The notes beneath the pieces were generated by a model that was not told where the DNA came from, made no database searches, and worked only from the letters and a program-made list of their open reading frames with translations. Position numbers and translations under genes: made by a program. DNA of 64,000 bases from Cohaesibacter marisflavi (GTDB taxonomy: Bacteria > Pseudomonadota > Alphaproteobacteria > Rhizobiales > Cohaesibacteraceae). The stretch spans positions 595,727 to 659,726 of the forward strand of contig NZ_FOVR01000001.1 in the NCBI RefSeq assembly GCF_900115225.1. The letters run 5' to 3'. The number at the start of each line of letters is the position of its first letter. Within the stretch, counting starts at the first letter, position 1. This document shows positions 1 to 64,000 of the stretch, in pieces.

Positions 1-1233
1 GTGAAATTCAATTTCGATCGCATGCTAAAGGACGATCACCCTTATCATGACACGGGGCCGTTCCCGCTTGCTTTCTTCTTCTCTTCGGTCAAGGAAGTGA
101 CCGCAGTTGATCCTCTGACCGTCAAGTTCGAACTGAACGCGCCTTATGCGCCCTTCCTTTCCAACCTTGCATACCCGACAGGCCTGATGATTTCTCCGGC
201 CGCCGTTGAGGAATATGGCAAGGAAGTGGGCCGTCATCCGGCAGGCACAGGCGCCTACAAGTTCGCCGAATGGGAATCCAACGCCAAGGTCGTTCTGGAA
301 AAGAATGCCGACTATTGGGATGGTGCTCCTGCGCTTGAAGCCGTCATCTACCGCCCGATCACGGATGCCAACACCCGCGTCGCCGAAATGCTCGCCGGTG
401 GTCTGGATGTGATGGTTGAGGTGCCACCTGATAACCTTGCCCAGTTCCGTGACAATGATGCCTTCGCCGTGCATGAGCAGGCTGGCCCACATCTGTGGTT
501 CTTGATTCTCAATGCCAAGGAAGGTCCTTTTGCGAAAAAGGAAATCCGTCAGGCAGCCAACTATGCCATCAACAAGACCGCGCTGGTCGACAATATCTTG
601 CAGGGCACGGCTGAAGTGGCCGCAGGTCCGACGCCTCCGGCCTTTGCATGGGCTTATGACGAGACTCTTGAGCCTTACCCTTACGATCCGGAAAAAGCCA
701 AATCCATGCTGAAAGAGGCTGGCTATGATGGCTCCGAAGTGACCTTCTATGTCACCGAAGGTGGATCCGGCATGCTCGACCCGACTGCCATGGGCACCGC
801 CATTCAGGCCGATCTTGAAGCCGTTGGCATGAAGGTTAAAATCGAGACCTACGAATGGAACACCTTCCTTGGTAAGGTCAATCCGGGTCTTGAAGGCAAA
901 GCCGACATGGCTGAAATGGCTTGGATGACCAATGACCCGGATACCCTGCCGTTCCTTGCCCTGCGCACGGAAGCCTTCCCGGATAAGGGCGGATTCAACT
1001 CGGGTTATTATTCCAACCCGAAAGTGGACGAACTGCTAGAAAGTGCACGGACCTCCACGTCGCAGGAAGAGCGCGCCAAGCTCTATAAGGAAATGCAACA
1101 GATCGTTCATGAAGATGCCCCTTGGGTCTTCGTGGCCAACTGGAAACAGAATGCTGTAACCAGCGCTGCTGTCGAGAACTTCAAGCTGCAGCCATCCTTC
1201 TTCCTGATGCTGCAGGATGTTGCCAAACCGTGA
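1..1233 (+). CDS. Peptide-type ABC transporter substrate-binding protein (5' end outside window)
   Basis: This is the C-terminal 410 residues of a cluster-C (SBP_bac_5, DppA/OppA-like) periplasmic binding protein, which captures peptides, nickel complexes or similar solutes for an ABC importer. Family members run about 500-530 residues with an N-terminal signal peptide. The reading frame is open from base 1 and begins inside the first lobe, so the GTG at base 1 is not a real start and roughly 110 residues lie upstream of the window. The segment contains the typical GTGAYKF motif, the NADYW motif and a C-terminal stretch of the kind these proteins share (DAPWVFVANW). Permease and ATPase genes follow in the same direction, so it heads a complete importer operon. 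The solute cannot be read from the sequence. Confidence 0.93.
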   Translation: MKFNFDRMLKDDHPYHDTGPFPLAFFFSSVKEVTAVDPLTVKFELNAPYAPFLSNLAYPTGLMISPAAVEEYGKEVGRHPAGTGAYKFAEWESNAKVVLEKNADYWDGAPALEAVIYRPITDANTRVAEMLAGGLDVMVEVPPDNLAQFRDNDAFAVHEQAGPHLWFLILNAKEGPFAKKEIRQAANYAINKTALVDNILQGTAEVAAGPTPPAFAWAYDETLEPYPYDPEKAKSMLKEAGYDGSEVTFYVTEGGSGMLDPTAMGTAIQADLEAVGMKVKIETYEWNTFLGKVNPGLEGKADMAEMAWMTNDPDTLPFLALRTEAFPDKGGFNSGYYSNPKVDELLESARTSTSQEERAKLYKEMQQIVHEDAPWVFVANWKQNAVTSAAVENFKLQPSFFLMLQDVAKP

Positions 1234-1240
1234 GAGCTCC

Positions 1241-1277
1241 GGTTCCCCCGTCTCCAACATATGGCGAAGGGGGAGCC
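1241..1277 (+). terminator. Hairpin after the binding-protein gene (possible attenuator)
   Basis: A nine-pair stem (GGTTCCCCC at 1241-1249 with GGGGGAGCC at 1269-1277, one G-U pair) sits eight bases after the stop codon. There is no U-run behind it, so it fits a 3'-end stabiliser or partial attenuator that keeps binding-protein mRNA more abundant than the permease genes, rather than a full terminator. A short inverted repeat (TGTCA-tatt-TGACA, 1325-1338) follows in the same gap. Confidence 0.5.
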
Positions 1278-1379
1278 ATAATCTGACCAACGCCGATCCG
1301 CTGTCCCGCATTTCGACCCCTGTTTGTCATATTTGACAGCAGGGCGGGGCGGCCATTTTCAAAAACTCGGAGTAGGGCC

Positions 1380-2324
1380 ATGGGTGCCTATGTCGCAAAG
1401 AGGCTGCTTGCTGCGATTCCGGTTCTGTTCGGACTATCCATCATTGTTTTCGTCATCATGGCTCTGATTCCGGGCGATCCGGCTCTGGCGATCCTTGGCT
1501 CTTTTGCCACGCCTGAGAATGTTGCCAAACTCAATCAGGATCTCGGCCTCGACAAGCCGATGGTGCAGCAATATTTCATCTGGCTGGGCAACATGCTGCA
1601 GGGCGACTTCGGCCGTTCCTACACGCTCAACCGACCTGTGATCGATGAAGTGCTGGAGCGCTTCTCCGCCACTCTTATTCTGGCCGGGCCTGCGCTGGTG
1701 CTGTGTTCCATTTTCGGGCTGTTGGCCGGGGTTATCTCGGCGGTGAAACAATATAGCTGGGCTGACAAGGGCTTAACCTTCACGGTGCTCATTGGTATTT
1801 CCATGCCATCTTTCTGGCTTGGCCTGCTCCTGATCTTTTCCTTTGCCGTTAAATGGCGTTTGTTCCCGCCAAGCGGCATGTATGCGATCTATGGCGGCGG
1901 CGATCTGCCTGATCTCATCCATCATCTCACACTGCCAGCCATTACATTGGCTGTTGTCGCCACGGGCGTTATTGCGCGCCTCACGCGCACCTCCATGCTT
2001 GAAGTGCTGCGGCAGGATTATATCCGCACGGCCCGCGCCAAGGGCATCAAGGAACGGCGCGTCATCTATGTTCATGCCTTCAAGGCCGCCATGGTCAGCG
2101 TCATTCCTGTGATTGGCATTCAGGCCGGTTTCGTGCTCGGCGGTGCGGTCTATATCGAAACGGTGTTCCAGTGGCCGGGCATCGGCTCCATGCTGGTCAA
2201 GGCCATTTCCACGCGCGACCTTTTGCTGGTGCAGGGCGGTGTGCTCGTTGTTGCCGCCGCTTATGTGCTATTCAATCTGCTGGTCGATGTCATCCAGTCC
2301 ATTCTTGATCCGAGGTTGCGCTGA
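1380..2324 (+). CDS. Peptide-type ABC transporter permease (DppB/OppB family)
   Basis: This 314-residue inner-membrane permease belongs to the BPD_transp_1 family in its DppB-like form: an N-terminal transmembrane helix (residues about 9-30), an extracytoplasmic loop ending in GDFGRSY, then five more helices. The cytoplasmic coupling loop that contacts the ATPase is seen around residues 215-235 (RTARAKGIKERRV). The C-terminus DPRLR is typical of this family. The start ATG is preceded by GGAGTAGGG. Its stop codon overlaps the next ATG by one base (2324), which suggests translational coupling. It pairs with the permease half of the next gene. Confidence 0.94.
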   Translation: MGAYVAKRLLAAIPVLFGLSIIVFVIMALIPGDPALAILGSFATPENVAKLNQDLGLDKPMVQQYFIWLGNMLQGDFGRSYTLNRPVIDEVLERFSATLILAGPALVLCSIFGLLAGVISAVKQYSWADKGLTFTVLIGISMPSFWLGLLLIFSFAVKWRLFPPSGMYAIYGGGDLPDLIHHLTLPAITLAVVATGVIARLTRTSMLEVLRQDYIRTARAKGIKERRVIYVHAFKAAMVSVIPVIGIQAGFVLGGAVYIETVFQWPGIGSMLVKAISTRDLLLVQGGVLVVAAAYVLFNLLVDVIQSILDPRLR

Positions 2325-4276
2325 TGTCCGAGACCACGATCGAAACACCCACCAAAAAGAAGAAATCCGGCGGCAGACCGAGCACTTTGCGTCTGCTGCT
2401 GAACAACACGCTGGCAACCGCTGGGCTCGTTGTGCTGGCGTTCGTCTTTGTTGTGGCGCTGGCAGCTCCCTTGTTGCCACTGGTCAACCCCGATGTGACA
2501 GAGCCTGCCAATCGCCTGCAACCCCTTTTCGCTGATGGTCATCTTTTGGGAACCGACGCGCTGGGGCGGGACATCCTTTCCCGTTTGATCTGGGGCACGC
2601 GCGTCAGTCTCGCTGTGGGCGTCTCAGCCACATTGATCGCCGCCTTCATCGGCTCTCTGATCGGTCTGGTTGCTGGCTATGCCGGAGGGCGTACGGATAA
2701 TCTCCTTATGCGCGGCATCGACATGATCATGGCCTTTCCCTATATCCTGTTGGCGCTGGCCATCGTGGCTGCGCTGGGGCCGGGGCTGCTCAACGCGCTA
2801 TATGCCATTGCCGTTGTCAATATCCCTTTCTTTGCCCGCAATATCAGGGGCATCACCGTCGGACTTTCCCGGCGGGAATTTGTCGACGCGGCAAGGCTTT
2901 CGGGCAAGTCGAATGCATCAATCCTGTTTGGCGAGATCCTGCCCAATGTGCTGCCGGTGATCATTATCACCATGTCCACCACCATTGGCTGGATGATCCT
3001 TGAAACTGCCGGTCTTTCCTTCCTCGGTCTCGGGGCACAGCCGCCGCAGGCTGACCTTGGCTCCATGCTGGGGGATGGGCGCAAGATTCTCTTTACGGCA
3101 CCGCACGTTTCCATCATTCCCGGTGTGATGATCTTCATCCTCGTGATGAGCATCAACCTGCTGGGAGACGGTGTGCGCGATGTGCTGGACCCGCGCTTGA
3201 AATCAGGTGCTCTGGCGCGGCCTGTCATGCGGACTGCCGTCATGCGCGACCAGGTGCCAGACATTGCCCCGCAGGAAGACGCCACCCTTGATATGCAGGG
3301 GCTTAAAACCGAGTTCCATGTCGGTTCAGATGTCTACAAGGCTGTTGGCGGCGTGGATCTCAAAGTGCGCCAAGGGGAGTGCCTTGGCCTTGTAGGAGAA
3401 TCCGGCTCGGGCAAGTCCGTGACTGCCATGTCCATCATGGGTCTGGTGCCAACGCCTCCCGGCCGTATCGTGGGCGGTGCTGCGCTGCTTGAGGGCGAGG
3501 ATCTGTTTTCCAAGAGCGACGAAGAAATCCGCCTGCTGCGTGGGCTCGCCGTCAGCCATGTGTTTCAGGATCCGCTCTCAACCTTGCATCCGCTCTTTAC
3601 CATCGGTGATCAATTGGTGGAAGCCATCCGAGCCCATCAGGTGATCTCGCACAAGGACGCCATGGCAAGGGCTGAAGAACTGCTCAAGACGGTTCGTATC
3701 CCGAACCCCGCCGAGCGTTTAAAGGTCTATCCGCATGAATTGTCGGGCGGTATGCGTCAGCGGGTTTGCATAGCCATGGCACTGGCCAACGACGTCAAGC
3801 TGATCATCGCCGACGAACCAACCACCGCGCTCGACGTCACTGTGCAAGCGCAGGTGCTTTCGCTACTCAATAAATTGCGGCAGGAACGCAATGTCGGCAT
3901 TCTCTTCATCACCCATGATTTCGGTGTGGTCTCCACCATGTGCGACCGGATTGCGGTGATGTATGGCGGCAAGATCGTGGAAACGGGTACGACGGAGGAA
4001 ATTCTTTCCTCTCCGGCCCATCCCTATACAGAAAAGCTCATCGCCTGCGTGCCTGTGCTTGGTGAGCCGGACCGGCGACTGGATGCCATTGAGGGACGCC
4101 CGCCCGTTGTCAACGCACTGCCTGATGGTTGCGCCTTTGCCGAGCGTTGTCCTTATGCCAAAGACGATTGCCGCAAGGGCGACCTAGCTTTGACAGATCT
4201 GGGTGAGGGGCGCACGGTGCGTTGTCTCTATCCAGTGTCCGGTGACAAGGCAAAGCAAGGAGAGTGCGATGTCTGA
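2324..4276 (+). CDS. Fused ABC permease and ATPase (DppC-DppD type)
   Basis: This 650-residue protein joins two usually separate subunits. Residues 1 to about 295 are a DppC-like permease: one N-terminal helix, the LGTDALGRD motif before the membrane core, a coupling loop around VDAARLSGKSN, and the family's C-terminal DPRLK. A linker of roughly 25 residues leads into a DppD-like ATPase from about residue 322, with Walker A GESGSGKS (about 358-365), signature LSGGMRQR, Walker B LIIADEP, and a switch His in FITHDF. The C-terminal oligopeptide-transporter extension carries the cysteine cluster CAFAERCPYAKDDC. There is no stop or frameshift between the halves, so the fusion appears genuine. It overlaps the following ATPase gene by 8 bp. 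Confidence 0.93.
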   Translation: MSETTIETPTKKKKSGGRPSTLRLLLNNTLATAGLVVLAFVFVVALAAPLLPLVNPDVTEPANRLQPLFADGHLLGTDALGRDILSRLIWGTRVSLAVGVSATLIAAFIGSLIGLVAGYAGGRTDNLLMRGIDMIMAFPYILLALAIVAALGPGLLNALYAIAVVNIPFFARNIRGITVGLSRREFVDAARLSGKSNASILFGEILPNVLPVIIITMSTTIGWMILETAGLSFLGLGAQPPQADLGSMLGDGRKILFTAPHVSIIPGVMIFILVMSINLLGDGVRDVLDPRLKSGALARPVMRTAVMRDQVPDIAPQEDATLDMQGLKTEFHVGSDVYKAVGGVDLKVRQGECLGLVGESGSGKSVTAMSIMGLVPTPPGRIVGGAALLEGEDLFSKSDEEIRLLRGLAVSHVFQDPLSTLHPLFTIGDQLVEAIRAHQVISHKDAMARAEELLKTVRIPNPAERLKVYPHELSGGMRQRVCIAMALANDVKLIIADEPTTALDVTVQAQVLSLLNKLRQERNVGILFITHDFGVVSTMCDRIAVMYGGKIVETGTTEEILSSPAHPYTEKLIACVPVLGEPDRRLDAIEGRPPVVNALPDGCAFAERCPYAKDDCRKGDLALTDLGEGRTVRCLYPVSGDKAKQGECDV

Positions 4277-5273
4277 GAGCATGACCATGAACCAAGCCGA
4301 TACGCTTCTCGAAATCAGTGATGTCAGCCGCCTGTTTGGTGGTGGCAAAAGCCTGTTCGGCAAAGTCTTGCCAGCTGTCCATGCGGTGCAGAACGTCAAT
4401 ATCAAGGTCCGCAAGGGCGAAACGCTAGGCATCGTTGGCGAATCCGGCTGTGGCAAGTCAACGCTTGCTCGTTTGGTTGTTGGGCTCGATCTCCCAACAG
4501 ACGGTGCGATCACTTTTGCGGGCAAGGACATGGTGGCTGAGGTCAAGAAAGACCGTCGGCAGATGGCCCGCAAGGTGCAATATGTGTTTCAGGATCCTGT
4601 TGCCTCGCTCAATCCGCGCAAAAAGATCCGCACCATTCTGGAAGCGCCATTGATCCAGCTCTTGAAGCTGAATGCAGAAGAGAGGGAAGCGCGGCTGGTG
4701 GAGCTGATGGAAGCGGTCAATCTGGCTCCGGAATTCCTTGACCGCTATCCGCATGAATTTTCCGGCGGTCAAGCGCAGCGTATCGGGATTGCCCGCGCCC
4801 TTGCGGCTGACCCCGAACTGATCGTGCTAGATGAGCCGGTTTCGGCGTTGGACGTATCCGTTCAGGCTCAGGTGCTGAATATCCTCGACGATCTGAAAGA
4901 AAAATTCGGCCTGACCTACATTTTTATCAGCCATGACCTGTCTGTCGTCGAAAGCATCAGTGATCGCGTTGCGGTGATGTATTTTGGGCGCATGGTCGAA
5001 CTGGGCGATGCTGCGGATGTCTTTGCAGAGGCACATCATCCCTATTCCCGTCTTTTGTTAAAGTCCGCTCCCGTACCCGGGCGCAAGTCGATGTTGTCTG
5101 AAGATGCGAACACCGAGCTGCCCGACCCTTATAATCCGCCACCGGGCTGTGCCTTTTATGCGCGTTGTCCAAGACGGTTGGATATGTGCACAAACGAGGC
5201 ACCCAAACTTGACGCAGCGGGCAAAAAGGCCGATCACCTCAGCGCCTGTTTCAATCCGGAGAACAAAGACTAG
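4269..5273 (+). CDS. Peptide-type ABC transporter ATP-binding protein (DppF/OppF family)
   Basis: This is the second ATPase of the importer, 334 residues. Walker A GESGCGKST lies near residue 57, the signature FSGGQAQR near 162, Walker B LIVLDEP near 184 and the H-loop in FISHDL. The C-terminal CAFYARCPRRLDMC region is the oligopeptide-transporter extension. The ATG at 4269 is chosen because AAGGAGA precedes it and homology starts just after it (LLEISDVSRLF); an in-frame extension back to 4203 would run over the end of the preceding gene. With the ATPase half of the fusion it would form a heterodimeric motor. Confidence 0.93.
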   Translation: MSESMTMNQADTLLEISDVSRLFGGGKSLFGKVLPAVHAVQNVNIKVRKGETLGIVGESGCGKSTLARLVVGLDLPTDGAITFAGKDMVAEVKKDRRQMARKVQYVFQDPVASLNPRKKIRTILEAPLIQLLKLNAEEREARLVELMEAVNLAPEFLDRYPHEFSGGQAQRIGIARALAADPELIVLDEPVSALDVSVQAQVLNILDDLKEKFGLTYIFISHDLSVVESISDRVAVMYFGRMVELGDAADVFAEAHHPYSRLLLKSAPVPGRKSMLSEDANTELPDPYNPPPGCAFYARCPRRLDMCTNEAPKLDAAGKKADHLSACFNPENKD

Positions 5274-6053
5274 ATGTCTATCGAAGACGATCTGGGGCGG
5301 AGAGCCGTTTCGCCCCATCACACTCTGTCCAGCCGTCGACGCAAACGCCCCGATGTGATTGCCGATAAGGTGAGGGACCAGATCGTGACCGCCGACCTGC
5401 GGGTTGGGGATCGTATTCCGGCAGACTGGGTGACCCCCGAAACCCTCAATGCTTCCAGAGGCACAGTGCGTGAAGCACTCAAGATCCTTGAGATTGAGGG
5501 CCTCATCGTCAGTAAGACAGGGCCGGGTGGGGGCCTGTTCGTCTCCTCCATCGATCCGGAAGATGCCATCCGGTTTCTGGACAATCTTTTTCTCGCCGAG
5601 CCGCCATCCATCTCCGATATTTATGCCTTGCGTAAGCAGCTTGAGCCCGTGCTGGCCGCAGAGGTGGCGGGAACCTTGTCTAACGAGCAGTTTGTCCATC
5701 TGCAGTCGCTGATTTATCTCTATCAGGATGAACCCGTATCAGCCGAAGACGAATATCGTCAGCGCTTGGCCGAGCTGGACTTCCATTCCGGTTTGGCCAA
5801 TCTCAGCAAGAACCGCCTGATGGGATTCGTCTGTCGTTTTTTGCATAGCCTGTTGCAGGATAAGTCCGAATGTCGCGCTATCTATTCAGAGCCGACACCC
5901 TGGGGGCAAAGGGAAATGGGCGTGAACTATCAGGTCAAATTGCTGCGTGCGCTAAAAATGGGGGATGCTCTGCTGGCCAGTGCCATCATGCGTGAGCATA
6001 TGATCGAAGCGGAAAAATTCATGATCGAGCGTGCCGTACTGCTGCGCAAGTGA
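5274..6053 (+). CDS. FadR/GntR-family transcriptional regulator
   Basis: This 259-residue repressor-type protein starts immediately after the preceding stop codon, so it is almost certainly the last gene of the importer operon. The N-terminal GntR winged helix-turn-helix (about residues 22-85) includes SRGTVREALKILEIEGLI as recognition helix and wing, followed by a GPGGGLFV turn. The all-helical C-terminal ligand domain looks like FCD (FadR C-terminal). The unusual polar N-terminal 20 residues are not part of the fold. It probably senses the imported solute or a metabolite of it and controls the operon; this role is inferred from position only. Confidence 0.88.
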   Translation: MSIEDDLGRRAVSPHHTLSSRRRKRPDVIADKVRDQIVTADLRVGDRIPADWVTPETLNASRGTVREALKILEIEGLIVSKTGPGGGLFVSSIDPEDAIRFLDNLFLAEPPSISDIYALRKQLEPVLAAEVAGTLSNEQFVHLQSLIYLYQDEPVSAEDEYRQRLAELDFHSGLANLSKNRLMGFVCRFLHSLLQDKSECRAIYSEPTPWGQREMGVNYQVKLLRALKMGDALLASAIMREHMIEAEKFMIERAVLLRK

Positions 6054-6097
6054 AGCGAAGAGGAGGCAAGGCCCCCCAATCCGCGTTAGATTGCAGC

Positions 6098-7282
6098 CTA
6101 GTCGGCAAGGATCTCGAACAGACCGGCTGCCCCTTGGCCGCCACCAATGCACATGCTTGCCACGCCATATTTCGCCCCCCGACGGCGGCCTTCGATCAAA
6201 AGATGCCCTGCCATGCGTGCTCCGGACATACCGTAAGGATGCCCGATGGAAATGGCACCGCCATTGACATTCAGTTTGTCATTATCGATGCCAAGGCTAT
6301 CGCGGCAATAGAGCAGCTGCGAGGCGAAGGCTTCGTTGATTTCCCAGAGGTCGATATCCTCAACCTTCAGGCCGTTTCGGGCCAGTAATTTCGGGATCGC
6401 ACGTACGGGACCGATGCCCATTTCTTCTGCTGCACATCCTGCCACAGCAAAGCCGCGGAAAATGCCAAGAGGTTTCAATCCGCGCAGTTTGGCTTCCGCA
6501 GCCTCCATGAGAACACAGGCTGCCGCGCCATCGGAGAGCTGGCTGGCATTGCCTGCCGTGATGCTCTTGTCTGCCCCCAGTACGGGTTTGAGACGTGCAA
6601 GTCCTTCTGGCGTGGTTTGCGGCCGGTTGCACTCATCCTGCGACAGCGTCACGCGCTCTTCCTGAGAAACACCGGTTTCTTTGTCTCGAGAAACCTTGAC
6701 CGCTTCTACGGGAGTGATTTCTTCGTCGAATCGCCCGTCCTTCTGCGCTTGGGCCGTGCGTTGTTGGCTTTGCAGGGCATAAGCGTCTTGTGCTGCGCGG
6801 GTGATGCCATAGCGCTCGGCCACCAGCTCGGCTGTTTCGATCATAGACATATAATAGCTGTCGCGCACATTGGGATCGCGATAACGATACTGGTTCCAAT
6901 ATTGCTCCAGCTGTACCAAAGAGATGCTGTCTAGTCCGCCGCCAATGGCGACATCGACACCTTCGTTGATGATCATGTGCGCAGCGATGGCTATGGCATT
7001 AAGGCCAGATGCACATTGTCTGTCGATCGTGGAGCCGGCCACCGTGTCCGGCAACCCTGCCGCAAGCACGATATGGCGCCCCACATTGATGCCCGTGCTG
7101 CCTTGGGTCAAAGCCGAGCCGAAGGTGATTTCCTCCAGCGCATCGCCCTCAAGCGACGCGCGTTCCATGGCCGCCTTTACCGCATGGGCTGCAAGACTTG
7201 GCCCTTCAAGATTGTTGAATGCGCCACGATAGGCCTTGCCAATGGGAGTGCGGGCTGTTGAAACAATGACGGCTTGGCGCAT
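6098..7282 (-). CDS. Acetyl-CoA acetyltransferase / 3-ketoacyl-CoA thiolase
   Basis: This 394-residue thiolase cleaves a 3-ketoacyl-CoA with CoA to acetyl-CoA and a shortened acyl-CoA, or works in reverse. All catalytic residues are visible: nucleophile Cys90 in DRQCASG, His348 in GHPYGMSG and Cys378 in MCIGGGQG, with NEAFA before them. The start ATG follows GGAGGAG. It is the last gene of the ten-gene minus-strand operon, about 100 bp after the M20 deacylase gene. With the CoA-transferase pair upstream, the natural reading is activation of a beta-keto acid followed by thiolysis. The acyl-chain specificity cannot be told from the sequence. Confidence 0.94.
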
Positions 7283-7385
7283 ATTTGTCTCCTCCGGCGT
7301 TGCTTACATGCCAGCCTTGGGCGAAAAGGGCAACGCTTTGATTTTTGATCGGCTTTGACGCCAGCGGCGGGGCCGCCAGCATATG

Positions 7386-8678
7386 TTATTGAGCTTCCAA
7401 TCCGCACCAGTCGGCGATGAACAGGGCCGTAGCCATGGTTACGCGCTTGATGCTTTCCAGCGAGACACGCTCATTAAAACCATGGATGGCTTCGGCATGC
7501 GGGCCATAAACGAGCGCTGGTGTATTGGCATAAAGTCCGAAGAACCGCGTGTCCGTGGTGCAGGTGATCGCCATCTGCTCAAGGTCCTTGTTGGTAACGG
7601 CCTTATGGGCTGCGCCAAGCGCCTTGATTGCACTGGATGCCGGTTCACTCTTATCGTCTGATAAGGCATACCCTTCAGCCATGAACCCGTGGTAAACAAC
7701 TGTGGGTTTATTCTCTCTCAGGAAGCTGTTTTCCTCAGCTGCTTGCAGCAAGGTGGTCTCGATATCAGCGCGGGCTGCCTCCAAGTCCTGTCCGGGGAAC
7801 ACGCCCATGCGTACGTCAAACACGCACCATGCCGGTACAGAGCTGGCCCAATCGCCGCCGACAATTTTGCCGACATTGAGGTTGAGGGCGTGATCATGAT
7901 GGGCAAAATCATGATGCCGGTGCTCTGGCGCATTCCAGCGTTTTTCAAGCGCGTGCAAGGCATTGATCAGAGGCACGGCCGCTTCGATGGCGTTGGCCCC
8001 ATCGCCCGCATAGGCCACATGGGTGGGCAGCCCCTTGAGATGGACCTGAAACCAGATGACGCCTGTCTGGGCCTTGACCAGTGTTTCATCGAAGGGTTCG
8101 GGGATGAGGACTGCATCAGCCTTGTAGCCTCGTTGCAAACATGCCAAAGCGCCATTGCCGGTGCATTCTTCTTCGACCACCGATTGGAAAAACACATCTG
8201 CGGCTGGGGCAAAACCGGCAGACCGCAGGGCATCAAGAGCAAACAGGTTGGCAACCAAACCGGCTTTCATGTCGCCAGCCCCGCGCCCATAAAGCCAGTC
8301 CCCTTCAACCTTGGGAGAGAAGGGCGGCGTTTTCCACATATCAAGGGGACCCGCGGGCACCACATCGATATGGCCATTAAGGATCAGGGAACGCCCCTTG
8401 CTGGTTGCGCTTTTATGGGTGCCGACCACATTGACCGCATCATCATAGGAACCGATGACAGGTGAAAAGCCCGGCAATTGGCGGATATCATCAACATTGA
8501 TCTGCCAGCGATCCACTGAATAACCGCGTTCTGACAAAGCGTCAGCCATATAGGCCTGGGCCGATTGTTCCTGACCGCGCGTGGAAGGATGACTGACCAG
8601 TTCGGAAAGAAAATCCGTTTGTTTGTCAAAGTTGGCTTCAACTGCGGAAAGAATTTTGAGTGCAATGTCCTTTTCCAT
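7386..8678 (-). CDS. M20-family metallopeptidase / ArgE-DapE-type deacylase
   Basis: This 430-residue dizinc amidohydrolase removes an acyl group from an N-acyl amino acid or related amide. Metal ligands and catalytic residues are in place: His103 and Asp105 (NGHIDVVPAG), Asp136 (GRGAGDMKAG), the Glu169-171 triplet (SVVEEECTGNG) and a C-terminal His in PHAEAIHGFNE. The dimerisation lid between the catalytic halves is present. The ATG at 8678 is chosen because GGAGGG sits just upstream; an in-frame TTG at 8693 would lie before that ribosome-binding site. Its place in a transamination-thiolysis operon suggests deacylation of an imported N-acyl amino compound, but ArgE, DapE and carboxypeptidase-like activities share this fold. 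Confidence 0.9.
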   Translation of the reverse strand: MEKDIALKILSAVEANFDKQTDFLSELVSHPSTRGQEQSAQAYMADALSERGYSVDRWQINVDDIRQLPGFSPVIGSYDDAVNVVGTHKSATSKGRSLILNGHIDVVPAGPLDMWKTPPFSPKVEGDWLYGRGAGDMKAGLVANLFALDALRSAGFAPAADVFFQSVVEEECTGNGALACLQRGYKADAVLIPEPFDETLVKAQTGVIWFQVHLKGLPTHVAYAGDGANAIEAAVPLINALHALEKRWNAPEHRHHDFAHHDHALNLNVGKIVGGDWASSVPAWCVFDVRMGVFPGQDLEAARADIETTLLQAAEENSFLRENKPTVVYHGFMAEGYALSDDKSEPASSAIKALGAAHKAVTNKDLEQMAITCTTDTRFFGLYANTPALVYGPHAEAIHGFNERVSLESIKRVTMATALFIADWCGLEAQ

Positions 8679-8710
8679 TGTCGCTCCCTCCAATATTTTG
8701 TGTGATCGGA

Positions 8711-9370
8711 TCAGAAGGTGGGAATATCACCTTCCGGAATGATCAGCGGCGCACCCGTCGCTGCAATAACGTCATCAAGCGAGACGCCTTCTGCCAGTTC
8801 TTTAAGGGCAAAGCCTTCAGGGGTGACATCCACAACGGCCATATCTGTGAAGATGCGCTCAACCGAACCCTTCGCGGTCAGAGGCAAGGAGCATCGCTCA
8901 AGCAGCTTGGGATTGCCCTTGCGGTCTGTATGGGTTGTCAGCACCATGACATGGGCAGCCTTTTGTGCCAGCTCGATGCCGCCGCCAACGCCGGGAGAAA
9001 ATTTGCCCGGAATTTTCCAGTTCGCCAGATCGCCATTCTGGGCCACCTCGAAGGCGCCCAGCATGGTCAGGTCCAACCTGCCGGACCGTACGATGGCAAA
9101 GGACACCGCGCTGTCGATGAAGGCACCTCCGGGTAGGGCGCTGATATAAGCCCCACCGGCGTCAATCAGATCGCGATCTGCATGGTCGTAATCCTGCGTC
9201 GGGCCGACACCCACAAGACCATTTTCCGTATGCAGCCCCACTTCCATGTCCGAAGAGAGGTAATTGACGACACGAGTCGGCAAACCGATCCCGAGATTGA
9301 CCAGCATGCCCGGCTCAATCGCACGGGCCGCGCGGGCAACCATTCTTTGTCTAGCGTCGGACAATGGCAT
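8711..9370 (-). CDS. 3-oxoacid CoA-transferase, subunit B
   Basis: This 219-residue beta subunit carries the catalytic glutamate, Glu49, in the ENG motif (HTENGLVGVG) that forms the glutamyl-CoA thioester in family I CoA transferases. Further conserved elements are the N-terminal NLGIGLPT and the GVGGGIELAQ loop. The ATG at 9370 gives MPLSDARQRM, where homology begins; upstream in-frame starts would lie deep in subunit A. It overlaps the subunit A gene by 20 bp. The pair moves CoA from succinyl-CoA or acetyl-CoA onto a 3-oxoacid such as acetoacetate. Substrate choice cannot be told from the sequence. Confidence 0.92.
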   Translation of the reverse strand: MPLSDARQRMVARAARAIEPGMLVNLGIGLPTRVVNYLSSDMEVGLHTENGLVGVGPTQDYDHADRDLIDAGGAYISALPGGAFIDSAVSFAIVRSGRLDLTMLGAFEVAQNGDLANWKIPGKFSPGVGGGIELAQKAAHVMVLTTHTDRKGNPKLLERCSLPLTAKGSVERIFTDMAVVDVTPEGFALKELAEGVSLDDVIAATGAPLIIPEGDIPTF

Positions 9371-10043
9371 ATTCCTTGTGCAAGTCTTTAAGGGCGACCA
9401 CATGATCGACAAAGGGGCCAGGGGTATGGATGGCATCCGGATCAAGATCGCCGATAGGCAGGCAATTCTGGCTTTCGGCGATAACGCAATCGGCTGCCAT
9501 TGCCATCAACGGGTTGAAATTGCGTGCGGTTTTGGCAAAGCACAAATTGCCGTAAGCATCGCACTGTTCTGCATGCACCAGCGCCACATCCGTGCGCAGG
9601 GCTGTTTCCAGAACGAAATCTTTGCCGTCTACCGAGACAATCTGCTTGCCCTCGGCAAGCTCCGTGCCGATGCCGATATCCGAGATGAAACCGGCAAGAC
9701 CAGCGCCGCCAGCCCGAATGCGTTCAGCCAGAATGCCTTGTGCGCAGAATTCCACTTCCAGCGCGCCACTATTCATCATCTCGATGGCATGGCCATTGAG
9801 CCCCAGATGGGTGACGATCAGCTTGCGCACCTGCCCATTGGCCAGCAGATGGTCGATGCCCATGCCCGCCTCATTGGCGTCATTCTTGACGAGGGTCAGA
9901 TCTTTCTGCCCCTGCCGTACCAACTCGGCAATCAGGTTGAAAGGCGTGCCCGGCACGCCGAATCCGCCCACCATGATGGAAGCGCCGTCGCTGATTTGGG
10001 CGACGGCATCTTCAATGGAGCGCTCTTTTTGAGGCAGTCTCAT
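9351..10043 (-). CDS. 3-oxoacid CoA-transferase, subunit A
   Basis: This 230-residue alpha subunit has the glycine-rich signature GGFGVPGTP (residues 26-34) and the VKNDANEAG and NPLMAMAAD segments typical of AtoD, PcaI and ScoA-type subunits. Its start overlaps the stop of the aminotransferase gene by 4 bp (ATGA) and its own end overlaps subunit B by 20 bp, so the three proteins are probably made in coupled amounts. It binds CoA and completes the active site of the two-subunit transferase. The neighbours suggest that the acceptor is the keto acid made by the aminotransferase. Confidence 0.92.
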   Translation of the reverse strand: MRLPQKERSIEDAVAQISDGASIMVGGFGVPGTPFNLIAELVRQGQKDLTLVKNDANEAGMGIDHLLANGQVRKLIVTHLGLNGHAIEMMNSGALEVEFCAQGILAERIRAGGAGLAGFISDIGIGTELAEGKQIVSVDGKDFVLETALRTDVALVHAEQCDAYGNLCFAKTARNFNPLMAMAADCVIAESQNCLPIGDLDPDAIHTPGPFVDHVVALKDLHKEYAIVRR

Positions 10044-11389
10044 GAGGCATTCACTGGCAAATCGAATTTCGCCGCAAGAGCATCAAGGCTCTCGATGAGG
10101 ATACCCATGATTTCGTCAATCTGGGATTCATTGACAATCATGGCCGGAGCAACGAGGAAGTGATCTCCTTCCACTCCTCCACGCGTGCGGCGCGAATAGA
10201 TGATGAGGCCACGCTCATAAGCCAGCTCGACCAGTTCGAGATAGCAGTTATATTCCTTGGGGAGCGGTGTCATGCTGTCCTTGTCGCTGACAAGTTCAAA
10301 CGCCAGCAGCAAGCCCTTGCCACGGACATCGCCAATAAAGGGATAGCGCTCCATAAGGCCTTCAAGACGGGACTTGAGAAGGGCGCCCATGGCGGCACAA
10401 TTGTCGATGAGGCTTAGCCGATCAATTTCCTTGAGCACGGCAACACCCGCCGCACAAGCAAGCGGATTGCCGGCATAGGTATAGCCGTGCAGGAAGCCGC
10501 CGGCATCGAGCAACGCTTCGACCATGGTTTCGCGGGCAACCACAGCCCCAAGCGGCGCGTAGCCGGCGGCAAAGCCTTTGGACATCGCTACGATGTCCGG
10601 TTCGATATCCCAGTGATTGGCAGCAAGGAAAGACCCCGTGCGGCCAACACCGGTCATGACTTCGTCATAGATCAGCAGGATGCCGAATTCCTTGCAGATT
10701 TCGGCAATGCGTCCGTAATAGCTGTCTGGGGCAACCAGAGCGCCGGTAGAAGCGCCTCCAATCGGCTCCATGATGAAGGCGAGAACAGTTTCCGGGCCTT
10801 GTTTGATGATTTCGTCACGTAGCAGTTCGGCATATTTCAGACCACGCTGCTCATCCGTCAGGTTGTCCCGATCCAGATAGCATGCAGGCGCCGCGATCTT
10901 GGGCATATCCCGCATCATCGGGTCAAATGGGCGGGCAAGCGGATCATAGCCTGTCAGAGCCAGCGCTCCGAAGGTGCTGCCATGATAGGACGGAAAACGG
11001 GAAATGACCTTCCAGCGGCTCGATTTGCCCTGCGTGATGGCATATTGGCGCGCCAGTTTGATGGCGCTTTCAACGGCTTCTGAGCCGCCTGAGACAAAGA
11101 ACACGCGATCCAGATTGCCCGGCATGCGTTCTGCCACCATGGAAGCCAGATCTTCGGACGGTTCCGTGCGGAAATGCAGGCGATAGCCGAAGGTGGACTT
11201 GTCCATCTGCGCTTTCATCGCTTCCAGCACATTGGGGTTGGAATGCCCGATATTGGAAACCATGGCGCCGGAAGAGCCATCGATATAGCGTTTTCCGGAT
11301 TGGTCATACATATAGATCCCTTCTGCGCGGTCCAGAAATGGCCTTGGAGCACGGGATTGATAGAAGAGATTAGACGTCTTGTTGCTCAT
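10040..11389 (-). CDS. Class III PLP-dependent aminotransferase
   Basis: This 449-residue fold-type I aminotransferase belongs to the omega-amino acid/beta-alanine/GABA aminotransferase superfamily. The conserved [18 protein letters not shown] cofactor-phosphate loop, the [11 protein letters not shown] motif with the pyridine-binding Asp, and the Schiff-base Lys near residue 271 ([12 protein letters not shown]) are all seen. These enzymes move an amino group from a non-alpha amine, often to pyruvate or 2-oxoglutarate. It overlaps both neighbours by 4 bp and lies between the importer ATPase and the CoA transferase. A beta-amino acid substrate would give the beta-keto acid the downstream enzymes need; this is inference. 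Confidence 0.92.
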
Positions 11390-12156
11390 TTTGCGCCTTC
11401 GAGATGCTTTCTAAGGAAATTCTTGGTTCTGTCTTGCGTCGGATTGTGGAAGACAACCTCAGGGGCGCCTTCCTCGACGACGACACCGCCATCCATGAAC
11501 AGAACCCGATCGCAAACGCTCTCGGCAAATCCCATTTCGTGGGTGACGATGATCATGGTCATGGCTTCCTCAGCCAACATTTTCATGACCTGGTTGACCT
11601 CTTCGACCAGTTCCGGGTCAAGCGCTGACGTTGCTTCGTCAAACAGCATCAGTTTGGGTTTCATGGCGAGCGCGCGCGCAATAGCCACGCGCTGCTTCTG
11701 GCCGCCAGACAATTGCGAGGGGTGATAGTCAATCCGGTCGATGAGCCCGACATGCTCGAGCTGCTGCTCGGCGAGCGCATTGGCTTCATCATCGGAAACA
11801 CCCTTGAGCAGCTTGGGTGCCAGCGTGATATTTTCCCGCACGGTCAGGTGAGGGAACAGATTGAAATGCTGGAACACCATGCCGATTTGCTGGCGTACCT
11901 GATTGATATGCTTTTCATATTGGGCGTGTGGCAACAGCTTGTTGACCTGAACCCCATCCAGCCAGACCTCGCCGGAGGTCAGCGGATCAAGATCGTTGAT
12001 TGCGCGCAGGAGCGTGGATTTGCCCGAGCCACTGGGGCCGATGATGGCAACGATTTGCTGCTGCTCGACCTGCAGACTGATATCCTTGAGAACTTCCAGC
12101 TCACCAAAGCATTTCTGGGCGTGGCGAATATCGACAAAGGGACGATGATGCGTCAT
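11386..12156 (-). CDS. Polar amino acid ABC transporter ATP-binding protein (GlnQ/HisP family)
   Basis: This 256-residue cytoplasmic ATPase has Walker [10 protein letters not shown] (about residues 40-48), a Q-loop in [11 protein letters not shown], signature [15 protein letters not shown], Walker [15 protein letters not shown] and an H-loop VTHEMGF. The DEATSALD variant is common in the amino-acid subfamily. The start ATG follows GGAAGGATC. It powers the importer formed with the two permeases upstream in the operon and the binding protein at its head. Its stop overlaps the aminotransferase start by 4 bp, so uptake and catabolism are translated together. Confidence 0.94.
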
Positions 12157-12177
12157 GGAATGATCCTTCCGACAGGC

Positions 12178-12834
12178 TTAACGAGAGGCTTGAACACGGC
12201 GTTCGAGACGACGCAACACCGCTTCCATGCCCAGATTGATGATGTAGTAGCAAACCGCGGCAACCGCGTAGAATTCAAACGGCCGGTATGTGCGCCCGAT
12301 GGCCAGCTGCGCCGACAGGGTCAGCTCCGTAACGCCGATAACCGAGACCAGAGCCGAGTCCTTCAAGAGAGCGATCATGTTGTTGCCAATCGGGGGAATG
12401 ACATCGCGCACAGCCTGCGGGATCACGATATAGCGCAGGGATTGGCCGCGGCTGAGTCCGAGGGTTCGCGCAGCTTCCATCTGGCCCTTGTCCACCGCCA
12501 GAATACTGGTCTGGATCAGTTCCGAGTTATAAACCGCGAAATGCAGTCCGAGCCCTAGCGATCCGGCCACAAAGGCAGGAAGGTCAATGCCGATCTGAAT
12601 GAGACCGAAATAGATGAGAAACAGCTGAAGCAGTAGTGGTGTTCCCATGAAGAGCCATTCAAAGCCCTTCATCGGCCAACTGATCACACGCGGCGCATAA
12701 AGCGCGATAACGGCGAAAAAGATGCCGCCAAAGAAACTGAGAACAGCTGCCGCCACCGTAATGGCAATTGTCCAGAAGACGCCTTGCATGATGACGTCGA
12801 AGAAGCCGGGTACGACCGAAAAATCAAGCCCCAT
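12178..12834 (-). CDS. Polar amino acid ABC transporter permease (HisM/GlnP family)
   Basis: This 218-residue inner-membrane permease of the HEQRO (BPD_transp_1) family has about five helices. The conserved cytoplasmic coupling loop is EAARTLGLSRGQSLRYIVIPQAVRD (shown here as a motif; key residues E, A, G and P are intact). The ATG at 12834 follows TTGGAGG; an in-frame TTG inside that ribosome-binding site is rejected as the start. It lies 21 bp from the ATPase gene and 27 bp from the sister permease gene, with which it would form a heterodimeric channel. Confidence 0.93.
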   Translation of the reverse strand: MGLDFSVVPGFFDVIMQGVFWTIAITVAAAVLSFFGGIFFAVIALYAPRVISWPMKGFEWLFMGTPLLLQLFLIYFGLIQIGIDLPAFVAGSLGLGLHFAVYNSELIQTSILAVDKGQMEAARTLGLSRGQSLRYIVIPQAVRDVIPPIGNNMIALLKDSALVSVIGVTELTLSAQLAIGRTYRPFEFYAVAAVCYYIINLGMEAVLRRLERRVQASR

Positions 12835-12861
12835 GACGGCCTCCAATCAAATCTTGAAAAA

Positions 12862-13509
12862 TCATTGAATCCGCACCTTCTTGTCGAGCCAGCTGATGCC
12901 GCGTCCGGTTGCATAGATGATGATCATGTAAAGAACACCAGCCAGAATGAACATTTCAAATGGCTTGTAGGTTGAGCCGATATAGCGCTGAGCGGTATAG
13001 GTAAGCTCGACAACCGAGATTGCCGCAACTAGGGCCGTGCCCTTGATGAGCGCATTGATGTTAACGCCCAGCGGGCGCACCATCAGGCGAAAGGCTTGCG
13101 GCAAGATCACATAGCGCGTGGCCTGCCAACGACTCATGCCCAACGTTCTGGCCGCTTCTGTCTGGCCCTTGTGAACCGAAATGATGGCGCCACGAATGGT
13201 TTCTGTCATATAGGCCCCGATATTGAGACCGAGCCCGATAACGCCGGCTTGAAAGGCATCCAACTGAATGCCGATCTGCGGACCACCGAAATAGAGCAAA
13301 AATAACTGGATGAGGGCAGGGGTGCCACGAAACAGACTAACATAGGCTGCTCCGATGAAACGGATTGCCTTAAGGCGCGACAGTCGCGCCGCTGCGCCCA
13401 GTGAACCACAGATAAGGCCAAGAATAGCCGTGAGAACCGACAGTTCGATGGTCAGTACGGCCGCCTTGAGAAAGTGGGGATAGACCCGGAGGATAAGATC
13501 AATATCCAT
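12862..13509 (-). CDS. Polar amino acid ABC transporter permease (HisQ/GlnP family)
   Basis: This 215-residue permease has the same architecture as the next gene: N-terminal helix from about residue 10, the FRGTPALIQLFLLYFG motif before helix 3, and a coupling loop with EAARTLGMSRWQATR near residue 135. The ATG is preceded by GAGGA. Two non-identical permeases of this type usually pair as QM heterodimers. Both keep the ATPase-contact glycine. It belongs to the importer of the minus-strand catabolic operon. Confidence 0.93.
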   Translation of the reverse strand: MDIDLILRVYPHFLKAAVLTIELSVLTAILGLICGSLGAAARLSRLKAIRFIGAAYVSLFRGTPALIQLFLLYFGGPQIGIQLDAFQAGVIGLGLNIGAYMTETIRGAIISVHKGQTEAARTLGMSRWQATRYVILPQAFRLMVRPLGVNINALIKGTALVAAISVVELTYTAQRYIGSTYKPFEMFILAGVLYMIIIYATGRGISWLDKKVRIQ

Positions 13510-13521
13510 ATAGTGCAGTCC

Positions 13522-14313
13522 TCAATGATGATCCTTGCGCTCCAGAAGCGGTAGCTCCCGGATTTCACGCACCAGATCGGCTGTTTCTTCAATCGCAGCT
13601 TTCAGGAAAGCTTCGCCATTTTCGGCTGTTGCGAGCGCAGGATCGCCCATGGTGCCATCAGGGGACACCGAAGACCACCAGCGCATCAACATCGCCTTGC
13701 CACCTCCACGCGCCAAATCGAGGTTGAAGAATTTGCTCTTGCCATCATGCAGATTCTGGTTCTGGGCCTTTTCCAGATGCACCAGATCCGGATGCAGATA
13801 TTTGTAGATCGCCGCTTCAAATTCGCCTGCATGGGCGATGCCGCCGATATCGGACGCGCGAACCGCATTGATCTTGTCCGAGCACAGGTTCCAGTAAGAG
13901 GCCGAAACACAAAGAATGCCGGTTTCAATGACGGTCTTTCGCGCTGCCAAATCCAGAACCGGGTGATTGGACCCATGAGAATTGAGCAGCAGTATGCGCC
14001 GGAAACCATGATGCGCGAGGGATTTGGTTACATCGGTCACGAATGCAATCAGTGTTTCGGGCTGTATCCAGATAACACCCGGAAAATCCTTGTGATGCTC
14101 ATTGAAGCCATAGGAAATGGGCGGCATGACAAGAACCTGATCAGGTATGGCTTTGGCTACACCTTCTGCAACCGCCATGCCCAGAACCGTATCGGTATCA
14201 AGAGGCATGTGGGGCCCGTGATCTTCTGTTGCTGAAACGTTGAGAATCACGACGCGGTCTTTGTCGATATCGCGCACCTCTTCCCAGCTGAGCTTGCCAT
14301 AGTCAGTCTGCAT
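13522..14313 (-). CDS. Creatininase-family metal-dependent amidohydrolase
   Basis: This 263-residue member of the creatininase superfamily hydrolyses a cyclic or linear amide with a dinuclear metal centre. Likely metal ligands are Glu30 and His32 in ATEDHGPHMP, Asp39 or Asp41 in LDTDT, His in NSHGSNHP (about residue 113) and Glu in HAGEFEAA. The family includes creatininase, formamide hydrolases of riboflavin and pyrrolopyrimidine pathways and many uncharacterised members, so creatinine is only one possible substrate. It sits between the binding-protein and permease genes, so its substrate is likely to be the imported compound. No creatinase or sarcosine oxidase gene is nearby, which argues against creatinine use. 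Confidence 0.87.
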   Translation of the reverse strand: MQTDYGKLSWEEVRDIDKDRVVILNVSATEDHGPHMPLDTDTVLGMAVAEGVAKAIPDQVLVMPPISYGFNEHHKDFPGVIWIQPETLIAFVTDVTKSLAHHGFRRILLLNSHGSNHPVLDLAARKTVIETGILCVSASYWNLCSDKINAVRASDIGGIAHAGEFEAAIYKYLHPDLVHLEKAQNQNLHDGKSKFFNLDLARGGGKAMLMRWWSSVSPDGTMGDPALATAENGEAFLKAAIEETADLVREIRELPLLERKDHH

Positions 14314-14391
14314 GAGAAAAGTCTTTCGGGAAAAATTGGCCCGCAGAAAACCTGCGGACCATATTATATTGAAAAATATTTGGTTTTGAAA

Positions 14392-15177
14392 TTAGCGAAT
14401 GTCGCCGCCAACCCATTTGTTGGCAATTTCGAGGTAGGTGCCGTCAGCCATCAAGTCATCCAGTGCCTTCTGCATGGCTGCTTTCAGATCCGGGTTGCCT
14501 TCGCGGATGGCAATACCAGCACCAAAGGCCTCGGTATCAAGGTCTGGCAGTTCAACCATTTTGTAGCCGTTTTCCTTGATGGCGAGCATGGCTGCGATAC
14601 GGTCGTTGACGATCGCATCAACACGGCCATTGTCCAGTTCCATGAGCAATTCCGGCAGGCCTTTATAGGTGCGGATCTTGTAGCCGGCTTCACGGGCCCA
14701 CTGTTCGTGGGTCTCACCCAGAGTAACGCCCAGAGTGGCATCATCAAGCTGAGATACGCTTGTGATTTCAGAGCCTTCCTTGGTGAAGATGGCGCGCTTG
14801 GTGGCATAGTAAGGACCAACAAAGTCAACAACTTTGTCGCGTTCTTCGGTGATTGTCATGGAGCCGACGATCGCGTCATACTTGTTGGCCAAGAGGCCGC
14901 CGATGATGCCGTCCCATGCGGTGGTGATGATTTCAACTTCAAGGCCCATGCGCTTGGCGATTTCGGTGCCGATGGCCGGGTCGAAGCCGACCACTTCGTT
15001 GGCGTCATTGACAAAGTTGAATGGAGGATAGGCGCCACTCATGGCAATGCGAATTACGCCTTTTTCCTTGATGGTGTCGAGTTCGTCGGCGAGAACCGGA
15101 GCGGAAATGCTAAGGCTTGCCAGCACGAGCGTGCCGGTGGCTGCGACAAACTTCAACAAGCTGCGACGGTTGATCAT
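14392..15177 (-). CDS. Polar amino acid-type ABC transporter substrate-binding protein
   Basis: This 261-residue periplasmic protein of the SBP_bac_3 family opens the minus-strand operon. Residues 1-30 form a signal peptide: positive MINRR, a hydrophobic core, and a likely cut after APVLA. Conserved elements are the mature start LDTIKEKGVIRIAMSGAYPPF, the domain-crossing stretch with GFDPAIGTEIAKRMG and the ligand motif DAIVGSMTITEER. The carboxylate-binding Arg of amino-acid binders may be that in TEERDK. The start ATG follows AGGAGAA. It delivers an amino-acid-like compound to the two permeases encoded downstream. Confidence 0.93.
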   Translation of the reverse strand: MINRRSLLKFVAATGTLVLASLSISAPVLADELDTIKEKGVIRIAMSGAYPPFNFVNDANEVVGFDPAIGTEIAKRMGLEVEIITTAWDGIIGGLLANKYDAIVGSMTITEERDKVVDFVGPYYATKRAIFTKEGSEITSVSQLDDATLGVTLGETHEQWAREAGYKIRTYKGLPELLMELDNGRVDAIVNDRIAAMLAIKENGYKMVELPDLDTEAFGAGIAIREGNPDLKAAMQKALDDLMADGTYLEIANKWVGGDIR

Positions 15178-15228
15178 TAAGATTCTCCTGTTTGAAGCGA
15201 AAACTGTTCCCTGGCGTTTTGCCTAATT

Positions 15229-15244
15229 TTTAGCAGTGACTAAA
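15229..15244. promoter_or_regulatory. Inverted repeat in the divergent LysR / operon gap
   Basis: TTTAG-cagtga-CTAAA lies in the 150-bp AT-rich gap between the binding-protein gene (minus) and the LysR gene (plus). It is the best dyad in the gap and has the T-N11-A spacing of LysR-type operators within it. A looser pair (ATCATCA near 15280 and TGATGA near 15310) flanks the LysR start. Assignment as the LysR operator is inference. Confidence 0.4.
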
Positions 15245-15327
15245 TTTTTGCCACCTTGTCTTGAAGGTTGCATGGGATGTATCATCAAGCAAATAAATAA
15301 TTCCAATGATGAGTATAGATTGGATCT

Positions 15328-16284
15328 ATGATGAGGCCCTATGAACAGCGGTTTCCCTGGAATCTTGATTGGAACCTGCTCCGAACCTTCATGGTTGTGG
15401 TTGAGCAAAAAAGCATCACCAAAGCTGCAGATTTCTTGGGGTTGAAACAACCTACGGTCAGTGCTGCGCTTAAAAGGCTTGAAGAAATAACGGGCCACAA
15501 GCTGATTGTGCGCAAACCCAACCAGTTCAGGGTAACGAGGGCCGGAGATATTCTATATTATGAATGCTCTACGATCTTCGGCAGTGTGTCCCAGCTTCCC
15601 TCTCTATTGGATCGTGGTGAGGATGAGCTCAGAGGACACATTACGTTGGTTGTTGCAAGCCATGTGGTTTGTCCCCAATTCGACGAAGTGTTGGCACAAT
15701 ATGCCCGTCTGCACGACAAGGTGACCTTTTCTATCTCTGTGGCTGATAGTGAAGAGATCGTCAGTCGGGTGGGGCAGAATCGCGCCAGCTTCGGCGTCTG
15801 CCTCGTCAACAACAGCGCCGAGACGCTGGATGCGGAGATTCTCTATCGCGAGTATTTCGCTCTTTATTGTGGTCCGAACCACCGGCTCTTCAGACAGAAA
15901 GACATAGATGTTGCGGAATTGATCGGCGAGCCCAGCGTATCCTTCCAAACAGAAGTGGAAGGGGGGGCTCTGGAGCCTGTGGCGAATCTGCGGGCGCGGG
16001 TTCAGGCCGCGACTCGCTGGCATGGGGTCTCATCCAACCTTGTCGAGGTGCGCCGCATGATCGTCGCCAATATCGGAATTGGTGCTTTGCCGGTCCATGT
16101 TGCCAGAAGGGATGTGGAGCGGGGGCTGTTGTACCAATTGCCCCCCTATGAAAATCTGCCGCTTGTGGATGTCTTTCTGGTTTCCAATCCCAAACGGCGC
16201 GCGTCTGATGCGGAGGCAGAATTCCTGCGTCTTTGCACTGAGAGGATATTCAGCCTTCCGCTCAGTGAAAGAACCTTTAAATAG
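15328..16284 (+). CDS. LysR-family transcriptional regulator
   Basis: This 318-residue regulator is transcribed away from the catabolic operon. The N-terminal winged helix-turn-helix (about residues 15-75) contains the usual pattern with QKSITKAADFLGLKQPTVS and a downstream TRAG. The C-terminal two-lobe LysR substrate domain (about 100-305) binds an effector. The arrangement is classical for a LysR activator of a divergent operon, so it probably responds to the imported compound or an intermediate. The start could be the ATG at 15328 or the next one at 15331. The gene ends 42 bp before the convergent SorC gene. Confidence 0.91.
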   Translation: MMRPYEQRFPWNLDWNLLRTFMVVVEQKSITKAADFLGLKQPTVSAALKRLEEITGHKLIVRKPNQFRVTRAGDILYYECSTIFGSVSQLPSLLDRGEDELRGHITLVVASHVVCPQFDEVLAQYARLHDKVTFSISVADSEEIVSRVGQNRASFGVCLVNNSAETLDAEILYREYFALYCGPNHRLFRQKDIDVAELIGEPSVSFQTEVEGGALEPVANLRARVQAATRWHGVSSNLVEVRRMIVANIGIGALPVHVARRDVERGLLYQLPPYENLPLVDVFLVSNPKRRASDAEAEFLRLCTERIFSLPLSERTFK

Positions 16285-16326
16285 CATCGCACGCTCGTGG
16301 ACGGAAACGTTGTAATGGCCAGACTG

Positions 16327-17346
16327 TCAGGCTTTGTCGAGAATGCTCAGGGCCGTTTGTTCGTCGGTAACAAGCACATTGATGAAATCCCCTCGCAACG
16401 CGCCGAGCATGGAGGCGGTCTTGTCGGTGCCGCCAGCAACGGCAATTCGTGTGGGAACCTGCCTGACCTCATCAAGCGTGATGCCCATCAGACGGTCATC
16501 CAGTGGTCCTTGAATCCAGTTGCCATTCGCGTCAAAGAAGCGCCCGGAAATCACTCCGACAGCACCGTTTGCAATGTAATATTTGCTTTCCTCGGCGTTG
16601 GTCAATCCACTGGCAAAGACAAGGCTGTTGTCCTTGACCGAACAGACGCCAAACAGGATCTTGTTGCAGGAGCGAATGCGTGCGAACTGTTCCTGTATGA
16701 TGGTTTCCTTCAGCAAGGCATCGCGCAATTCCTTGTTGCTCAGAGCGGCCGGTGCATGGAGATTGGCAGTCTTTGCGTGCAGCTTGAGAGAAATGAGGGA
16801 TACACACTCCTCTGAACTGAAGCCGTCCGATGTGCCGCGCTGGCTACCAACGACCTGAACCACGTAGAGATTCGACATGGACTGGTCGGTCAGATTGTTG
16901 GCGAGTGCCTGCACGGTGCGGCCCCAGGCAACCCCAACCACATCATCAGGCGCCAGTGCCCCTTCAACAAAACTTGCTCCGGCTTTGCCGATGCGTTGTG
17001 TCGGGGAAAGCAGGCCGCCATCATCGGGTATGACCATGCATTCTTTCAGGCCGAATTTATCCTTGAGGGTCTGTGCCAGATTGATGCTAGTGAGTAGATC
17101 ACTACGTACCGAGATCTTGATATAGTGGTTAGCACGTGCTTCTTGTAGGTAATTGACAACAGTTGCGCGCGACACGCCTAATAGCGACGCGATCTGGTTC
17201 TGAGTTAATTCGTCATGGTAATAAAGCCATGCCGCCCACAATCTAGGGTCGTTCTGATAGGTCGCCGGTGTTGCAACGCCATTCGCCGCCGGTGGTTTCC
17301 CCACCGAAGCCGTTTTCCCAGACTGTGTTTTTGTCGGCGATTTCAT
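16327..17346 (-). CDS. SorC/LsrR-family sugar-binding transcriptional regulator
   Basis: This 339-residue protein has a Ser/Thr/Pro/Ala-rich N-terminal tail (about 30 residues), then a helix-turn-helix (about 46-75: LTQNQIASLLGVSRATV), and a long sugar-phosphate-binding domain with the DDVVGVAWGRTV and GRFFDANG motifs typical of SorC, DeoR-like CggR and LsrR proteins. These bind phosphorylated sugars and control sugar-uptake operons. It is divergent from the importer at 17766, as lsrR is from the lsr operon. Ligand is likely the phosphorylated product of the PfkB kinase encoded downstream; this is inference. Confidence 0.9.
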   Translation of the reverse strand: MKSPTKTQSGKTASVGKPPAANGVATPATYQNDPRLWAAWLYYHDELTQNQIASLLGVSRATVVNYLQEARANHYIKISVRSDLLTSINLAQTLKDKFGLKECMVIPDDGGLLSPTQRIGKAGASFVEGALAPDDVVGVAWGRTVQALANNLTDQSMSNLYVVQVVGSQRGTSDGFSSEECVSLISLKLHAKTANLHAPAALSNKELRDALLKETIIQEQFARIRSCNKILFGVCSVKDNSLVFASGLTNAEESKYYIANGAVGVISGRFFDANGNWIQGPLDDRLMGITLDEVRQVPTRIAVAGGTDKTASMLGALRGDFINVLVTDEQTALSILDKA

Positions 17347-17390
17347 ATCCCTTAGGCCTTCCCGAACTTATATTTTTCAATTGTCAAATT

Positions 17391-17418
17391 ATTATAGCAA
17401 AAGTCATTGTGGTTGCAA
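17391..17418 (-). promoter_or_regulatory. Sigma-70-like promoter for the SorC gene
   Basis: On the minus strand TTGCAA (17418-17413) and a perfect TATAAT (17396-17391) are separated by 16 bases, about 45 bp upstream of the SorC start codon. An initiation point near 17384 would give a leader of about 38 nt. TTGTCAAATT at 17381-17390 lies on the predicted start point and could serve as an autoregulatory half-site. Confidence 0.55.
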
Positions 17419-17765
17419 TCCCAAATAAATCAAGGGATTTGTGCGGTTACTATTCCTATTTTGACACTTGACAAAAATATCTGACAAAGGTTACCGTCCA
17501 TATGACGAGAGGATAACGGTATCCAAACGTCACAACTGCTTTTGCTGCTGTAATAGGTGTTTTACCCGAGTTCGGTCAAGTCAAAGTCCAACTGGGAGTC
17601 GATGGGCTCGTCAGTTAACGGGAGATGTTTGGCTTGTCGAATGTGTGGGGGAAGGGATCTTGCAAAGGGCATTGGCAGGTTCAATCGGGGTGAGGTCCGA
17701 GCGAACAAAATTCATTGGGCCGCGAACCTGGTTGTTGGGTTTGCGTCACAATAAGGGAGGAATAC
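17419..17765. other. Non-coding divergent control region of the sugar importer
   Basis: About 350 bp between the SorC promoter and the permease gene hold no credible gene. Three related hexamers lie close together: TTGACA at 17461-17466, TTGACA at 17468-17473 and CTGACA at 17481-17486. They could be -35 elements or repeated regulator half-sites. The ribosome-binding site AGGGAGG for the permease sits at the right edge. I could not place a convincing -10 element. Confidence 0.5.
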
Positions 17766-18782
17766 ATGTCCAATAGTGTGTCGAACAGGTCTCTGTGGCA
17801 ATCCGTCACGTCCGACCGCCAGTTCAATTTTCTTGTTGTTGTCAATCTGCTGGTTTTAACCGCCGCGGTCTCCATTTCTGGAATTGACTTTGTCAACGCC
17901 TATAACCTTCAATCGATGGCTATCCAGATCCCCGAGCTCGGGCTTCTCGCAATTGGCGTGACCCTGGCGATGATTTCGGGCAACGGTGGCATTGATTTGT
18001 CTGGCATCGCGTTGGCCAACCTTTCAGGCATCACCGCAGCCTTGCTGGTCCCTCAATTCATATCACCTGACGATAGTCCGATGACATATGTCTTCGTCTT
18101 CGGATTTGTCTGTCTGTGTGTTGGCTTTGTAGGTGGCATCGTCAATGGTCTGTTGGTGTCTCGTGCCAATCTGACGCCGATTATCGCAACGCTCGGCACT
18201 TCGCTTGCCTTTACAGGGGTGAGTGTCGTTCTGACCAACGGGTCTGGTGTACGTCTGGGCTATATCGAGCCACTTGATGCTTTCGGCCATTCGCCCATCA
18301 TGGGAGTTCCGATGTGCTTTGCCCTGTTCTTGGTCATTGCCATCATTATCGGTGCTGTTCTGCGTTTCACGCCATTCGGAACGCGGCTCTTCCTCCTTGG
18401 AAGTAATCCGAAAGCCGCTCGCTTCGCCGGTTTTAATGAAAAGAGACTGTTTCTGACGGCCTACACCATTTCCGGAATGTTGGCCTCGGTTGCTGGTTTC
18501 ATCATTGCTGCGCGCATTTCGAGCGTCAAATGGGACTATGGTACCTCTTATGTCCTCATCGCCATCCTGATCGTTGTGATGGCAGGCGTAAAGCCTGAAG
18601 GGGGATATGGCCGCATCTCATGCGTGATTCTGTCAGCAGCTGCGCTGCAGATTCTATCGAGCATGTTCAATTTTCTGAACATCTCGAACTTTTTCCGGGA
18701 CTTCGCCTGGGGCGTTCTTCTGCTGGTCTTCTTGGCTGTGTCCAAGTTTGACCTCAGGGTCTGGCGCCTCACCAAATCTTGA
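17766..18782 (+). CDS. Sugar ABC transporter permease (RbsC/LsrC family)
   Basis: This 338-residue BPD_transp_2 permease has about nine to ten membrane helices. The diagnostic NGGIDLSGIALANLSG stretch near residue 75, the GSNPKAARFAGFN coupling loop near 215 and the ILIVVMAGVKPEGGYGR segment are seen. The ATG at 17766 is chosen over an in-frame start 51 bp upstream because GGGAGG precedes it. The gene is the first of the plus-strand operon and pairs with a second, different permease at 21831, the two-permease layout of Lsr and some pentose importers. Confidence 0.92.
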   Translation: MSNSVSNRSLWQSVTSDRQFNFLVVVNLLVLTAAVSISGIDFVNAYNLQSMAIQIPELGLLAIGVTLAMISGNGGIDLSGIALANLSGITAALLVPQFISPDDSPMTYVFVFGFVCLCVGFVGGIVNGLLVSRANLTPIIATLGTSLAFTGVSVVLTNGSGVRLGYIEPLDAFGHSPIMGVPMCFALFLVIAIIIGAVLRFTPFGTRLFLLGSNPKAARFAGFNEKRLFLTAYTISGMLASVAGFIIAARISSVKWDYGTSYVLIAILIVVMAGVKPEGGYGRISCVILSAAALQILSSMFNFLNISNFFRDFAWGVLLLVFLAVSKFDLRVWRLTKS

Positions 18783-18881
18783 AAGGGGAAGGACCGGTCT
18801 GTCCGGCAGGCACCCTCGATGCCGGGCATTTGAGCCAGAGGGAGTTCTTTAAGGTTTTAGGGAGAGAAAGGAACTACCGCA

Positions 18882-19886
18882 ATGTCTAAACTGAACAAAC
18901 TCGCAATGTGCGCCCTGATGGTGGGAACGATGTTCTCGGGAGGTCAGGCTGTTGCACAGGACGACAAGGAAATCGTTACCGTTGTCAAGCTGCTCGGCGA
19001 AACCTGGTTCCGTCGTATGGATGTGGGCGTAACAGAATATGGTAAAGTTACCGAAGGCGTAACCACCAAGGAAATCGGCCCGGGTAAAGGCGATGCTGCC
19101 CAGCAGGTCCGTCTCGTCGAAGACCTGATCGCAAAAGGCGTAGACGCCATCGCGGTCGTACCATTTGATCCGCCCATGATGGAAGGTGCTCTGAAACGCG
19201 CCATGGATCGCGGCATCACCGTCATTACACACGAAGCCTCCAACCTGAAAAACACCCAGGTCGACATGGAAGCGTTCGATAATGATGCCTTTGGTGCGCA
19301 CTTCAACGACCAGATCGCCAAATGCATGGGCGAAGAAGGCACCTGGACATCTTTCGTTGGCTCGCTCGGCAGCCTGACCCACGTACAGTGGGCTGATGCT
19401 TCTGCGGCAAACGCCAAAGAAAAATATCCGAATATGAAACTCGTCTCCGCAAAGAATGAGTCGTTCAACGATGCAAACACCGCTTATAACAAAGCCAAGG
19501 AACTTCTGAAAAAGTATCCTGACATCAAAGGCTTCCAGGGTGGTTCTGCTGTTGACGTGATCGGCATCGGTCGCGCCATCGAGGAAGCCGGGCTGACCGG
19601 TAAGGTTTGTGTCTATGGTATCGGCATGCCTACCGATACGAGCCGCTACCTCAAGAGTGGTGCTGTCACCGGCATCAGCCTTTGGGATCCGAAAGACGCC
19701 GGCTTCATCATGAACAAGATCGCGCATCTGGTTCTCAATGGTGAAGAACTCAAAGACGGCATGGATCTGGGTGTACCTGGCTACACCAACATGAAACTGA
19801 AAAAAGGCCCGGGTAAAGGGGTTCTTCTTGTTGGTCAGGCTTGGCTCGACATCAACAAGGACAATGTCGACGAATATCAATTCTAA
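18882..19886 (+). CDS. Sugar ABC transporter substrate-binding protein (LsrB/RhaS-like)
   Basis: This 334-residue periplasmic protein of the Peripla_BP_4 fold has a signal peptide (residues 1-25, cut after AVAQ or AQA). Mature features are ETWFRRMDVGVTEYG, the DLIAKGVDAIAVVPFDP strand-helix unit, and ITHEA in place of the usual D of ribose binders, which matches LsrB and rhamnose-type proteins. AAAGGA precedes the ATG. It lies between the first permease gene and the ATPase gene. Substrates of this subfamily include autoinducer-2, rhamnose and pentitols; the exact ligand cannot be told here. Confidence 0.9.
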   Translation: MSKLNKLAMCALMVGTMFSGGQAVAQDDKEIVTVVKLLGETWFRRMDVGVTEYGKVTEGVTTKEIGPGKGDAAQQVRLVEDLIAKGVDAIAVVPFDPPMMEGALKRAMDRGITVITHEASNLKNTQVDMEAFDNDAFGAHFNDQIAKCMGEEGTWTSFVGSLGSLTHVQWADASAANAKEKYPNMKLVSAKNESFNDANTAYNKAKELLKKYPDIKGFQGGSAVDVIGIGRAIEEAGLTGKVCVYGIGMPTDTSRYLKSGAVTGISLWDPKDAGFIMNKIAHLVLNGEELKDGMDLGVPGYTNMKLKKGPGKGVLLVGQAWLDINKDNVDEYQF

Positions 19887-20244
19887 GACAGAGTCTTGAA
19901 GGTTGATGGAGTTTTTTCGCGCAGCAGCCAGCAACGGTTCCTTTCGCGAAAATCTCCCCGGGAGAGCGTCTTCCGGCAACGGGTGACGCTCTTCAGGCCA
20001 AAGGATGCAGCCAATCACAAGAACCTACTTCTCACTTTGAGCGCATTGGAGAGCACAAAGGGAAGCAGGGCAGAGGGGCTGCATCAAAATTGGCGCCACG
20101 CCATGAGGACACGGCGCTAAGGTTTACTCATAGACACAAAACCCTCTTGGTCTGTGTCGAACGGTCGTCTCTCCGTTCAGATTTGGCCCCTTTTTCGTAA
20201 AACCGGAGCTGATCGCGAGGAACCGAGGGTTTGCGGGATATAGC
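19887..20244 (+). other. Intergenic region with two hairpins between binding protein and ATPase genes
   Basis: These 358 bp hold no credible gene. A hairpin (AGAGCGTC 19963-19970 with GACGCTCT 19985-19992, eight perfect pairs, without a U-run) could attenuate or protect the binding-protein mRNA. A second (TTGGCGCC 20090-20097 with GGCGCTAA 20113-20120) lies further on. A 17-bp word starting at 20013 recurs at 26858 in another intergenic gap. Confidence 0.5.
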
Positions 20245-21834
20245 ATGAATAGCATAGGCACCATTCCCAAGTTTTCTCAGGTTGATGCGGAAGCATCTCA
20301 GGATGAAACGCCATTTCTGGAAGTTCGTGGGATTCATAAGCGCTTTGGCGGCGTCCATGCCCTGCGCGGTATCGATCTTTGCATCCATCCGGGGCAAATA
20401 TATCACCTCATGGGTGAAAATGGCTGCGGCAAGAGTACGCTCATCAAAATCATTTCCGGTGCGCAGCCTGCTGATGAAGGGGAAATCCTGATCAGTGGAG
20501 AAAAGGTTTCGGGGTTGGATCCTCTTGGCGCTCTGAGAAACGGCATCGAGACCGTGTATCAGGATCTGTCGCTTCTGCCAAACCTCACCGTCACCGAGAA
20601 TATTGCTCTTTCGGAACAGCTGGTGGGCGCCGATGGCAAGCTGTCGCGAGGTCTTGATCTTGGCAAGTTGAAAGAAACAGCAACGCGGGCGCTGAAATCC
20701 GTGAATTTGCCGACAGACGCACGTTTCTGTTCTACGGAAGTCTCCAGGCTTCCCATTGCGACCCGGCAGTTGATCGCGATTGCGCGCGCCATCGCTTCGG
20801 ACGCCAAACTCGTGATCATGGATGAACCGACCGCCGCGCTGACCAAGCGCGAAGTCGACAATCTGATTGAAATCGTGGACCAGTTGCGCAGTCGTGGTGT
20901 CGCTGTGCTGTTCGTGACCCACAAGCTCGATGAGGTGATGTCCATTGGTGGCCATTTCATTATCATGCGTGATGGTGAAAAGGTACAGGAAGGCGACGTT
21001 GCCGGGCATCAGAAGAGCGATTTGAGCTACTGGATGACCGGGCGCAAGATTGATGTCGTGCGCTATCGTTCAACGGAGATCGGTGAGAAGGATCTGCTTG
21101 TTGTCGATGGGCTGAAGCGGCGCAACGCCTTTGCGGATGTGTCCTTCTCTCTGGCTCATGGCGAGATCATCGGTGTTACGGGGTTGCTGGACTCGGGGCG
21201 CAATGAGCTGGCACGTGCCCTGGCTGGCGTTGAACCGGCTGACGGGGGCTCGGTCGTGCTGGATGGCAAGACCATTCATCTGCGCCGACCGGTGGATGCC
21301 ATTAAGGAACAGATCGGCTATGTGCCGGAGGATCGCCTTTCGGAAGGGCTGTTCCTGACCAAACCCATTCAATCCAACATCATTGCCCAGATCCTGGATG
21401 ATTTGCGTGACAAGATGGGTATGGTCAGCAAGCTACGTAGCAAGAAGATGGCCGAGCGACTGGTCAAGGACCTGCAGATCGTGATCGCCAATCTCAATGA
21501 TCCGGTTCAATCCCTCTCGGGTGGCAACCAGCAGCGCGTTCTGATCGGGCGCGGGCTTACCATCGTGCCGAAGGTCTTCGTCTTGCACGGACCGACCGTG
21601 GGCGTTGATGTCGGGTCAAAGGACACAATTTTCCGCATCATTCAAAAGCTCGCCAGTCAGGGCATGGGCGTGATCATCGTGAGCGATGACTTGCCCGAAT
21701 TGCTTCAGAACTGTGACCGCATCCTCGTCATGCGTCGGGGCAGGGTGGTTGAAACATTCGAAGCGGAAAATCTGGAAGAAAATACCCTTTACCAGGCAAT
21801 GGTAGCGGAAAATCCAACGGGGAAACGGTCATGA
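20245..21834 (+). CDS. Sugar ABC transporter ATP-binding protein with two ATPase domains (RbsA/LsrA type)
   Basis: This 529-residue protein has two nucleotide-binding domains. The first (about residues 28-260) has Walker A GENGCGKST, a divergent signature SRLPIATRQ, and Walker B LVIMDEPTAAL. The second (about 275-520) has the usual degenerate Walker A of this family (GLLDSGRNE), an intact signature LSGGNQQRVLIGRGL, but HGP (His448-Gly-Pro) where DEP is expected in Walker B. The catalytic Glu of that site is therefore missing, so ATP is probably hydrolysed at one site only. The protein overlaps the next permease gene by 4 bp and energises both permeases. Confidence 0.93.
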   Translation: MNSIGTIPKFSQVDAEASQDETPFLEVRGIHKRFGGVHALRGIDLCIHPGQIYHLMGENGCGKSTLIKIISGAQPADEGEILISGEKVSGLDPLGALRNGIETVYQDLSLLPNLTVTENIALSEQLVGADGKLSRGLDLGKLKETATRALKSVNLPTDARFCSTEVSRLPIATRQLIAIARAIASDAKLVIMDEPTAALTKREVDNLIEIVDQLRSRGVAVLFVTHKLDEVMSIGGHFIIMRDGEKVQEGDVAGHQKSDLSYWMTGRKIDVVRYRSTEIGEKDLLVVDGLKRRNAFADVSFSLAHGEIIGVTGLLDSGRNELARALAGVEPADGGSVVLDGKTIHLRRPVDAIKEQIGYVPEDRLSEGLFLTKPIQSNIIAQILDDLRDKMGMVSKLRSKKMAERLVKDLQIVIANLNDPVQSLSGGNQQRVLIGRGLTIVPKVFVLHGPTVGVDVGSKDTIFRIIQKLASQGMGVIIVSDDLPELLQNCDRILVMRRGRVVETFEAENLEENTLYQAMVAENPTGKRS

Positions 21835-22862
21835 GTGATTTTACAATAGACAGCATCAACGGTGAGAAAAGCGATAGCCAGATCTCCCGTATTGCGAGCT
21901 GGATGATCCGCTATCCGCCGATATTCACTCTGCTCTTGATCGTGGTCGTCTGTGTCGTGATCGGCACGATATCTCCGGAATTCTGGCAGATTTCCAACAT
22001 CTTCGATATTGCCCGTGCATCTGTGGTAACAGGATTGTTCGGACTTGGCTTTCTGGTCATTCTGGCCGCTGGTGGCATCGATATGTCCTTTGCTGCCATT
22101 GCCGGTCTGATGATGTATTGGATCACCACAGCCGTTGCCGCCTATATGCCATGGCTGCCGATGCCGGTCATCATTCTGATGGCAGCTCTAGGGGGCATGA
22201 TCATTGGTGTCGGCAACGGCCTGCTGGTGCACTACCTCAAGGCTCCGGCTCTCATCGTGACCATCGGCACGCAATATGTCATCCATGGCTTCCTTCTGAC
22301 CTTCATCGGCACGGAACTGTTCGTCAACATTCCTCTCTCAATGGAGAATTTCGGCAAAGCCGAACTGATGCGGGTCGGCACGCAAAGTGGCTCGATCGCC
22401 ATTCTGCCAGCCTATGTTCTGGTGCTGGTTGTTGCTGCTCTGGTCACATGGTGGATTTTAAACCGTACGCTGATGGGCCGCGCCATCTTTGCTGTCGGCG
22501 GCAGCGCAGGAATCGCCGAGAGGCTTGGCTATGATCATCGCAAAGTACAGGTTTTCGTCTTTGCCTATGCTGGGCTGCTGGCCGGTATCGCAGGTGTGAT
22601 CCATGTGGCGAGTAACCGTCTGGCAAACCCGTTTGATCTCTCTGGCAATGAGCTGAATGTGATTGCAGCCGTCGTTCTGGGCGGAGCGCGGATAACCGGC
22701 GGTGGCGGCACGGTCATCGGCGCCATGCTCGGGGTCGTGTTGATCACGCTGGTCGACAATGTCCTCATTCTGGCTGGCATCCCGAGCACCTGGCAAACGT
22801 TTGTTATCGGATGTTTCATCATCCTGGCCGGGGCTCTTTTCGCCAACTCGTCAAACCGCTGA
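21831..22862 (+). CDS. Sugar ABC transporter permease (RbsC/LsrD family)
   Basis: This 343-residue BPD_transp_2 permease overlaps the ATPase gene by ATGA. A polar N-terminal 35 residues precede the first helix (FTLLLIVVVCVVIG). Conserved segments are LAAGGIDMSFAAIAGLMMY near residue 80, the coupling loop GGSAGIAERLGYD near 220 and AAVVLGGARITGGGGT near 275. It is the second channel subunit beside the one at 17766; the two share the fold but differ clearly in sequence, so a heterodimer is expected. Confidence 0.92.
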   Translation: MSDFTIDSINGEKSDSQISRIASWMIRYPPIFTLLLIVVVCVVIGTISPEFWQISNIFDIARASVVTGLFGLGFLVILAAGGIDMSFAAIAGLMMYWITTAVAAYMPWLPMPVIILMAALGGMIIGVGNGLLVHYLKAPALIVTIGTQYVIHGFLLTFIGTELFVNIPLSMENFGKAELMRVGTQSGSIAILPAYVLVLVVAALVTWWILNRTLMGRAIFAVGGSAGIAERLGYDHRKVQVFVFAYAGLLAGIAGVIHVASNRLANPFDLSGNELNVIAAVVLGGARITGGGGTVIGAMLGVVLITLVDNVLILAGIPSTWQTFVIGCFIILAGALFANSSNR

Positions 22863-23037
22863 TGAGGCGTATGGTTGAAAAGCCAAACCGGCATTGAATG
22901 TTATACCGGTCAGCGCGTGCTCCTTTAAGGGAGAAGCTGGCCGGAGACCCTGAAATCAAAGATATGGCCATGGTGCGGGAGGCTGAATAATGCGCGCCGA
23001 GGCTATAATTGCAAAGTCTACTGCAAGGAGGAAAATC

Positions 23038-23988
23038 ATGGCTTTTGATGTAAGTGTGGTTGGACTGTATATTCTGGATATCCTTGGCCGACCCGTAGAA
23101 GAAATCCCGCCGGGAGGACAGCTACGCTTCATCGACGAGATCCGCTTGACCGTCGCTGGTACGGCAGGGGGATCGGCAATCGATTGTGCCAAACTCGGGC
23201 TCAATACCCGTGCGGTTGGTGCCATCGGTGACGATGAGAAGGGCGATTTCATTCTGCACACGCTGACCGGCTTCGGCGTCGATATCGCCGAAATGCGCAA
23301 GCTAACCGGTGTGCCCACATCATCCACTATTCTTAATGTCCGCCCCAACGGTGACCGTCCGGCGTTGCATCGCCGTGGTGCATCTGATGAGCTGACCCTT
23401 GGCGAAAAGGACTATCCGGCCATTCTGGATGCCAAATTCGTGCATGTCGGCGGAATGCCACTGCTGGCCAAGCTGGATGGAGCCCCGACCACCGCATTGC
23501 TGAAAGCGGCTAAGGAAGCCGGATGTCAGACGACGTTTGACCTTTTGTCCGCTACAGCAGAGACGCTGGATGTTCTCAAACCATCGCTGCCATTTGTCGA
23601 CTATTTCGTTCCCAGCATCGAAGATGCCGAAGCCATGTGTGGCCTGAGCGTTCCTGAAGATGCGGCCAAATTCTTCCTGGATGCCGGCGCAACCAATTGC
23701 TGCCTGACCATGGGCGGAGACGGCTGCATCGTGGCGACACAGGACGCCATGTTCCGGCTGCCTGCTTTTGATATTGACGTCAAGGATACGACCGGCTGCG
23801 GCGACGCCTTTACGGCAGGGTTGATTGCAGGGTTGAACCACGATTGGGATATCGAAAAGGCAGCACGATTTGCTTCCGCTTGTGGCGCATTGGTCTCCAC
23901 TGGCCTTGGCTCGGACGCGGGTATCGTCAGCTTTGAAGAAACCGAAAAACTCATGAATTCGGCCCCCACCTTGCCAATGGCCAGCTGA
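23038..23988 (+). CDS. PfkB-family carbohydrate kinase
   Basis: This 316-residue kinase of the ribokinase fold phosphorylates a sugar or sugar derivative with ATP. The N-terminal GTAGGSAIDCAKLG motif (signature 1, about residues 40-53) and the C-terminal DTTGCGDAFTAG motif with catalytic base Asp256 are intact. The ATG at 23038 follows AAGGAGG. The region 22863-23037 upstream holds no gene. Placement between an importer and an aldolase suggests that it makes the phosphorylated substrate cleaved by the aldolase, and perhaps the inducer for the SorC regulator. Tagatose, fructose, ribose or tetrose derivatives are all possible substrates. Confidence 0.9.
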   Translation: MAFDVSVVGLYILDILGRPVEEIPPGGQLRFIDEIRLTVAGTAGGSAIDCAKLGLNTRAVGAIGDDEKGDFILHTLTGFGVDIAEMRKLTGVPTSSTILNVRPNGDRPALHRRGASDELTLGEKDYPAILDAKFVHVGGMPLLAKLDGAPTTALLKAAKEAGCQTTFDLLSATAETLDVLKPSLPFVDYFVPSIEDAEAMCGLSVPEDAAKFFLDAGATNCCLTMGGDGCIVATQDAMFRLPAFDIDVKDTTGCGDAFTAGLIAGLNHDWDIEKAARFASACGALVSTGLGSDAGIVSFEETEKLMNSAPTLPMAS

Positions 23989-24153
23989 AAGCTGACCTGA
24001 AGTAAGCGGGTAGGACCACCTACAATTCAGAACGAAACAAACCGTTCAATCTGGCGCTAACAAGGGCAGGGGAATGCCCTTGGCGCCGGAAACAGGAGAT
24101 CTGTGCTGATTTTCTAGAAGACCAGCCGCTCCGTCCAAACTGGAGGAAGGACG

Positions 24154-24807
24154 ATGGAAGAATTAGAGCTGCGGCAAGAGATGGTTGCGGCATGTCGACG
24201 AATGAATGACATTGGTCTCAATCAGGGAACATCAGGAAACATTTCAGCCCGGAGCGGTGACAAGATCCTGATTACGCCAACCTCATTGCCTTATGACGAG
24301 ATGGAGGCCGAGGACATCGTTGCGATGGATGCGGACGGCAATTTTGAAGGCAAACGCAAGCCGTCGTCCGAGTGGCGGTTTCATCACGATATCCTTACCA
24401 ATCGCCTTGATGTCGATGCTGTGATGCATTGCCATTCGACGCATGCCACAGCTCTTGCCTGCCATCAGATGGGGATCGAAAGCTTCCACTATATGGTCGC
24501 TGTTGCCGGAGGAAACGATATCCGTTGTGCCCCATACGCAACGTTCGGCACGCAGGCGCTTTCGGACTCCGCTCTTGAAGCCCTTGAAGGACGCAAGGCC
24601 TGTCTACTTGGCCAGCATGGTCAGATCGCTCTGGGTGGAACAATCAAGCAGGCATTCGCCTTGGCGATCGAGGTGGAAACGCTGGCGCATATGTATATCA
24701 CCGCGCGCCAGATGGGTGAGCCGCCTGTTCTCTCTAGTGAAGAGATGGTGCGCGTCATGAACCAAATGAAACAGATGCACTATGGGGTGACCAGAAGCCA
24801 GCAGTAG
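24154..24807 (+). CDS. Class II aldolase, L-fuculose-phosphate aldolase-like
   Basis: This 217-residue zinc aldolase of the AraD/FucA family cleaves a ketose or sugar phosphate to dihydroxyacetone phosphate and an aldehyde. Residues align with E. coli FucA by number: catalytic Glu73 (SSEW) and zinc ligands His92, His94 (MHCHSTH) and His155 (GQHGQ). The N-terminal phosphate-binding motif TSGNISAR is intact. A strong GGAGGAAGG precedes the ATG. It follows the PfkB kinase by 165 bp and precedes dhaK. Whether it acts as an aldolase or as an epimerase (AraD-like) cannot be settled, but the intact Glu73 favours aldolase. Confidence 0.9.
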   Translation: MEELELRQEMVAACRRMNDIGLNQGTSGNISARSGDKILITPTSLPYDEMEAEDIVAMDADGNFEGKRKPSSEWRFHHDILTNRLDVDAVMHCHSTHATALACHQMGIESFHYMVAVAGGNDIRCAPYATFGTQALSDSALEALEGRKACLLGQHGQIALGGTIKQAFALAIEVETLAHMYITARQMGEPPVLSSEEMVRVMNQMKQMHYGVTRSQQ

Positions 24808-24893
24808 CCTCAGGGCGCTGGGGCGCATTGTCGGCGATATGTCTGCCTCTGCGATGTCAAACTCTCCCATGAAAAGTACGATGGAGAAAGCAA

Positions 24894-25892
24894 ATGAACC
24901 GGATCTTTAACAATCCCGATTTCGTCGTGGAAGATGCTGTCCGCGGCTATTTGAAAGCCCACCCGGATATTCTCGCGGCCACAGAGAATGCGCGCGTGTT
25001 GCGGCGTCCGCTTGCCCCGCAAAAGGACAAGGTTGGCATCGTGACGGGTGGCGGGTCTGGCCATGAGCCCGCCTTTCTGGGATATGTCGGTGATGGCATG
25101 GTGGATGCCGTTGCCGTGGGTGAAATCTTTTCCTCGCCTTCTGCCAAAGCCTTCCACGACGCCTTCGTTGCTGCTGATGGCGGGCGCGGTGTTGCTTGCC
25201 TCTATGGCAACTATGCGGGCGACAACATGAATGTGAAACTTGCCGTCAAACAGGCCGCAAAACATGACCTGACCGTCAAGACGGTCGTGGCCAATGACGA
25301 TGTTCCATCCGCTCCCAAGGATGAAATCAAGAAGCGGCGTGGTGTGGCTGGCGAAATCCTCATGTGGAAGGTGGGCGGTGCCCGCGCAGATGAAGGCGCT
25401 GATCTGGATGAAGTGATTGCTTCTGCCCAGAAGGCGATAGACGCAACCCGCAGCATCGGCATCGGCCTTTCACCCTGCACCATTCCTGCTGTTGGCAAGC
25501 CCAATTTCTCCATCGAAGACGGGCATATGGAAGTCGGCATCGGGCACCATGGTGAACCGGGTGTTGCCGTTATGCCAATCAAACCGGCCAATGAAATTGC
25601 CGATCTGATGCTTGACCACATCCTGCCGGATCTGCCGTTTGAAAAAGATGATGACGTTGCCTTGCTGGTTTCCGGACTTGGCGCGACCCCAATCATGGAG
25701 CTTTATATTCTCTATGATCGTCTGGCTGAGGTGTTGCAAGCTCGTGGCATGAACACGCGCCATCTCTTCATTGGCAACTATTTCACTTCACTTGAAATGC
25801 AGGGCGTCACCCTGACGATGATGCGGCTGGATAGCGAGCTTGATCGTCTGTTGTCCGCACCTGCGCGTTCTCTTGGTCTGACGAGGATTTAA
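24894..25892 (+). CDS. dhaK: Dihydroxyacetone kinase, DhaK subunit
   Basis: This 332-residue subunit binds dihydroxyacetone through a hemiaminal to a histidine, here about His219 in GIGHHGEPGV. The GGGSGHEPA glycine loop (about residues 44-52) and YAGDNMNVKLA are intact. It works with the adjacent DhaL. No dhaM or PTS phosphoryl-donor gene is in view, so either an ATP-using pair or a DhaM encoded elsewhere is needed. DhaK-like kinases in other sugar operons act on erythrulose, so a tetrulose is an alternative substrate. Confidence 0.92.
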   Translation: MNRIFNNPDFVVEDAVRGYLKAHPDILAATENARVLRRPLAPQKDKVGIVTGGGSGHEPAFLGYVGDGMVDAVAVGEIFSSPSAKAFHDAFVAADGGRGVACLYGNYAGDNMNVKLAVKQAAKHDLTVKTVVANDDVPSAPKDEIKKRRGVAGEILMWKVGGARADEGADLDEVIASAQKAIDATRSIGIGLSPCTIPAVGKPNFSIEDGHMEVGIGHHGEPGVAVMPIKPANEIADLMLDHILPDLPFEKDDDVALLVSGLGATPIMELYILYDRLAEVLQARGMNTRHLFIGNYFTSLEMQGVTLTMMRLDSELDRLLSAPARSLGLTRI

Positions 25893-25894
25893 TC

Positions 25895-26542
25895 ATGACT
25901 GCATCCATTGCTATAAAGGACGCTGGCGGCCTGGTCGTTGAACTCATTGAGGCGATCAACGCCAACCGTGGCTGGCTATCCGAGATTGACGGCGCCATCG
26001 GTGATGGCGACCATGGCATCAACATGAGCAAGGGCTTCACGGCGGCCGGCGCAAAGCTGGGCGATCCGTTGCCTTCCTTGCCGGATGCCCTCAATACCCT
26101 CAGCGAAACCCTAATTGAGGATCTGGGTGGTTCCATGGGGCCACTTTACGGCTATCTCTTCTCGAGTATGGCTGATGAGCTGGAAGGTCAGGAAAGGCTT
26201 GATGCCGAGGTCTTTGCCAAAATGATGCATGCAGCCTTTGAGGGCGTCAAGGAAATCGGCTCTGCGGATGTCGGTGACAAGACCCTTCTTGATGCGCTTT
26301 ATCCGGCAACAGAGGCCTTTGATGAAGCGTGGCGTTCCGGCAAGGATTTTGCCGAAAGCCTTGATACGATGTCAGCTGCCGCCGAAAAGGGGCGTGATGC
26401 CACGGTCGATATGGTGGCCAAGGTCGGGCGCGCATCTCGCCTTGGTGAACGCTCTCGTGGCGTTTTGGATGCTGGTGCCACCTCCTGCTGCCTCATCCTG
26501 CAAACTCTTGCCAAGGGCATCAAGCAGCGTATGCAAGGCTGA
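25895..26542 (+). CDS. dhaL: Dihydroxyacetone kinase, DhaL subunit
   Basis: This 215-residue nucleotide-binding subunit starts 2 bp after dhaK. The ADP-magnesium motif is intact: Asp residues in IDGAIGDGDHGINMSKG (about residues 29-45), then GGSMGPLYG. The C-terminal region with RASRLGERSRGVLDAGATS is the second nucleotide-contact motif. Together with DhaK it phosphorylates dihydroxyacetone to DHAP, which would capture the dihydroxyacetone released by the transaldolase-like enzyme encoded nearby. A strong terminator follows 60 bp downstream, so dhaL is probably the last gene of this plus-strand operon. Confidence 0.92.
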   Translation: MTASIAIKDAGGLVVELIEAINANRGWLSEIDGAIGDGDHGINMSKGFTAAGAKLGDPLPSLPDALNTLSETLIEDLGGSMGPLYGYLFSSMADELEGQERLDAEVFAKMMHAAFEGVKEIGSADVGDKTLLDALYPATEAFDEAWRSGKDFAESLDTMSAAAEKGRDATVDMVAKVGRASRLGERSRGVLDAGATSCCLILQTLAKGIKQRMQG

Positions 26543-26602
26543 TAGAAATTCCCCAACCCCCACAAAAAGAAGCTATCTGTTCTCCATGACAGATACCTCA
26601 CT

Positions 26603-26636
26603 CGGCAGTCCTTTTGTTAAGGGCTGCCGATTTTTT
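26603..26636 (+). terminator. Rho-independent terminator after dhaL
   Basis: CGGCAGTCC pairs with GGGCTGCCG (nine pairs, one G-U) around a nine-base loop, followed by ATTTTTT. This is a textbook terminator for the plus-strand sugar operon. Confidence 0.85.
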
Positions 26637-26873
26637 ATGCTCGGATCGAACAGATTGTTGCAATCGACGATGCAAAAAAAACCAATTGCCGTGAGAACGA
26701 CAATTGGATCTGGTTGCTTATACGGGGAGGTGGGGCTCTTACTGGATAGGATTGAAGGAAGCCCGATAATGTGAAGCGGGAACAGAGGCTGCTTTTCCCC
26801 GCTTCATCTCTTCTTCTTGGAGGATGTTATTGAATCTTAGCCCAATTAAAGGGCTCCAATCACAAGAACCTAA
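26637..26873. other. Convergent intergenic gap with further hairpins
   Basis: No credible gene. A GAAGCGGG / CCCGCTTC hairpin (about 26773-26804) lies before a pyrimidine-rich run. An AGCCC / GGGCT hairpin (about 26840-26856) lies close to the end of the transaldolase gene. They may end transcription from either side. The 17-bp word ccaatcacaagaaccta begins at 26858. Confidence 0.45.
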
Positions 26874-27527
26874 TCACAGAATGGATTGACCTGTCGCAGC
26901 CCAATCCTTGGAAAACTGATCAAGGCCTTTGTCCGTCAGGGCATGATTTGCCAGGCTCTTGATGACGGATGGTGGAATGGTGGCCACGTCAGCGCCTGCC
27001 AATGCTGCTTCCTTCACATGATTGGCCGAGCGGATGGAGGCTGCGAGAATTTCAGTCTTGAAGTCGTAATTGTCATAGATAGTGCGGATCTCGCGGATAA
27101 GATCCATGCCATCCAGATTGAGATCATCAAGACGACCGACGAACGGCGAAATGTAGGTTGCACCGGCCTTGGCGGCCAGAAGGGCCTGATTGGCTGCAAA
27201 GCAAAGGGTAACATTGGTCTTGATGCCCTTATCGGTCAGTGTACGGCAGGCTTTGAGGCCATCAAGCGTAAGCGGCAGCTTGATCACGACGTTGGAGGCG
27301 ATTTTGCTCAGGCAATCGGCTTCGGCCATCATGGTGTCAAAGTCCATCGAGGCGACTTCAGCGGAAACCGGTCCGCTGACCACGCCGCAGATCTCGGCGA
27401 TGACTTCCTTGAAGTCTCGTCCGGATTTGGCAATCAGGCTCGGGTTGGTTGTCACACCATCAAGCAGACCATAGTCATTAAGCTCGACAATGTCTTCAAT
27501 GATAGCGGTATCAACGAAAAATTTCAT
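26874..27527 (-). CDS. Transaldolase of the fructose-6-phosphate aldolase (FSA/TalC) type
   Basis: This 217-residue enzyme is the short transaldolase form, a TIM barrel without the extra domains of TalB. The Schiff-base lysine is Lys83 in VIKLPLT, and the [12 protein letters not shown] start, the SPFVGRLDD strand and the C-terminal ATIPPSV motif are conserved. It could cleave fructose 6-phosphate to dihydroxyacetone and glyceraldehyde 3-phosphate or act as a true transaldolase; the two cannot be separated by eye. GGGAGAGAG precedes the ATG. It follows transketolase with a 115-bp gap, probably in one operon. A dihydroxyacetone product would be used by DhaK-DhaL. Confidence 0.9.
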
Positions 27528-27643
27528 TCTCTCTCTCCCATTGGCATGTCGTCTCTCGCAAAGGGGGAGTGGCGAGGGTATAGGACATGCGTTTCAAGTC
27601 TTGTGTATGCGTGGCGACAACACAGTGCGCCACGCAAGGCGCG

Positions 27644-29674
27644 TTAAAGTCCGAGAAGCGCTTTGGCGCGCGCGATGATGGCGTCGCTTGTTATGCCGAA
27701 TGTCTCGTACAGTTCTTCTGCCGGAGCGGAGGCGCCGAAGCTGTCCATGCCGATGACATTGTCTTCGTCACCAACAAAGGTGGCCCAGCCGAATTTGGCG
27801 GCTGCTTCCACAGCAATACGCGGGCAAGTGCCAAGAACGTTGGCGCGATAGTCGGCATCCTGCTCCTTGAACAGCTCCCAGCTTGGCATGGAGACCACAG
27901 CCACGGCGATGCCCTTGTCTTTGGTAAGCTTTTCAGCAGCTTCCAGCGCAAGGCTGACTTCGGTTCCTGTCGCGAGCAGCGTCAAGGCGCGTTCGCCGTC
28001 TCCGACCTGCCTGAGAATATAGGCCCCGCGTGCGGCAAGATTTTGGCCGCTTTCCTCCAGTCGCAGCTGCGGCACTGCCTGACGGGACAAGGCCAGCAGC
28101 GAAGGCCGGTTGCGGTTCCGAATGGCCAGCTCCCAGCATTCCAGCGTTTCAAGCGCATCTGCCGGGCGGAAGGTCAGCAGGTTTGGCATGGCGCGCAAAG
28201 AGGCCAGATGCTCCACCGGCTGGTGAGTTGGGCCATCTTCCCCAAGGCCGATGGAATCGTGGGTCATCACATAAATGGTGCCGATCCCCATGAGAGCTGA
28301 CAGGCGAATGCCGTTGCGGGCATAATCGGAGAAGACCATGAAGGTGCCGCCATAAGGAATGATGCCTCCATGCGCCATCATGCCATTCATGGCTGCGGCC
28401 ATGGCAAATTCACGTACGCCATAGCCGATATAGCGGCCGGGTTCGCCTCTTTTGAACTGGCTGTCGAGTGCGGGGACGCGCGTCAGGTTGGAACCGGTCA
28501 GGTCAGCTGAGCCTCCGATCAATTCCGGCAATACTGGCGCCAGCGCTTCAAGGGCCATCTGGCTGGCTTTGCGGGTGGCGACCTTTTGTGGCTTGTCAAA
28601 CAGTGCTTTGCGTGCATCCGCTACAGCGGCCTTGAACTCGGCGGGCAGGGTGCGGGCCGTGCGGCGCAGAAATTCAGCTTGCAGCGCCTCATCAGACTGT
28701 GCCAGACGGCTTTCCCATGCCATCCGTACTTCCTTGCCCTTGGAGCCGATAATCCGCCATTCCTGCAACAGATTGCCCGGAATTTCAAAGGGCTCCGCTG
28801 TCCAGTCAAGCGCTGCTTTGGCTGCGGCGGCTTCTTGCGCACCAAGTGGAGACCCATGGCAGGATTCTGTGCCTGCCTTGTTTGGCGAGCCGAGCCCGAT
28901 CACCGTCTTCATGGCAATCAAAGACGGCTTGTCTGTGGTTGCTTTGGCAAGGGTCAGGGCCGCATCGATGGAGGCTGCATCATGCCCGTCGCAGCTCTGG
29001 ACATGCCAGCCACAGGCCGACAGGCGTTTGGGTATGTTATCGGAGAAGGAAACCGATGTCGGGCCATCAATGGTGATGCCATTGTCGTCATATAGCACGA
29101 TCAGTTTGCCAAGACCGAGATGCCCTGCAAGGGAAATGGCTTCCTGTCCGATGCCTTCTTCCAGACAGCCGTCACCCATGAACACATAAGTATGGTGATC
29201 AACAAGATCCGGGCCGAAATCCTTGGCCATGATCTGTTCGGCGAGGGCCATGCCCACGGCGCTGGCTATACCCTGACCAAGCGGACCGGTGGTCGTCTCT
29301 ATGCCTTTGGCGTGGCCATATTCAGGATGGCCCGCCGTGATGGCTCCCTTTTGGCGGAAGTTTTTCAGCTGTTCCTTGGTCATGTCTTCATAACCGGTCA
29401 GATGCAACAGGCTATAGAGCATGGCCGAGGCGTGGCCATTGGAAAGCACGACACGATCGCGATCTGGCCAATCAGGCGCAGTGGCATCGAATTTGAGATG
29501 GTTCTTATAGAGTACCGTAGCCGCATCAGCCATGCCCATGGGCGCACCGGGGTGGCCCGAATTGGCGGCCTCCACGGCATCGATGCTCAGTGCCCGAATG
29601 CAGTTGGCCAGAGAAAAGGCCAATGCATCGCGGCGTGCGTGTTCAAGTGCTGTCTTAGAAGAATAGGCCGACAT
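27644..29674 (-). CDS. tkt: Transketolase
   Basis: This 676-residue thiamine-diphosphate enzyme moves two-carbon units between ketose and aldose phosphates. Its three domains are complete: the cofactor motif GDGCLEEGIGQEAISLAGH (about residues 155-173) with the downstream DDNG, the pyrimidine-binding domain with REFAMAAAMNGMMAHGG and EDGPTHQPVEHL, and the C-terminal domain. Substrate-binding GHASAMLYS and GPLGQG are present. The length is normal (about 660-680). GGAGGG precedes the ATG. It is divergent from a DeoR regulator and upstream of the transaldolase. With RpiB it links the sugar pathway to the pentose-phosphate pool. Confidence 0.95.
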   Translation of the reverse strand: MSAYSSKTALEHARRDALAFSLANCIRALSIDAVEAANSGHPGAPMGMADAATVLYKNHLKFDATAPDWPDRDRVVLSNGHASAMLYSLLHLTGYEDMTKEQLKNFRQKGAITAGHPEYGHAKGIETTTGPLGQGIASAVGMALAEQIMAKDFGPDLVDHHTYVFMGDGCLEEGIGQEAISLAGHLGLGKLIVLYDDNGITIDGPTSVSFSDNIPKRLSACGWHVQSCDGHDAASIDAALTLAKATTDKPSLIAMKTVIGLGSPNKAGTESCHGSPLGAQEAAAAKAALDWTAEPFEIPGNLLQEWRIIGSKGKEVRMAWESRLAQSDEALQAEFLRRTARTLPAEFKAAVADARKALFDKPQKVATRKASQMALEALAPVLPELIGGSADLTGSNLTRVPALDSQFKRGEPGRYIGYGVREFAMAAAMNGMMAHGGIIPYGGTFMVFSDYARNGIRLSALMGIGTIYVMTHDSIGLGEDGPTHQPVEHLASLRAMPNLLTFRPADALETLECWELAIRNRNRPSLLALSRQAVPQLRLEESGQNLAARGAYILRQVGDGERALTLLATGTEVSLALEAAEKLTKDKGIAVAVVSMPSWELFKEQDADYRANVLGTCPRIAVEAAAKFGWATFVGDEDNVIGMDSFGASAPAEELYETFGITSDAIIARAKALLGL

Positions 29675-29738
29675 ATTTTTCCCTCCATGTTGCCTTTGGA
29701 CTACTCCTTTGTGAAAAACAATGCAATAAAAAATCTCA

Positions 29739-29763
29739 AAATAACATTTGCAATGTGTTATTT
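29739..29763. promoter_or_regulatory. 25-bp palindromic operator candidate between tkt and the DeoR gene
   Basis: AAATAACA (29739-29746) and TGTTATTT (29756-29763) form a perfect eight-base inverted repeat around a nine-base spacer, in the 179-bp AT-rich gap between the divergent transketolase and DeoR genes. It lies about 65 bp upstream of the tkt start and 90 bp upstream of the DeoR start, where it could block both promoters. Recognition by the adjacent DeoR protein is inference. Confidence 0.5.
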
Positions 29764-29853
29764 GTTGTGAAATAGGTGTTATGTTGAATTTTTCTCGAGT
29801 CTGTCCGATAGTCGCCCATTGCGTAACAACAGATGGATTCGAAAGGAGCCCGT

Positions 29854-30636
29854 ATGAAGCGCGAGGACCGTCAAAAGGCGATCATGGACCTTCTGGTCAC
29901 CCAGGGTGAGGTTGAGGTCGACAAGCTGTCAGAGCAGTTTGTTGTCTCGAAAATGACCATTCACCGCGATCTGGATGATCTGGAAGCCGAAGGCATGATC
30001 CGCAAGATCCGCGGTGGCGCGACCATAGAGTCCGGCACCCGCTTTGAAAGCGACTTCAGATATCGTGAAAGGCAAAGCCAAGGCGCGAAAATGGCGATGG
30101 CAGAAGCTGCGTTGAACCTGATCGATCCGGGCATGACCGTCATGGTCAATGATGGCTCAATGGCAGCATTCCTGGGCAAATACCTGCCAAGAAAACGCCC
30201 GTTGACCGTGATCACCAACAATGCCGCAATTCTGGATTCCCTCAGGGCAGAATCCGGTATCAAAGTGATTTCTCTTGGGGGAAGCTATTCGAGCAAATTC
30301 AACGCCTATTTTGGTAGTCTGACAGAAACCTGTCTTGCCAATTTGCGCGCTGATATTTCCTTCATCTCCACGCCAGCTATTTCAGGGCTGGAAGTCTTCC
30401 ATATGGATGACGTGGTGGTCAAAAGCAAACGCGCCATGATGCGCTCGGGCACCAAGTGCTGTCTGCTGGTTAATCACGCACGCTTTGATCACACCGCCTT
30501 GCACAAACTCGCCGACCTTGAAGAGTTTGATCACATTATAACAGACACTGCGCCCTCTGCTGGTGCCCTGTCCGCCATAGAGGGAGCTGGCCTCAGTTTG
30601 ACCATTGCTGATGCAGCAAACCGGGAGGGTGCATGA
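29854..30636 (+). CDS. DeoR-family transcriptional regulator
   Basis: This 260-residue repressor has the N-terminal DeoR helix-turn-helix (about residues 6-60: VDKLSEQFVVSKMTIHRDLDDLEAEG, key motif shown in part by DKLSEQF and RDLDDLE, then IRKIRGGA), and a DeoRC sensor domain that binds a phosphorylated sugar (NDGSMAAFLG, ITNNAAILDSL, SLGGSYSSKFNAYFG). The ATG at 29854 follows AAAGGAG; an in-frame ATG at 29833 lies before that site. It probably controls the divergent tkt-transaldolase genes and the downstream rpiB. It is a second regulator in the locus besides SorC, with a different ligand fold. Confidence 0.9.
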   Translation: MKREDRQKAIMDLLVTQGEVEVDKLSEQFVVSKMTIHRDLDDLEAEGMIRKIRGGATIESGTRFESDFRYRERQSQGAKMAMAEAALNLIDPGMTVMVNDGSMAAFLGKYLPRKRPLTVITNNAAILDSLRAESGIKVISLGGSYSSKFNAYFGSLTETCLANLRADISFISTPAISGLEVFHMDDVVVKSKRAMMRSGTKCCLLVNHARFDHTALHKLADLEEFDHIITDTAPSAGALSAIEGAGLSLTIADAANREGA

Positions 30637-30928
30637 CCTCTCCCTTTCTTGCTGCGGTCAATTGGTGCGGGTTCCTTTCCGAGCAAATGCAGTTTGCTCT
30701 TCGGCCCCTTGAGGCGTGCGCTGCAGTTTTCCCTGCGCGTGCTCATGCCTCCTCATATTCTCTGGCCCGGCTTGCCTTAAAGTGTGCCGGTAACCGGAGA
30801 ACGACCCAGCGACCACACGGCAATGTCTCCCCGTCAGGGTTCATTGCATGGAAGCTTTCTGATTGTTTCGAAAGCCTGGGAGAGTGTGTCGCTGTTCATG
30901 ACCAGCAGTTAGAATAGGGAGAAATATC

Positions 30929-31390
30929 ATGAAAATTGCTGTTGCCGGTGATAGTGCAGGCGAAGGTCTTGCTCACATTTTGGCAGAATATCTTGCAGGC
31001 CAGGGCAAATATGAGGTGTCCGAGGTCTCAAGGGTTGCGGGCCAAGCCGATCCATTCTACGCCAACATGGCAGAACGCGTCGCGACTGCCGTTGTGAAGG
31101 GCGAATATGATCGCGCTATTCTTTGCTGCGGCACCGGTATCGGGGTTGCCATGTCAGCCAACAAGGTGCACGGCATCCGGGCTGCACAATGCCATGATAC
31201 TTATTCCGCCGAGCGCGCTGCGCTTTCCAACAATGCCCAGATTATCACGATGGGCGCACGGGTGATCGGTGCTGAATTGGCAAAAACCATTGCGGATACC
31301 TTTTTTGAAAACACGGAATTCTTTGATGTCAACGGGCGCTCCGCAGGCAACGTCAATGCTGTTGACGAATTGGATGCGCGTAACCGCTAG
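30929..31390 (+). CDS. rpiB: Ribose 5-phosphate isomerase B (RpiB/LacAB family)
   Basis: This 153-residue sugar-phosphate isomerase has the catalytic Cys66/Cys67 in CCGTGIG, substrate residues in [15 protein letters not shown] and the [11 protein letters not shown] motif. Length is normal for RpiB (about 145-155). GGGAGA precedes the ATG. It follows the DeoR gene after 292 bp without a visible gene. In the pentose-phosphate scheme it converts ribose 5-phosphate and ribulose 5-phosphate; relatives in tetritol pathways isomerise erythrulose or erythrose phosphates, which is an alternative here given the DhaK-type kinase. Confidence 0.9.
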
Positions 31391-31460
31391 TCCGGCATGA
31401 AGGCAAGCCGAAAGCGTTGTTGAGTGCCTCTAAATAGCCGCTACGCTTCGATTTATCGTG

Positions 31461-31497
31461 AAAAGTCCGATCCATCCGGTATCGGGCTTTTTCTTTG
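31461..31497 (+). terminator. Rho-independent terminator after rpiB
   Basis: AAAGTCCGAT (31462-31471) pairs with ATCGGGCTTT (31481-31490) with one G-U pair, followed by TTCTTTGT. It ends the rpiB transcript and separates it from the cobalamin riboswitch about 110 bp downstream. Confidence 0.75.
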
Positions 31498-31608
31498 TCT
31501 TGGTCTCGAATTTGCCGCAGTATCACTTTGGAGAAATTCCAGCCTCAGGCACCATAATGATTTTGAACAAGATTGACATCAGCGGGCCAATCACGCAAAA
31601 AGAGATCG

Positions 31609-31797
31609 GATGGTTCTTCCCTAGACAGACTCAGGGAAGATGAAAAGGGAACATGGTGCGGACGACCCAACTCGGGGCCTATGCCATGGCTGCCCCCGCA
31701 ACTGTAAGCGGATTGCCTTGTTTTGTAACCACTGAACCAAAGGGTTTGGGAAGGGAGCAGGGCGCAAGACCGTGAGCCAGGAGACCTGCCAGCCACC
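31609..31797 (+). ncRNA. Cobalamin riboswitch 1 (upstream of the DUF1636-cobW-cobN-cobO operon)
   Basis: The conserved boxes of the cobalamin aptamer are all visible: AAAAGGGAACATGGTG near 31643, TGCCCCCGCAACTGTAA at 31691-31707, and the B12 box GAGCCAGGAGACCTGCC at 31774-31790. A closing helix can be drawn between TGGTT (31611-31615) and AGCCA (31791-31795). About 145 nt follow before the first start codon; there a GAGGCAAA / TTTGCTTC hairpin (31834-31855) followed by a T-rich stretch may be the terminator of the expression platform. Adenosylcobalamin should switch the operon off. Confidence 0.93.
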
Positions 31798-31942
31798 ACT
31801 ATTCTCACTAACCGGTCGGGGTGTATCGGAGATGAGGCAAATTGATTTTTGCTTCCTTGCTTTTCCCTCCCTGCTATCGGCGTGTTTCGTTGAACTCGGT
31901 ATCAAAAGCCTTCATGCTTTGATGCGAAGTTAGGATCATGCT

Positions 31943-32359
31943 TTGAAAAATAAGGCAATTTTGCAAATCTGCAGCACTTGCAACAGCGCGGCAGTCAAAC
32001 AGAATCCGGAAAGACTAGCCACAGAATGTCCTGAGGGCGAGAAGCTGCTTGGCGCGGTGCAATCCGCTGTGAAGGCCGATGCCGATCTGGATGGCCAACT
32101 CGTCATTCAGGCCGCCCGTTGCATGAGCAGCTGCAAGCGCAGCTGTGTTGTCGCTCTTCTGGCAAAGGACAAATATCAGTTCGTCGTCGGAGAACTCGAC
32201 AGCAGCGCCGACAGGGTCGACGATCTTGTTGCCTTTGCAAAAAGCTATGTCGAGGCTGAAGACGGCTTGCCGCAATGGCGCGAACGCCCGCAGCATATTC
32301 GCAAGAACACCATCGCCCGGTTACATCCTTTCCCTTCTGAATTCTCAAACGACTCCTAG
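31943..32359 (+). CDS. DUF1636-family cysteine-rich protein (putative metal-binding)
   Basis: This 138-residue protein of unknown function resembles the DUF1636 family, often found beside cobW and cobN in Alphaproteobacteria. It has a CSTC motif near residue 10 and a CMSSCKRSC cluster near 60, a layout like thioredoxin-fold [2Fe-2S] ferredoxins. TTG at 31943 is taken as the start because AGGA lies seven bases before it and no in-frame ATG precedes the first cysteine motif; the ATG at 31938 is out of frame. It is the first gene under riboswitch 1. A role in cobalt or iron-sulphur handling for the chelatase is plausible but unproven. Confidence 0.75.
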   Translation: MKNKAILQICSTCNSAAVKQNPERLATECPEGEKLLGAVQSAVKADADLDGQLVIQAARCMSSCKRSCVVALLAKDKYQFVVGELDSSADRVDDLVAFAKSYVEAEDGLPQWRERPQHIRKNTIARLHPFPSEFSNDS

Positions 32360-32368
32360 AGGCTCATC

Positions 32369-33478
32369 ATGTCTTTCAAGGCTCCTCTGTCATCGCCCAA
32401 AATTCCAGCCACCGTTGTGACCGGCTTTCTCGGCTCCGGCAAAACCACGCTTATCCGCCATCTGATTGAACAGGCCGGGGACAAGAAAATTGCCCTCATC
32501 GTCAATGAATTTGGCGATATGGGGTTCGACGGCGAAATGATTTCCAGCTGCGGCAATCCCAATTGCACCGAAGACGATGTTGTCGAACTGAAAAACGGCT
32601 GCATCTGCTGCACGGTGGCCGACGAATTCCTGCCGACCATGGAAATGTTGCTCAAGCGCGAACCGCGTCCGGAGCATGTCGTTATCGAAACGTCTGGTCT
32701 TGCATTGCCTCAGCCTCTTGTTCAGGCCTTCCAATGGCCCAGCGTGCGCGCTTCAGTGACCGTCGACGGCGTGATTACCATCGCCGATGCCGCAGCGCTG
32801 AGCGAAGGCCACTATAGCGTCGATGAAGAGGCCGTTGTGCGTCAACGGGAACAGGATGACTCAATCGATCACGAAAATCCGATTGATGAGCTCTTCAATG
32901 ATCAGCTCAAATGCGCGGACATGATTGTGATTTCCAAGGCTGATCTCATTGATGAAGATGCCATGGCGAGGGTGGAAGCGATCATTGCGGAGCATCGGCG
33001 CGATGGGGTGAAAACCATTCACTCGGCCAATGGCAATGTTTCGACCGCTGTGCTTTTGGGCCTTGAAGCGGGCGCGGAAGAGGATCTCGACAGCCGAGAA
33101 GCCGCGCATGATCATCACCATCACAATGACGACCATGATCACGATCACGAGCACGATGATGATCATGACCTCCACCATCATCACCATCATCACCACCATC
33201 ACGACCATGATGACTTCCATTCGGCAGTTGTCGCACCGCGCGCCTTTGCCTCGATGGATGCGCTTAAACAGGCCGTATCAGATGTTCTGGCTCAGTCCGG
33301 TGTCCTGCGCGTCAAAGGCTATGCGGCGATTGAAGGCAAAAAAGCACGCGTTGTGGTGCAAGCGGTCGGGCGCCGCGTGGAAAGCTGGTTTGATCCGGGG
33401 GCTGAGAGCTCGACTGGGCTGGTGGTCATTGGTCTTAAGGATTTCGATCTTGATCGCGCCAACAAGACACTGGGCTAA
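32369..33478 (+). CDS. cobW: CobW GTPase with histidine-rich insert
   Basis: This 369-residue G3E-family GTPase is a metallochaperone linked to cobalt delivery in cobalamin synthesis. Walker A is GFLGSGKT (residues 19-26), the metal-binding CxCC motif is Cys78-Ile-Cys80-Cys81, and NEFGDMG and SKADLI are conserved. Between the GTPase and the C-terminal CobW_C domain (from about residue 290) lies a run of about 40 residues, mostly His and Asp (about 245-285), likely for metal storage or sensing. It lies 9 bp after the DUF1636 gene and 47 bp before cobN, under riboswitch 1. Confidence 0.94.
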   Translation: MSFKAPLSSPKIPATVVTGFLGSGKTTLIRHLIEQAGDKKIALIVNEFGDMGFDGEMISSCGNPNCTEDDVVELKNGCICCTVADEFLPTMEMLLKREPRPEHVVIETSGLALPQPLVQAFQWPSVRASVTVDGVITIADAAALSEGHYSVDEEAVVRQREQDDSIDHENPIDELFNDQLKCADMIVISKADLIDEDAMARVEAIIAEHRRDGVKTIHSANGNVSTAVLLGLEAGAEEDLDSREAAHDHHHHNDDHDHDHEHDDDHDLHHHHHHHHHHDHDDFHSAVVAPRAFASMDALKQAVSDVLAQSGVLRVKGYAAIEGKKARVVVQAVGRRVESWFDPGAESSTGLVVIGLKDFDLDRANKTLG

Positions 33479-33525
33479 AGAAGACCAACGATAATAAGGC
33501 CGAAGACAATAAGGACCGTACCCAC

Positions 33526-36500
33526 ATGCATATACTGGCGCCTGATGCAGGACGGATTGATGACGGCGAAGAAGCCGTAGATCTGGGGCAGACCCCCGGT
33601 GATATCCTCATTCTGTCTTCTGCTGATAGCGAACTTTCAGCATTTGCCATGTCGGCACGGTCTCGCCCCGATGAGGCCGCCTCGGTGCGTCTGGCCAACC
33701 TTATGGCGCTGGGGCATCCCTATTCGGTTGATCTCTATGTGGATCAGACCGCGAGCCACGCAAAAGTCATCGTGCTGCGTCTTCTTGGCGGTGTTGAATA
33801 TTGGCGTTACGGGCTAGAGCAGCTCAAGAAGCTTTCGCGCGGCTATGATGTCAAATTGCTCGTCATGCCCGGCGATGACAAGTGGGATGAAAGCCTGGCA
33901 GAATGGTCGAGCGAACCGGTGGCCATTGTGCGGCAACTCTGGCGCTATTGTGTTGAGGGGGGAGTAGAGAATATGGCCCTTGCGCTTCGGTTTGCCGAGG
34001 CGTTGATCGCGGGGGACATAGAGGCTGTGCCCCATCCTGTGCCTTTGCCGCGCGTGGGCATTCTCAAACACGGGGAGAGCTTTAGCGGCGAGGAGGGTCT
34101 ACAGCGCTATTTGGCTGATGTAGCCAATGAAACGCAAAAAGCTGTGGTGCCAATTCTCTTTTACCGGTCTTACGTGCAAAGCGCTATGACGGCGCCGATT
34201 GATGCGCTTGCAGAAGCGCTTGAGGCAAACGGGCTGCATGCCTTGCCGATCTTTCTACCGAGCTTGAAGGACTTCGAGGCGCAGGAATTCCTACAAGGCG
34301 CTTTAGCCCAGTTGCCACCCGCTGTATTGCTCAATTGCACCGCTTTTGCTCTATCCAAGGCCGGGCAGGCTTACGAGCCTACCATTCTGGATCAGTATGA
34401 TTGTCCGGTGCTCCAGGTCATTCTCTCTGGTTCCAGCAAGCTGGCGTGGGAAGAAAGCCCGCGCGGTCTCTCTGCGCGAGATCTGGCCATGCATGTGGTT
34501 CTGCCCGAGTTGGATGGACGCATTCTTAGCCGCGCCATAGCCTTCAAGGAAGAGGGCGCGCTGGATAGCAAGACGTACTATAAGCCCGTCGAATTGGTTC
34601 CACATGGCGACAGGATTGCGTATGTCGCTGCCTTGGCGAAAGGCTGGGCGCGCTTGCGCAGTTCCGAACCCAAAAGCCGCAAGGTTGGCGTGGTGTTGGC
34701 AAACTATCCCAACAAGGACAGCCGCATCGCCAATGGGGTTGGGCTGGATAGTCCAGCCTCCGTTGTCGCCTTGATGAGGGCGATGCAACATGCGGGTTAT
34801 AAGGTTGGCCCTGTGCCCGAAGATGCCGACGCGCTGATGCAGCAGATCCTCAAAGGGCCGACCAACGCACTGGGCAAGGCCATCCGCCAGAGCGAGAACC
34901 AGCTGACTCTGGCCGACTATAGGGCCATGTTTGAGGCACTGCCTGAGGCCGTTCAGAACGGCGTCGTGGCTCGCTGGGGACCGCCAGAGGATGACCCGAT
35001 GGTCACCGGCGAAGCGTTCCAGCTAGCGATCCTCACCTTTGGAAATCTGGCCATCGGGGTGCAGCCCGCCCGTGGGTATAATATCGACCCCAAAGATACC
35101 TATCACGATCCTGATCTGGTTCCGCCGCACAATTACTTCGCCTTCTATTTCTGGCTGCGGCAGGTCTATGGCATCCATGCGGTCATTCATGCAGGCAAGC
35201 ATGGCAATCTTGAATGGCTGCCGGGCAAGGCCCTCGCGCTCAGTGAAGCTTGCTATCCCGAAGCCGTGTTCGGGCCGGTGCCGCATCTCTATCCCTTCAT
35301 CGTCAATGACCCAGGCGAAGGCTGTCAGGCCAAGCGCCGCACCAGCGCGGTGATCATTGATCATCTGACACCGCCGCTCACCCGCGCCGAAAGCCATGGC
35401 GCAGGCGAAGAGCTGGAAGCGCTGGTGGATGAATTCTACACCGCGCAAGGGGTGGATCCGCGCCGATCGGACAAGCTGCTGGAGGAAATCCGCTTTCTGG
35501 CCAGCCGAACCGGCCTTGATAAGGATGCTGGCGTGGGGGCGGATGATGACAACCAGACCGCACTGCAGCAACTGGACACCCATTTGTGCGACCTGAAAGA
35601 GCTGCAAATCCGCGATGGCTTGCATATTCTGGGTGCCTCGCCTGAAGGGGGCTATCGAACCGATTTGCTGGTCGCCATAGCGCGCGTGCCGCGCGGCAAC
35701 GAACCCGCTCAGCAGTCTCTCCACCGCGCCATAGCTGCGGATCTCGACCTTACAGTGGCTGGCGTCCGCTTCGATCCTCTGGATTGCGATTTTGCCAAAG
35801 CATGGGACGGTCCGCGCCCTGATCTTCTTGCCCGTCTTTCAGACGCCCTGTGGCGCCATTGCGGCGATACGGTCGAGCGGATCGAGCTGCTCGCCAAGGC
35901 GTTGGTTGCAGGGGAGGTGGTCTGCCCTGACGGGTTTGAGGCAACAATGGCTGTGCTCAATTGGGTAGAGGGAGACCTCAGCGCAGCGATTGATGCCTGC
36001 GGGCCCGAAGAAACCAGTCATCTGCTGGCTGGTCTTGGCGGACGGTTTGTGCCGCCCGGTCCCTCGGGAGCCCCCACAAGAGGCCGGCCGGACGTTCTGC
36101 CAACGGGACGCAATTTCTTTGCAGTCGATGTGCGCTCCGTGCCTTCCAAAACGGCTTGGGCCATCGGAGAACTCTCTGCCGAGCGGCTGATGGAACGCCA
36201 CTTTCAGGATGAGGGGGAATGGCTTCAAGCCATCGTACTGACCTGTTGGGGCACGTCCAACATGCGCACAGGTGGCGATGATATTGCACAGGCGCTGGCC
36301 CTGCTGGGTGTCCGTCCGGTCTGGGAACCGGCATCGGGACGTGTGACAGGCATAGAGGTGCTGCGGCTTGAAGAATTGCGGCGCCCGCGCGTGGATGTGA
36401 CCTTGCGCATTTCGGGCTTCTTCCGCGATGCTTTTCCCCATCAGATCGATCTGTTCGATAGCGCCGTGCGGCAGGTATCCGAGTTAGATGAAGACGAGGA

Positions 36501-37314
36501 CGCCAACCCGCTGGCCGCCCGTGTGCGCCGCGAAAGGGCCGAGGCCGAAGCGCAGGGCGTTGACGCTGATCTGGCCCGCAGGCAATCTACGTTCCGTGTG
36601 TTCGGGTCCATGCCGGGGGCTTATGGGGCGGGGCTTCAGGCGCTGATCGACGAGAAAATCTGGGACAAGCGCTCGGACTTTGCCGAGGCCTTTGTGGCAT
36701 GGGGTGGATTTGCCTATGGCGCCGGGCAATATGGTGACCGTGCCGCCGACAGTCTCAAGCGCCGTTTGTCAAAAGTCGATGCGGTGATCCAGAATCAGGA
36801 TAATCGCGAGCATGATCTGCTCGACTCGGACGACTATTACCAGTTTGAAGGCGGGCTTGCTGCCAGTGTCGAGAGCTTCCGTGGCGCTGCACCGAAGGTC
36901 TATCACAATGATCATTCCCGCGCCGAGCGCCCCGTTATTCGCACGCTGGATGAGGAAATCGCACGCGTTGTGCGTGGGCGGGCGGCGAACCCGAAATGGA
37001 TCGCCGGTGTGATGCGCCATGGCTATAAGGGCGCGTTCGAAATCGCAGCAACGCTTGATTACCTGTTTGCCTTTGCCGCGACGACCAACGCCGTTGGCGA
37101 TCACCATTTCGATCAGCTCTATGAGGCCTATATCGAGGATGATGCTGTTGCCGATTTCCTCAAGGACAAGAACCGGCCCGCTTATGATGATATGATTGAT
37201 CGCTTTTTGGAGGCGCTTGATCGAGGCCTCTGGACGCCCAAGTCTAACAGTGCCCGATTCAATCTGGAAGAAAACAAGAAACCAGCCACTCAGCAGGAAG
37301 GGGAGTTCCTATGA
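33526..37314 (+). CDS. cobN: Cobaltochelatase large subunit CobN
   Basis: This 1262-residue protein has the length and motifs of aerobic cobaltochelatase CobN, the porphyrinoid-binding subunit that inserts cobalt into hydrogenobyrinic acid a,c-diamide with the AAA+ pair CobS-CobT. Visible landmarks are GVVLANYPNKDSRIANGVGLDSP (shown in part: NYPNKDSRIAN), HAGKHGNLEWLPGKALALS in the core (about residues 560-580) and YHNDHSRAERP near the C-terminus. No frameshift is seen. AAGGA precedes the ATG. It overlaps cobO by 4 bp. cobS and cobT are not in the window; they may lie elsewhere. Its presence beside early-insertion genes is discussed under findings. Confidence 0.95.
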   Translation: MHILAPDAGRIDDGEEAVDLGQTPGDILILSSADSELSAFAMSARSRPDEAASVRLANLMALGHPYSVDLYVDQTASHAKVIVLRLLGGVEYWRYGLEQLKKLSRGYDVKLLVMPGDDKWDESLAEWSSEPVAIVRQLWRYCVEGGVENMALALRFAEALIAGDIEAVPHPVPLPRVGILKHGESFSGEEGLQRYLADVANETQKAVVPILFYRSYVQSAMTAPIDALAEALEANGLHALPIFLPSLKDFEAQEFLQGALAQLPPAVLLNCTAFALSKAGQAYEPTILDQYDCPVLQVILSGSSKLAWEESPRGLSARDLAMHVVLPELDGRILSRAIAFKEEGALDSKTYYKPVELVPHGDRIAYVAALAKGWARLRSSEPKSRKVGVVLANYPNKDSRIANGVGLDSPASVVALMRAMQHAGYKVGPVPEDADALMQQILKGPTNALGKAIRQSENQLTLADYRAMFEALPEAVQNGVVARWGPPEDDPMVTGEAFQLAILTFGNLAIGVQPARGYNIDPKDTYHDPDLVPPHNYFAFYFWLRQVYGIHAVIHAGKHGNLEWLPGKALALSEACYPEAVFGPVPHLYPFIVNDPGEGCQAKRRTSAVIIDHLTPPLTRAESHGAGEELEALVDEFYTAQGVDPRRSDKLLEEIRFLASRTGLDKDAGVGADDDNQTALQQLDTHLCDLKELQIRDGLHILGASPEGGYRTDLLVAIARVPRGNEPAQQSLHRAIAADLDLTVAGVRFDPLDCDFAKAWDGPRPDLLARLSDALWRHCGDTVERIELLAKALVAGEVVCPDGFEATMAVLNWVEGDLSAAIDACGPEETSHLLAGLGGRFVPPGPSGAPTRGRPDVLPTGRNFFAVDVRSVPSKTAWAIGELSAERLMERHFQDEGEWLQAIVLTCWGTSNMRTGGDDIAQALALLGVRPVWEPASGRVTGIEVLRLEELRRPRVDVTLRISGFFRDAFPHQIDLFDSAVRQVSELDEDEDANPLAARVRRERAEAEAQGVDADLARRQSTFRVFGSMPGAYGAGLQALIDEKIWDKRSDFAEAFVAWGGFAYGAGQYGDRAADSLKRRLSKVDAVIQNQDNREHDLLDSDDYYQFEGGLAASVESFRGAAPKVYHNDHSRAERPVIRTLDEEIARVVRGRAANPKWIAGVMRHGYKGAFEIAATLDYLFAFAATTNAVGDHHFDQLYEAYIEDDAVADFLKDKNRPAYDDMIDRFLEALDRGLWTPKSNSARFNLEENKKPATQQEGEFL

Positions 37315-37940
37315 AAAAGACAGACGGTATGACGCAGGAAGAGCTCGACGCTCGCCATGCAGAAAAGATGAAAAAGAAAAAGGCCGCGCGTGAAAAAATC
37401 CTCGCCACCAAGACCGAGGAAAAAGGCCTGATCATCGTTCATACGGGCAAGGGCAAGGGCAAATCCACCGCCGCCTTCGGCATGGCCTTCCGCTCCATCG
37501 GACACGGGCATAAGATCGCCGTCATCCAGTTCGTCAAGGGTGCTTGGGATTCGGGCGAAAAGCGTATGCTGGAAAAGTTCCCCGAGCAGGTAACGATCAA
37601 GGCCATGGGCGAGGGCTTCACTTGGGAGACGCAGGATCGTAACAAGGACATCGCCAATGCCCGCGCAGCATGGGACGCGGCAAAGGAAGCGATTCTCGAT
37701 CCGGAAAACCGCTTCGTGCTGCTGGATGAGTTAAACATCGTCTTGCGTTATGACTATCTGCCGATTGAGGAAATCGTGGAGTTCCTGAGCGAAGAAAAGC
37801 CAGATGATACCCATGTTGTTATCACCGGTCGCAACGCAAAGGATGAGCTAATTGAAATTGCGGATCTGGTGACCGAAATGACGCTGATCAAGCATCCGTT
37901 CCGGTCTGGTATCAAGGCACAGGAAGGCATCGAGTATTAG
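37311..37940 (+). CDS. cobO: Corrinoid adenosyltransferase CobO (BtuR/CobA type)
   Basis: This 209-residue enzyme transfers the adenosyl group of ATP to the reduced cobalt of a corrinoid. The P-loop is HTGKGKGKST (about residues 44-53), followed by AAFGMAFRSIGHG. The VIQFVKGAW, VLLDELNIVLRYDYL and VVITGRNA segments are typical. A lysine-rich N-terminal 35 residues is common in this family. It overlaps cobN by ATGA and is the last gene of the riboswitch 1 operon. Confidence 0.95.
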   Translation: MKKTDGMTQEELDARHAEKMKKKKAAREKILATKTEEKGLIIVHTGKGKGKSTAAFGMAFRSIGHGHKIAVIQFVKGAWDSGEKRMLEKFPEQVTIKAMGEGFTWETQDRNKDIANARAAWDAAKEAILDPENRFVLLDELNIVLRYDYLPIEEIVEFLSEEKPDDTHVVITGRNAKDELIEIADLVTEMTLIKHPFRSGIKAQEGIEY

Positions 37941-37970
37941 GAAAATTGCTGATTTAATTCAGCTTTTCTG
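37941..37970 (+). terminator. Weak terminator candidate after cobO
   Basis: GCTGA (37948-37952) pairs with TCAGC (37959-37963), followed by TTTTCTGTG. The stem is only five pairs, so it is a tentative end for the cobW-cobN-cobO transcript before riboswitch 2. Confidence 0.4.
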
Positions 37971-38040
37971 TGTCCAAATCATAGGGCGGGCCAAAGGCGA
38001 GTTGACATGCCTTGCTTGCAATCCTACACATGAATTGTTC

Positions 38041-38234
38041 GATGGTTTTTCTCGTCCAGGCGTGATGAGAAAATGAAAAGGGAACATGGTGAGGCTTACC
38101 CATCAGGGACCGACTCCATGGCTGCCCCCGCAACTGTAAGCGGCGAGCGATTGATTAGAGAAATCCACTGACACCGGGGTGTTGGGAAGGTTTAGTCAAT
38201 TGCTATGACCCGTGAGCCAGGAGACCTGCCATCA
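38041..38234 (+). ncRNA. Cobalamin riboswitch 2 (upstream of the cobalt ECF importer)
   Basis: All conserved boxes are present: AAAAGGGAACATGGTG near 38076, CTGCCCCCGCAACTGTAA at 38122-38139 and GAGCCAGGAGACCTGCC at 38214-38230. GATGG (38041-38045) can pair with CCATC (38229-38233) as the closing helix. About 170 nt with no gene follow before the first start codon at 38403. Placing a cobalt importer under cobalamin control is strong evidence that the importer moves cobalt and not nickel. Confidence 0.94.
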
Positions 38235-38402
38235 GACTGGTACAGGCTGAATAGTCAGCCTTGCCGCCTCTAAACAAGACGCCGGGGTGAGCGTTGGGTA
38301 GAGAGATAGTCTGGTGCCCTATTTTACACCAGCAGTCCCTTGCCGATACTTCCATTCCCACAGCGTCTCCAAATTGGCTTGTTGCCGACAGGAGATGACT
38401 CT

Positions 38403-39194
38403 ATGCATAAATTACTGACAGGGGCGCTTTTAGCTTCCGCCCTCATGGTTTCCAGCGCCGCTAATGCGCATTTTCAGCTGGTCTATACCCCACAGGTTAA
38501 TCTGGTCAAAGCGGGCGATGTTCCGCTGAAACTCATATTCTGGCATCCGTTTGAAAATGGCCATGTTATGGATATGGGCACGCCGGAAGCCTTTTATGCC
38601 CTGCATAAAGGCAAGAAGATTGACCTGATGGACACACTGGTGCCCATGCGTTTTCAGGGCTCAGCCAATGACGCAGATGCGTTCGACGCCAGTGTGAAGG
38701 TTAAGCGCAGCGGCGACTATACGCTCGTCGTGCGGCCTGCTCCCTATTATGAAGAGAGCGAAGATATCTATATCCAGCAGATCGCTAAGAGCTATCTGAA
38801 TAAGGGCGGGCTTCCCACTGATTGGAATGAACCCGCTGGGCTCAAAACCGAAATAGTCCCGCTCAACAAGCCGACCAATATTCTTGCCGGATCCACTTTT
38901 ACCGGGCGCGTCCTTTCGCAAGGCAAGCCGGTGGCAGGTGCTGAAATCGAGATCGAATATATGGCGGCGGAGCCGGATATGGATGCCAACAAGCCGCAAA
39001 TGGCGTCTGCCAAACCGGCTCCGGGTGGAGCGCTTGTCGCTCTTTCCGATGAGAATGGCTATTTCACCTTCGGTATTCCAAAGGCTGGCTTCTGGGGCTT
39101 TGCGGCTCTTGGCACAGGGCCTGATACCGAGTTTGAAGGCAAGGAGCTTTCCCAGGATGCTGTTATTTGGGTGAGAGCTTATGACCTCAAATAG
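38403..39194 (+). CDS. Periplasmic DUF4198 protein, NikK-like cobalt transport accessory
   Basis: This 263-residue exported protein belongs to the DUF4198 family, matching the NikK component of some nickel/cobalt ECF importers. A signal peptide covers residues 1-22 (cut ANA|HFQ), so the mature protein begins with histidine. The rest looks like beta-rich domains with a carboxypeptidase-regulatory-like fold near the C-terminus (GENGYFTFGIP-type loop, here DENGYFTFGIP). The ATG at 38403 follows AGGAGA; an in-frame upstream start at 38340 would hide the signal peptide. As first gene after riboswitch 2 it probably binds or hands over cobalt at the outer face of CbiM. Confidence 0.82.
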   Translation: MHKLLTGALLASALMVSSAANAHFQLVYTPQVNLVKAGDVPLKLIFWHPFENGHVMDMGTPEAFYALHKGKKIDLMDTLVPMRFQGSANDADAFDASVKVKRSGDYTLVVRPAPYYEESEDIYIQQIAKSYLNKGGLPTDWNEPAGLKTEIVPLNKPTNILAGSTFTGRVLSQGKPVAGAEIEIEYMAAEPDMDANKPQMASAKPAPGGALVALSDENGYFTFGIPKAGFWGFAALGTGPDTEFEGKELSQDAVIWVRAYDLK

Positions 39195-39223
39195 CCTTCC
39201 ATGTCACAGCCGGAGGGTGCGCC

Positions 39224-39847
39224 ATGCATATCGTTGATGGTGCTCTTTCCAACGAGGTGCTGATTGTGGGGTCCGCTATGTCCGCAGTTGGCATCGTCGT
39301 AGGCTTGCGGAAGTTGACGATGGACCTCATTCCGGCTGCGGGTGTGCTCAGTGCAACATTTTTTGTTGCATCGCTGATCCATGTTCCGCTGGGATTTTCG
39401 AGCGTGCATCTCATCCTGAACGGTCTGGCCGGGATTATTCTCGGCTGGGCTGCCTTTCCCGCATTGTTCGTGGCGTTGCTTCTGCAAGCCGTCTTTTTCG
39501 CCTTCGGAGGTATATCGGTGCTCGGGGTGAATACCCTGAATATCGCCGCGCCCGCCGTATTGGTTGGTTTGATGGTCAATCCGTTTTTGATCCGAACCAC
39601 ATCGTCCAGTCTTGCTGCTGTATTTGGTGGCTTTGCCGGAGCATTGGCCATCGCCTTGACGACGCTCTTTGTTGCTCTGGCACTTGGCTTCTCAGGTGAC
39701 AATTTTGCACTTCAGGCGAAAATTGTCTTCGTGGCTCATATCCCGATCATGATCATTGAGGGGCTTCTGTCGGCTGCGGCCATCTACCTCATCCACAAAG
39801 TGAAGCCGGAACTTTTGCATGCAATGAACAAGGGGGGAGCCCGATGA
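39224..39847 (+). CDS. cbiM: Cobalt ECF transporter membrane subunit CbiM
   Basis: This 207-residue substrate-binding (S) component has about six to seven membrane helices. It begins MHIVDG, in which the N-terminal amine, His2 and a later histidine coordinate the metal in known CbiM and NikM structures, so the ATG at 39224 (after GGAGGG) must be exact. The region around HVPLGFSSVHLILNG is the second conserved metal-site segment. It overlaps the next gene by 4 bp. Cobalt is the likely substrate because of the riboswitch. Confidence 0.95.
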   Translation: MHIVDGALSNEVLIVGSAMSAVGIVVGLRKLTMDLIPAAGVLSATFFVASLIHVPLGFSSVHLILNGLAGIILGWAAFPALFVALLLQAVFFAFGGISVLGVNTLNIAAPAVLVGLMVNPFLIRTTSSSLAAVFGGFAGALAIALTTLFVALALGFSGDNFALQAKIVFVAHIPIMIIEGLLSAAAIYLIHKVKPELLHAMNKGGAR

Positions 39848-40539
39848 TCCGATTGAAACAAATGGCGACGGCAGGCCTGCTTCTTCTTGTTTGCGCATTT
39901 GCCTCTCCAGCATTGGCCCACAAGGTTATTATGTCCGCTTATGCGGATGGTGAAGCCATCGAGGGAGAATTAGGATTTTCCAACGGTGATATGTCGTCGG
40001 ATACAACGGTTGAAGTGTTTGCTGATGACGGTGCCAAACTTGGTGAAACCAAAACAGACGAAGACGGCATATTCCGATATACGCCAACCGTGAAGGTGCC
40101 TCTGACTTTCAAGGCCAATCTTGGTGCTGGGCATATTGGCACTTACCATATGGCTGTTGATGAACTTCCCGATGCGATCGGGGGTGACGCAAAAGAAAGT
40201 GAGGCGATAGCAGAGGTGTCCGCTGTTCTCGAAGAGATCAGTGAAGGCACAGATGGTGATGCGGCAGCAACCGCAGGCCTCAGCCCGGAAGCCTTGCAGA
40301 AACTCATTGCGGCAGAGGTTCACCAACAGCTCGAAACTTTCAAACCAGAATTTGCCAAAGCTGTGCGCAACGAGACCAAGCCACTGCGTAAAGTGATCTC
40401 TGAATATACGGAGAAGAACGATATGCAGGCGATCCTTGGTGGTATCGGCTACATCTGCGGATTGTTCGGCATCGGCTTTTATGTCGCCGCGCGCGGTGAG
40501 CGCAAGAAACTGTCGGCTACAGCGAAGGAAACCGCATGA
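39844..40539 (+). CDS. NikL-like accessory membrane protein of the cobalt importer
   Basis: This 231-residue protein takes the place of CbiN. It has a signal peptide (1-25, cut ALA|HKV, again leaving an N-terminal His), a beta-rich periplasmic domain (about 26-105) with DEDGIFRYTP, a charged coiled-coil-like stretch (about 110-185) and one C-terminal helix (about 197-217, ILGGIGYICGLFGIGFYVA). This matches NikL of NikKMLQO systems better than CbiN, which is only about 100 residues with two helices. It overlaps both neighbours by 4 bp. Confidence 0.82.
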   Translation: MIRLKQMATAGLLLLVCAFASPALAHKVIMSAYADGEAIEGELGFSNGDMSSDTTVEVFADDGAKLGETKTDEDGIFRYTPTVKVPLTFKANLGAGHIGTYHMAVDELPDAIGGDAKESEAIAEVSAVLEEISEGTDGDAAATAGLSPEALQKLIAAEVHQQLETFKPEFAKAVRNETKPLRKVISEYTEKNDMQAILGGIGYICGLFGIGFYVAARGERKKLSATAKETA

Positions 40540-41357
40540 GCGATATTCTGGGGGATGCAGGTCGAGCCAAAGGGCTGGGCAGGGCAGAGGCAAACAGCAT
40601 TGGCGCAATCTTTTCTCATCGCCTCTGGATCCGTGAACTGGATCCGCGCGTGAGAATTGTCGCCGTGTTTGTCTTCTCCATTTGCGTGGTCCAATTGGAC
40701 AAACTCCTTCCCCTGGGGATTGCCTTTTTGGGTGGTCTGTTTCTGCTGCTGCAAGCAAGAATGCCTTTTGTCACCTCCCTCAAACGGGTTTTGACGGTGG
40801 ATAGTTTCATCATTCTGTTGCTTGTCATGCTGCCTTTTACGACGCCCGGTACAGAAATGGCATCTGTCTTTGGCTTCTCTGCCAGTTATGAAGGCTTGAG
40901 GCAGGCCATTGTCATTCTGTTGCGCGCCAATGCCATTGTTATGGCCTCTCTGGCGCTGTTGGCAACCATTGACGCTGTTACCTTCGGGCAAGCGCTGGCC
41001 AAATTGAAGGTGCCCGAAAGGCTCGTACATCTGTTGCTGTTTACTGTGCGCTATGTCGAGGTGCTGCACGCCGAATATCTGCGGCTCAAAACGGCGATGA
41101 AATGCAGAGGATTTGCTCCCGGCAACAATCTGCACACCTACAAGAGCGTCGGCTATCTTGTCGGCATGCTGCTCATTCGGTCTTTCGAGCGCTCCGAGCG
41201 CATTCTTATGGCAATGAAATGCCGGGGATTTAACGGACAATTTCATTTGCTCAAGGATTTCGACTATACAAGACGCGACTTGACCTTTTCGATGATAGCG
41301 TGCCTTTTTGTGCTGTCGCTCTTGGCCTTGGAGATGTTGCATGTCGTTGCTGCTTGA
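40536..41357 (+). CDS. cbiQ: Cobalt ECF transporter T component CbiQ
   Basis: This 273-residue membrane coupling protein has an N-terminal cytoplasmic stretch and five to six helices. The T-component coupling motifs that contact the ATPase are seen twice: RLKTAMKCRGF (about residues 184-194) and RILMAMKCRGF (about 223-233), each with the Ala/Arg/Gly core. It is made with CbiM and CbiO and overlaps the CbiO gene by 17 bp. Confidence 0.94.
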   Translation: MSDILGDAGRAKGLGRAEANSIGAIFSHRLWIRELDPRVRIVAVFVFSICVVQLDKLLPLGIAFLGGLFLLLQARMPFVTSLKRVLTVDSFIILLLVMLPFTTPGTEMASVFGFSASYEGLRQAIVILLRANAIVMASLALLATIDAVTFGQALAKLKVPERLVHLLLFTVRYVEVLHAEYLRLKTAMKCRGFAPGNNLHTYKSVGYLVGMLLIRSFERSERILMAMKCRGFNGQFHLLKDFDYTRRDLTFSMIACLFVLSLLALEMLHVVAA

Positions 41358-41988
41358 AACAGATAAGCTGAGCTATGCCTATCATGGCAGCGCACCATGT
41401 CTGAGCGGTGCGTCACTCGCGCTTGAAGAAGGCGAAAGGGTCGGACTGGTCGGCGACAATGGGGTCGGCAAGAGTACCTTTTTGCAGGTGCTGGTGGGCC
41501 TTTATAAGTCCCACGATGGACGCATCACCGCATTCGGGCAGGATTTTGTGACCGAAGAGGACTTCATCCAGCTACGCCGTCGTGTCGGGTTGGTGTTCCA
41601 GGATCCTGATGACCAGCTCTTCTGTCCGACCGTCAAGGAAGACATCGCCTTCGGTCCGCTCAATTTGGGCTACAGCCGCGCTGAGGCGGATGCTATCGTT
41701 GAGGAGACTTTGGCGCTTTTGAACCTGTCTCACCTCAAAGAGCGGGTCACGCATCGGCTATCTGGCGGACAGAAAAGGCTGGTCGCGCTGGCAACGGTCA
41801 TCGCCATGAAGCCAGATATTCTGCTGCTTGATGAGCCGACGAACGATCTGGATGAGAAGACACGCATTCGGCTTATCGAAATACTTCTTTCGCTGCCACA
41901 GGCAATGATTATCGTCAGCCACGATCGCGCCTTTCGGGAAAAGGTCGTGACGCGAACCGTAAAAATGGAGAATGGTCAGATCTTTTGA
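41341..41988 (+). CDS. cbiO: Cobalt ECF transporter ATP-binding protein CbiO
   Basis: This 215-residue ATPase is short for CbiO (often about 270), because it ends soon after the H-loop. Walker A GDNGVGKST (about residues 39-47), Q-loop LVFQDPDDQLF, signature LSGGQKRLVALA, Walker B ILLLDEPTNDLD and VSHDRAF are intact, so it should be active as a homodimer. The ATG at 41341 gives MSLLLETDKLSY, where homology starts; an upstream start inside cbiQ is rejected. Confidence 0.93.
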   Translation: MSLLLETDKLSYAYHGSAPCLSGASLALEEGERVGLVGDNGVGKSTFLQVLVGLYKSHDGRITAFGQDFVTEEDFIQLRRRVGLVFQDPDDQLFCPTVKEDIAFGPLNLGYSRAEADAIVEETLALLNLSHLKERVTHRLSGGQKRLVALATVIAMKPDILLLDEPTNDLDEKTRIRLIEILLSLPQAMIIVSHDRAFREKVVTRTVKMENGQIF

Positions 41989-42003
41989 TGAGATGACACC
42001 AAA

Positions 42004-42122
42004 CCAACTGCCGGGAGATGAAAACCCGGCCCAATGCTTTGCAGCGCCTCCCATGACGGGGGCTGAAAATCAAGTCAGTGAGGCCGATCCAAGCCGGATG
42101 CCAAGACTGACCTGCAGGTTGG
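42004..42122 (+). ncRNA. Candidate structured RNA (four-way junction) upstream of cbiX
   Basis: In the 238-bp gap between cbiO and cbiX, CCAAC (42004-42008) can pair with GTTGG (42118-42122) and enclose three hairpins. The first is GCCGGG / CCCGGC (42010-42030). The second is CAGC / GCTG with an inner CCC / GGG (42042-42065). The third is long: GTCAGT / ACTGAC, GGC / GCC and ATCC / GGAT (42074-42111). The 3' part (CCAAGACTGACCTGC) loosely recalls a cobalamin B12 box, but the CCCGCAACTG box is missing. It could be a metal- or corrinoid-sensing leader or a degenerate element. The assignment rests on hand folding only. Confidence 0.4.
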
Positions 42123-42226
42123 AAGAAAGAGATCGGATCGTGCGCGGCCGGACTGTTTCAACCCCCTGCTGAAAACCAGACAAGGAGCCATTGCGGCTCA
42201 TGATGAGAAAACCACAGGGGACCAGA

Positions 42227-43435
42227 ATGACCAGTTCCAATCACGAAGAAAAACTAGGCCTGATGATTTGCGGCCATGGCAGTCGCAACAAGGAAGCTGT
42301 CGACCAGTTTGCCAAACTGGCCGAGCGCCTGCGCCCGCGCTTTCCTGATTGGCCGGTTGATTACGGCTATCTTGAATTTGCCAATCCGGTGCTTTCGAAT
42401 GGTCTCGACAAACTGGTTGAGCAGGGATGCACCCGTATTCTGGCTGTGCCGGGTATGTTATTTGCTGCGGGCCACGCCAAGAATGATATTCCGTCTGTTC
42501 TCAATGCCTATCAGGCCAAGAAGCCTGGCGTGACCATTGAATATGGGCGCGAGCTTGGCCTCGATATCAAGATGATCAAGGCCGCCGGCGCGCGCGTACA
42601 GGAAGCGGTGGACGCTGCCAATGTTGAGCATGGCGAAGTGCCTTTGACCGACACATTGTTGATGGTTGTAGGCCGTGGAGCCTCCGATCCTGATGCCAAC
42701 TCAAACGTCAACAAGCTGATGCGGATGCTTTGGGAAGGCATGGGCTTTGGCTGGGGCGAGGTTTGCTATTCTGGCGTGACATTCCCGCTGGTCGAACCGG
42801 GCCTCGAGCATGCCGCCAAGCTTGGCTACAAGCGCATTATCGTGTTCCCTTATTTCCTCTTCACCGGCATCCTCGTGCGCCGCATCTACAATTTCACAGA
42901 TGAAGTCGCTGCACGTCATCCGGAGATCCAGTTCGTCAAGGCGGCTTATCTGAATGATCAGGACTATGTGATCGAAACCTTCGAGGATCGCGTTCAGGAA
43001 ATTCTGGAAGGCACCAACAACATGAACTGTCAGCTGTGCAAATATCGTGCGCAGGTTCTGGGGTTCGAGGCTGAAGTCGGCCTGCAGCAGGAAAGCCACC
43101 ACCATCATGTTGAAGGGGTGGACACCAAAGACTGCGAATATTGCGAAGATAATAAATGCACCAACGAATGTCTCAAGCATCACCCTTCGTCGGAGCATTC
43201 CCACCATGATCATGGCCACGACCACGCTCACTCCCAAGGTCACGGCCATGATCATGGTCACTCTCACCATCATGATCACAGTCACGATCACGCGCACGAT
43301 CATGTTCATCACCATGGACATAGTCATGACCACGGGCATGACCACTCTCATGGCGATGGGCACGACCATCATCACCATCCCTATCCGCAGGCCGATCATC
43401 CGCTTGGTCCCAAGAGCATGTACAAGAAGGACTGA
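42227..43435 (+). CDS. cbiX: Sirohydrochlorin cobaltochelatase CbiX, long form with Fe-S motif and His-rich tail
   Basis: This 402-residue class II chelatase inserts cobalt into sirohydrochlorin, the early step of the anaerobic-type route. Two CbiX domains follow each other; the catalytic His17 is in MICGHGSR and VVGRGASD is the matching loop of the second half. A MxCxxC motif (Met266-Asn-Cys268-Gln-Leu-Cys271) matches the [4Fe-4S] site described for Bacillus CbiXL. The last 110 residues carry a second cysteine group (DCEYCEDNKCTNEC) and a long His/Asp/Gly repeat, likely a cobalt store. The ATG at 42227 follows AGGGGA; ATGs at 42200 and 42203 after AAGGAG are alternatives. Confidence 0.92.
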   Translation: MTSSNHEEKLGLMICGHGSRNKEAVDQFAKLAERLRPRFPDWPVDYGYLEFANPVLSNGLDKLVEQGCTRILAVPGMLFAAGHAKNDIPSVLNAYQAKKPGVTIEYGRELGLDIKMIKAAGARVQEAVDAANVEHGEVPLTDTLLMVVGRGASDPDANSNVNKLMRMLWEGMGFGWGEVCYSGVTFPLVEPGLEHAAKLGYKRIIVFPYFLFTGILVRRIYNFTDEVAARHPEIQFVKAAYLNDQDYVIETFEDRVQEILEGTNNMNCQLCKYRAQVLGFEAEVGLQQESHHHHVEGVDTKDCEYCEDNKCTNECLKHHPSSEHSHHDHGHDHAHSQGHGHDHGHSHHHDHSHDHAHDHVHHHGHSHDHGHDHSHGDGHDHHHHPYPQADHPLGPKSMYKKD

Positions 43436-43497
43436 ACCTTTCTCGGGAGCGGTGGCCTAAGCCATCGCTTGCCCGGAGAAGGGGTGGATGTATCAAG

Positions 43498-44178
43498 ATG
43501 ACGTCACATCACTATGAGAAGGATCCGGCAGCAATCTATGCCAGCTCCTTCTCCATCATCAGGCAAGAAGCTGGCGACGCGCTGGCCACCTTGCCTCCAT
43601 CGCTTGAACCGGTTGCTGTTCGGCTGATGCATTCTGTCGGCATGACGGATCTCGTCGCTGACTTGCGCTTTTCGCCAAACGCGGCGGACACGGGCCTTGC
43701 GGCTCTCACGCGGGGCACGACCATTCTGGTGGATACGCAAATGGTTGCCGGAGGCATCTCTCCGCGCTTTTTCGCTCAAGGGGCTGCGCTGTCAAAGAAC
43801 CGCGTTCTGGTCACTTTGAACGATCCGCAAGTTTCAGACATTGCCAATGAAATGAAAACCACCAGAACAGCCGCAGCCATGGAGCTGTGGCGGCCTCATC
43901 TGGAAGGGTCAATCGTCGCTATCGGTAATGCTCCCACCGCGCTTTTCCGGCTTTTGGAAATGGTGCGGCAAGGGGCAGGGAAGCCAGCTCTGGTGCTCGG
44001 CTTTCCCGTTGGCTTTGTTGGTGCTGCGGAATCCAAACAGGCCTTGGTCGGTGAAGCCGCAGAGCTTGAGCTTGACTATATCGCAATGCTCGGCCGCCGG
44101 GGCGGAACGCCCATGGCGAGCGCGGCCGTCAATGCTTTGGCCATTGCTGCGCTTGGTCAGAGTGACAAACCGATGTAG
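43498..44178 (+). CDS. cobH: Precorrin-8X methylmutase (CobH/CbiC)
   Basis: This 226-residue enzyme moves the C-11 methyl group to C-12, giving (cobalt-)hydrogenobyrinate. The catalytic histidine is His45 in RLMHSVGMTD, and NAPTALFRLLE, GFPVGFVGAAESK and the C-terminal RRGGTPMASAAVNAL are conserved. It lies 62 bp after cbiX and 14 bp before cobL in a tight biosynthetic run. The family does not distinguish the cobalt-bound from the cobalt-free substrate. Confidence 0.94.
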   Translation: MTSHHYEKDPAAIYASSFSIIRQEAGDALATLPPSLEPVAVRLMHSVGMTDLVADLRFSPNAADTGLAALTRGTTILVDTQMVAGGISPRFFAQGAALSKNRVLVTLNDPQVSDIANEMKTTRTAAAMELWRPHLEGSIVAIGNAPTALFRLLEMVRQGAGKPALVLGFPVGFVGAAESKQALVGEAAELELDYIAMLGRRGGTPMASAAVNALAIAALGQSDKPM

Positions 44179-44192
44179 GAGCGAGCGGATTG

Positions 44193-45455
44193 ATGAACCA
44201 ACAGCAAAAAGCACCATGGCTGAGCGTAATCGGCATCGGCGAAGATGGGCTTGATGGCCTTGGTGATCTGGCATGGTCGCTTATCGCCGAAGCGAAAACC
44301 ATCTATGGCGGCGCACGGCATTTGGCCATGATACCCGATGATCTGGCCGACGGCGCTGACAAGAGAGGCTGGCCAACGCCATTCTCTGGCGCCTTTGAGG
44401 AATTGGAAAGCCTTAGAGGCACGTCCGTCGTCGTGCTGGCCAGCGGCGATCCGATGTATTTTGGCATTGGCGGAACGCTGTCACGTCATTTCCAGAGAAA
44501 TGATATGCGTGTACTGCCGTTCCCCGGATCTTTCAGCCTCGCTGCCAGTCGATTGGGTTGGCCGCTGGATAAAGCTGAAAAGCTGACCATTCACGGGCGC
44601 AGCATCGAAACACTCTTGCCACATTATTGTCCGGGGGCACGCCTGCTTGTTTTGTCACGAGATGGGGCGTCACCAAAGGAGGTTGCCAGCCAGCTTTGCG
44701 CGCGCGGTATCGAGGATGCCGAGTTGACCATTCTGGAGCATCTGGGCGGTGCAGCAGAACGCATGGTCTGTGCAACAGCCAGAGACTTGGCTGTTGGAGA
44801 AGAACACTTCGCCGATCTGAATGTGCTCGCTATCGCGCTACCGAAGCATTTGCAAAGCTGGTACCCCATCCAGGCCGGTTTGCCCGATGAGGCCTTCGAG
44901 CATGATGGCAAGATGACCAAGCGGGATATCCGCGCCAGTGCGCTTGCCAAGCTTATGCCCCATCCCGGCGCGCTGTTGTGGGATATAGGCACCGGCTGTG
45001 GCTCGGTTGCGATTGAATGGCTGCGTAGCCATCGCACATGCCGTGCCATCGGCATAGAGCCACAGGAAAAACGCCGGACCCTTGCTCGGCACAATGCCGA
45101 CAGCTTGGGCGTTCCAGGCTTCAAGCTCATTGCCGACACAGCCCCCGCAGGCCTTGAAGGACAGGACGCCCCCGATGCTGTTTTTATCGGCGGTGGCTTG
45201 TCTCAAGAGGTCGTTGCCTATTGCCTTGAAGCCTTGAAGCCCGGCGGACGCCTTGTGGCCCATGCGGTTACCCTCGGCTCAGAGCATCTGCTTCTTGAGA
45301 TGTTCGAAAAGCATGGCGGCGAGCTGACAAGACTTTCCATATCAAGGGCGACGCCTGTCGGCCCCTATTTCGGCTGGAAACCATCCATGCCAGTGACACA
45401 ATGGGCTTTCATCAAGCCCTTAGAGACCAAGACGAGAAACACAATCAATGACTAG
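44193..45455 (+). CDS. cobL: Precorrin-6Y C5,15-methyltransferase, decarboxylating (CobL; CbiE-CbiT fusion)
   Basis: This 420-residue bifunctional enzyme adds methyl groups at C-5 and C-15 and removes the ring C acetate carboxylate. The N-terminal CbiE domain (about residues 8-205) has SVIGIGEDG and SGDPMYFGIGG; the C-terminal CbiT domain (about 215-400) has the SAM motif DIGTGCGSVAIEW (about 264) and GIEPQEKRR. ATG at 44193 is chosen over the TTG directly before it. It overlaps cobI by 8 bp. Full fusion without internal stop. Confidence 0.94.
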   Translation: MNQQQKAPWLSVIGIGEDGLDGLGDLAWSLIAEAKTIYGGARHLAMIPDDLADGADKRGWPTPFSGAFEELESLRGTSVVVLASGDPMYFGIGGTLSRHFQRNDMRVLPFPGSFSLAASRLGWPLDKAEKLTIHGRSIETLLPHYCPGARLLVLSRDGASPKEVASQLCARGIEDAELTILEHLGGAAERMVCATARDLAVGEEHFADLNVLAIALPKHLQSWYPIQAGLPDEAFEHDGKMTKRDIRASALAKLMPHPGALLWDIGTGCGSVAIEWLRSHRTCRAIGIEPQEKRRTLARHNADSLGVPGFKLIADTAPAGLEGQDAPDAVFIGGGLSQEVVAYCLEALKPGGRLVAHAVTLGSEHLLLEMFEKHGGELTRLSISRATPVGPYFGWKPSMPVTQWAFIKPLETKTRNTIND

Positions 45456-46167
45456 CAAGAATAAAGGCACCCTTTACGGCGTGGGGGTTGGTCCGGGAGA
45501 TCCTGACCTGATCACTCTCAAGGCCGCCCGGCTTATCAGCAATGCCACCACGATTGCCTATCCGGCACCAGAAGGGGGCGACAGCTTTGCCCGCGATATC
45601 GCCAAGGCACATATCGCGGAAGGCACGAAAGAGATTTCCATAGCGGTGCCCATGCGGCCGGAGCGTAAAGCCGCTCAGGACGCCTATGACGTTGGGGCTG
45701 TCGAGGTTCGCGCTCAGCTGGAAGCGGGCAATGACGTGGTGTTCCTGTGCGAAGGCGATCCCTTCTTCTACGGCACCTTCATGTATCTTTACGACCGGTT
45801 GGCTGGTGATTTCGAAACCGACATCATTCCCGGCGTAACCTCCATTGTCGCTTGTGCCTGCCGGCTGAAGCAGCCGCTTGTCAGTCGCAATGATGTGCTG
45901 ACGGTGCTTGCTGGCCCGATGTCGGACGAAGAGCTGGAAGCCCGCCTGAAGCTTGGCGGTTCCTTTGCCATCATGAAGGTGGGGCGTCATTTGCCGCGCC
46001 TGCGCTCCCTGTTGGATAAACTCGATCTCATGAAGCGCGCCGGTTATGTCGAGCGGGCAACGCTGGCCAATGAGAAGGCCATCCCGCTTGCCGAGCTTGA
46101 GGACGCCACAGCGCCTTATTTCTCAATGATCCTTATTTATGACGGGGACGAAGCATGGAAAAACTAA
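45448..46167 (+). CDS. cobI: Precorrin-2 C20-methyltransferase (CobI/CbiL)
   Basis: This 239-residue SAM-dependent methyltransferase of the tetrapyrrole family methylates C-20 of (cobalt-)precorrin-2. The glycine-rich start YGVGVGPGDPDLITLKA, CEGDPFFYGTFMYLYDRL and IPGVTSIVACACRL are conserved. It overlaps cobL by 8 bp and the next fusion gene by 13 bp if that gene starts at 46155, or by one base (TAATG) if it starts at 46167. Confidence 0.94.
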   Translation: MTSKNKGTLYGVGVGPGDPDLITLKAARLISNATTIAYPAPEGGDSFARDIAKAHIAEGTKEISIAVPMRPERKAAQDAYDVGAVEVRAQLEAGNDVVFLCEGDPFFYGTFMYLYDRLAGDFETDIIPGVTSIVACACRLKQPLVSRNDVLTVLAGPMSDEELEARLKLGGSFAIMKVGRHLPRLRSLLDKLDLMKRAGYVERATLANEKAIPLAELEDATAPYFSMILIYDGDEAWKN

Positions 46168-48017
46168 TGCCTATTACCATTGTCTGCCCAAGTGCGGCAG
46201 CAGGTGAACTGGCCGTCTCCATCAAGACTGCACTCAAGAATGCCGGTCATCCGGTGGAGCTGCATGGCAAGGGCGAGATAGAAGGCTTCGATGTCTCCTT
46301 TGCTGATAGTCTGGCCCATCTCAAGGGGGTGTTTTCTCAAGGCCGGGCGATCGTTGCGCTTTATGCCAGCGGTATTGTCATTCGCGCCCTTGCGCCACTT
46401 CTCGATAGCAAGTTTGATGAGCCACCAGTGTTGGCCGTTGCTCGCGATGGCAAGTCGGTCGTGCCACTGCTGGGCGGACATCATGGCGCCAACGATCTGG
46501 CTCATCTGCTCGCCGAGGCGCTGAGCGCCCATGCTGCTGTCACCACTGCTGGTGATTGCCGTTACCGCTTGGCGCTCGACAATCCACCAAAGGGCTGGAA
46601 ACTGCAGCATGCCAAAAAGGCAGCCGCCGTTATGGCGCGGATCGTTGATGGCGAAGCTGTCTCTGTTTCATCCGATCTGGATTGGCTGGACAATAGCGAG
46701 ATTGCCCGTGCCGATAGCGCTGCCATCAGTCTTGATGCGAGCTTTGCCCCCGTGCCGGAAGCAAGCACGGAAACAAGCCTGACCTATAGCCCGCAAAAAC
46801 TCGTCGTTGGGGTGGGCTGCGAACGGGGCATAGCTGCCGCTGATTTGATCACCCATATTGAAAGTGTGCTGGCAAGCAACAGCCTTGCGCCAGAAGCGAT
46901 AGGCCTGCTGGCATCCATCGATGTCAAAATGGATGAAGATGCAATCCATCAGGCTGCTGCACACTTTTCTGTGCCGGCCCGTTTCTTCGCGGTAGAAGAG
47001 CTGGAAGCCGAGAAAGAGCGTTTGAAAAATCCTTCCGATGTGGTTTTTGCCGAGGTTGGGTGTCATGGCGTTGCAGAAGGAGCAGCCCTTGCCGCCGCAG
47101 GGTCTGAAGGCTCGCTTCTGGTTGCCAAAGTGAAATCGGATAAAGCCACCTGCGCCATCGGACTTGCCGCCGAGCCTTTCAAAGCTGAGATGCCCGGTAA
47201 GAAGCGCGGCTCACTGGCCGTGATCGGCATTGGTCCGGGTACGCCCTATTGGCGTACACCCGAGGCGACCAGCCTCATTGCCAGTGCTGAAAAACTCGTC
47301 GGCTATAAATTCTATCTCGATCTGCTCGGCCCGATGGCCGATGACGAACGCAGATGTGACTTCCCCATGGGGAGCGAGAAAGACCGCTGCCGCTATGCGC
47401 TGGAAGAAGCAGGCAAGGGCCATGATGTAGCTCTAATTTGTTCTGGTGATGGTGGTATCTACGCTATGGGCGCTCTGGTTATGGAGCTGCTGGACCGTGA
47501 TGCCGACAATGGCGGCGTGTCGGATGCCGCCAAGCGGGTGGCGCTCACACATGTGTCGGGTATTTCTGCGTTGCAGGCTGCCTCGGCACGCTTTGGTGCG
47601 TTGCTTGGCCATGACTTCTGCACCATCTCGCTTTCAGACTTGCTGACGCCTTGGGAGACCATTGAGCAGCGCGTCAAAGCAGCTGCAGAAGGAGACTTCG
47701 TGGTTGCCTTCTACAATCCCGTTTCCAAAAAGCGCAGAACCCAGTTGTTGCGTGCCAAGGAAATGCTGCTCACCAAACGCCCGGAAGAAACGCCGGTTCT
47801 GCTCGCGTCCAATCTGGGCCGACCGGATGAAGAGCTAAAGATGCGCACCCTTGCGACGCTGGACATCGAAGAAGTCGATATGTTGACGGTCGTGCTTGTG
47901 GGCTCGTCTCAATCGCGCCAGTGGCGCTCTGGTGATCGCTCCGTAGGGGATAATGGCTGGATGGCTTACACCCCGCGCGGATATGCAAAAAGAATTGATG
48001 GAGAGAACAGGGAATGA
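46155..48017 (+). CDS. cobJ: Fused CbiG-CobJ: cobalt-precorrin-5A hydrolase and precorrin-3B C17-methyltransferase
   Basis: This 620-residue protein joins two pathway steps. Residues 1 to about 345 are CbiG: N-terminal VALYASGIVIRALAPLL and LLGGHHGANDLA, then the C-terminal CbiG domain from VVGVGCERGIAAADL. Residues about 350-620 are CobJ/CbiH, with VIGIGPGTPYWRTPEA, ICSGDGGIYAMG and VAFYNPVSKKRR. CbiG opens the delta-lactone and releases acetaldehyde in the cobalt-bound route, so its presence marks that route; no cobG is seen. Start 46155 is taken, with 46167 (TAATG coupling to cobI) as the alternative. The end overlaps cobM by 4 bp. Confidence 0.93.
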   Translation: MEKLMPITIVCPSAAAGELAVSIKTALKNAGHPVELHGKGEIEGFDVSFADSLAHLKGVFSQGRAIVALYASGIVIRALAPLLDSKFDEPPVLAVARDGKSVVPLLGGHHGANDLAHLLAEALSAHAAVTTAGDCRYRLALDNPPKGWKLQHAKKAAAVMARIVDGEAVSVSSDLDWLDNSEIARADSAAISLDASFAPVPEASTETSLTYSPQKLVVGVGCERGIAAADLITHIESVLASNSLAPEAIGLLASIDVKMDEDAIHQAAAHFSVPARFFAVEELEAEKERLKNPSDVVFAEVGCHGVAEGAALAAAGSEGSLLVAKVKSDKATCAIGLAAEPFKAEMPGKKRGSLAVIGIGPGTPYWRTPEATSLIASAEKLVGYKFYLDLLGPMADDERRCDFPMGSEKDRCRYALEEAGKGHDVALICSGDGGIYAMGALVMELLDRDADNGGVSDAAKRVALTHVSGISALQAASARFGALLGHDFCTISLSDLLTPWETIEQRVKAAAEGDFVVAFYNPVSKKRRTQLLRAKEMLLTKRPEETPVLLASNLGRPDEELKMRTLATLDIEEVDMLTVVLVGSSQSRQWRSGDRSVGDNGWMAYTPRGYAKRIDGENRE

Positions 48018-48790
48018 CTGTCTATTTTATCGGAGCTGGCCCCGGTGCGCCGGACCTTATCACCGTGCGTGGGCTAAAGCTTATCCAACGCTGCCCTGTC
48101 TGCCTCTTTGCTGGCTCTCTGGTGCCGGAAGCCACTGTGGCCGAGGCGCCTGAAGGGGCTCTCGTCAAAGACACAGCAGCCATGAATCTCGATGAAATCA
48201 TCGAGGATATTAAACAGGCCCATGCCGAGGGCAAGGATGTGGCGCGCGTCCATTCGGGTGACCCCTCCATCTATGGGGCGATTGCCGAACAGATGCGGCG
48301 CCTTAATGCGCTGGAAATCCCTTATGAAGTGGTGCCCGGCGTTCCTGCCTTTGCTGCCGCTGCCGCAGCTCTGGGGACGGAACTGACCATTCCTGGTATT
48401 GCCCAGAGCATTATCCTGACGCGGACGTCGATGAAATCCTCCTCCATGCCGGAGCGGGAAAGCCTCGCGATACTCGGTCAATCCGGTGCAACCATGGCCA
48501 TTCATCTGTCGGTGCGCAATTCTGCCCATATCGAGCGGGAGCTAACGCCGCATTATGGCGAAGATTGCCCCGCAGTGATCGCCTATCGCGTAGGGTGGCC
48601 AGACCAGACTTTCATCCATGCGACGCTTGGAACCTTGCGCCAGAAAATTCGCGAGTCCAAACTCACCCGCACGGCGCTCATTCTTGTCGGTCCTGCTTTG
48701 GGCGCGCAGAATTTCGAAGAGTCCAAGCTGTATGACGCTGAGTTTGAGCATATCCTGCGCCTGCCGAAAAAGGCCAGCAAGAAAGGCTAA
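48014..48790 (+). CDS. cobM: Precorrin-4 C11-methyltransferase (CobM/CbiF)
   Basis: This 258-residue SAM-dependent methyltransferase adds the C-11 methyl group. Motifs are FIGAGPGAPDLITVRG at the N-terminus, RVHSGDPSIYGAIAEQM and VVPGVPAFAAAAAALG, and the family-specific ELTIPGIAQSIILTR. It overlaps the CbiG-CobJ gene by ATGA and closes the plus-strand run that starts at cbiX. Confidence 0.95.
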   Translation: MTVYFIGAGPGAPDLITVRGLKLIQRCPVCLFAGSLVPEATVAEAPEGALVKDTAAMNLDEIIEDIKQAHAEGKDVARVHSGDPSIYGAIAEQMRRLNALEIPYEVVPGVPAFAAAAAALGTELTIPGIAQSIILTRTSMKSSSMPERESLAILGQSGATMAIHLSVRNSAHIERELTPHYGEDCPAVIAYRVGWPDQTFIHATLGTLRQKIRESKLTRTALILVGPALGAQNFEESKLYDAEFEHILRLPKKASKKG

Positions 48791-48796
48791 GCGAAT

Positions 48797-48822
48797 GGGT
48801 GAGGGGCTAAAGCGCCTTACCC
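48797..48822. terminator. Hairpin between convergent cobM and cobB
   Basis: GGGTGAGGGGC (48797-48807) pairs with GCGCCTTACCC (48812-48822) around TAAA, with one G-U pair and one mismatch; TTCAAACCTGATTTTT follows. It lies in the 33-bp gap between two convergent genes and could stop both transcripts. Confidence 0.55.
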
Positions 48823-48823
48823 T

Positions 48824-50167
48824 TCAAACCTGATTTTTCAATGGGGCGATGATATGGGCAAAGGAGCCATGTACGGATCCAACCCGTTGCCCCATTGAAG
48901 CAAGAGCCCTGTCGGCTGCCGTCCGTGCTTCAAAGAGCGGGTCTGCTTCACCCATCAGGGTAATGGTCGCATAATGGAACTCATGGGCAGCCAGTTGGGA
49001 AGCCCAAGGCAGAGCGGATTGATGCGACAGCTGGCGATAACCAAGCGATAGTTTTGTCTCGGCGAAACTGGTGGTGATGGGCAACAGATCCAGCATGGGG
49101 GTTTCAACCCCATCAGCCGATATAATAGACCGCCCCAGCGTCATATAGCCCCCGCATTCTCCAAAGATCAGAACATTGCGCTCAGCCGCAGAGCGCATAG
49201 CCTGCCTGAAGGTTGCGGCACAAGCCAGCCTGTCCAGATGAAGCTCCGGATATCCGCCTGGAAGATAGATGGCATCCGCATCTTGGTAGGGGGGCTCATC
49301 GGCAAGGGGGGAGAAGAAGGATAGGTCGGCCCCCTGATCAGACCAGTCTTGCAAGAGATGCGGATAGATAAAACTGAAAGCCTCATCCCGCGCGATGGCT
49401 ATATGCTGTCCTAAAGGGGGGAGAGACTGAAGGGGAGCGGCAATGCCCGAAGGCACAGGAGTCTTTCCCTTATGTTTATTGGCAATCTCCAGGATAAGAT
49501 CAAGATCAACGTCCTCTGACATATGGTCAGCAATCCGGTCGATCATCTCGTCAAGACCGTCATGTTCACCCGCTTGCACAAGACCCAGATGGCGGGAGGG
49601 CAATTGCAACTGATCCGAGCCGCGCACTGCACCAACGATTGGCAGATCAAGTGGCTCAAATGCCTCACGCAATAGATGTTCATGAGCTTTGGAGCCGACG
49701 CGATTGAGCAGGATACCGCCAATCGTTAGCGCAGGGTCAAACTCACACAGACCTTTGGCAATCGCGGCCGCTGTCTGTGCCTGACCCTTGACGTCCAGAA
49801 CGAGAATGACCGGTAGTCCGAGAGCATGCGCCAACGCTGCTGTGGAGCCTTGCCCTTTGGCCGCGCCATCAAACAATCCCATTACGCCTTCTACAAAGAG
49901 TAGATCGCCAAGACTGCTCTGCCGCAGGGCTCGCGCTTGCAGATCCTCGCGGGTCATGGCCCAAGGGTCCAGATTGATGGATGACTGCCCGGATGCCACA
50001 GCATGAAAAGCCGGATCGATATAGTCCGGCCCGCACTTGGCGGGAGTGACGTGGAGGCCTCTACGGCTCAGGAGACGTTGTAAGCCAAGCGATAGCGTGG
50101 TCTTGCCTGCGTTCGAGCTACTTGCTGCGAGAATAAGCCCCGTGGGCAGAAGTGGCATGGTGCTCAT
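48824..50167 (-). CDS. cobB: Cobyrinic acid a,c-diamide synthase (CobB/CbiA)
   Basis: This 447-residue amidotransferase uses glutamine and ATP to amidate the a and c side chains. The N-terminal dethiobiotin-synthetase-like ATPase has the P-loop AASSSNAGKTT, and GPDYIDPAFH and LFDGAAKGQGSTAALA are family marks. The C-terminal type I glutaminase has the nucleophile Cys near residue 337 (FGECGGYM) and a late His (AAHEFHY). ATG 50167 is used; 50158 is a second possible start. It follows cobA by 12 bp on the minus strand. Confidence 0.94.
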   Translation of the reverse strand: MSTMPLLPTGLILAASSSNAGKTTLSLGLQRLLSRRGLHVTPAKCGPDYIDPAFHAVASGQSSINLDPWAMTREDLQARALRQSSLGDLLFVEGVMGLFDGAAKGQGSTAALAHALGLPVILVLDVKGQAQTAAAIAKGLCEFDPALTIGGILLNRVGSKAHEHLLREAFEPLDLPIVGAVRGSDQLQLPSRHLGLVQAGEHDGLDEMIDRIADHMSEDVDLDLILEIANKHKGKTPVPSGIAAPLQSLPPLGQHIAIARDEAFSFIYPHLLQDWSDQGADLSFFSPLADEPPYQDADAIYLPGGYPELHLDRLACAATFRQAMRSAAERNVLIFGECGGYMTLGRSIISADGVETPMLDLLPITTSFAETKLSLGYRQLSHQSALPWASQLAAHEFHYATITLMGEADPLFEARTAADRALASMGQRVGSVHGSFAHIIAPLKNQV

Positions 50168-50179
50168 GAAGGGGACCAA

Positions 50180-51037
50180 TCAGGACTTGATGCCAAGGGG
50201 ATCGGAGACAAGTATCTTGCCACCATTGGCAAAGCCGAGCCAATCCAACCCGTCACGCAGTTTGACCACATTGCCGATCACAACGATGGCCGGTGGCTCC
50301 ATGTTGGAATTATGGGCGTCATCTGCGATATGGGCAAGGGTAGAGGTCAACACTTCCTGCCGTGGGGTTGAGGCATTGCAGATAACCGCAGCCCCTTCTT
50401 CAGGGTCGCGTCCCGCATCCATCAGTTTTTTCGTAATGCCATGCAGATGCTTCATGGCCATATACATGACAATCACCTGAGAGCCCTTTGCTATGCCATC
50501 CCAATCAAGGGCTGTGGGCATCTCTCCGGTGTGGTCATGACCGGTAAGGAAGGTCACTGACTGATTGATATCTCGATGGGTGGCCGGAATGCCCGCATAA
50601 CAGAGACCGCCGATCCCCGCTGTAATCCCCGGAACCACACGGAAAGGAACCCCTGCCTCTACAAGCTGCAAGGCTTCTTCGCCGCCGCGCCCGAAAATAA
50701 AGGGATCGCCACCCTTGAAACGCAACACGCGCTTGCCTTCCTTGGCCAGTTCAATAAGGCGCAGATTGATATCTTTCTGCTTGGAAGAGGGACGCCCACC
50801 ACGTTTGCCTGCATATTCCACGATAATATCTGGCCGTGCAAAGGAGAGAAGGGCCTTGTCTACCAGTGCGTCATAGACAATCGCGTCGGCCTGACGCAAT
50901 GCATTGACCGCATGAAGGGTCAGGAGACCTCGATCTCCAGGGCCACCGCCAACGAGCCAAACCCATCCAGGCTCGAACTCGGGGAGTCCATCAAACAGTA
51001 TTTGGCTATAGGAATCTTGGACGGGGGAATTCGACAT
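50180..51037 (-). CDS. cobA: Uroporphyrinogen-III C-methyltransferase (CobA/SUMT)
   Basis: This 285-residue enzyme makes precorrin-2 from uroporphyrinogen III with two SAM. Motifs are VWLVGGGPGDRGLLTLHA, VYDALVD, GKRGGRPS, RFKGGDPFIFGRGGEE and VVPGITAGIG. The family also serves sirohaem synthesis, but the position beside cobB and cbiD points to cobalamin. No siroheme-synthase N-terminal dehydrogenase domain is attached, so precorrin-2 oxidation for CbiX must come from another gene. It is transcribed away from cbiD. Confidence 0.95.
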   Translation of the reverse strand: MSNSPVQDSYSQILFDGLPEFEPGWVWLVGGGPGDRGLLTLHAVNALRQADAIVYDALVDKALLSFARPDIIVEYAGKRGGRPSSKQKDINLRLIELAKEGKRVLRFKGGDPFIFGRGGEEALQLVEAGVPFRVVPGITAGIGGLCYAGIPATHRDINQSVTFLTGHDHTGEMPTALDWDGIAKGSQVIVMYMAMKHLHGITKKLMDAGRDPEEGAAVICNASTPRQEVLTSTLAHIADDAHNSNMEPPAIVVIGNVVKLRDGLDWLGFANGGKILVSDPLGIKS

Positions 51038-51102
51038 GTATTTCTTAACTCTGGCTCTTTTAGATGTGGCGTCCCGATTGGCTCCACTATATACCTAAGT
51101 AC
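51038..51102. promoter_or_regulatory. Short divergent promoter gap between cobA and cbiD
   Basis: About 65 AT-rich bp separate the divergent cobA and cbiD starts and must hold both promoters or their ends. No cobalamin riboswitch boxes are present here. I could not place individual promoter elements with confidence. Confidence 0.35.
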
Positions 51103-52236
51103 ATGACGGATGACACGGAAAAAGCACAGAAAGAGCAAATTTTAAGGCGCGGTTGGACAACTGGCGCCTGCGCAACTGCTGCAACCAAAGCGGCCCTTTC
51201 AGCGCTGGTTTCCTCGCGCTTTCCCGACCCCGTATCGATCACGCTTCCCAAGGGGCAAACACCTTCATTCGCGCTCGATTGTGAACGGTTGGAAGGAGAT
51301 TTCGCCGAAGTGGGAATCATCAAGGATGCGGGGGACGATCCGGATGTGACCCATGGAGCGCTCATTCTTTCAACTGTACGATTTGGTCCTGCCGGTTCGG
51401 GCGTACGCTTCTTTGCTGGCAAAGGCGTGGGTATGGTCACGCGCCCGGGCCTGCCGATCCCTGTGGGGGAACCGGCCATCAACCCCGTGCCGCGCCAATT
51501 GATGCGAGATGTGGTGCAGGAGCTTGCAAAAGAGCATGGCTTTGCTTCGGATGTAGATATCACCATTTCCGTGCGCAATGGCGAGAAGCTCGCTAAACAT
51601 ACATGGAACCCGCGGCTTGGTATCGTCGGTGGCATTTCCATTCTGGGAACCACCGGTATTGTCGTTCCCTTTTCCTGTTCCGCATGGATACATTCCATTC
51701 ACCGTGGCATTGATGTTGCTCGGGCTGAAGGGCAGGGGCATGTGGCGGGTTGTACGGGTTCCACATCAGAAAAAACCGTGCGCACCCTTTATGAACTTCC
51801 CGAATTCGCCATGCTTGATATGGGGGATTTCGTCGGTGGCATGCTCAAATATCTAAGGCGCAATCCCGTAGCGCGCGTTACGATAGGGGGCGGTTTTGCC
51901 AAGCTCACCAAGCTGGCACAGGGGCATATGGATTTGCACTCAGGGCGCAGTCAGGTAGACTTCGACTGGATGGCGGCTGAGGTGGCGTCCCTTGGTGCTT
52001 TTCCTGAGCTTGTCGAGGAGGTTCGGCAGGCCAATACGGCGCTGGCTGTGTTGCAGCTTTGCGAGGCTGCCGGTGTCGCCATTGTGCCGCACGTGGCAAA
52101 TTTGGCGCAACGCGCCGCATTCAAAATTCTGGGGCCGAGTGAAATCGCTCTCGATATTGTCGTAATTGCGAGGGATGGTACACTTTTGACGCAGTCCGAG
52201 ATTCTCACCTACGACCAGCTGGAGCACGCTCCATGA
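51103..52236 (+). CDS. cbiD: Cobalt-precorrin-5B C1-methyltransferase (CbiD)
   Basis: This 377-residue enzyme methylates C-1 in the anaerobic-type route, where CobF acts in the aerobic one. The N-terminal LRRGWTTGACATAATKAA motif, GVGMVTRPGLP, and GGGFAKLTKLAQGHMDLHS in the last third are diagnostic. ATG 51103 is chosen because homology starts soon after it; an in-frame ATG at 51064 would add 13 residues. Length fits the family (about 360-390). It overlaps cobK by 4 bp. Confidence 0.93.
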   Translation: MTDDTEKAQKEQILRRGWTTGACATAATKAALSALVSSRFPDPVSITLPKGQTPSFALDCERLEGDFAEVGIIKDAGDDPDVTHGALILSTVRFGPAGSGVRFFAGKGVGMVTRPGLPIPVGEPAINPVPRQLMRDVVQELAKEHGFASDVDITISVRNGEKLAKHTWNPRLGIVGGISILGTTGIVVPFSCSAWIHSIHRGIDVARAEGQGHVAGCTGSTSEKTVRTLYELPEFAMLDMGDFVGGMLKYLRRNPVARVTIGGGFAKLTKLAQGHMDLHSGRSQVDFDWMAAEVASLGAFPELVEEVRQANTALAVLQLCEAAGVAIVPHVANLAQRAAFKILGPSEIALDIVVIARDGTLLTQSEILTYDQLEHAP

Positions 52237-53054
52237 CCAAACAGCGCCATATTCTTCTTCTCGGTGGTACAGCCGAAGCAAGGGAACTGCTTGAAACCGT
52301 GATCAAGTCGACAGAGCATGATGTCACCTATTCCCTTGCTGGGGTGCTCGGCAGCAAGGCCGAGGAAGTTCTACGCAGTCGGATGGGATTTGACAGCGAC
52401 CATTTCCAGTTTCGCATGGGGGGCTTTGGTGGTCCAAAAGGCTTGCATAGCTACATGCAGGATCATGGTATCGATCTCTTGATTGATGCGACCCACCCCT
52501 ATGCCACGGCCATTTCACGCAATGCGGTGGAAGCCTCAAAGAGTGCTGGTGTGCCTCTTGCCCGTTTCGTGCGGCATGAATGGGCCGAAACCGGCGAGGA
52601 TGAATGGACTGTCGTGAAAACGCTCACCGAGGCTGCAGCCGCGTTGCCCTCCGGTGTAACGGCTTTTCTCTCGGTCGGCCGCCAATCCATCGCTCCCTTT
52701 GCAAGCCGTAAAGATTGCAATTTCGTGATCCGCAGTATCGCCGAAGCCGAAGAGCAGATGTTCCATTCCGCCACCTTCATTCAAGGAATGCCGGGGCGGT
52801 CCATGGAAGAGGAAATGTCGCTCTTTCTCGACTATGATATCGACTATCTGGTGACGAAGAATTCAGGCGCTGGCAAGGCATCGCACAAGATTCTTGCCGC
52901 ACGGGAGTTGCATATTCCCGTCATCATGGTCAAGCGCCCCCATTTGCCCGAAAGCCCAGAATTCAGCGAGCTTGATCCAATTCTCAAATGGATCGACGGC
53001 GAGCCCGATGCGCCACAAGATGGGGCAACACAATCACAATCAGATCCAGAATAA
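52233..53054 (+). CDS. cobK: Precorrin-6A reductase (CobK/CbiJ)
   Basis: This 273-residue reductase reduces (cobalt-)precorrin-6A with a nicotinamide cofactor. Motifs are ILLLGGTAEARELLE, RMGGFGGPKGL, DATHPYATAISRNA and TKNSGAGKASHKILAAREL. It overlaps cbiD by ATGA, and cobQ starts 41 bp later. The last 20 residues (rich in Gln, Ser and Asp) go beyond the usual end of the family. Confidence 0.93.
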   Translation: MTKQRHILLLGGTAEARELLETVIKSTEHDVTYSLAGVLGSKAEEVLRSRMGFDSDHFQFRMGGFGGPKGLHSYMQDHGIDLLIDATHPYATAISRNAVEASKSAGVPLARFVRHEWAETGEDEWTVVKTLTEAAAALPSGVTAFLSVGRQSIAPFASRKDCNFVIRSIAEAEEQMFHSATFIQGMPGRSMEEEMSLFLDYDIDYLVTKNSGAGKASHKILAARELHIPVIMVKRPHLPESPEFSELDPILKWIDGEPDAPQDGATQSQSDPE

Positions 53055-53095
53055 CATCTGGCAGCTAAGACAAGAAAAGACAAACAGGAAAGCCC

Positions 53096-54565
53096 ATGCC
53101 AGCCATCATGTTTCAGGGAACCGGGTCCAACGTCGGCAAGTCCATGTTGGTCGCCGGTTTTTGTCGGTATCTTAAACGGCAGGGCTATAAGGTCGCTCCT
53201 TTCAAACCTCAGAATATGTCCAACAATGCGGCCGTCACTCCCGAAGGGGGAGAAATTGGACGGGCGCAGGCGCTGCAGGCTTTGGCTTGTGGGCTGGAAC
53301 CGAGCGTGCATATGAATCCGGTGTTGCTCAAACCCCAGAGCAATGTGGGCAGTCAGGTCGTCGTGCAGGGCAAGGTGGTCGGCCAGATGCAGGCACGAAA
53401 CTATAGCCAGAGCAAGCACTCGCTTCTGGAATCTGTGATGCAGTCCTATCAGATCATCAGCGATAGAGCCGATTTCGTCGTTGTCGAGGGCGCTGGCAGC
53501 GCTTCCGAGGTAAATCTGCGCAAAGGCGACATTGCCAATATGGGCTTTGCCGAGGCCGCTCGGTTACCTGTCATCTTGATTGGCGACATTGATCGTGGCG
53601 GCGTCATTGCATCGCTGGTGGGCACACAGCACCTGCTGACACCATCGGATAAAGAACTGGTAAAGGGCTACGTTATCAATAAGTTCCGTGGCGACGCTTC
53701 ACTCTTTACCTCAGGGTTGGAAATCATAACCAACCATACCGGCTGGCCCGGCTTTGGCATTCTGCCCTGGTTCGATGACGCTGTACGTCTGCCCGCCGAG
53801 GATAGCGAAGATCTCGGGCGCGACGTCGCTTCCGCGCATAGTGGAACGGCGCTGAAAATTGCCGTTCCGGTTCTGCCTCGCATTGCCAATTTTGATGATC
53901 TGGATGCCTTGAAATCCGAAGCCGGTGTTTCACTCACAATGGTTCGTCGTGGCGAGACAATCCCACTCGATAGTGATCTGGTGATCTTGCCCGGGTCGAA
54001 ATCCACAATTGGCGATCTGCAAGCGATGACAAGCGAAGGCTGGGATGTCGACATCAAGGCCATTGTGCGCCGGGGCGGGTCTGTGCTCGGACTATGCGGC
54101 GGCTATCAGATGTTGGGTAAACGCATCATGGACCCTGAAGGCGTGGAGACCGAAAAGGGGGCCGTCTGCGAAGGACTGGGGCTGCTTGATATTGATACGG
54201 TCATGGCTGGAGAGAAACGCACCGTACAAGTTGCCGGTTCGCATTTGGAGAGTGGCTCGCCCATGCATGGTTATGAAATCCATGTCGGTCGCAGCGAAGG
54301 ACCAGACCGCGCTCGTCCGATTTTTACGATAGAGGGGAAGGAAGAGGGCGCAACCTCGCCAGATGGCCGGGTCATGGGAAGCTATATTCACGGGCTATTC
54401 AATGATGATCAGTTCCGCGCGGCTTTCCTTAAATCTCTCGGCCATGCGGCTTCGGGCAAGAGTTATCAGCTTGGTGTCGAGAGCACGCTGGATGCGCTTG
54501 CAGATCATTTTGCCGAGCATATGGATGTCGAAGGGCTGATCAAAGTTGCCGAAGCAGGTCTCTAG
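53096..54565 (+). CDS. cobQ: Cobyric acid synthase (CobQ/CbiP)
   Basis: This 489-residue amidotransferase amidates positions b, d, e and g of adenosylcobyrinic acid a,c-diamide. P-loop is FQGTGSNVGKS (about residues 5-15), followed by FKPQNMSNNAAVTPEGGEIGRAQ (shown in part: PQNMSNNA). The C-terminal glutaminase has its Cys near residue 334 (GLCGGYQML) and the late His in GSYIHGLF. It is the last gene of the cbiD-cobK-cobQ run and is followed by a strong terminator. Confidence 0.95.
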   Translation: MPAIMFQGTGSNVGKSMLVAGFCRYLKRQGYKVAPFKPQNMSNNAAVTPEGGEIGRAQALQALACGLEPSVHMNPVLLKPQSNVGSQVVVQGKVVGQMQARNYSQSKHSLLESVMQSYQIISDRADFVVVEGAGSASEVNLRKGDIANMGFAEAARLPVILIGDIDRGGVIASLVGTQHLLTPSDKELVKGYVINKFRGDASLFTSGLEIITNHTGWPGFGILPWFDDAVRLPAEDSEDLGRDVASAHSGTALKIAVPVLPRIANFDDLDALKSEAGVSLTMVRRGETIPLDSDLVILPGSKSTIGDLQAMTSEGWDVDIKAIVRRGGSVLGLCGGYQMLGKRIMDPEGVETEKGAVCEGLGLLDIDTVMAGEKRTVQVAGSHLESGSPMHGYEIHVGRSEGPDRARPIFTIEGKEEGATSPDGRVMGSYIHGLFNDDQFRAAFLKSLGHAASGKSYQLGVESTLDALADHFAEHMDVEGLIKVAEAGL

Positions 54566-54593
54566 GGGCTCCAGATGCTCAAGAATCGAACAG

Positions 54594-54628
54594 GAAAAAG
54601 GCCCGACGCATCCGCCGGGCCTTTTATT
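54594..54628. terminator. Bidirectional rho-independent terminator between cobQ and the binding-protein gene
   Basis: AAAAAGGCCCGACG pairs across a short loop with CGCCGGGCCTTTT (54594-54626): a GC-rich stem with A-run and T-run on the two sides. It can stop cobQ on the plus strand and the convergent gene at 54651-56240 on the minus strand. Confidence 0.85.
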
Positions 54629-54650
54629 GTTTCGGCACTAAAAGAAAGGC

Positions 54651-56240
54651 TTAGCTTGCCATCCAGCATTTGACTGGAGCGAGGCCGTTCATCAGCTGGA
54701 AGACGCCGTTCTTTTCCCAGCCGCCGATTTTGTCAGAAACGCCTTCGATGAAGTCATTGAACATCGGGCAGATCAGGCCGCCTTCATCGCGTACCAGATA
54801 AGCCATTTCGCTATAGAGCTTCTTGCGTTTGCTCTGGTCCAGTTCGCCCTTGGCCTGAATGAGCAGCTCATCGAAGTGATCATTGTAGAAATGGGTGTCG
54901 TTCCAGTCGGCAGAAGATACATAAGCAGTTGAATACATCTGATCCTGCACCGTGCGACCTTCCCAATAGGACGCGCAGAAGGGCTGTTTGTTCCAGACGT
55001 TGGACCAGTAGCCATCAGACGGCTCGCGCTTGATCTCCAGCGGGATACCCGCCGCTTTGGCGCTTTCCATATAGAGCTGGGCTGCATCCACTGCGCCGGG
55101 GAAGGCGCTGTCGGATACGCGCAATACGATCGGGCTGCCATCGTGACCGGATGCCTTGTAAAGGCTGGCCGCTTTCTCCGGATCATATTCGCGCTGCGGG
55201 ATGCTTTCATCAAAGAAGGGATAAGCCGAGTTGATAGGGAAGTCATTGCCCACGGTACCATAGCCGCGCAGGATCTTGTCGACCATGTCCTTGCGGTCAA
55301 TGGCATATTTGAGGGCGTTGCGCAGTTCCTTCGTGTGGAATGGTTCACGGTCACACATCATGACGAAGACATAATGCCCACGACCTGCAACACGCTTAAT
55401 AGAGAGGCCCGGGGCACGGCTCAAAAGACCGGCAACCTTGGGCGAAATTTTATTGACGATATGCAGCTGGCCGGACTGAAGCGCCGCATTTCTGGCAGTG
55501 TCATCATTAATGACCATCATTTCAATAGCATCGAAATGACCCCGACTGGAATCCCAATAGTCAGGGTTCCGCTCAAAGGCAAAGCGAACACCCGGCTCGG
55601 CTTCGACCAGTTTATAAGCATTGGTGCCGATGGCTGCTGCCGGATCGTCACGACCACCATTGGGCTGGATCATCAAATGGAAGTCCGACATTAGATAGGG
55701 CAGGTCGGCGTTGGCGTTGGTCAGTTCGACGACAACACTGTCTCCATCTACCTTCACGCCGGAAATGTTGCGCATGACACCGAGCGCACCGGATTTGGAA
55801 TCCTTGTCGGAGTGCCGCAGAAGCGTTTGTTTGACGTCCTCAGGGGTCACGGTTTTGCCGTTATGGAAGGTCACATCCTTGCGGATCTTGAAGGACCATG
55901 TTTTGGCATCATCTGATGAGTCGTAGGATTCGGCCAGACGCATATCCAGAGTACCATCCGGATTGACGTCGAGCAGCGTTTCTGCCCATGTCCGCTGAAC
56001 CATGAAGGTCATCTGGTTGAGTGATAGCGCCGGATCGAGCGAGTCTGTGCTCTGGCCGCCGCCAATGCCGAATTTCGCAGTGCCGCCTTTAATCGGACCA
56101 GCTGCCTGCGCGACAGACCCTAGCAGTGAATTGGCAGCAACCGCCCCCAGACCGAGCGCTGCGGTGCGCCCCATGAATTCGCGGCGGGACATGCCGCCAG
56201 AAATGGTTTGATTGGCAAGAAATTCAAAATGCTTTCTCAT
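54651..56240 (-). CDS. Orphan peptide-type ABC substrate-binding protein with Tat signal
   Basis: This 529-residue SBP_bac_5 protein is exported by the Tat route: a SRREFM motif near residue 18 precedes the hydrophobic run TAALGLGAVAA and a likely cut after VAQA. The two lobes show LAESYDSSDDAKTWSFKIRKDVTFHNG (shown in part: WSFKIRKDVTFHNG), VELTNANADLPYLMSD and NPDYWDS, then REYDPEKAASLYKASG. No permease or ATPase gene lies beside it, so it must share a transporter encoded elsewhere, or its operon is cut. Its closeness to the choline genes may be chance. Solute unknown. Confidence 0.88.
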   Translation of the reverse strand: MRKHFEFLANQTISGGMSRREFMGRTAALGLGAVAANSLLGSVAQAAGPIKGGTAKFGIGGGQSTDSLDPALSLNQMTFMVQRTWAETLLDVNPDGTLDMRLAESYDSSDDAKTWSFKIRKDVTFHNGKTVTPEDVKQTLLRHSDKDSKSGALGVMRNISGVKVDGDSVVVELTNANADLPYLMSDFHLMIQPNGGRDDPAAAIGTNAYKLVEAEPGVRFAFERNPDYWDSSRGHFDAIEMMVINDDTARNAALQSGQLHIVNKISPKVAGLLSRAPGLSIKRVAGRGHYVFVMMCDREPFHTKELRNALKYAIDRKDMVDKILRGYGTVGNDFPINSAYPFFDESIPQREYDPEKAASLYKASGHDGSPIVLRVSDSAFPGAVDAAQLYMESAKAAGIPLEIKREPSDGYWSNVWNKQPFCASYWEGRTVQDQMYSTAYVSSADWNDTHFYNDHFDELLIQAKGELDQSKRKKLYSEMAYLVRDEGGLICPMFNDFIEGVSDKIGGWEKNGVFQLMNGLAPVKCWMAS

Positions 56241-56769
56241 TGCTTTTCCGTCTTACTATTGGTGTCATCCGCAATTAGAGGCGGCTCGCGGGGCCCCGAT
56301 GAGGCGGAATGGATTGGATCGATCGAGCCGAAACATGCATTGTCTTTGCCTCTTCTTGCCAACGCGATGGGATGGCTTCAAAAGGCAATGTTTATAGGTT
56401 CCTGCACCGCCAAGGCATAAAGCTGCGGTGCTGGGTGTCTCTTCCGGTGGGCTACAGATGCCTGCCGGTCCTGATTTTCATTACGCGGATTAAACGCCCC
56501 GCGCTGCGCTTCAGCATGCTAGTTTTATAAACTGGATCACGAGCGCGAGAGTGCGCCCAAGCCTGCAGTGCACTTGCAAGCGACCCGACCTAACAGATTG
56601 GAAACATTTAAAACTCCGAAGAAACAGAGCTTGTGGTCGGATCTTCCAGTCACCCGCACAGTTGGTTTTCTTGCTAAAAACCATAGGGCAGGTTTTGGGT
56701 GTTTCGGGTGGCAGAATAGAGTAGCCAGACAGCGAATAATTGTCCTATATTGCCGAATATACGTCCAAA
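56241..56769. other. Divergent non-coding region
   Basis: These 529 bp between the binding-protein gene and the AraC-type gene contain only short unsupported reading frames with no ribosome-binding sites or familiar motifs. Both genes must be transcribed outward from here. I see no clear palindrome or RNA gene. Confidence 0.5.
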
Positions 56770-57705
56770 ATGGCCAATAGCATCATGAATGTCAGCTTTC
56801 TTCTCTTTGATGGATTTTCCAATTTTGTCTTGTCTTGCTTGCTCGAACCCTTGCGGGTTGTTGAAGAGCAATATGGCGAAGGAATCCAAAGGCAGATACT
56901 CAGTATCGACGATGGTTCGGTGTGGACATCCTCAGGGCTTGAGATTAAACCAACCGCTTCAATTGCAGATCTTGAAAGCACGGATATTCTGGTCATTCTG
57001 GCCAGCAACAGCTTCAGGCAACATGTGACTGCCGACAATTTGCGCATTCTGGGGCAGCTTGTGCGCCAGAGCGAAACGGTGATTGCGGCGGATGCCGGTG
57101 CGTGGGTTCTGGCAGGGACCGGGCTGTTGGATGACCAGACCGTGGCCACCCATTGGCAGATCCAGGCCGACTTTGCTGAAGAATACCCGCAGGTGCATTT
57201 GACAAGCCAAGGTTATCTCAGGGAAGGGCGCTACTGGAGCTGCGGAGCTGCGTCCAGCGGTCTGGATCTGATGCTGGACCTTATCGCAGAGCGCTTTGGG
57301 GCCGATAAGGCCGTAATGGCCTCTTCCATGTTCATGCAGGACAGCAGCAGTTTCATCAAGGAACAGCTCAATAGCCCGTCGATTTCCGGCAAGGGGAGCA
57401 ACAAGATTTACGATGTGATCAATATCATGGCTGAAACGCTGGAACGGCCATTGTCCCTGCGCGAGCTTTCCGAGCGTGCCTATGTCTCTCCTCGTAGCCT
57501 CAATCGCTTGTTCCAGAGCGAAATGGATATGTCACCGGGGCGTTATTATCAGAATATGCGGCTGGCTCGAGCACGGGAACTGGCGGAAGGGACAGAACTG
57601 GGCCTGCATGAGATCGCCTTGCGGTGCGGCTATGCCGACAGCGCCTCTTTGAGCAAGGCTTTCAAGCGGATTTACGGTCAATCCATTCGCCAGCAGGTTT
57701 CCTGA
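56770..57705 (+). CDS. GlxA-family AraC-type transcriptional regulator
   Basis: This 311-residue regulator has an N-terminal DJ-1/PfpI-like (GATase-1-like) sensing domain (about residues 5-180; FLLFDGFSNF, DILVILAS, GAWVLAGTGLLDDQTVATHW) and a C-terminal AraC DNA-binding domain (about 215-305) with two helix-turn-helix units (LSLRELSERAYVSPRSLNRLF and LHEIALRCGYADSASLSKAF). GbdR and CdhR, which control glycine betaine and carnitine catabolism in Pseudomonas, have this build, so a betaine-related role near the cho-bet genes is plausible but unproven. ATG 56770 is used; ATG 56785 and TTG 56740 are alternatives. Confidence 0.85.
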   Translation: MANSIMNVSFLLFDGFSNFVLSCLLEPLRVVEEQYGEGIQRQILSIDDGSVWTSSGLEIKPTASIADLESTDILVILASNSFRQHVTADNLRILGQLVRQSETVIAADAGAWVLAGTGLLDDQTVATHWQIQADFAEEYPQVHLTSQGYLREGRYWSCGAASSGLDLMLDLIAERFGADKAVMASSMFMQDSSSFIKEQLNSPSISGKGSNKIYDVINIMAETLERPLSLRELSERAYVSPRSLNRLFQSEMDMSPGRYYQNMRLARARELAEGTELGLHEIALRCGYADSASLSKAFKRIYGQSIRQQVS

Positions 57706-57721
57706 ACGCGTGAGAAAGCGC

Positions 57722-57745
57722 GCCTCAGCCAACGAGGCTTTTGAG
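57722..57745 (+). terminator. Terminator after the AraC-type gene
   Basis: GCCTC (57722-57726) pairs with GAGGC (57734-57738), followed by TTTTGAGTGTTTT. It overlaps the end of the convergent esterase gene. The stem is short, so the call is tentative. Confidence 0.45.
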
Positions 57746-58603
57746 TGTTTTGAGGATATCATCAAATGCCGCAGCGGCTCTTCCGCTCCTGTGCCGAGCC
57801 CGCAGCCAACCATGCACCAAACCACTATGGGTCTTTATCTGCATATCAGCCCCGGCAGATTTAGCCTCTCTATGATAGTGGAAGGCATCATCATGCAGCG
57901 GGTCACATTCGGCAGGGAAGAGGAAGGTCGGCGGCAACTGGGCCAAATTTCCAAGACACGGAATGGCGCGAGCTGTCTCTTGCTTTACTCCGCGTACATC
58001 AGCAAAACCTATGAGGTCGTTAAGAGAAAGCAACGGCGCATTGGCATGAGCGTCAAAGCTGCCGCCATTCATGGGATATCCTAAATAGGGATAAATAAGA
58101 ACTTGCCCAAGCAGTCTTGGGGAATTCCAAACGCCAGCAACACTGGCGCAAAGGGTTGCGCCAGCACTATCGCCGCAAAGCACAATGGAATGCTGCTGTG
58201 TCAAATCCTTTGCCACAGCCTGCATGTCTTCAAAATCTGCCGGATGTGGATGCTCTGGTGCCAATCGATAGTCGATGGAAACAACCTGAACGCCGCTAGC
58301 AACAGCAATTTCGGCACAGATGTCATCGTGGCTTTCAAGGCCTCCCAAAACGAATCCTCCTCCATGGGCATAGAGGATGATGGCCTCGCTGGGGTGCCCA
58401 TAACAGCGGACAGGAACGCCAGCGATGGTATCATCGCAAACCGGCAGGCCCTTTGGTCGAGCTGCGCGAAATTGATCCGCCATGCGGTCGTAAACCGCTC
58501 TTTGGGTGGGCCAATCATCCGGTGCCAGATCATCGGGATAAAAGGAAAGCGTCTCCTTGATGAAAGCGAGGACGTCTTCATCAAGGAGAGTTGAATAGTC
58601 CAC
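57725..58603 (-). CDS. Alpha/beta-hydrolase, hormone-sensitive lipase-type esterase
   Basis: This 292-residue cytoplasmic esterase has the oxyanion-hole motif HGGG (YAHGGGFVLGG, about residues 80-90) and the nucleophile Ser in GDSAG (about 153). The acid and base of the triad probably lie in DPLHDDAF and LVHGWL near the C-terminus. There is no signal peptide. It starts 22 bp after the choV stop on the same strand, so it is likely to be transcribed with choXWV. A role on an imported choline ester is a reasonable guess from that position; the family acts on many short-chain esters. Confidence 0.86.
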   Translation of the reverse strand: MDYSTLLDEDVLAFIKETLSFYPDDLAPDDWPTQRAVYDRMADQFRAARPKGLPVCDDTIAGVPVRCYGHPSEAIILYAHGGGFVLGGLESHDDICAEIAVASGVQVVSIDYRLAPEHPHPADFEDMQAVAKDLTQQHSIVLCGDSAGATLCASVAGVWNSPRLLGQVLIYPYLGYPMNGGSFDAHANAPLLSLNDLIGFADVRGVKQETARAIPCLGNLAQLPPTFLFPAECDPLHDDAFHYHREAKSAGADMQIKTHSGLVHGWLRARHRSGRAAAAFDDILKTLKSLVG

Positions 58604-58625
58604 GCTTGCAATATCCTTTTAGCTT

Positions 58626-59663
58626 TTAGCTGTCTTCACCAAGATGGCCCGACAGGAATTTCAACACTTTGCGCGCTGAAAGCTCGCCCACGATTTCACC
58701 TGCTTTGGTCACGCCAAGCGGCTTGTCATTCTCGGCCAGAATATCGAGCATATCAGCAAGAAGCGTTTCTGCGGCGACCGTTTCTTCGTAACTGTCAGAC
58801 TTTGGTTTGTTCATGGCGTCAATGGCGCGCAGAACACCAAGCGGGTTCATATGGGCAACGAAGTCAGAGACATAATCATCCGCCGGTTTGGAAAAGATAC
58901 GCTGCGGTGTGCCGATCTGGCTGACATGACCACCCTCCATGATCGCGATGCGGTTGCCCAGTTTGAAGGCTTCATCAAGATCATGACTGACAAACAGAAT
59001 GGTGCGCCTTAGCTTTTCCTGCAAATCAAGCAACTCGTCCTGCAGCTTGGTACGGATGAGCGGATCAAGAGCAGAGAAGGGCTCGTCCATCAACAGGATT
59101 GGGGCATCCGTCGCAAAGGCGCGGGCAAGACCGACCCGCTGCTGCATGCCGCCGGAAAGTTCTCCGACCTTGTTATCGGCCCAATCCGCGAGCCCCACCA
59201 TGGCCAGTTGCTCCAATACCACGTCGCGGCGCTTCTTCTTGGGCATACCGGAAAGCTCCAGCCCGAGGCCAACATTCTCGGCCACGCTCCGCCAAGGCAA
59301 CAGACCGAATTGCTGAAACACCATCGCTACGCGCTGGCTGCGGATGTAGCGCAATTCCTTGTTGTTGGCTTCGGTGATGTCGATCATGCGATCACCGGTA
59401 TTGACCTGTACCGCTCCGCGTACCACAGGGTTCAGCCCGTTGACGGCGCGCAAAAGGGTGGATTTGCCCGACCCAGACAGGCCCATCAGGACGAAGATTT
59501 CGCCTTCCTTGACCTCGAAAGAGCAATTGTGCACTCCCATCACCTGATCGGTTTCTTCCTGAATTGTGGCACGATCCAATCCCTGATCCATCAGGGGCAG
59601 GGCTGTTTCCGGTTTGTCACCAAAAACAATTGACACATTTTCAAATTTGATGGCTGCGGTCAC
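58626..59663 (-). CDS. choV: Choline ABC transporter ATP-binding protein ChoV
   Basis: This 345-residue ATPase belongs to the OpuAA/ProV family. The N-terminal 45 residues (VSIVFGDKPETALPLMDQG and QEETDQVMGV) are typical of rhizobial ChoV. Walker A GLSGSGKST (about residues 60-68), Q-loop MVFQQFGLLPW, signature LSGGMQQRVGLARA, Walker B ILLMDEPFSALDP and H-loop FVSHDLDEA are intact. A single CBS-like segment occupies about residues 290-340 and may respond to ionic strength. It overlaps choW by 4 bp. Confidence 0.95.
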   Translation of the reverse strand: MTAAIKFENVSIVFGDKPETALPLMDQGLDRATIQEETDQVMGVHNCSFEVKEGEIFVLMGLSGSGKSTLLRAVNGLNPVVRGAVQVNTGDRMIDITEANNKELRYIRSQRVAMVFQQFGLLPWRSVAENVGLGLELSGMPKKKRRDVVLEQLAMVGLADWADNKVGELSGGMQQRVGLARAFATDAPILLMDEPFSALDPLIRTKLQDELLDLQEKLRRTILFVSHDLDEAFKLGNRIAIMEGGHVSQIGTPQRIFSKPADDYVSDFVAHMNPLGVLRAIDAMNKPKSDSYEETVAAETLLADMLDILAENDKPLGVTKAGEIVGELSARKVLKFLSGHLGEDS

Positions 59664-60496
59664 TGTTCACTCTTCCTGTTCAGAATACGATCAAGAATAA
59701 TGGCAACGACAACGATGACGAAACCACTTTCAAATCCGAGGCTGGTGTTGACCTGATTGAGAGCCCGTACGACGGGAACGCCAAGACCATCGGCACCAAC
59801 CAGCGCGGCGATGACGACCATGGAAAGTGCCAGCATGATTGTCTGGTTGAGACCCGCCATGATCTGCGGCATGGCATAGGGCAGTTCAGCCTTGAAAAGC
59901 ACATCGCGATCTGTACCGCCAAACGCGCGGACAGCCTCGATAAGCCGCTCGGGAGTGGATGAAATGCCCAGATGCGTGAGCCGGATAGGAGCGGGGAGGA
60001 CAAAGACCACAGTCGCAATGAGGCCGGGCACCATGCCAATTCCGAAAAAGACAATCGCAGGAATAAGATAAACAAAAGTCGGCAGGGTTTGCATCAGGTC
60101 CAGAATGGGACGCATCAGGGCGTAGCTTTTGGGCCTGTGTGCTGCCGCTATACCAATCGGGACCCCGATGATCATGCATACGGCGCAAGAAGAGAGAACC
60201 AGCGTCAGGCTCTCTGTGGTTTCGCGCCAATAGCCCTGATTGAGAATGAAAAGGAAACCTAGTCCGACAAAAAGACAGATTTTCCAGTTGCTTTGCAGGA
60301 ACCATGTGATGAGAACAAAGAGCGCGATGACAATGAGAGGGTGGGGGGTGTGCAGCATCCAGAGGATGCCGTCAATTGCGCTTTCCAAAATGATACTGAG
60401 GGTATCCAGAGCACCCTCCAGATGGGTGCGAATCCATTCGAATATTGCACTCGCCCAATCCCCGACGGGGATCTTGTGGGAATAGAGCCAATCCAC
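59660..60496 (-). CDS. choW: Choline ABC transporter permease ChoW
   Basis: This 278-residue permease of the ProW/OpuAB family has about seven helices. The N-terminal MDWLYSHKIPVGDWAS, the WRETTESLTLVLSSC stretch and the coupling loop with EAVRAFGGTDRDVLFKAELPYAMPQIMAG (shown in part: RAFGGTDRDVLFKAELP) are characteristic. It sits between choX and choV, 93 bp after choX with a hairpin in the gap. Confidence 0.95.
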   Translation of the reverse strand: MDWLYSHKIPVGDWASAIFEWIRTHLEGALDTLSIILESAIDGILWMLHTPHPLIVIALFVLITWFLQSNWKICLFVGLGFLFILNQGYWRETTESLTLVLSSCAVCMIIGVPIGIAAAHRPKSYALMRPILDLMQTLPTFVYLIPAIVFFGIGMVPGLIATVVFVLPAPIRLTHLGISSTPERLIEAVRAFGGTDRDVLFKAELPYAMPQIMAGLNQTIMLALSMVVIAALVGADGLGVPVVRALNQVNTSLGFESGFVIVVVAIILDRILNRKSEQ

Positions 60497-60553
60497 AGTA
60501 AATGTTCCTTATTTTCTTCTTGTTTGGGCATGGGGCTGCCACACCAAAGGAAA

Positions 60554-60574
60554 GACCTCGCCAGTGGCGAGGTC
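60554..60574 (-). terminator. Attenuator-like hairpin between choX and choW
   Basis: GACCTCGCC (60554-60562) and GGCGAGGTC (60566-60574) form nine perfect pairs around a three-base loop. It lies 16 bp after the choX stop on the minus strand, with no long U-run. It probably protects or partly terminates the choX message so that the binding protein exceeds the permease. Confidence 0.65.
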
Positions 60575-60589
60575 CATGATAAGAGCCGG

Positions 60590-61510
60590 TCAAAGACCAA
60601 GGGCCGTTTTTGCCGCAGGCAAAGCGTCCTCACCTTCCGTGGTTTTGACACCATCAAGCCAGCCATCAAGCACGGCCGGGTTGGCCTTGAGCCATTCAGC
60701 TGCCGCATCTTCGGCCTTTTTGCCGTCGTTGAGAATGGAGCCCATGATCTCATTTTCCATCTTGAGGGAGAATTCGAGATTATTCAGCAGCTTGCCAACA
60801 TTCGGGCATTCCTTGACATAACCTGCACGGACGTTGGTATAGACCGTTGCGCCGCCATAATTCGGGCCGAAATAGTCGTCGCCACCGCTAAGGTAAGTCA
60901 GGTCAAAGTTGGCGTTCATGGGATGAGGTTCCCAGCCCAGAAACACGATCGGCTTGTCGCGTTTGGAAAGACGCTCCACCTGGCTGAGCATGCCTTGTTC
61001 TGAGCTTTCCCTCACGGAGAAATCGCCAAGACCGAAGGCGTCTTTCTCGATCATGTCCATGATCAGACGGTTGCCATCATTGCCCGGCTCGATGCCATAG
61101 ATAACGCTTTTCAACTCATCGGCATGCTCTGCAATGGAAGCAAAGTTATTGATACCGAGTTCTGCGCCTGCAGCGTTGGTGGCCAGCGTATATTTGGCGC
61201 CTTCCAGATTGGCGCGCACGGTCTCAACGCTTCCCTTTTCCCGATAGGGTTTGATGTCGGCTTCCATTGTCGGCATCCAGTTGCCCAGAAACACATCCAC
61301 TTTGCCTTCTTCCAAAGAGATGTAGGTAACCGGCACGGATAGCACACGGGTTTCTGTTTTATAGCCAATAGTTTTCAGCACTGTTGAAGTGGCTGCGGTC
61401 GTCGCGGTGATATCTGTCCAGCCGACGTCCGAGAATGTCACTGTCGAACAATCAGCAAAGGCAGCAGTGGTGGACAGGGCAAGGATGGAGGCGGCGGTTG
61501 CCAGTTTCAT
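60590..61510 (-). CDS. choX: Choline ABC transporter substrate-binding protein ChoX
   Basis: This 306-residue periplasmic protein of the OpuAC type has a signal peptide (1-19, cut AFA|DCS). Marks of choline binders are VTFSDVGWTDITATTA, VDVFLGNWMPTM, YGIEPGNDG and FLGWEPHPMN, which supply the aromatic residues around the quaternary ammonium. ATG 61510 is chosen; an in-frame TTG at 61528 would extend the positive N-terminus without a better ribosome-binding site. It heads choXWV and is divergent from betI. Confidence 0.95.
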   Translation of the reverse strand: MKLATAASILALSTTAAFADCSTVTFSDVGWTDITATTAATSTVLKTIGYKTETRVLSVPVTYISLEEGKVDVFLGNWMPTMEADIKPYREKGSVETVRANLEGAKYTLATNAAGAELGINNFASIAEHADELKSVIYGIEPGNDGNRLIMDMIEKDAFGLGDFSVRESSEQGMLSQVERLSKRDKPIVFLGWEPHPMNANFDLTYLSGGDDYFGPNYGGATVYTNVRAGYVKECPNVGKLLNNLEFSLKMENEIMGSILNDGKKAEDAAAEWLKANPAVLDGWLDGVKTTEGEDALPAAKTALGL

Positions 61511-61552
61511 AACGTCTCTCGCTTTCAAATCGCTAGGTGTAGGAATAAAAAG

Positions 61553-61578
61553 TTATTGATTGACTAGTCAATAAATAA
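61553..61578. promoter_or_regulatory. BetI operator candidate between choX and betI
   Basis: A perfect 14-bp palindrome ATTGACTAGTCAAT (61559-61572), in a wider TTATTGAT...AATAAATAA context, lies in the 111-bp divergent gap. It resembles the ATTGAT-N-CAAT pattern of BetI boxes. Because the palindrome reads TTGACT on both strands, it may overlap the -35 elements of both promoters, so one bound BetI dimer could control choXWV and betIBA together. Confidence 0.6.
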
Positions 61579-61621
61579 CAGGGTAAATGATTTTTGCAAC
61601 CCTCAATCAGGATTTCTCATT

Positions 61622-62269
61622 TTGGTTAGAAAAGCAGAACATGAAAGACGCGCAGAGCTGATCGCCGCGACAATCCGCGAAATAGCTGCCGTCGGGTCAC
61701 TGAATGTAACAACCAGTCAGATAGCCAAGAGCGCTGGTGTCTCGTCTGGCTTGGCCTTTCACTATTTCAAGGACAAGGACAGCCTGTTTCTTGCGGCCAT
61801 GCGCGATATTCTCATGCGGTATGGCATGGAAGTGCGTGAAGAATTACGCAAGGCCGGAACACCTGAAGAAAGGTTGAAGGCAATTGCCTATGCCAGCTTT
61901 GAGCATAAGAATTTCCGCCGTGAAACCATTGCCGCATGGCTCAATTTTTACACATTGGCCCTCAAATCAGCCGAGGCGCGCAGGTTGCTTTATGTCTACC
62001 AGCGCCGTCTGCACAGCAACCTTGTCTATGATTTACGCTCCCTTGTTGGAGAGCGCGCCCCTGATGTTGCTCGCCGAATCGCTGGCCTCATAGACGGTCT
62101 CTACCTTCGCTATGCCCTCGATGGCACGGACAATATGGGACATGAGGCCGGTGAGCATGTGCTCAGGGCCCTGGCTGCTGAATGTACCGAAATCCACGAA
62201 AATGAAGATTTATCCATCGAAGAGGCTGACCCAAGCCCGATGGATCCAATTGCCAAACCGCAGGAGTAA
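61622..62269 (+). CDS. betI: TetR-family choline-responsive repressor BetI
   Basis: This 215-residue repressor has a TetR helix-turn-helix (about residues 10-55: [24 protein letters not shown], shown in part by [12 protein letters not shown] and HYFKDKD) and a BetI-type C-terminal domain ([25 protein letters not shown], shown in part by [19 protein letters not shown]). TTG 61622 is taken as start because AGGA lies nine bases before it and no ATG is in frame before the domain. About 20 C-terminal residues extend past the usual end. Choline binding should release it from the operator just upstream. betB follows 5 bp later. Confidence 0.93.
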
Positions 62270-62274
62270 TTTGC

Positions 62275-63735
62275 ATGAGCATGGTTTTTCAACCACCCGC
62301 AAGCCATTTTGTGAATGGGCAATATGTTGAAGACGATACCGGAGTGCCCATTCCGGTCATCTATCCGGCAACGGGTGAAGAGATCGCGCGTGTCTATGCT
62401 GCGACTCCTTCCATCATCGATCAGGCTATCGCCTCAGCCACCGCAGCGCAGAAACAATGGGCCGCTCTTTCTGGCACCGAACGGGGCAGGGTGCTTACCC
62501 GCGCTGCCCATATCATGTGGGAGCGCAATCAGGAGCTTTCCGAAATTGAAACCCACGATACCGGCAAGCCGCTATCCGAAACCCTGATTGCCGATGCGGC
62601 CTCCGGTGCAGATGCTCTGGAATATTTCGGCGGACTGGCCGGAACCCTGACAGGCGAATATATCCCGGTTGCCGGGGACGACTTTGTCTACACCCGCAGG
62701 GAACCGCTTGGGGTTTGCGTCGGGCTCGGAGCCTGGAACTATCCTATTCAGATCGCCTCATGGAAGGCCGCTCCAGCCCTGGCGTGCGGGAATGCCATGA
62801 TCTTCAAACCCTCCGAGGAAACCACGCTGACAGCGCTGAAGTTGGCAGAAATCCTGAAGGAAGCCGGAGCGCCGGCGGGCCTTTTCAATGTTATTCAGGG
62901 TTATGGCGAAGTCGGGGCCGCGCTTGTTGAAGATCCGCGCATTGCCAAGGTGTCGCTCACCGGTTCGGTGCCAACCGGGCAAAAGGTTTATGCAAGCGCA
63001 GCATCTACGCTCAAACACGCAACCATGGAATTGGGCGGCAAATCTCCGATCATCATCTTTGACGATGCCGATTTGGAAAATTCCGTGTCCGCTGCCATCA
63101 ATGGCAACTTCTATTCCACCGGACAAATTTGCTCGAATGGCACGCGTGTTTTCGTGCAAAGTGGCATCAAGGATGCCTTCCTTGCGCGCCTGACCGAGCG
63201 GATGAAAGGGGCCGTCATTGGAGATCCGATGAATGAGGCCACCACAATCGGCCCCATGATTTCCGAAAAACAGCGCTCCATCGTAGAAGGCTACATCAAG
63301 AAAGGCATAGAAGAAGGCGCGCGCCTCGTTGCTGGCGGTAACACCATCTCTGGTGACGGCTACTATATGGAGCTGACCGTTTTTGCCGACGTGATGGACG
63401 ATATGACCATCGCCCGCGAAGAGATTTTCGGCCCCGTCATGTCGGTTCTCTCCTTCGAGAGCGAAGAAGAAGCCATCCTGCGGGCCAATGATACCGCCTT
63501 CGGCTTGGCCGCCGGGGTCTTTACCAAAGATCTAAGCCGGGCCCATCGCGTGGCCGCGCAGTTTGAAGCCGGTACCTGCTACATCAACACCTACAATCTT
63601 ACACCAGTGGAAGCACCCTTCGGCGGCATAAAAATGTCCGGCGTTGGCCGCGAGAATTCCAAGACTGCCGTCGAACATTATAGCCAGATTAAGTCTGTTT
63701 ACGTGTGTATGGGCGACACGGAGGCGCCGTTTTAA
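62275..63735 (+). CDS. betB: Betaine aldehyde dehydrogenase BetB
   Basis: This 486-residue NAD(P)-dependent enzyme oxidises betaine aldehyde to glycine betaine. Catalytic Glu252 (ELGGKSP) and nucleophile Cys286 (GQICSNG) fall at the same numbers as in E. coli BetB. The [20 protein letters not shown] and [11 protein letters not shown] cofactor segments and the C-terminal [14 protein letters not shown] are intact. TAATG joins its stop to the betA start at 63735. It is part of betI-betB-betA. Confidence 0.96.
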
Positions 63736-64000
63736 TGCAAGCTGATTATGTAATTATCGGGTCCGGTTCTGCCGGCAGCGCAACCGCTTATCGTCTCGCG
63801 GAAGCGGGCAAATCCGTCATCGTCATCGAGCAGGGGGGAACCGATATCGGGCCTTTCATCCAGATGCCTGCCGCCTTGTCCTATCCCATGAATATGCCGA
63901 TCTATGATTGGGGATTCGCCAGCGAGCCAGAACCCTATCTTGGCGGGCGCAGCCTCGTTACGCCGCGCGGTAAGATTATTGGTGGCACGTCTTCCATCAA
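63735..64000 (+). CDS. betA: Choline dehydrogenase BetA (3' end outside window)
   Basis: The first 88 codons of a GMC-family flavoprotein are present. The FAD-binding motif [17 protein letters not shown] starts at residue 7 and the ribose-binding acidic end VIVIEQGG follows; [16 protein letters not shown] and the GMC signature region [10 protein letters not shown] are also visible, which is specific for choline dehydrogenases. Full-length enzymes are about 550 residues, so about 460 lie beyond the window. The start overlaps the betB stop by one base (TAATG). It oxidises choline to betaine aldehyde. Confidence 0.95.

Follow-up and report, generated by a model that had tools for sequence, protein, structure and literature searches.

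The degradation of N6-acetyl-β-lysine is known mainly from enzymology and has been little linked to genes. Barker and co-workers are reported to have described it in Pseudomonas, with a transaminase (EC 2.6.1.65) and a deacetylase-thioesterase (EC 3.5.1.51), and its chemical steps map one to one onto an aminotransferase, a CoA transferase, a thiolase and a deacylase. In the ectoine route, an N-acetyl diamino acid is deacetylated, and neither a CoA transferase nor a thiolase is known to take part. Plasmid-borne ablAB operons of Bacillus carry, in this order, genes for an aminotransferase, CoA-transferase subunits A and B, an M20 enzyme and AblB, all five annotated, with ablA located behind them by match; we take them to be kamA(ablA)-yodP(ablB)-yodQ-yodR-yodS-yodT. 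YodT is described as uncharacterized in PMC6522883. N6-acetyl-β-lysine itself has been found in methanogens, green sulfur bacteria and B. cereus, according to PMC1224877 and PMC4685198.

The window analysed here, a 64,000-nucleotide stretch of a Cohaesibacter genome, contains a minus-strand operon of ten genes (6098-15177) and a divergent LysR gene. The operon holds the set of the N6-acetyl-β-lysine route, i.e. a class III aminotransferase, a two-subunit 3-oxoacid CoA transferase, an M20 enzyme and a 3-ketoacyl-CoA thiolase, and the first three of these enzymes are encoded in the order of the Bacillus operon. Whereas the Pseudomonas route acetylates β-lysine in the cell, the operon has an ABC importer and a creatininase-family gene, and no acetyltransferase gene lies inside it. 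The Bacillus operon, in contrast, has an aminomutase and an acetyltransferase, with no importer or thiolase annotated in the stretches shown. The preliminary description knew of no named pathway with this gene set; the Bacillus aminotransferase-CoA A-B-M20 run adjoining ablB and ablA, together with the N6-acetyl-β-lysine route, which uses these steps, offers a counterpart.

Organization of the operon

All genes were present as open frames, and their family profiles matched the families that had been named from the sequence. The features are as follows.

6098..7282, minus strand: thiolase (acetyl-CoA C-acyltransferase); TIGR01930 420 bits, cut-off 240.6
7386..8678, minus strand: M20 ArgE/DapE-type deacylase; NF005306 634.6 bits, cut-off 376
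8711..9370, minus strand: 3-oxoacid CoA-transferase subunit B; TIGR02428 266.2 bits, cut-off 243.6
9351..10043, minus strand: 3-oxoacid CoA-transferase subunit A; TIGR02429 242.7 bits, cut-off 128.5
10040..11389, minus strand: class III aminotransferase; PF00202
11386..12156, minus strand: amino-acid-type ABC transporter ATPase; below cut-off with EhuA (306 bits) and with GlnQ (306 bits)
12178..12834, minus strand: ABC permease 2; PF00528, HEQRo_perm_3TM above cut-off
12862..13509, minus strand: ABC permease 1; HEQRo_perm_3TM above cut-off
13522..14313, minus strand: creatininase-family amidohydrolase; PF02633 228 bits
14314..14391, minus strand: putative intergenic stem-loop, GGTCCGCAG...CTGCGGGCC then T-rich sequence, read by eye
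14392..15177, minus strand: SBP_bac_3 periplasmic binding protein; PF00497 141 bits
15178..15327, no strand: divergent promoter region with a TTAG-N6-CTAA dyad, a candidate LysR site, read by eye
15328..16284, plus strand: LysR-type regulator; PF00126 and PF03466

The start of CoA-transferase subunit B was set at the ATG at 9370 in preference to the TTG at 9445 given in the ORF list, and that of M20 at an ATG behind GGAGGG. With these starts, the overlaps of 4-20 bp reported earlier hold for three junctions (4, 4 and 20 bp); at all remaining junctions the genes are separated by 12 to 103 bp. The putative stem-loop, read by eye, separates the binding-protein gene from the rest of the operon, as is usual in ABC importer operons, and similar sequence was seen by eye in the genus loci that lack the creatininase-family gene. 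In each of the other 12 genus loci, too, the LysR gene neighbours the binding-protein gene and is encoded on the opposite strand. By eye, 11 of the 13 genus sequences retain the TTAG-N6-CTAA dyad, which is absent from L042 and L043; a repeat search returned another pair only.

Enzymes and importer

The thiolase has Cys/His/Cys motifs at residues 88, 316, 347 and 377, and the M20 metal-ligand motifs, the ENG motif of CoA-transferase subunit B and the PLP lysine of the aminotransferase were all present; we take these to be the catalytic motifs of the four families. More specific models did not reach their cut-offs: the thiolase scored 534.5 bits against NF005494 (cut-off 615), and the aminotransferase remained below the equivalog models PRK07483 and PRK06917. 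Identities to the Bacillus ablAB-operon proteins were 39% for the aminotransferase, 45% and 48% for CoA-transferase subunits A and B, and 34% for M20. The value for the aminotransferase is unremarkable, since many other plasmid aminotransferases share 40-42% identity with the Bacillus enzyme, and other 3-oxoacid CoA transferases commonly reach identities of ~39-50%; both points count against the proposed route. In the aminotransferase tree (48 rows, with a long-branch warning), the Bacillus enzymes grouped with haloarchaeal and other ones and were not sisters of the window clade; nor were they sisters of the window enzyme in the M20 tree (26 rows, same warning). Orthology with the Bacillus enzymes was therefore rejected as proof of substrate, and the argument rests on gene sets, from which we infer the substrate.

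The creatininase-family protein shares PF02633 and most metal-ligand positions with creatininase (EC 3.5.2.10): those of Glu34, His36, Asp45, His120 and His178 are kept. It differs in scoring 115.7 bits against TIGR04448, about half the cut-off of 235, in having Ser at the position of Glu122, and in lacking a counterpart of Trp174, which lies in an insertion; Glu122 and Trp174 are residues of creatininase. Scores were also below cut-off for MftE (TIGR03964, 125.7 bits against 172), IolN and ArfB. On the creatininase score and the two missing residues we rejected creatinine use, which had already been judged unlikely. Nine of the 13 genus loci have the gene; the other four lack it but keep the rest of the operon, so it does not fit the core step assigned to it in the preliminary description. 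It is an accessory gene and encodes no true creatininase, whether by score or by residues.

The importer shares with the ectoine Ehu/Doe system an SBP_bac_3 binding protein and the operon shares its compatible-solute logic, but all four Ehu models scored under their cut-offs (EhuA 306.1/345.4, EhuB 88.6/190.9, EhuC 154.1/197 and EhuD 153.4/205.2 bits), and an ectoine or hydroxyectoine pathway was rejected on this basis. The binding protein has Ser47 at a position where Asp or Glu occurs in the five relatives of solved structure that scored best, of which three are ancestral reconstructions. All 61 binding-protein rows had Ser (59) or Thr (2) at this position, which suits a neutral distal group on the ligand.

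Conservation and module exchange

The gene set and its order are conserved beyond the window, with modules swapped as units and, in some relatives, associated with aminomutase or acetyltransferase genes. The operon occurs in 13 of 18 Cohaesibacter genomes, this one included, and variants of it in many other Alphaproteobacteria, so the gene set goes beyond chance. The order is common to Rhodobacterales, the genus and further loci. R. bangladeshense and R. leguminosarum carry CoA A-B-M20-thiolase-GNAT-class III aminotransferase with a divergent LysR gene, and a haloarchaeal cluster unites M20, creatininase-family, two CoA-transferase and aminotransferase genes.

Modules were counted in those 64 aminotransferase loci that had 5 kb or more of flanking sequence on each side, out of a set of 80 loci of relatives. 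The CoA-transferase pair was present in 31, with M20 in 30 of these, and the β-keto-acid cleavage enzyme (BKACE) in 26, with an HDAC-like deacetylase in 24. No locus had both the pair and BKACE; seven had neither. M20 and HDAC met in one locus, where the HDAC, 33% identical, lies on the opposite strand. In this variant, seen in Shinella, Phyllobacterium and Pararhizobium (aminotransferase 59-67% identical) and others, BKACE replaces CoA transferase and thiolase, and the HDAC-like enzyme replaces M20. A GNAT acetyltransferase gene accompanied BKACE in 19 of the 26 loci. This exchange, often with an acetyltransferase, suggests that the acyl group serves as a protecting group and is removed last. 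Counting against the proposed route, only 19 of the 34 loci with the CoA pair in the 80-locus set had a thiolase gene next to it. That set also showed extra hydrolases, namely an M20-type amidohydrolase with a racemase-like gene (15/80) and a DMFA2-like enzyme (7/80).

The Rhizobium sp. C104 plasmid joins CoA A, CoA B, M20, thiolase and GNAT genes with an aminomutase-like gene (TIGR03822 555.9 bits, cut-off 396), and its M20 is 71% identical to that of the window; no aminotransferase match was found within the 17 kb stretch. None of the 80 relatives' loci had an aminomutase match. The window's own genome (98% complete) gave no match to KamA (TIGR03820) or AblB; therefore, the compound should come from outside.

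Whether it would arrive acetylated is a matter on which the evidence is divided. Twenty genomes, drawn from the 25 transporter-plus-CoA loci without a linked GNAT, were searched with the Shinella GNAT (E ≤ 1e-12), and 18 gave no match, which suits uptake of an already acetylated compound, with one query that could miss a diverged homologue. However, the own genome has an unlinked cluster-type GNAT (G000:C24:73759-74241, 45% identical to that of Shinella), which occurs in 12 of 13 operon-bearing (G392 being the exception) and none of five operon-less Cohaesibacter genomes. Moreover, the window-type transporter is found in 11 of the 36 BKACE loci of the 80-locus set, ten of them with GNAT, and the same Ser recurs in the binding proteins of these loci. 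Both observations weaken the pre-acetylated reading.

Proposed route and alternatives

We consider it rather probable that the operon imports and degrades N6-acetyl-β-lysine, or β-lysine acetylated by the unlinked acetyltransferase. All of the reactions, the C6 chain length and what the creatininase-family enzyme does are inferred. The ABC importer would take up N6-acetyl-β-lysine or β-lysine, the latter to be acetylated by the unlinked enzyme. The class III aminotransferase would then take off the β-amino group to give 3-oxo-6-acetamidohexanoate, where the acetyl group would prevent cyclization between the distal amine and the newly formed ketone. CoA transferase would form the CoA ester, and thiolase would split 3-oxo-6-acetamidohexanoyl-CoA into 4-acetamidobutyryl-CoA and acetyl-CoA. 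M20 would act last, not first, deacetylating 4-acetamidobutyryl-CoA or 4-acetamidobutyrate to 4-aminobutyrate for central metabolism. The accessory creatininase-family hydrolase would probably let the pathway also accept the imported compound as an amide or in a cyclic form. For the end of the route, the own genome has two matches above cut-off for succinate semialdehyde dehydrogenase; counting against it, none of ten class III matches exceeded the GABA transaminase family cut-off. The part of PMC4922564 consulted makes no mention of an acetamido substrate.

The route retains from the preliminary description import, β-amino acid transamination, CoA activation and thiolysis, all supported by gene context, and departs from it in the position of deacylation. 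The order first proposed, in which the creatininase-family enzyme opens a simple β-amino acid supplied as its N-acyl derivative or lactam and M20 deacylates it before transamination, CoA activation and thiolysis, would suit the sharing of one operon by a transporter and two hydrolases, the haloarchaeal cluster and the extra hydrolases of relatives. We nevertheless regard it as improbable: the swap of modules and the frequency of GNAT in BKACE loci point to deacylation last, the pairing of an acetyltransferase with a deacetylase in the BKACE module would serve little purpose if the substrate were a mono-amino acid, the Bacillus M20 adjoins an acetyltransferase, and four genus loci lack the creatininase-family gene. 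Equally, we give little credence to another ω-N-acyl β-amino acid under the same protecting-group logic, such as a β-ornithine derivative (leading to β-alanine) or a substituted β-lysine. The trees, which tie neither the aminotransferase nor M20 specifically to Bacillus, leave room for it, as does the presence of an aminomutase-like gene in one alphaproteobacterial relative only; but acetylated β-lysine has the natural occurrence cited above, and that gene, near CoA-transferase, M20 and thiolase genes, is of the lysine 2,3-aminomutase-like family. It is very improbable that a proteinogenic amino acid is the ligand of the binding protein while the enzymes act on separate substrates, because the shared gene order and the swapping of equivalent modules as units speak against it, even though general amino acid systems have a similar binding protein and ATPase.

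Going beyond the preferred N6-acetyl-β-lysine route, marine Alphaproteobacteria might scavenge this archaeal osmolyte through a dedicated importer. The creatininase-family enzyme might then be a new amidohydrolase freeing acetyl-β-lysine from an amide, peptide or cyclic form, and the operon might also supply the genes for N6-acetyl-β-lysine transaminase and 4-acetamidobutyryl-CoA deacetylase. We put this fuller version forward tentatively and think it somewhat unlikely as a whole.

Implications

Among the matches listed from open-licence PMC full text there was no paper on the operon, which is weak evidence of absence as most subscription papers lie outside that collection. If the proposed route is true, the operon would provide candidate genes, in two interchangeable versions, for N6-acetyl-β-lysine degradation, and would hint at what the uncharacterized operon of Bacillus does. 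The creatininase-family enzyme would be placed in a testable frame. The operon would also link a compatible solute of methanogens and green sulfur bacteria to bacteria able to consume it.

Operon structure and conservation in the genus

The operon in the window is genuine, conserved and catabolic; it includes its own importer as well as an accessory hydrolase of unexplained role. Open frames and family matches recovered the gene set of the preliminary description, which lies in the following setting:

2324-6053, plus strand: oligopeptide-type ABC transporter (permease and ATPase domains in one 650-aa frame, plus a second ATPase) converging on the thiolase gene, with a FadR/GntR-type regulator
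6098-15177, minus strand: ten operon genes (SBP_bac_3 binding protein, creatininase-family protein, two permeases, ATPase, aminotransferase, CoA-transferase A and B, M20 deacylase, thiolase)
15328-16284, divergent: LysR gene
16327-19886: Sugar-bind-domain regulator (minus strand); ABC permease and Peripla_BP_4 binding protein (plus strand)

The 4-20 bp overlaps described earlier exist at three junctions (4, 4 and 20 bp), whereas at the remaining junctions the genes stand 12 to 103 bp apart. By eye, a stem-loop is visible 3' of the binding-protein gene. The FadR/GntR-type regulator adjoins the operon in 4/12 other genus loci.

Among 61 genomes (our own, 17 of the same genus, and the remainder from the family and order), 18 have the aminotransferase at E ≤ 1e-150; 13 of these are Cohaesibacter (13/18 genus genomes). 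The genes from binding protein to thiolase kept their order and adjoined LysR in all 13 genus loci; the creatininase-family gene was present in 9/13 (missing from L035, L036, L037 and L038). In these four creatininase-less loci the binding protein has diverged more from the window's (83-84% identity) than the aminotransferase (94-95%), whereas locus L039, which carries the creatininase gene, shows 95% and 94%, respectively, as though the range of ligands had shifted. In L040 (G400:C12:18500-38000), also among these 13 loci, the CoA-transferase A match consists of two overlapping pieces at about 10591-11281, and the gene may be broken or misassembled.

Proposed link to beta-lysine degradation

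A Bacillus velezensis plasmid carries the order aminotransferase, CoA-transferase A, CoA-transferase B, M20, ablB, ablA; ablB is annotated there as beta-lysine N-acetyltransferase and ablA as lysine 2,3-aminomutase. On a B. subtilis plasmid the first five genes of this order are annotated, with an ablA match behind them; its aminotransferase, CoA-transferase A and B, and M20 are 39, 45, 48 and 34% identical to the window proteins. Rhizobium sp. C104 combines an aminomutase-like gene (TIGR03822 over cut-off) with CoA-transferase A and B, M20 (71%), thiolase and an acetyltransferase (GNAT); no aminotransferase match was found in the stretch examined. Two more Rhizobium plasmids have CoA-transferase A and B, M20, thiolase, GNAT and a class III aminotransferase, with a divergent LysR ahead; the gene tables available for these plasmid stretches are incomplete and list no aminomutase.

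In the proposed scheme, acetylation of the distal amine would keep the 3-oxo intermediate from cyclising, and the acetyl group would come off after cleavage. Barker's Pseudomonas route for N6-acetyl-beta-lysine reportedly proceeds by these same steps. We regard the protecting-group scheme in general as probable, and beta-lysine or acetyl-beta-lysine itself as the somewhat favoured substrate.

Several results count against this reading. In a 48-row aminotransferase tree (careful method, long branches flagged), 26 cluster-type aminotransferases from loci of both degradative modules described below form one clade, and the Bacillus and haloarchaeal enzymes fall outside it. The Bacillus M20 did not join the window clade in a 26-row M20 tree. 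Moreover, the Bacillus aminotransferase is equally similar (40-42%) to many other plasmid aminotransferases, and about 39-50% identity is common among CoA-transferases; sequence orthology is thus no proof of substrate. In our own genome no GABA transaminase match reached its cut-off, though succinate semialdehyde dehydrogenase passed its own.

Exchange of degradative modules

A genome scan with a nine-aminotransferase alignment gave 578 confirmed loci, of which the best 80, biased to near relatives, were kept; 64 of these are flanked on each side by at least 5 kb. Among these 64, the CoA-transferase pair occurs in 31 loci (30 with M20; thiolase adjoining in 17/31) and the beta-keto-acid cleavage enzyme (BKACE) in 26 (24 with an HDAC-like gene). 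No locus has both the pair and BKACE, and seven have neither. M20 and HDAC meet once, in L066; the HDAC match there has 33% identity and lies on the opposite strand. Fisher values of the two exclusions (7e-12 and 5e-12) ignore relatedness and are descriptive only. Both modules can do equivalent work, namely 3-oxo acid cleavage via CoA chemistry and N-acyl removal.

The aminotransferase of locus L044 (8023-18704) shares 73% identity with that of the window and is accompanied by an HDAC-like gene; frames nearby read, by eye, as hydantoinase and uracil phosphoribosyltransferase. On Sinorhizobium meliloti pSymA (L060, CP140882), the CoA-transferase genes ahead of M20 are annotated as five pieces (6386-7985), which suggests operon decay in that strain.

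Acetylated or free compound

An acetyltransferase is linked in 5/28 CoA loci with a transporter and 3/3 without, and in 9/9 BKACE loci with a transporter and 10/17 without (same 64 loci, from the best 80 of 578). AblA and AblB had no match in our own genome; an unlinked cluster-type GNAT lies there between an apparent TetR gene and a uracil-DNA glycosylase gene. Across 18 genus genomes this GNAT is present in 12/13 operon-bearing ones (not G392) and 0/5 operon-less ones (Fisher 0.0007; 0.002 when the 64%-complete G389 is excluded; relatedness not corrected for). Among the best 80 of 578, 25 transporter-plus-CoA loci have no linked GNAT; in 20 genomes tested (L075, L078, L085, L087 and L133 left out), the Shinella GNAT had no match at E ≤ 1e-12 in 18, the other two being Hoeflea and Cohaesibacter.

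At one aligned position, 59 of 61 binding-protein rows show Ser and the other 2 show Thr; some of these rows are identical or come from a single assembly (e.g. L036 and L134, the latter being Cohaesibacter haloalkalitolerans). The five best-scoring solved relatives, three of them reconstructed ancestral proteins, have Asp or Glu. Judged from the alignment, Ser/Thr would suit a ligand whose distal group is neutral, like that of the acetylated compound; the same Ser is also found where GNAT is linked.

The creatininase-family gene

At E ≤ 1e-60, this protein occurs in 2/385 genomes of the class, our own and G194, where the gene likewise sits between binding protein and permease. It fell below the cut-offs of all four creatininase-family models matched. 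Two further family members in our own genome (G000:C15:8603-9325 and G000:C32:28726-29469) are 27-28% identical to it. On quick trees of the same 61 loci, its presence takes 6 changes on the binding-protein tree versus 9 on the aminotransferase tree, a mild sign that the gene goes with the transported ligand. Two haloarchaeal plasmids unite M20, a creatininase-family gene (40%), distant CoA-transferase genes and an aminotransferase (37-38%), which argues that such a gene can belong to this kind of pathway. These clusters are L146 and L147 (Natronorubrum and Natrinema plasmids); the former adjoins a PotD-type ABC system and an Xaa-Pro-peptidase-family gene.

Among the best 80 of 578 loci, 15 carry both an M20-type amidohydrolase and an alanine-racemase-like gene (one also with the creatininase family), and 7 a DMFA2-like gene. 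Our guess is that creatininase family, amidohydrolase and DMFA2-like proteins are alternative front-end hydrolases. No extra hydrolase is essential, since 7/28 transporter-plus-CoA loci of the 64-locus set (best 80 of 578) have neither creatininase family nor amidohydrolase.

Ecological context

Published work places N6-acetyl-beta-lysine in methanogens, green sulfur bacteria and B. cereus (PMC1224877, PMC4685198), and it has been proposed for Pelobacter (PMC3543383). A predicted importer of N6-acetyl-beta-lysine is plausible in a bacterium of saline habitats.
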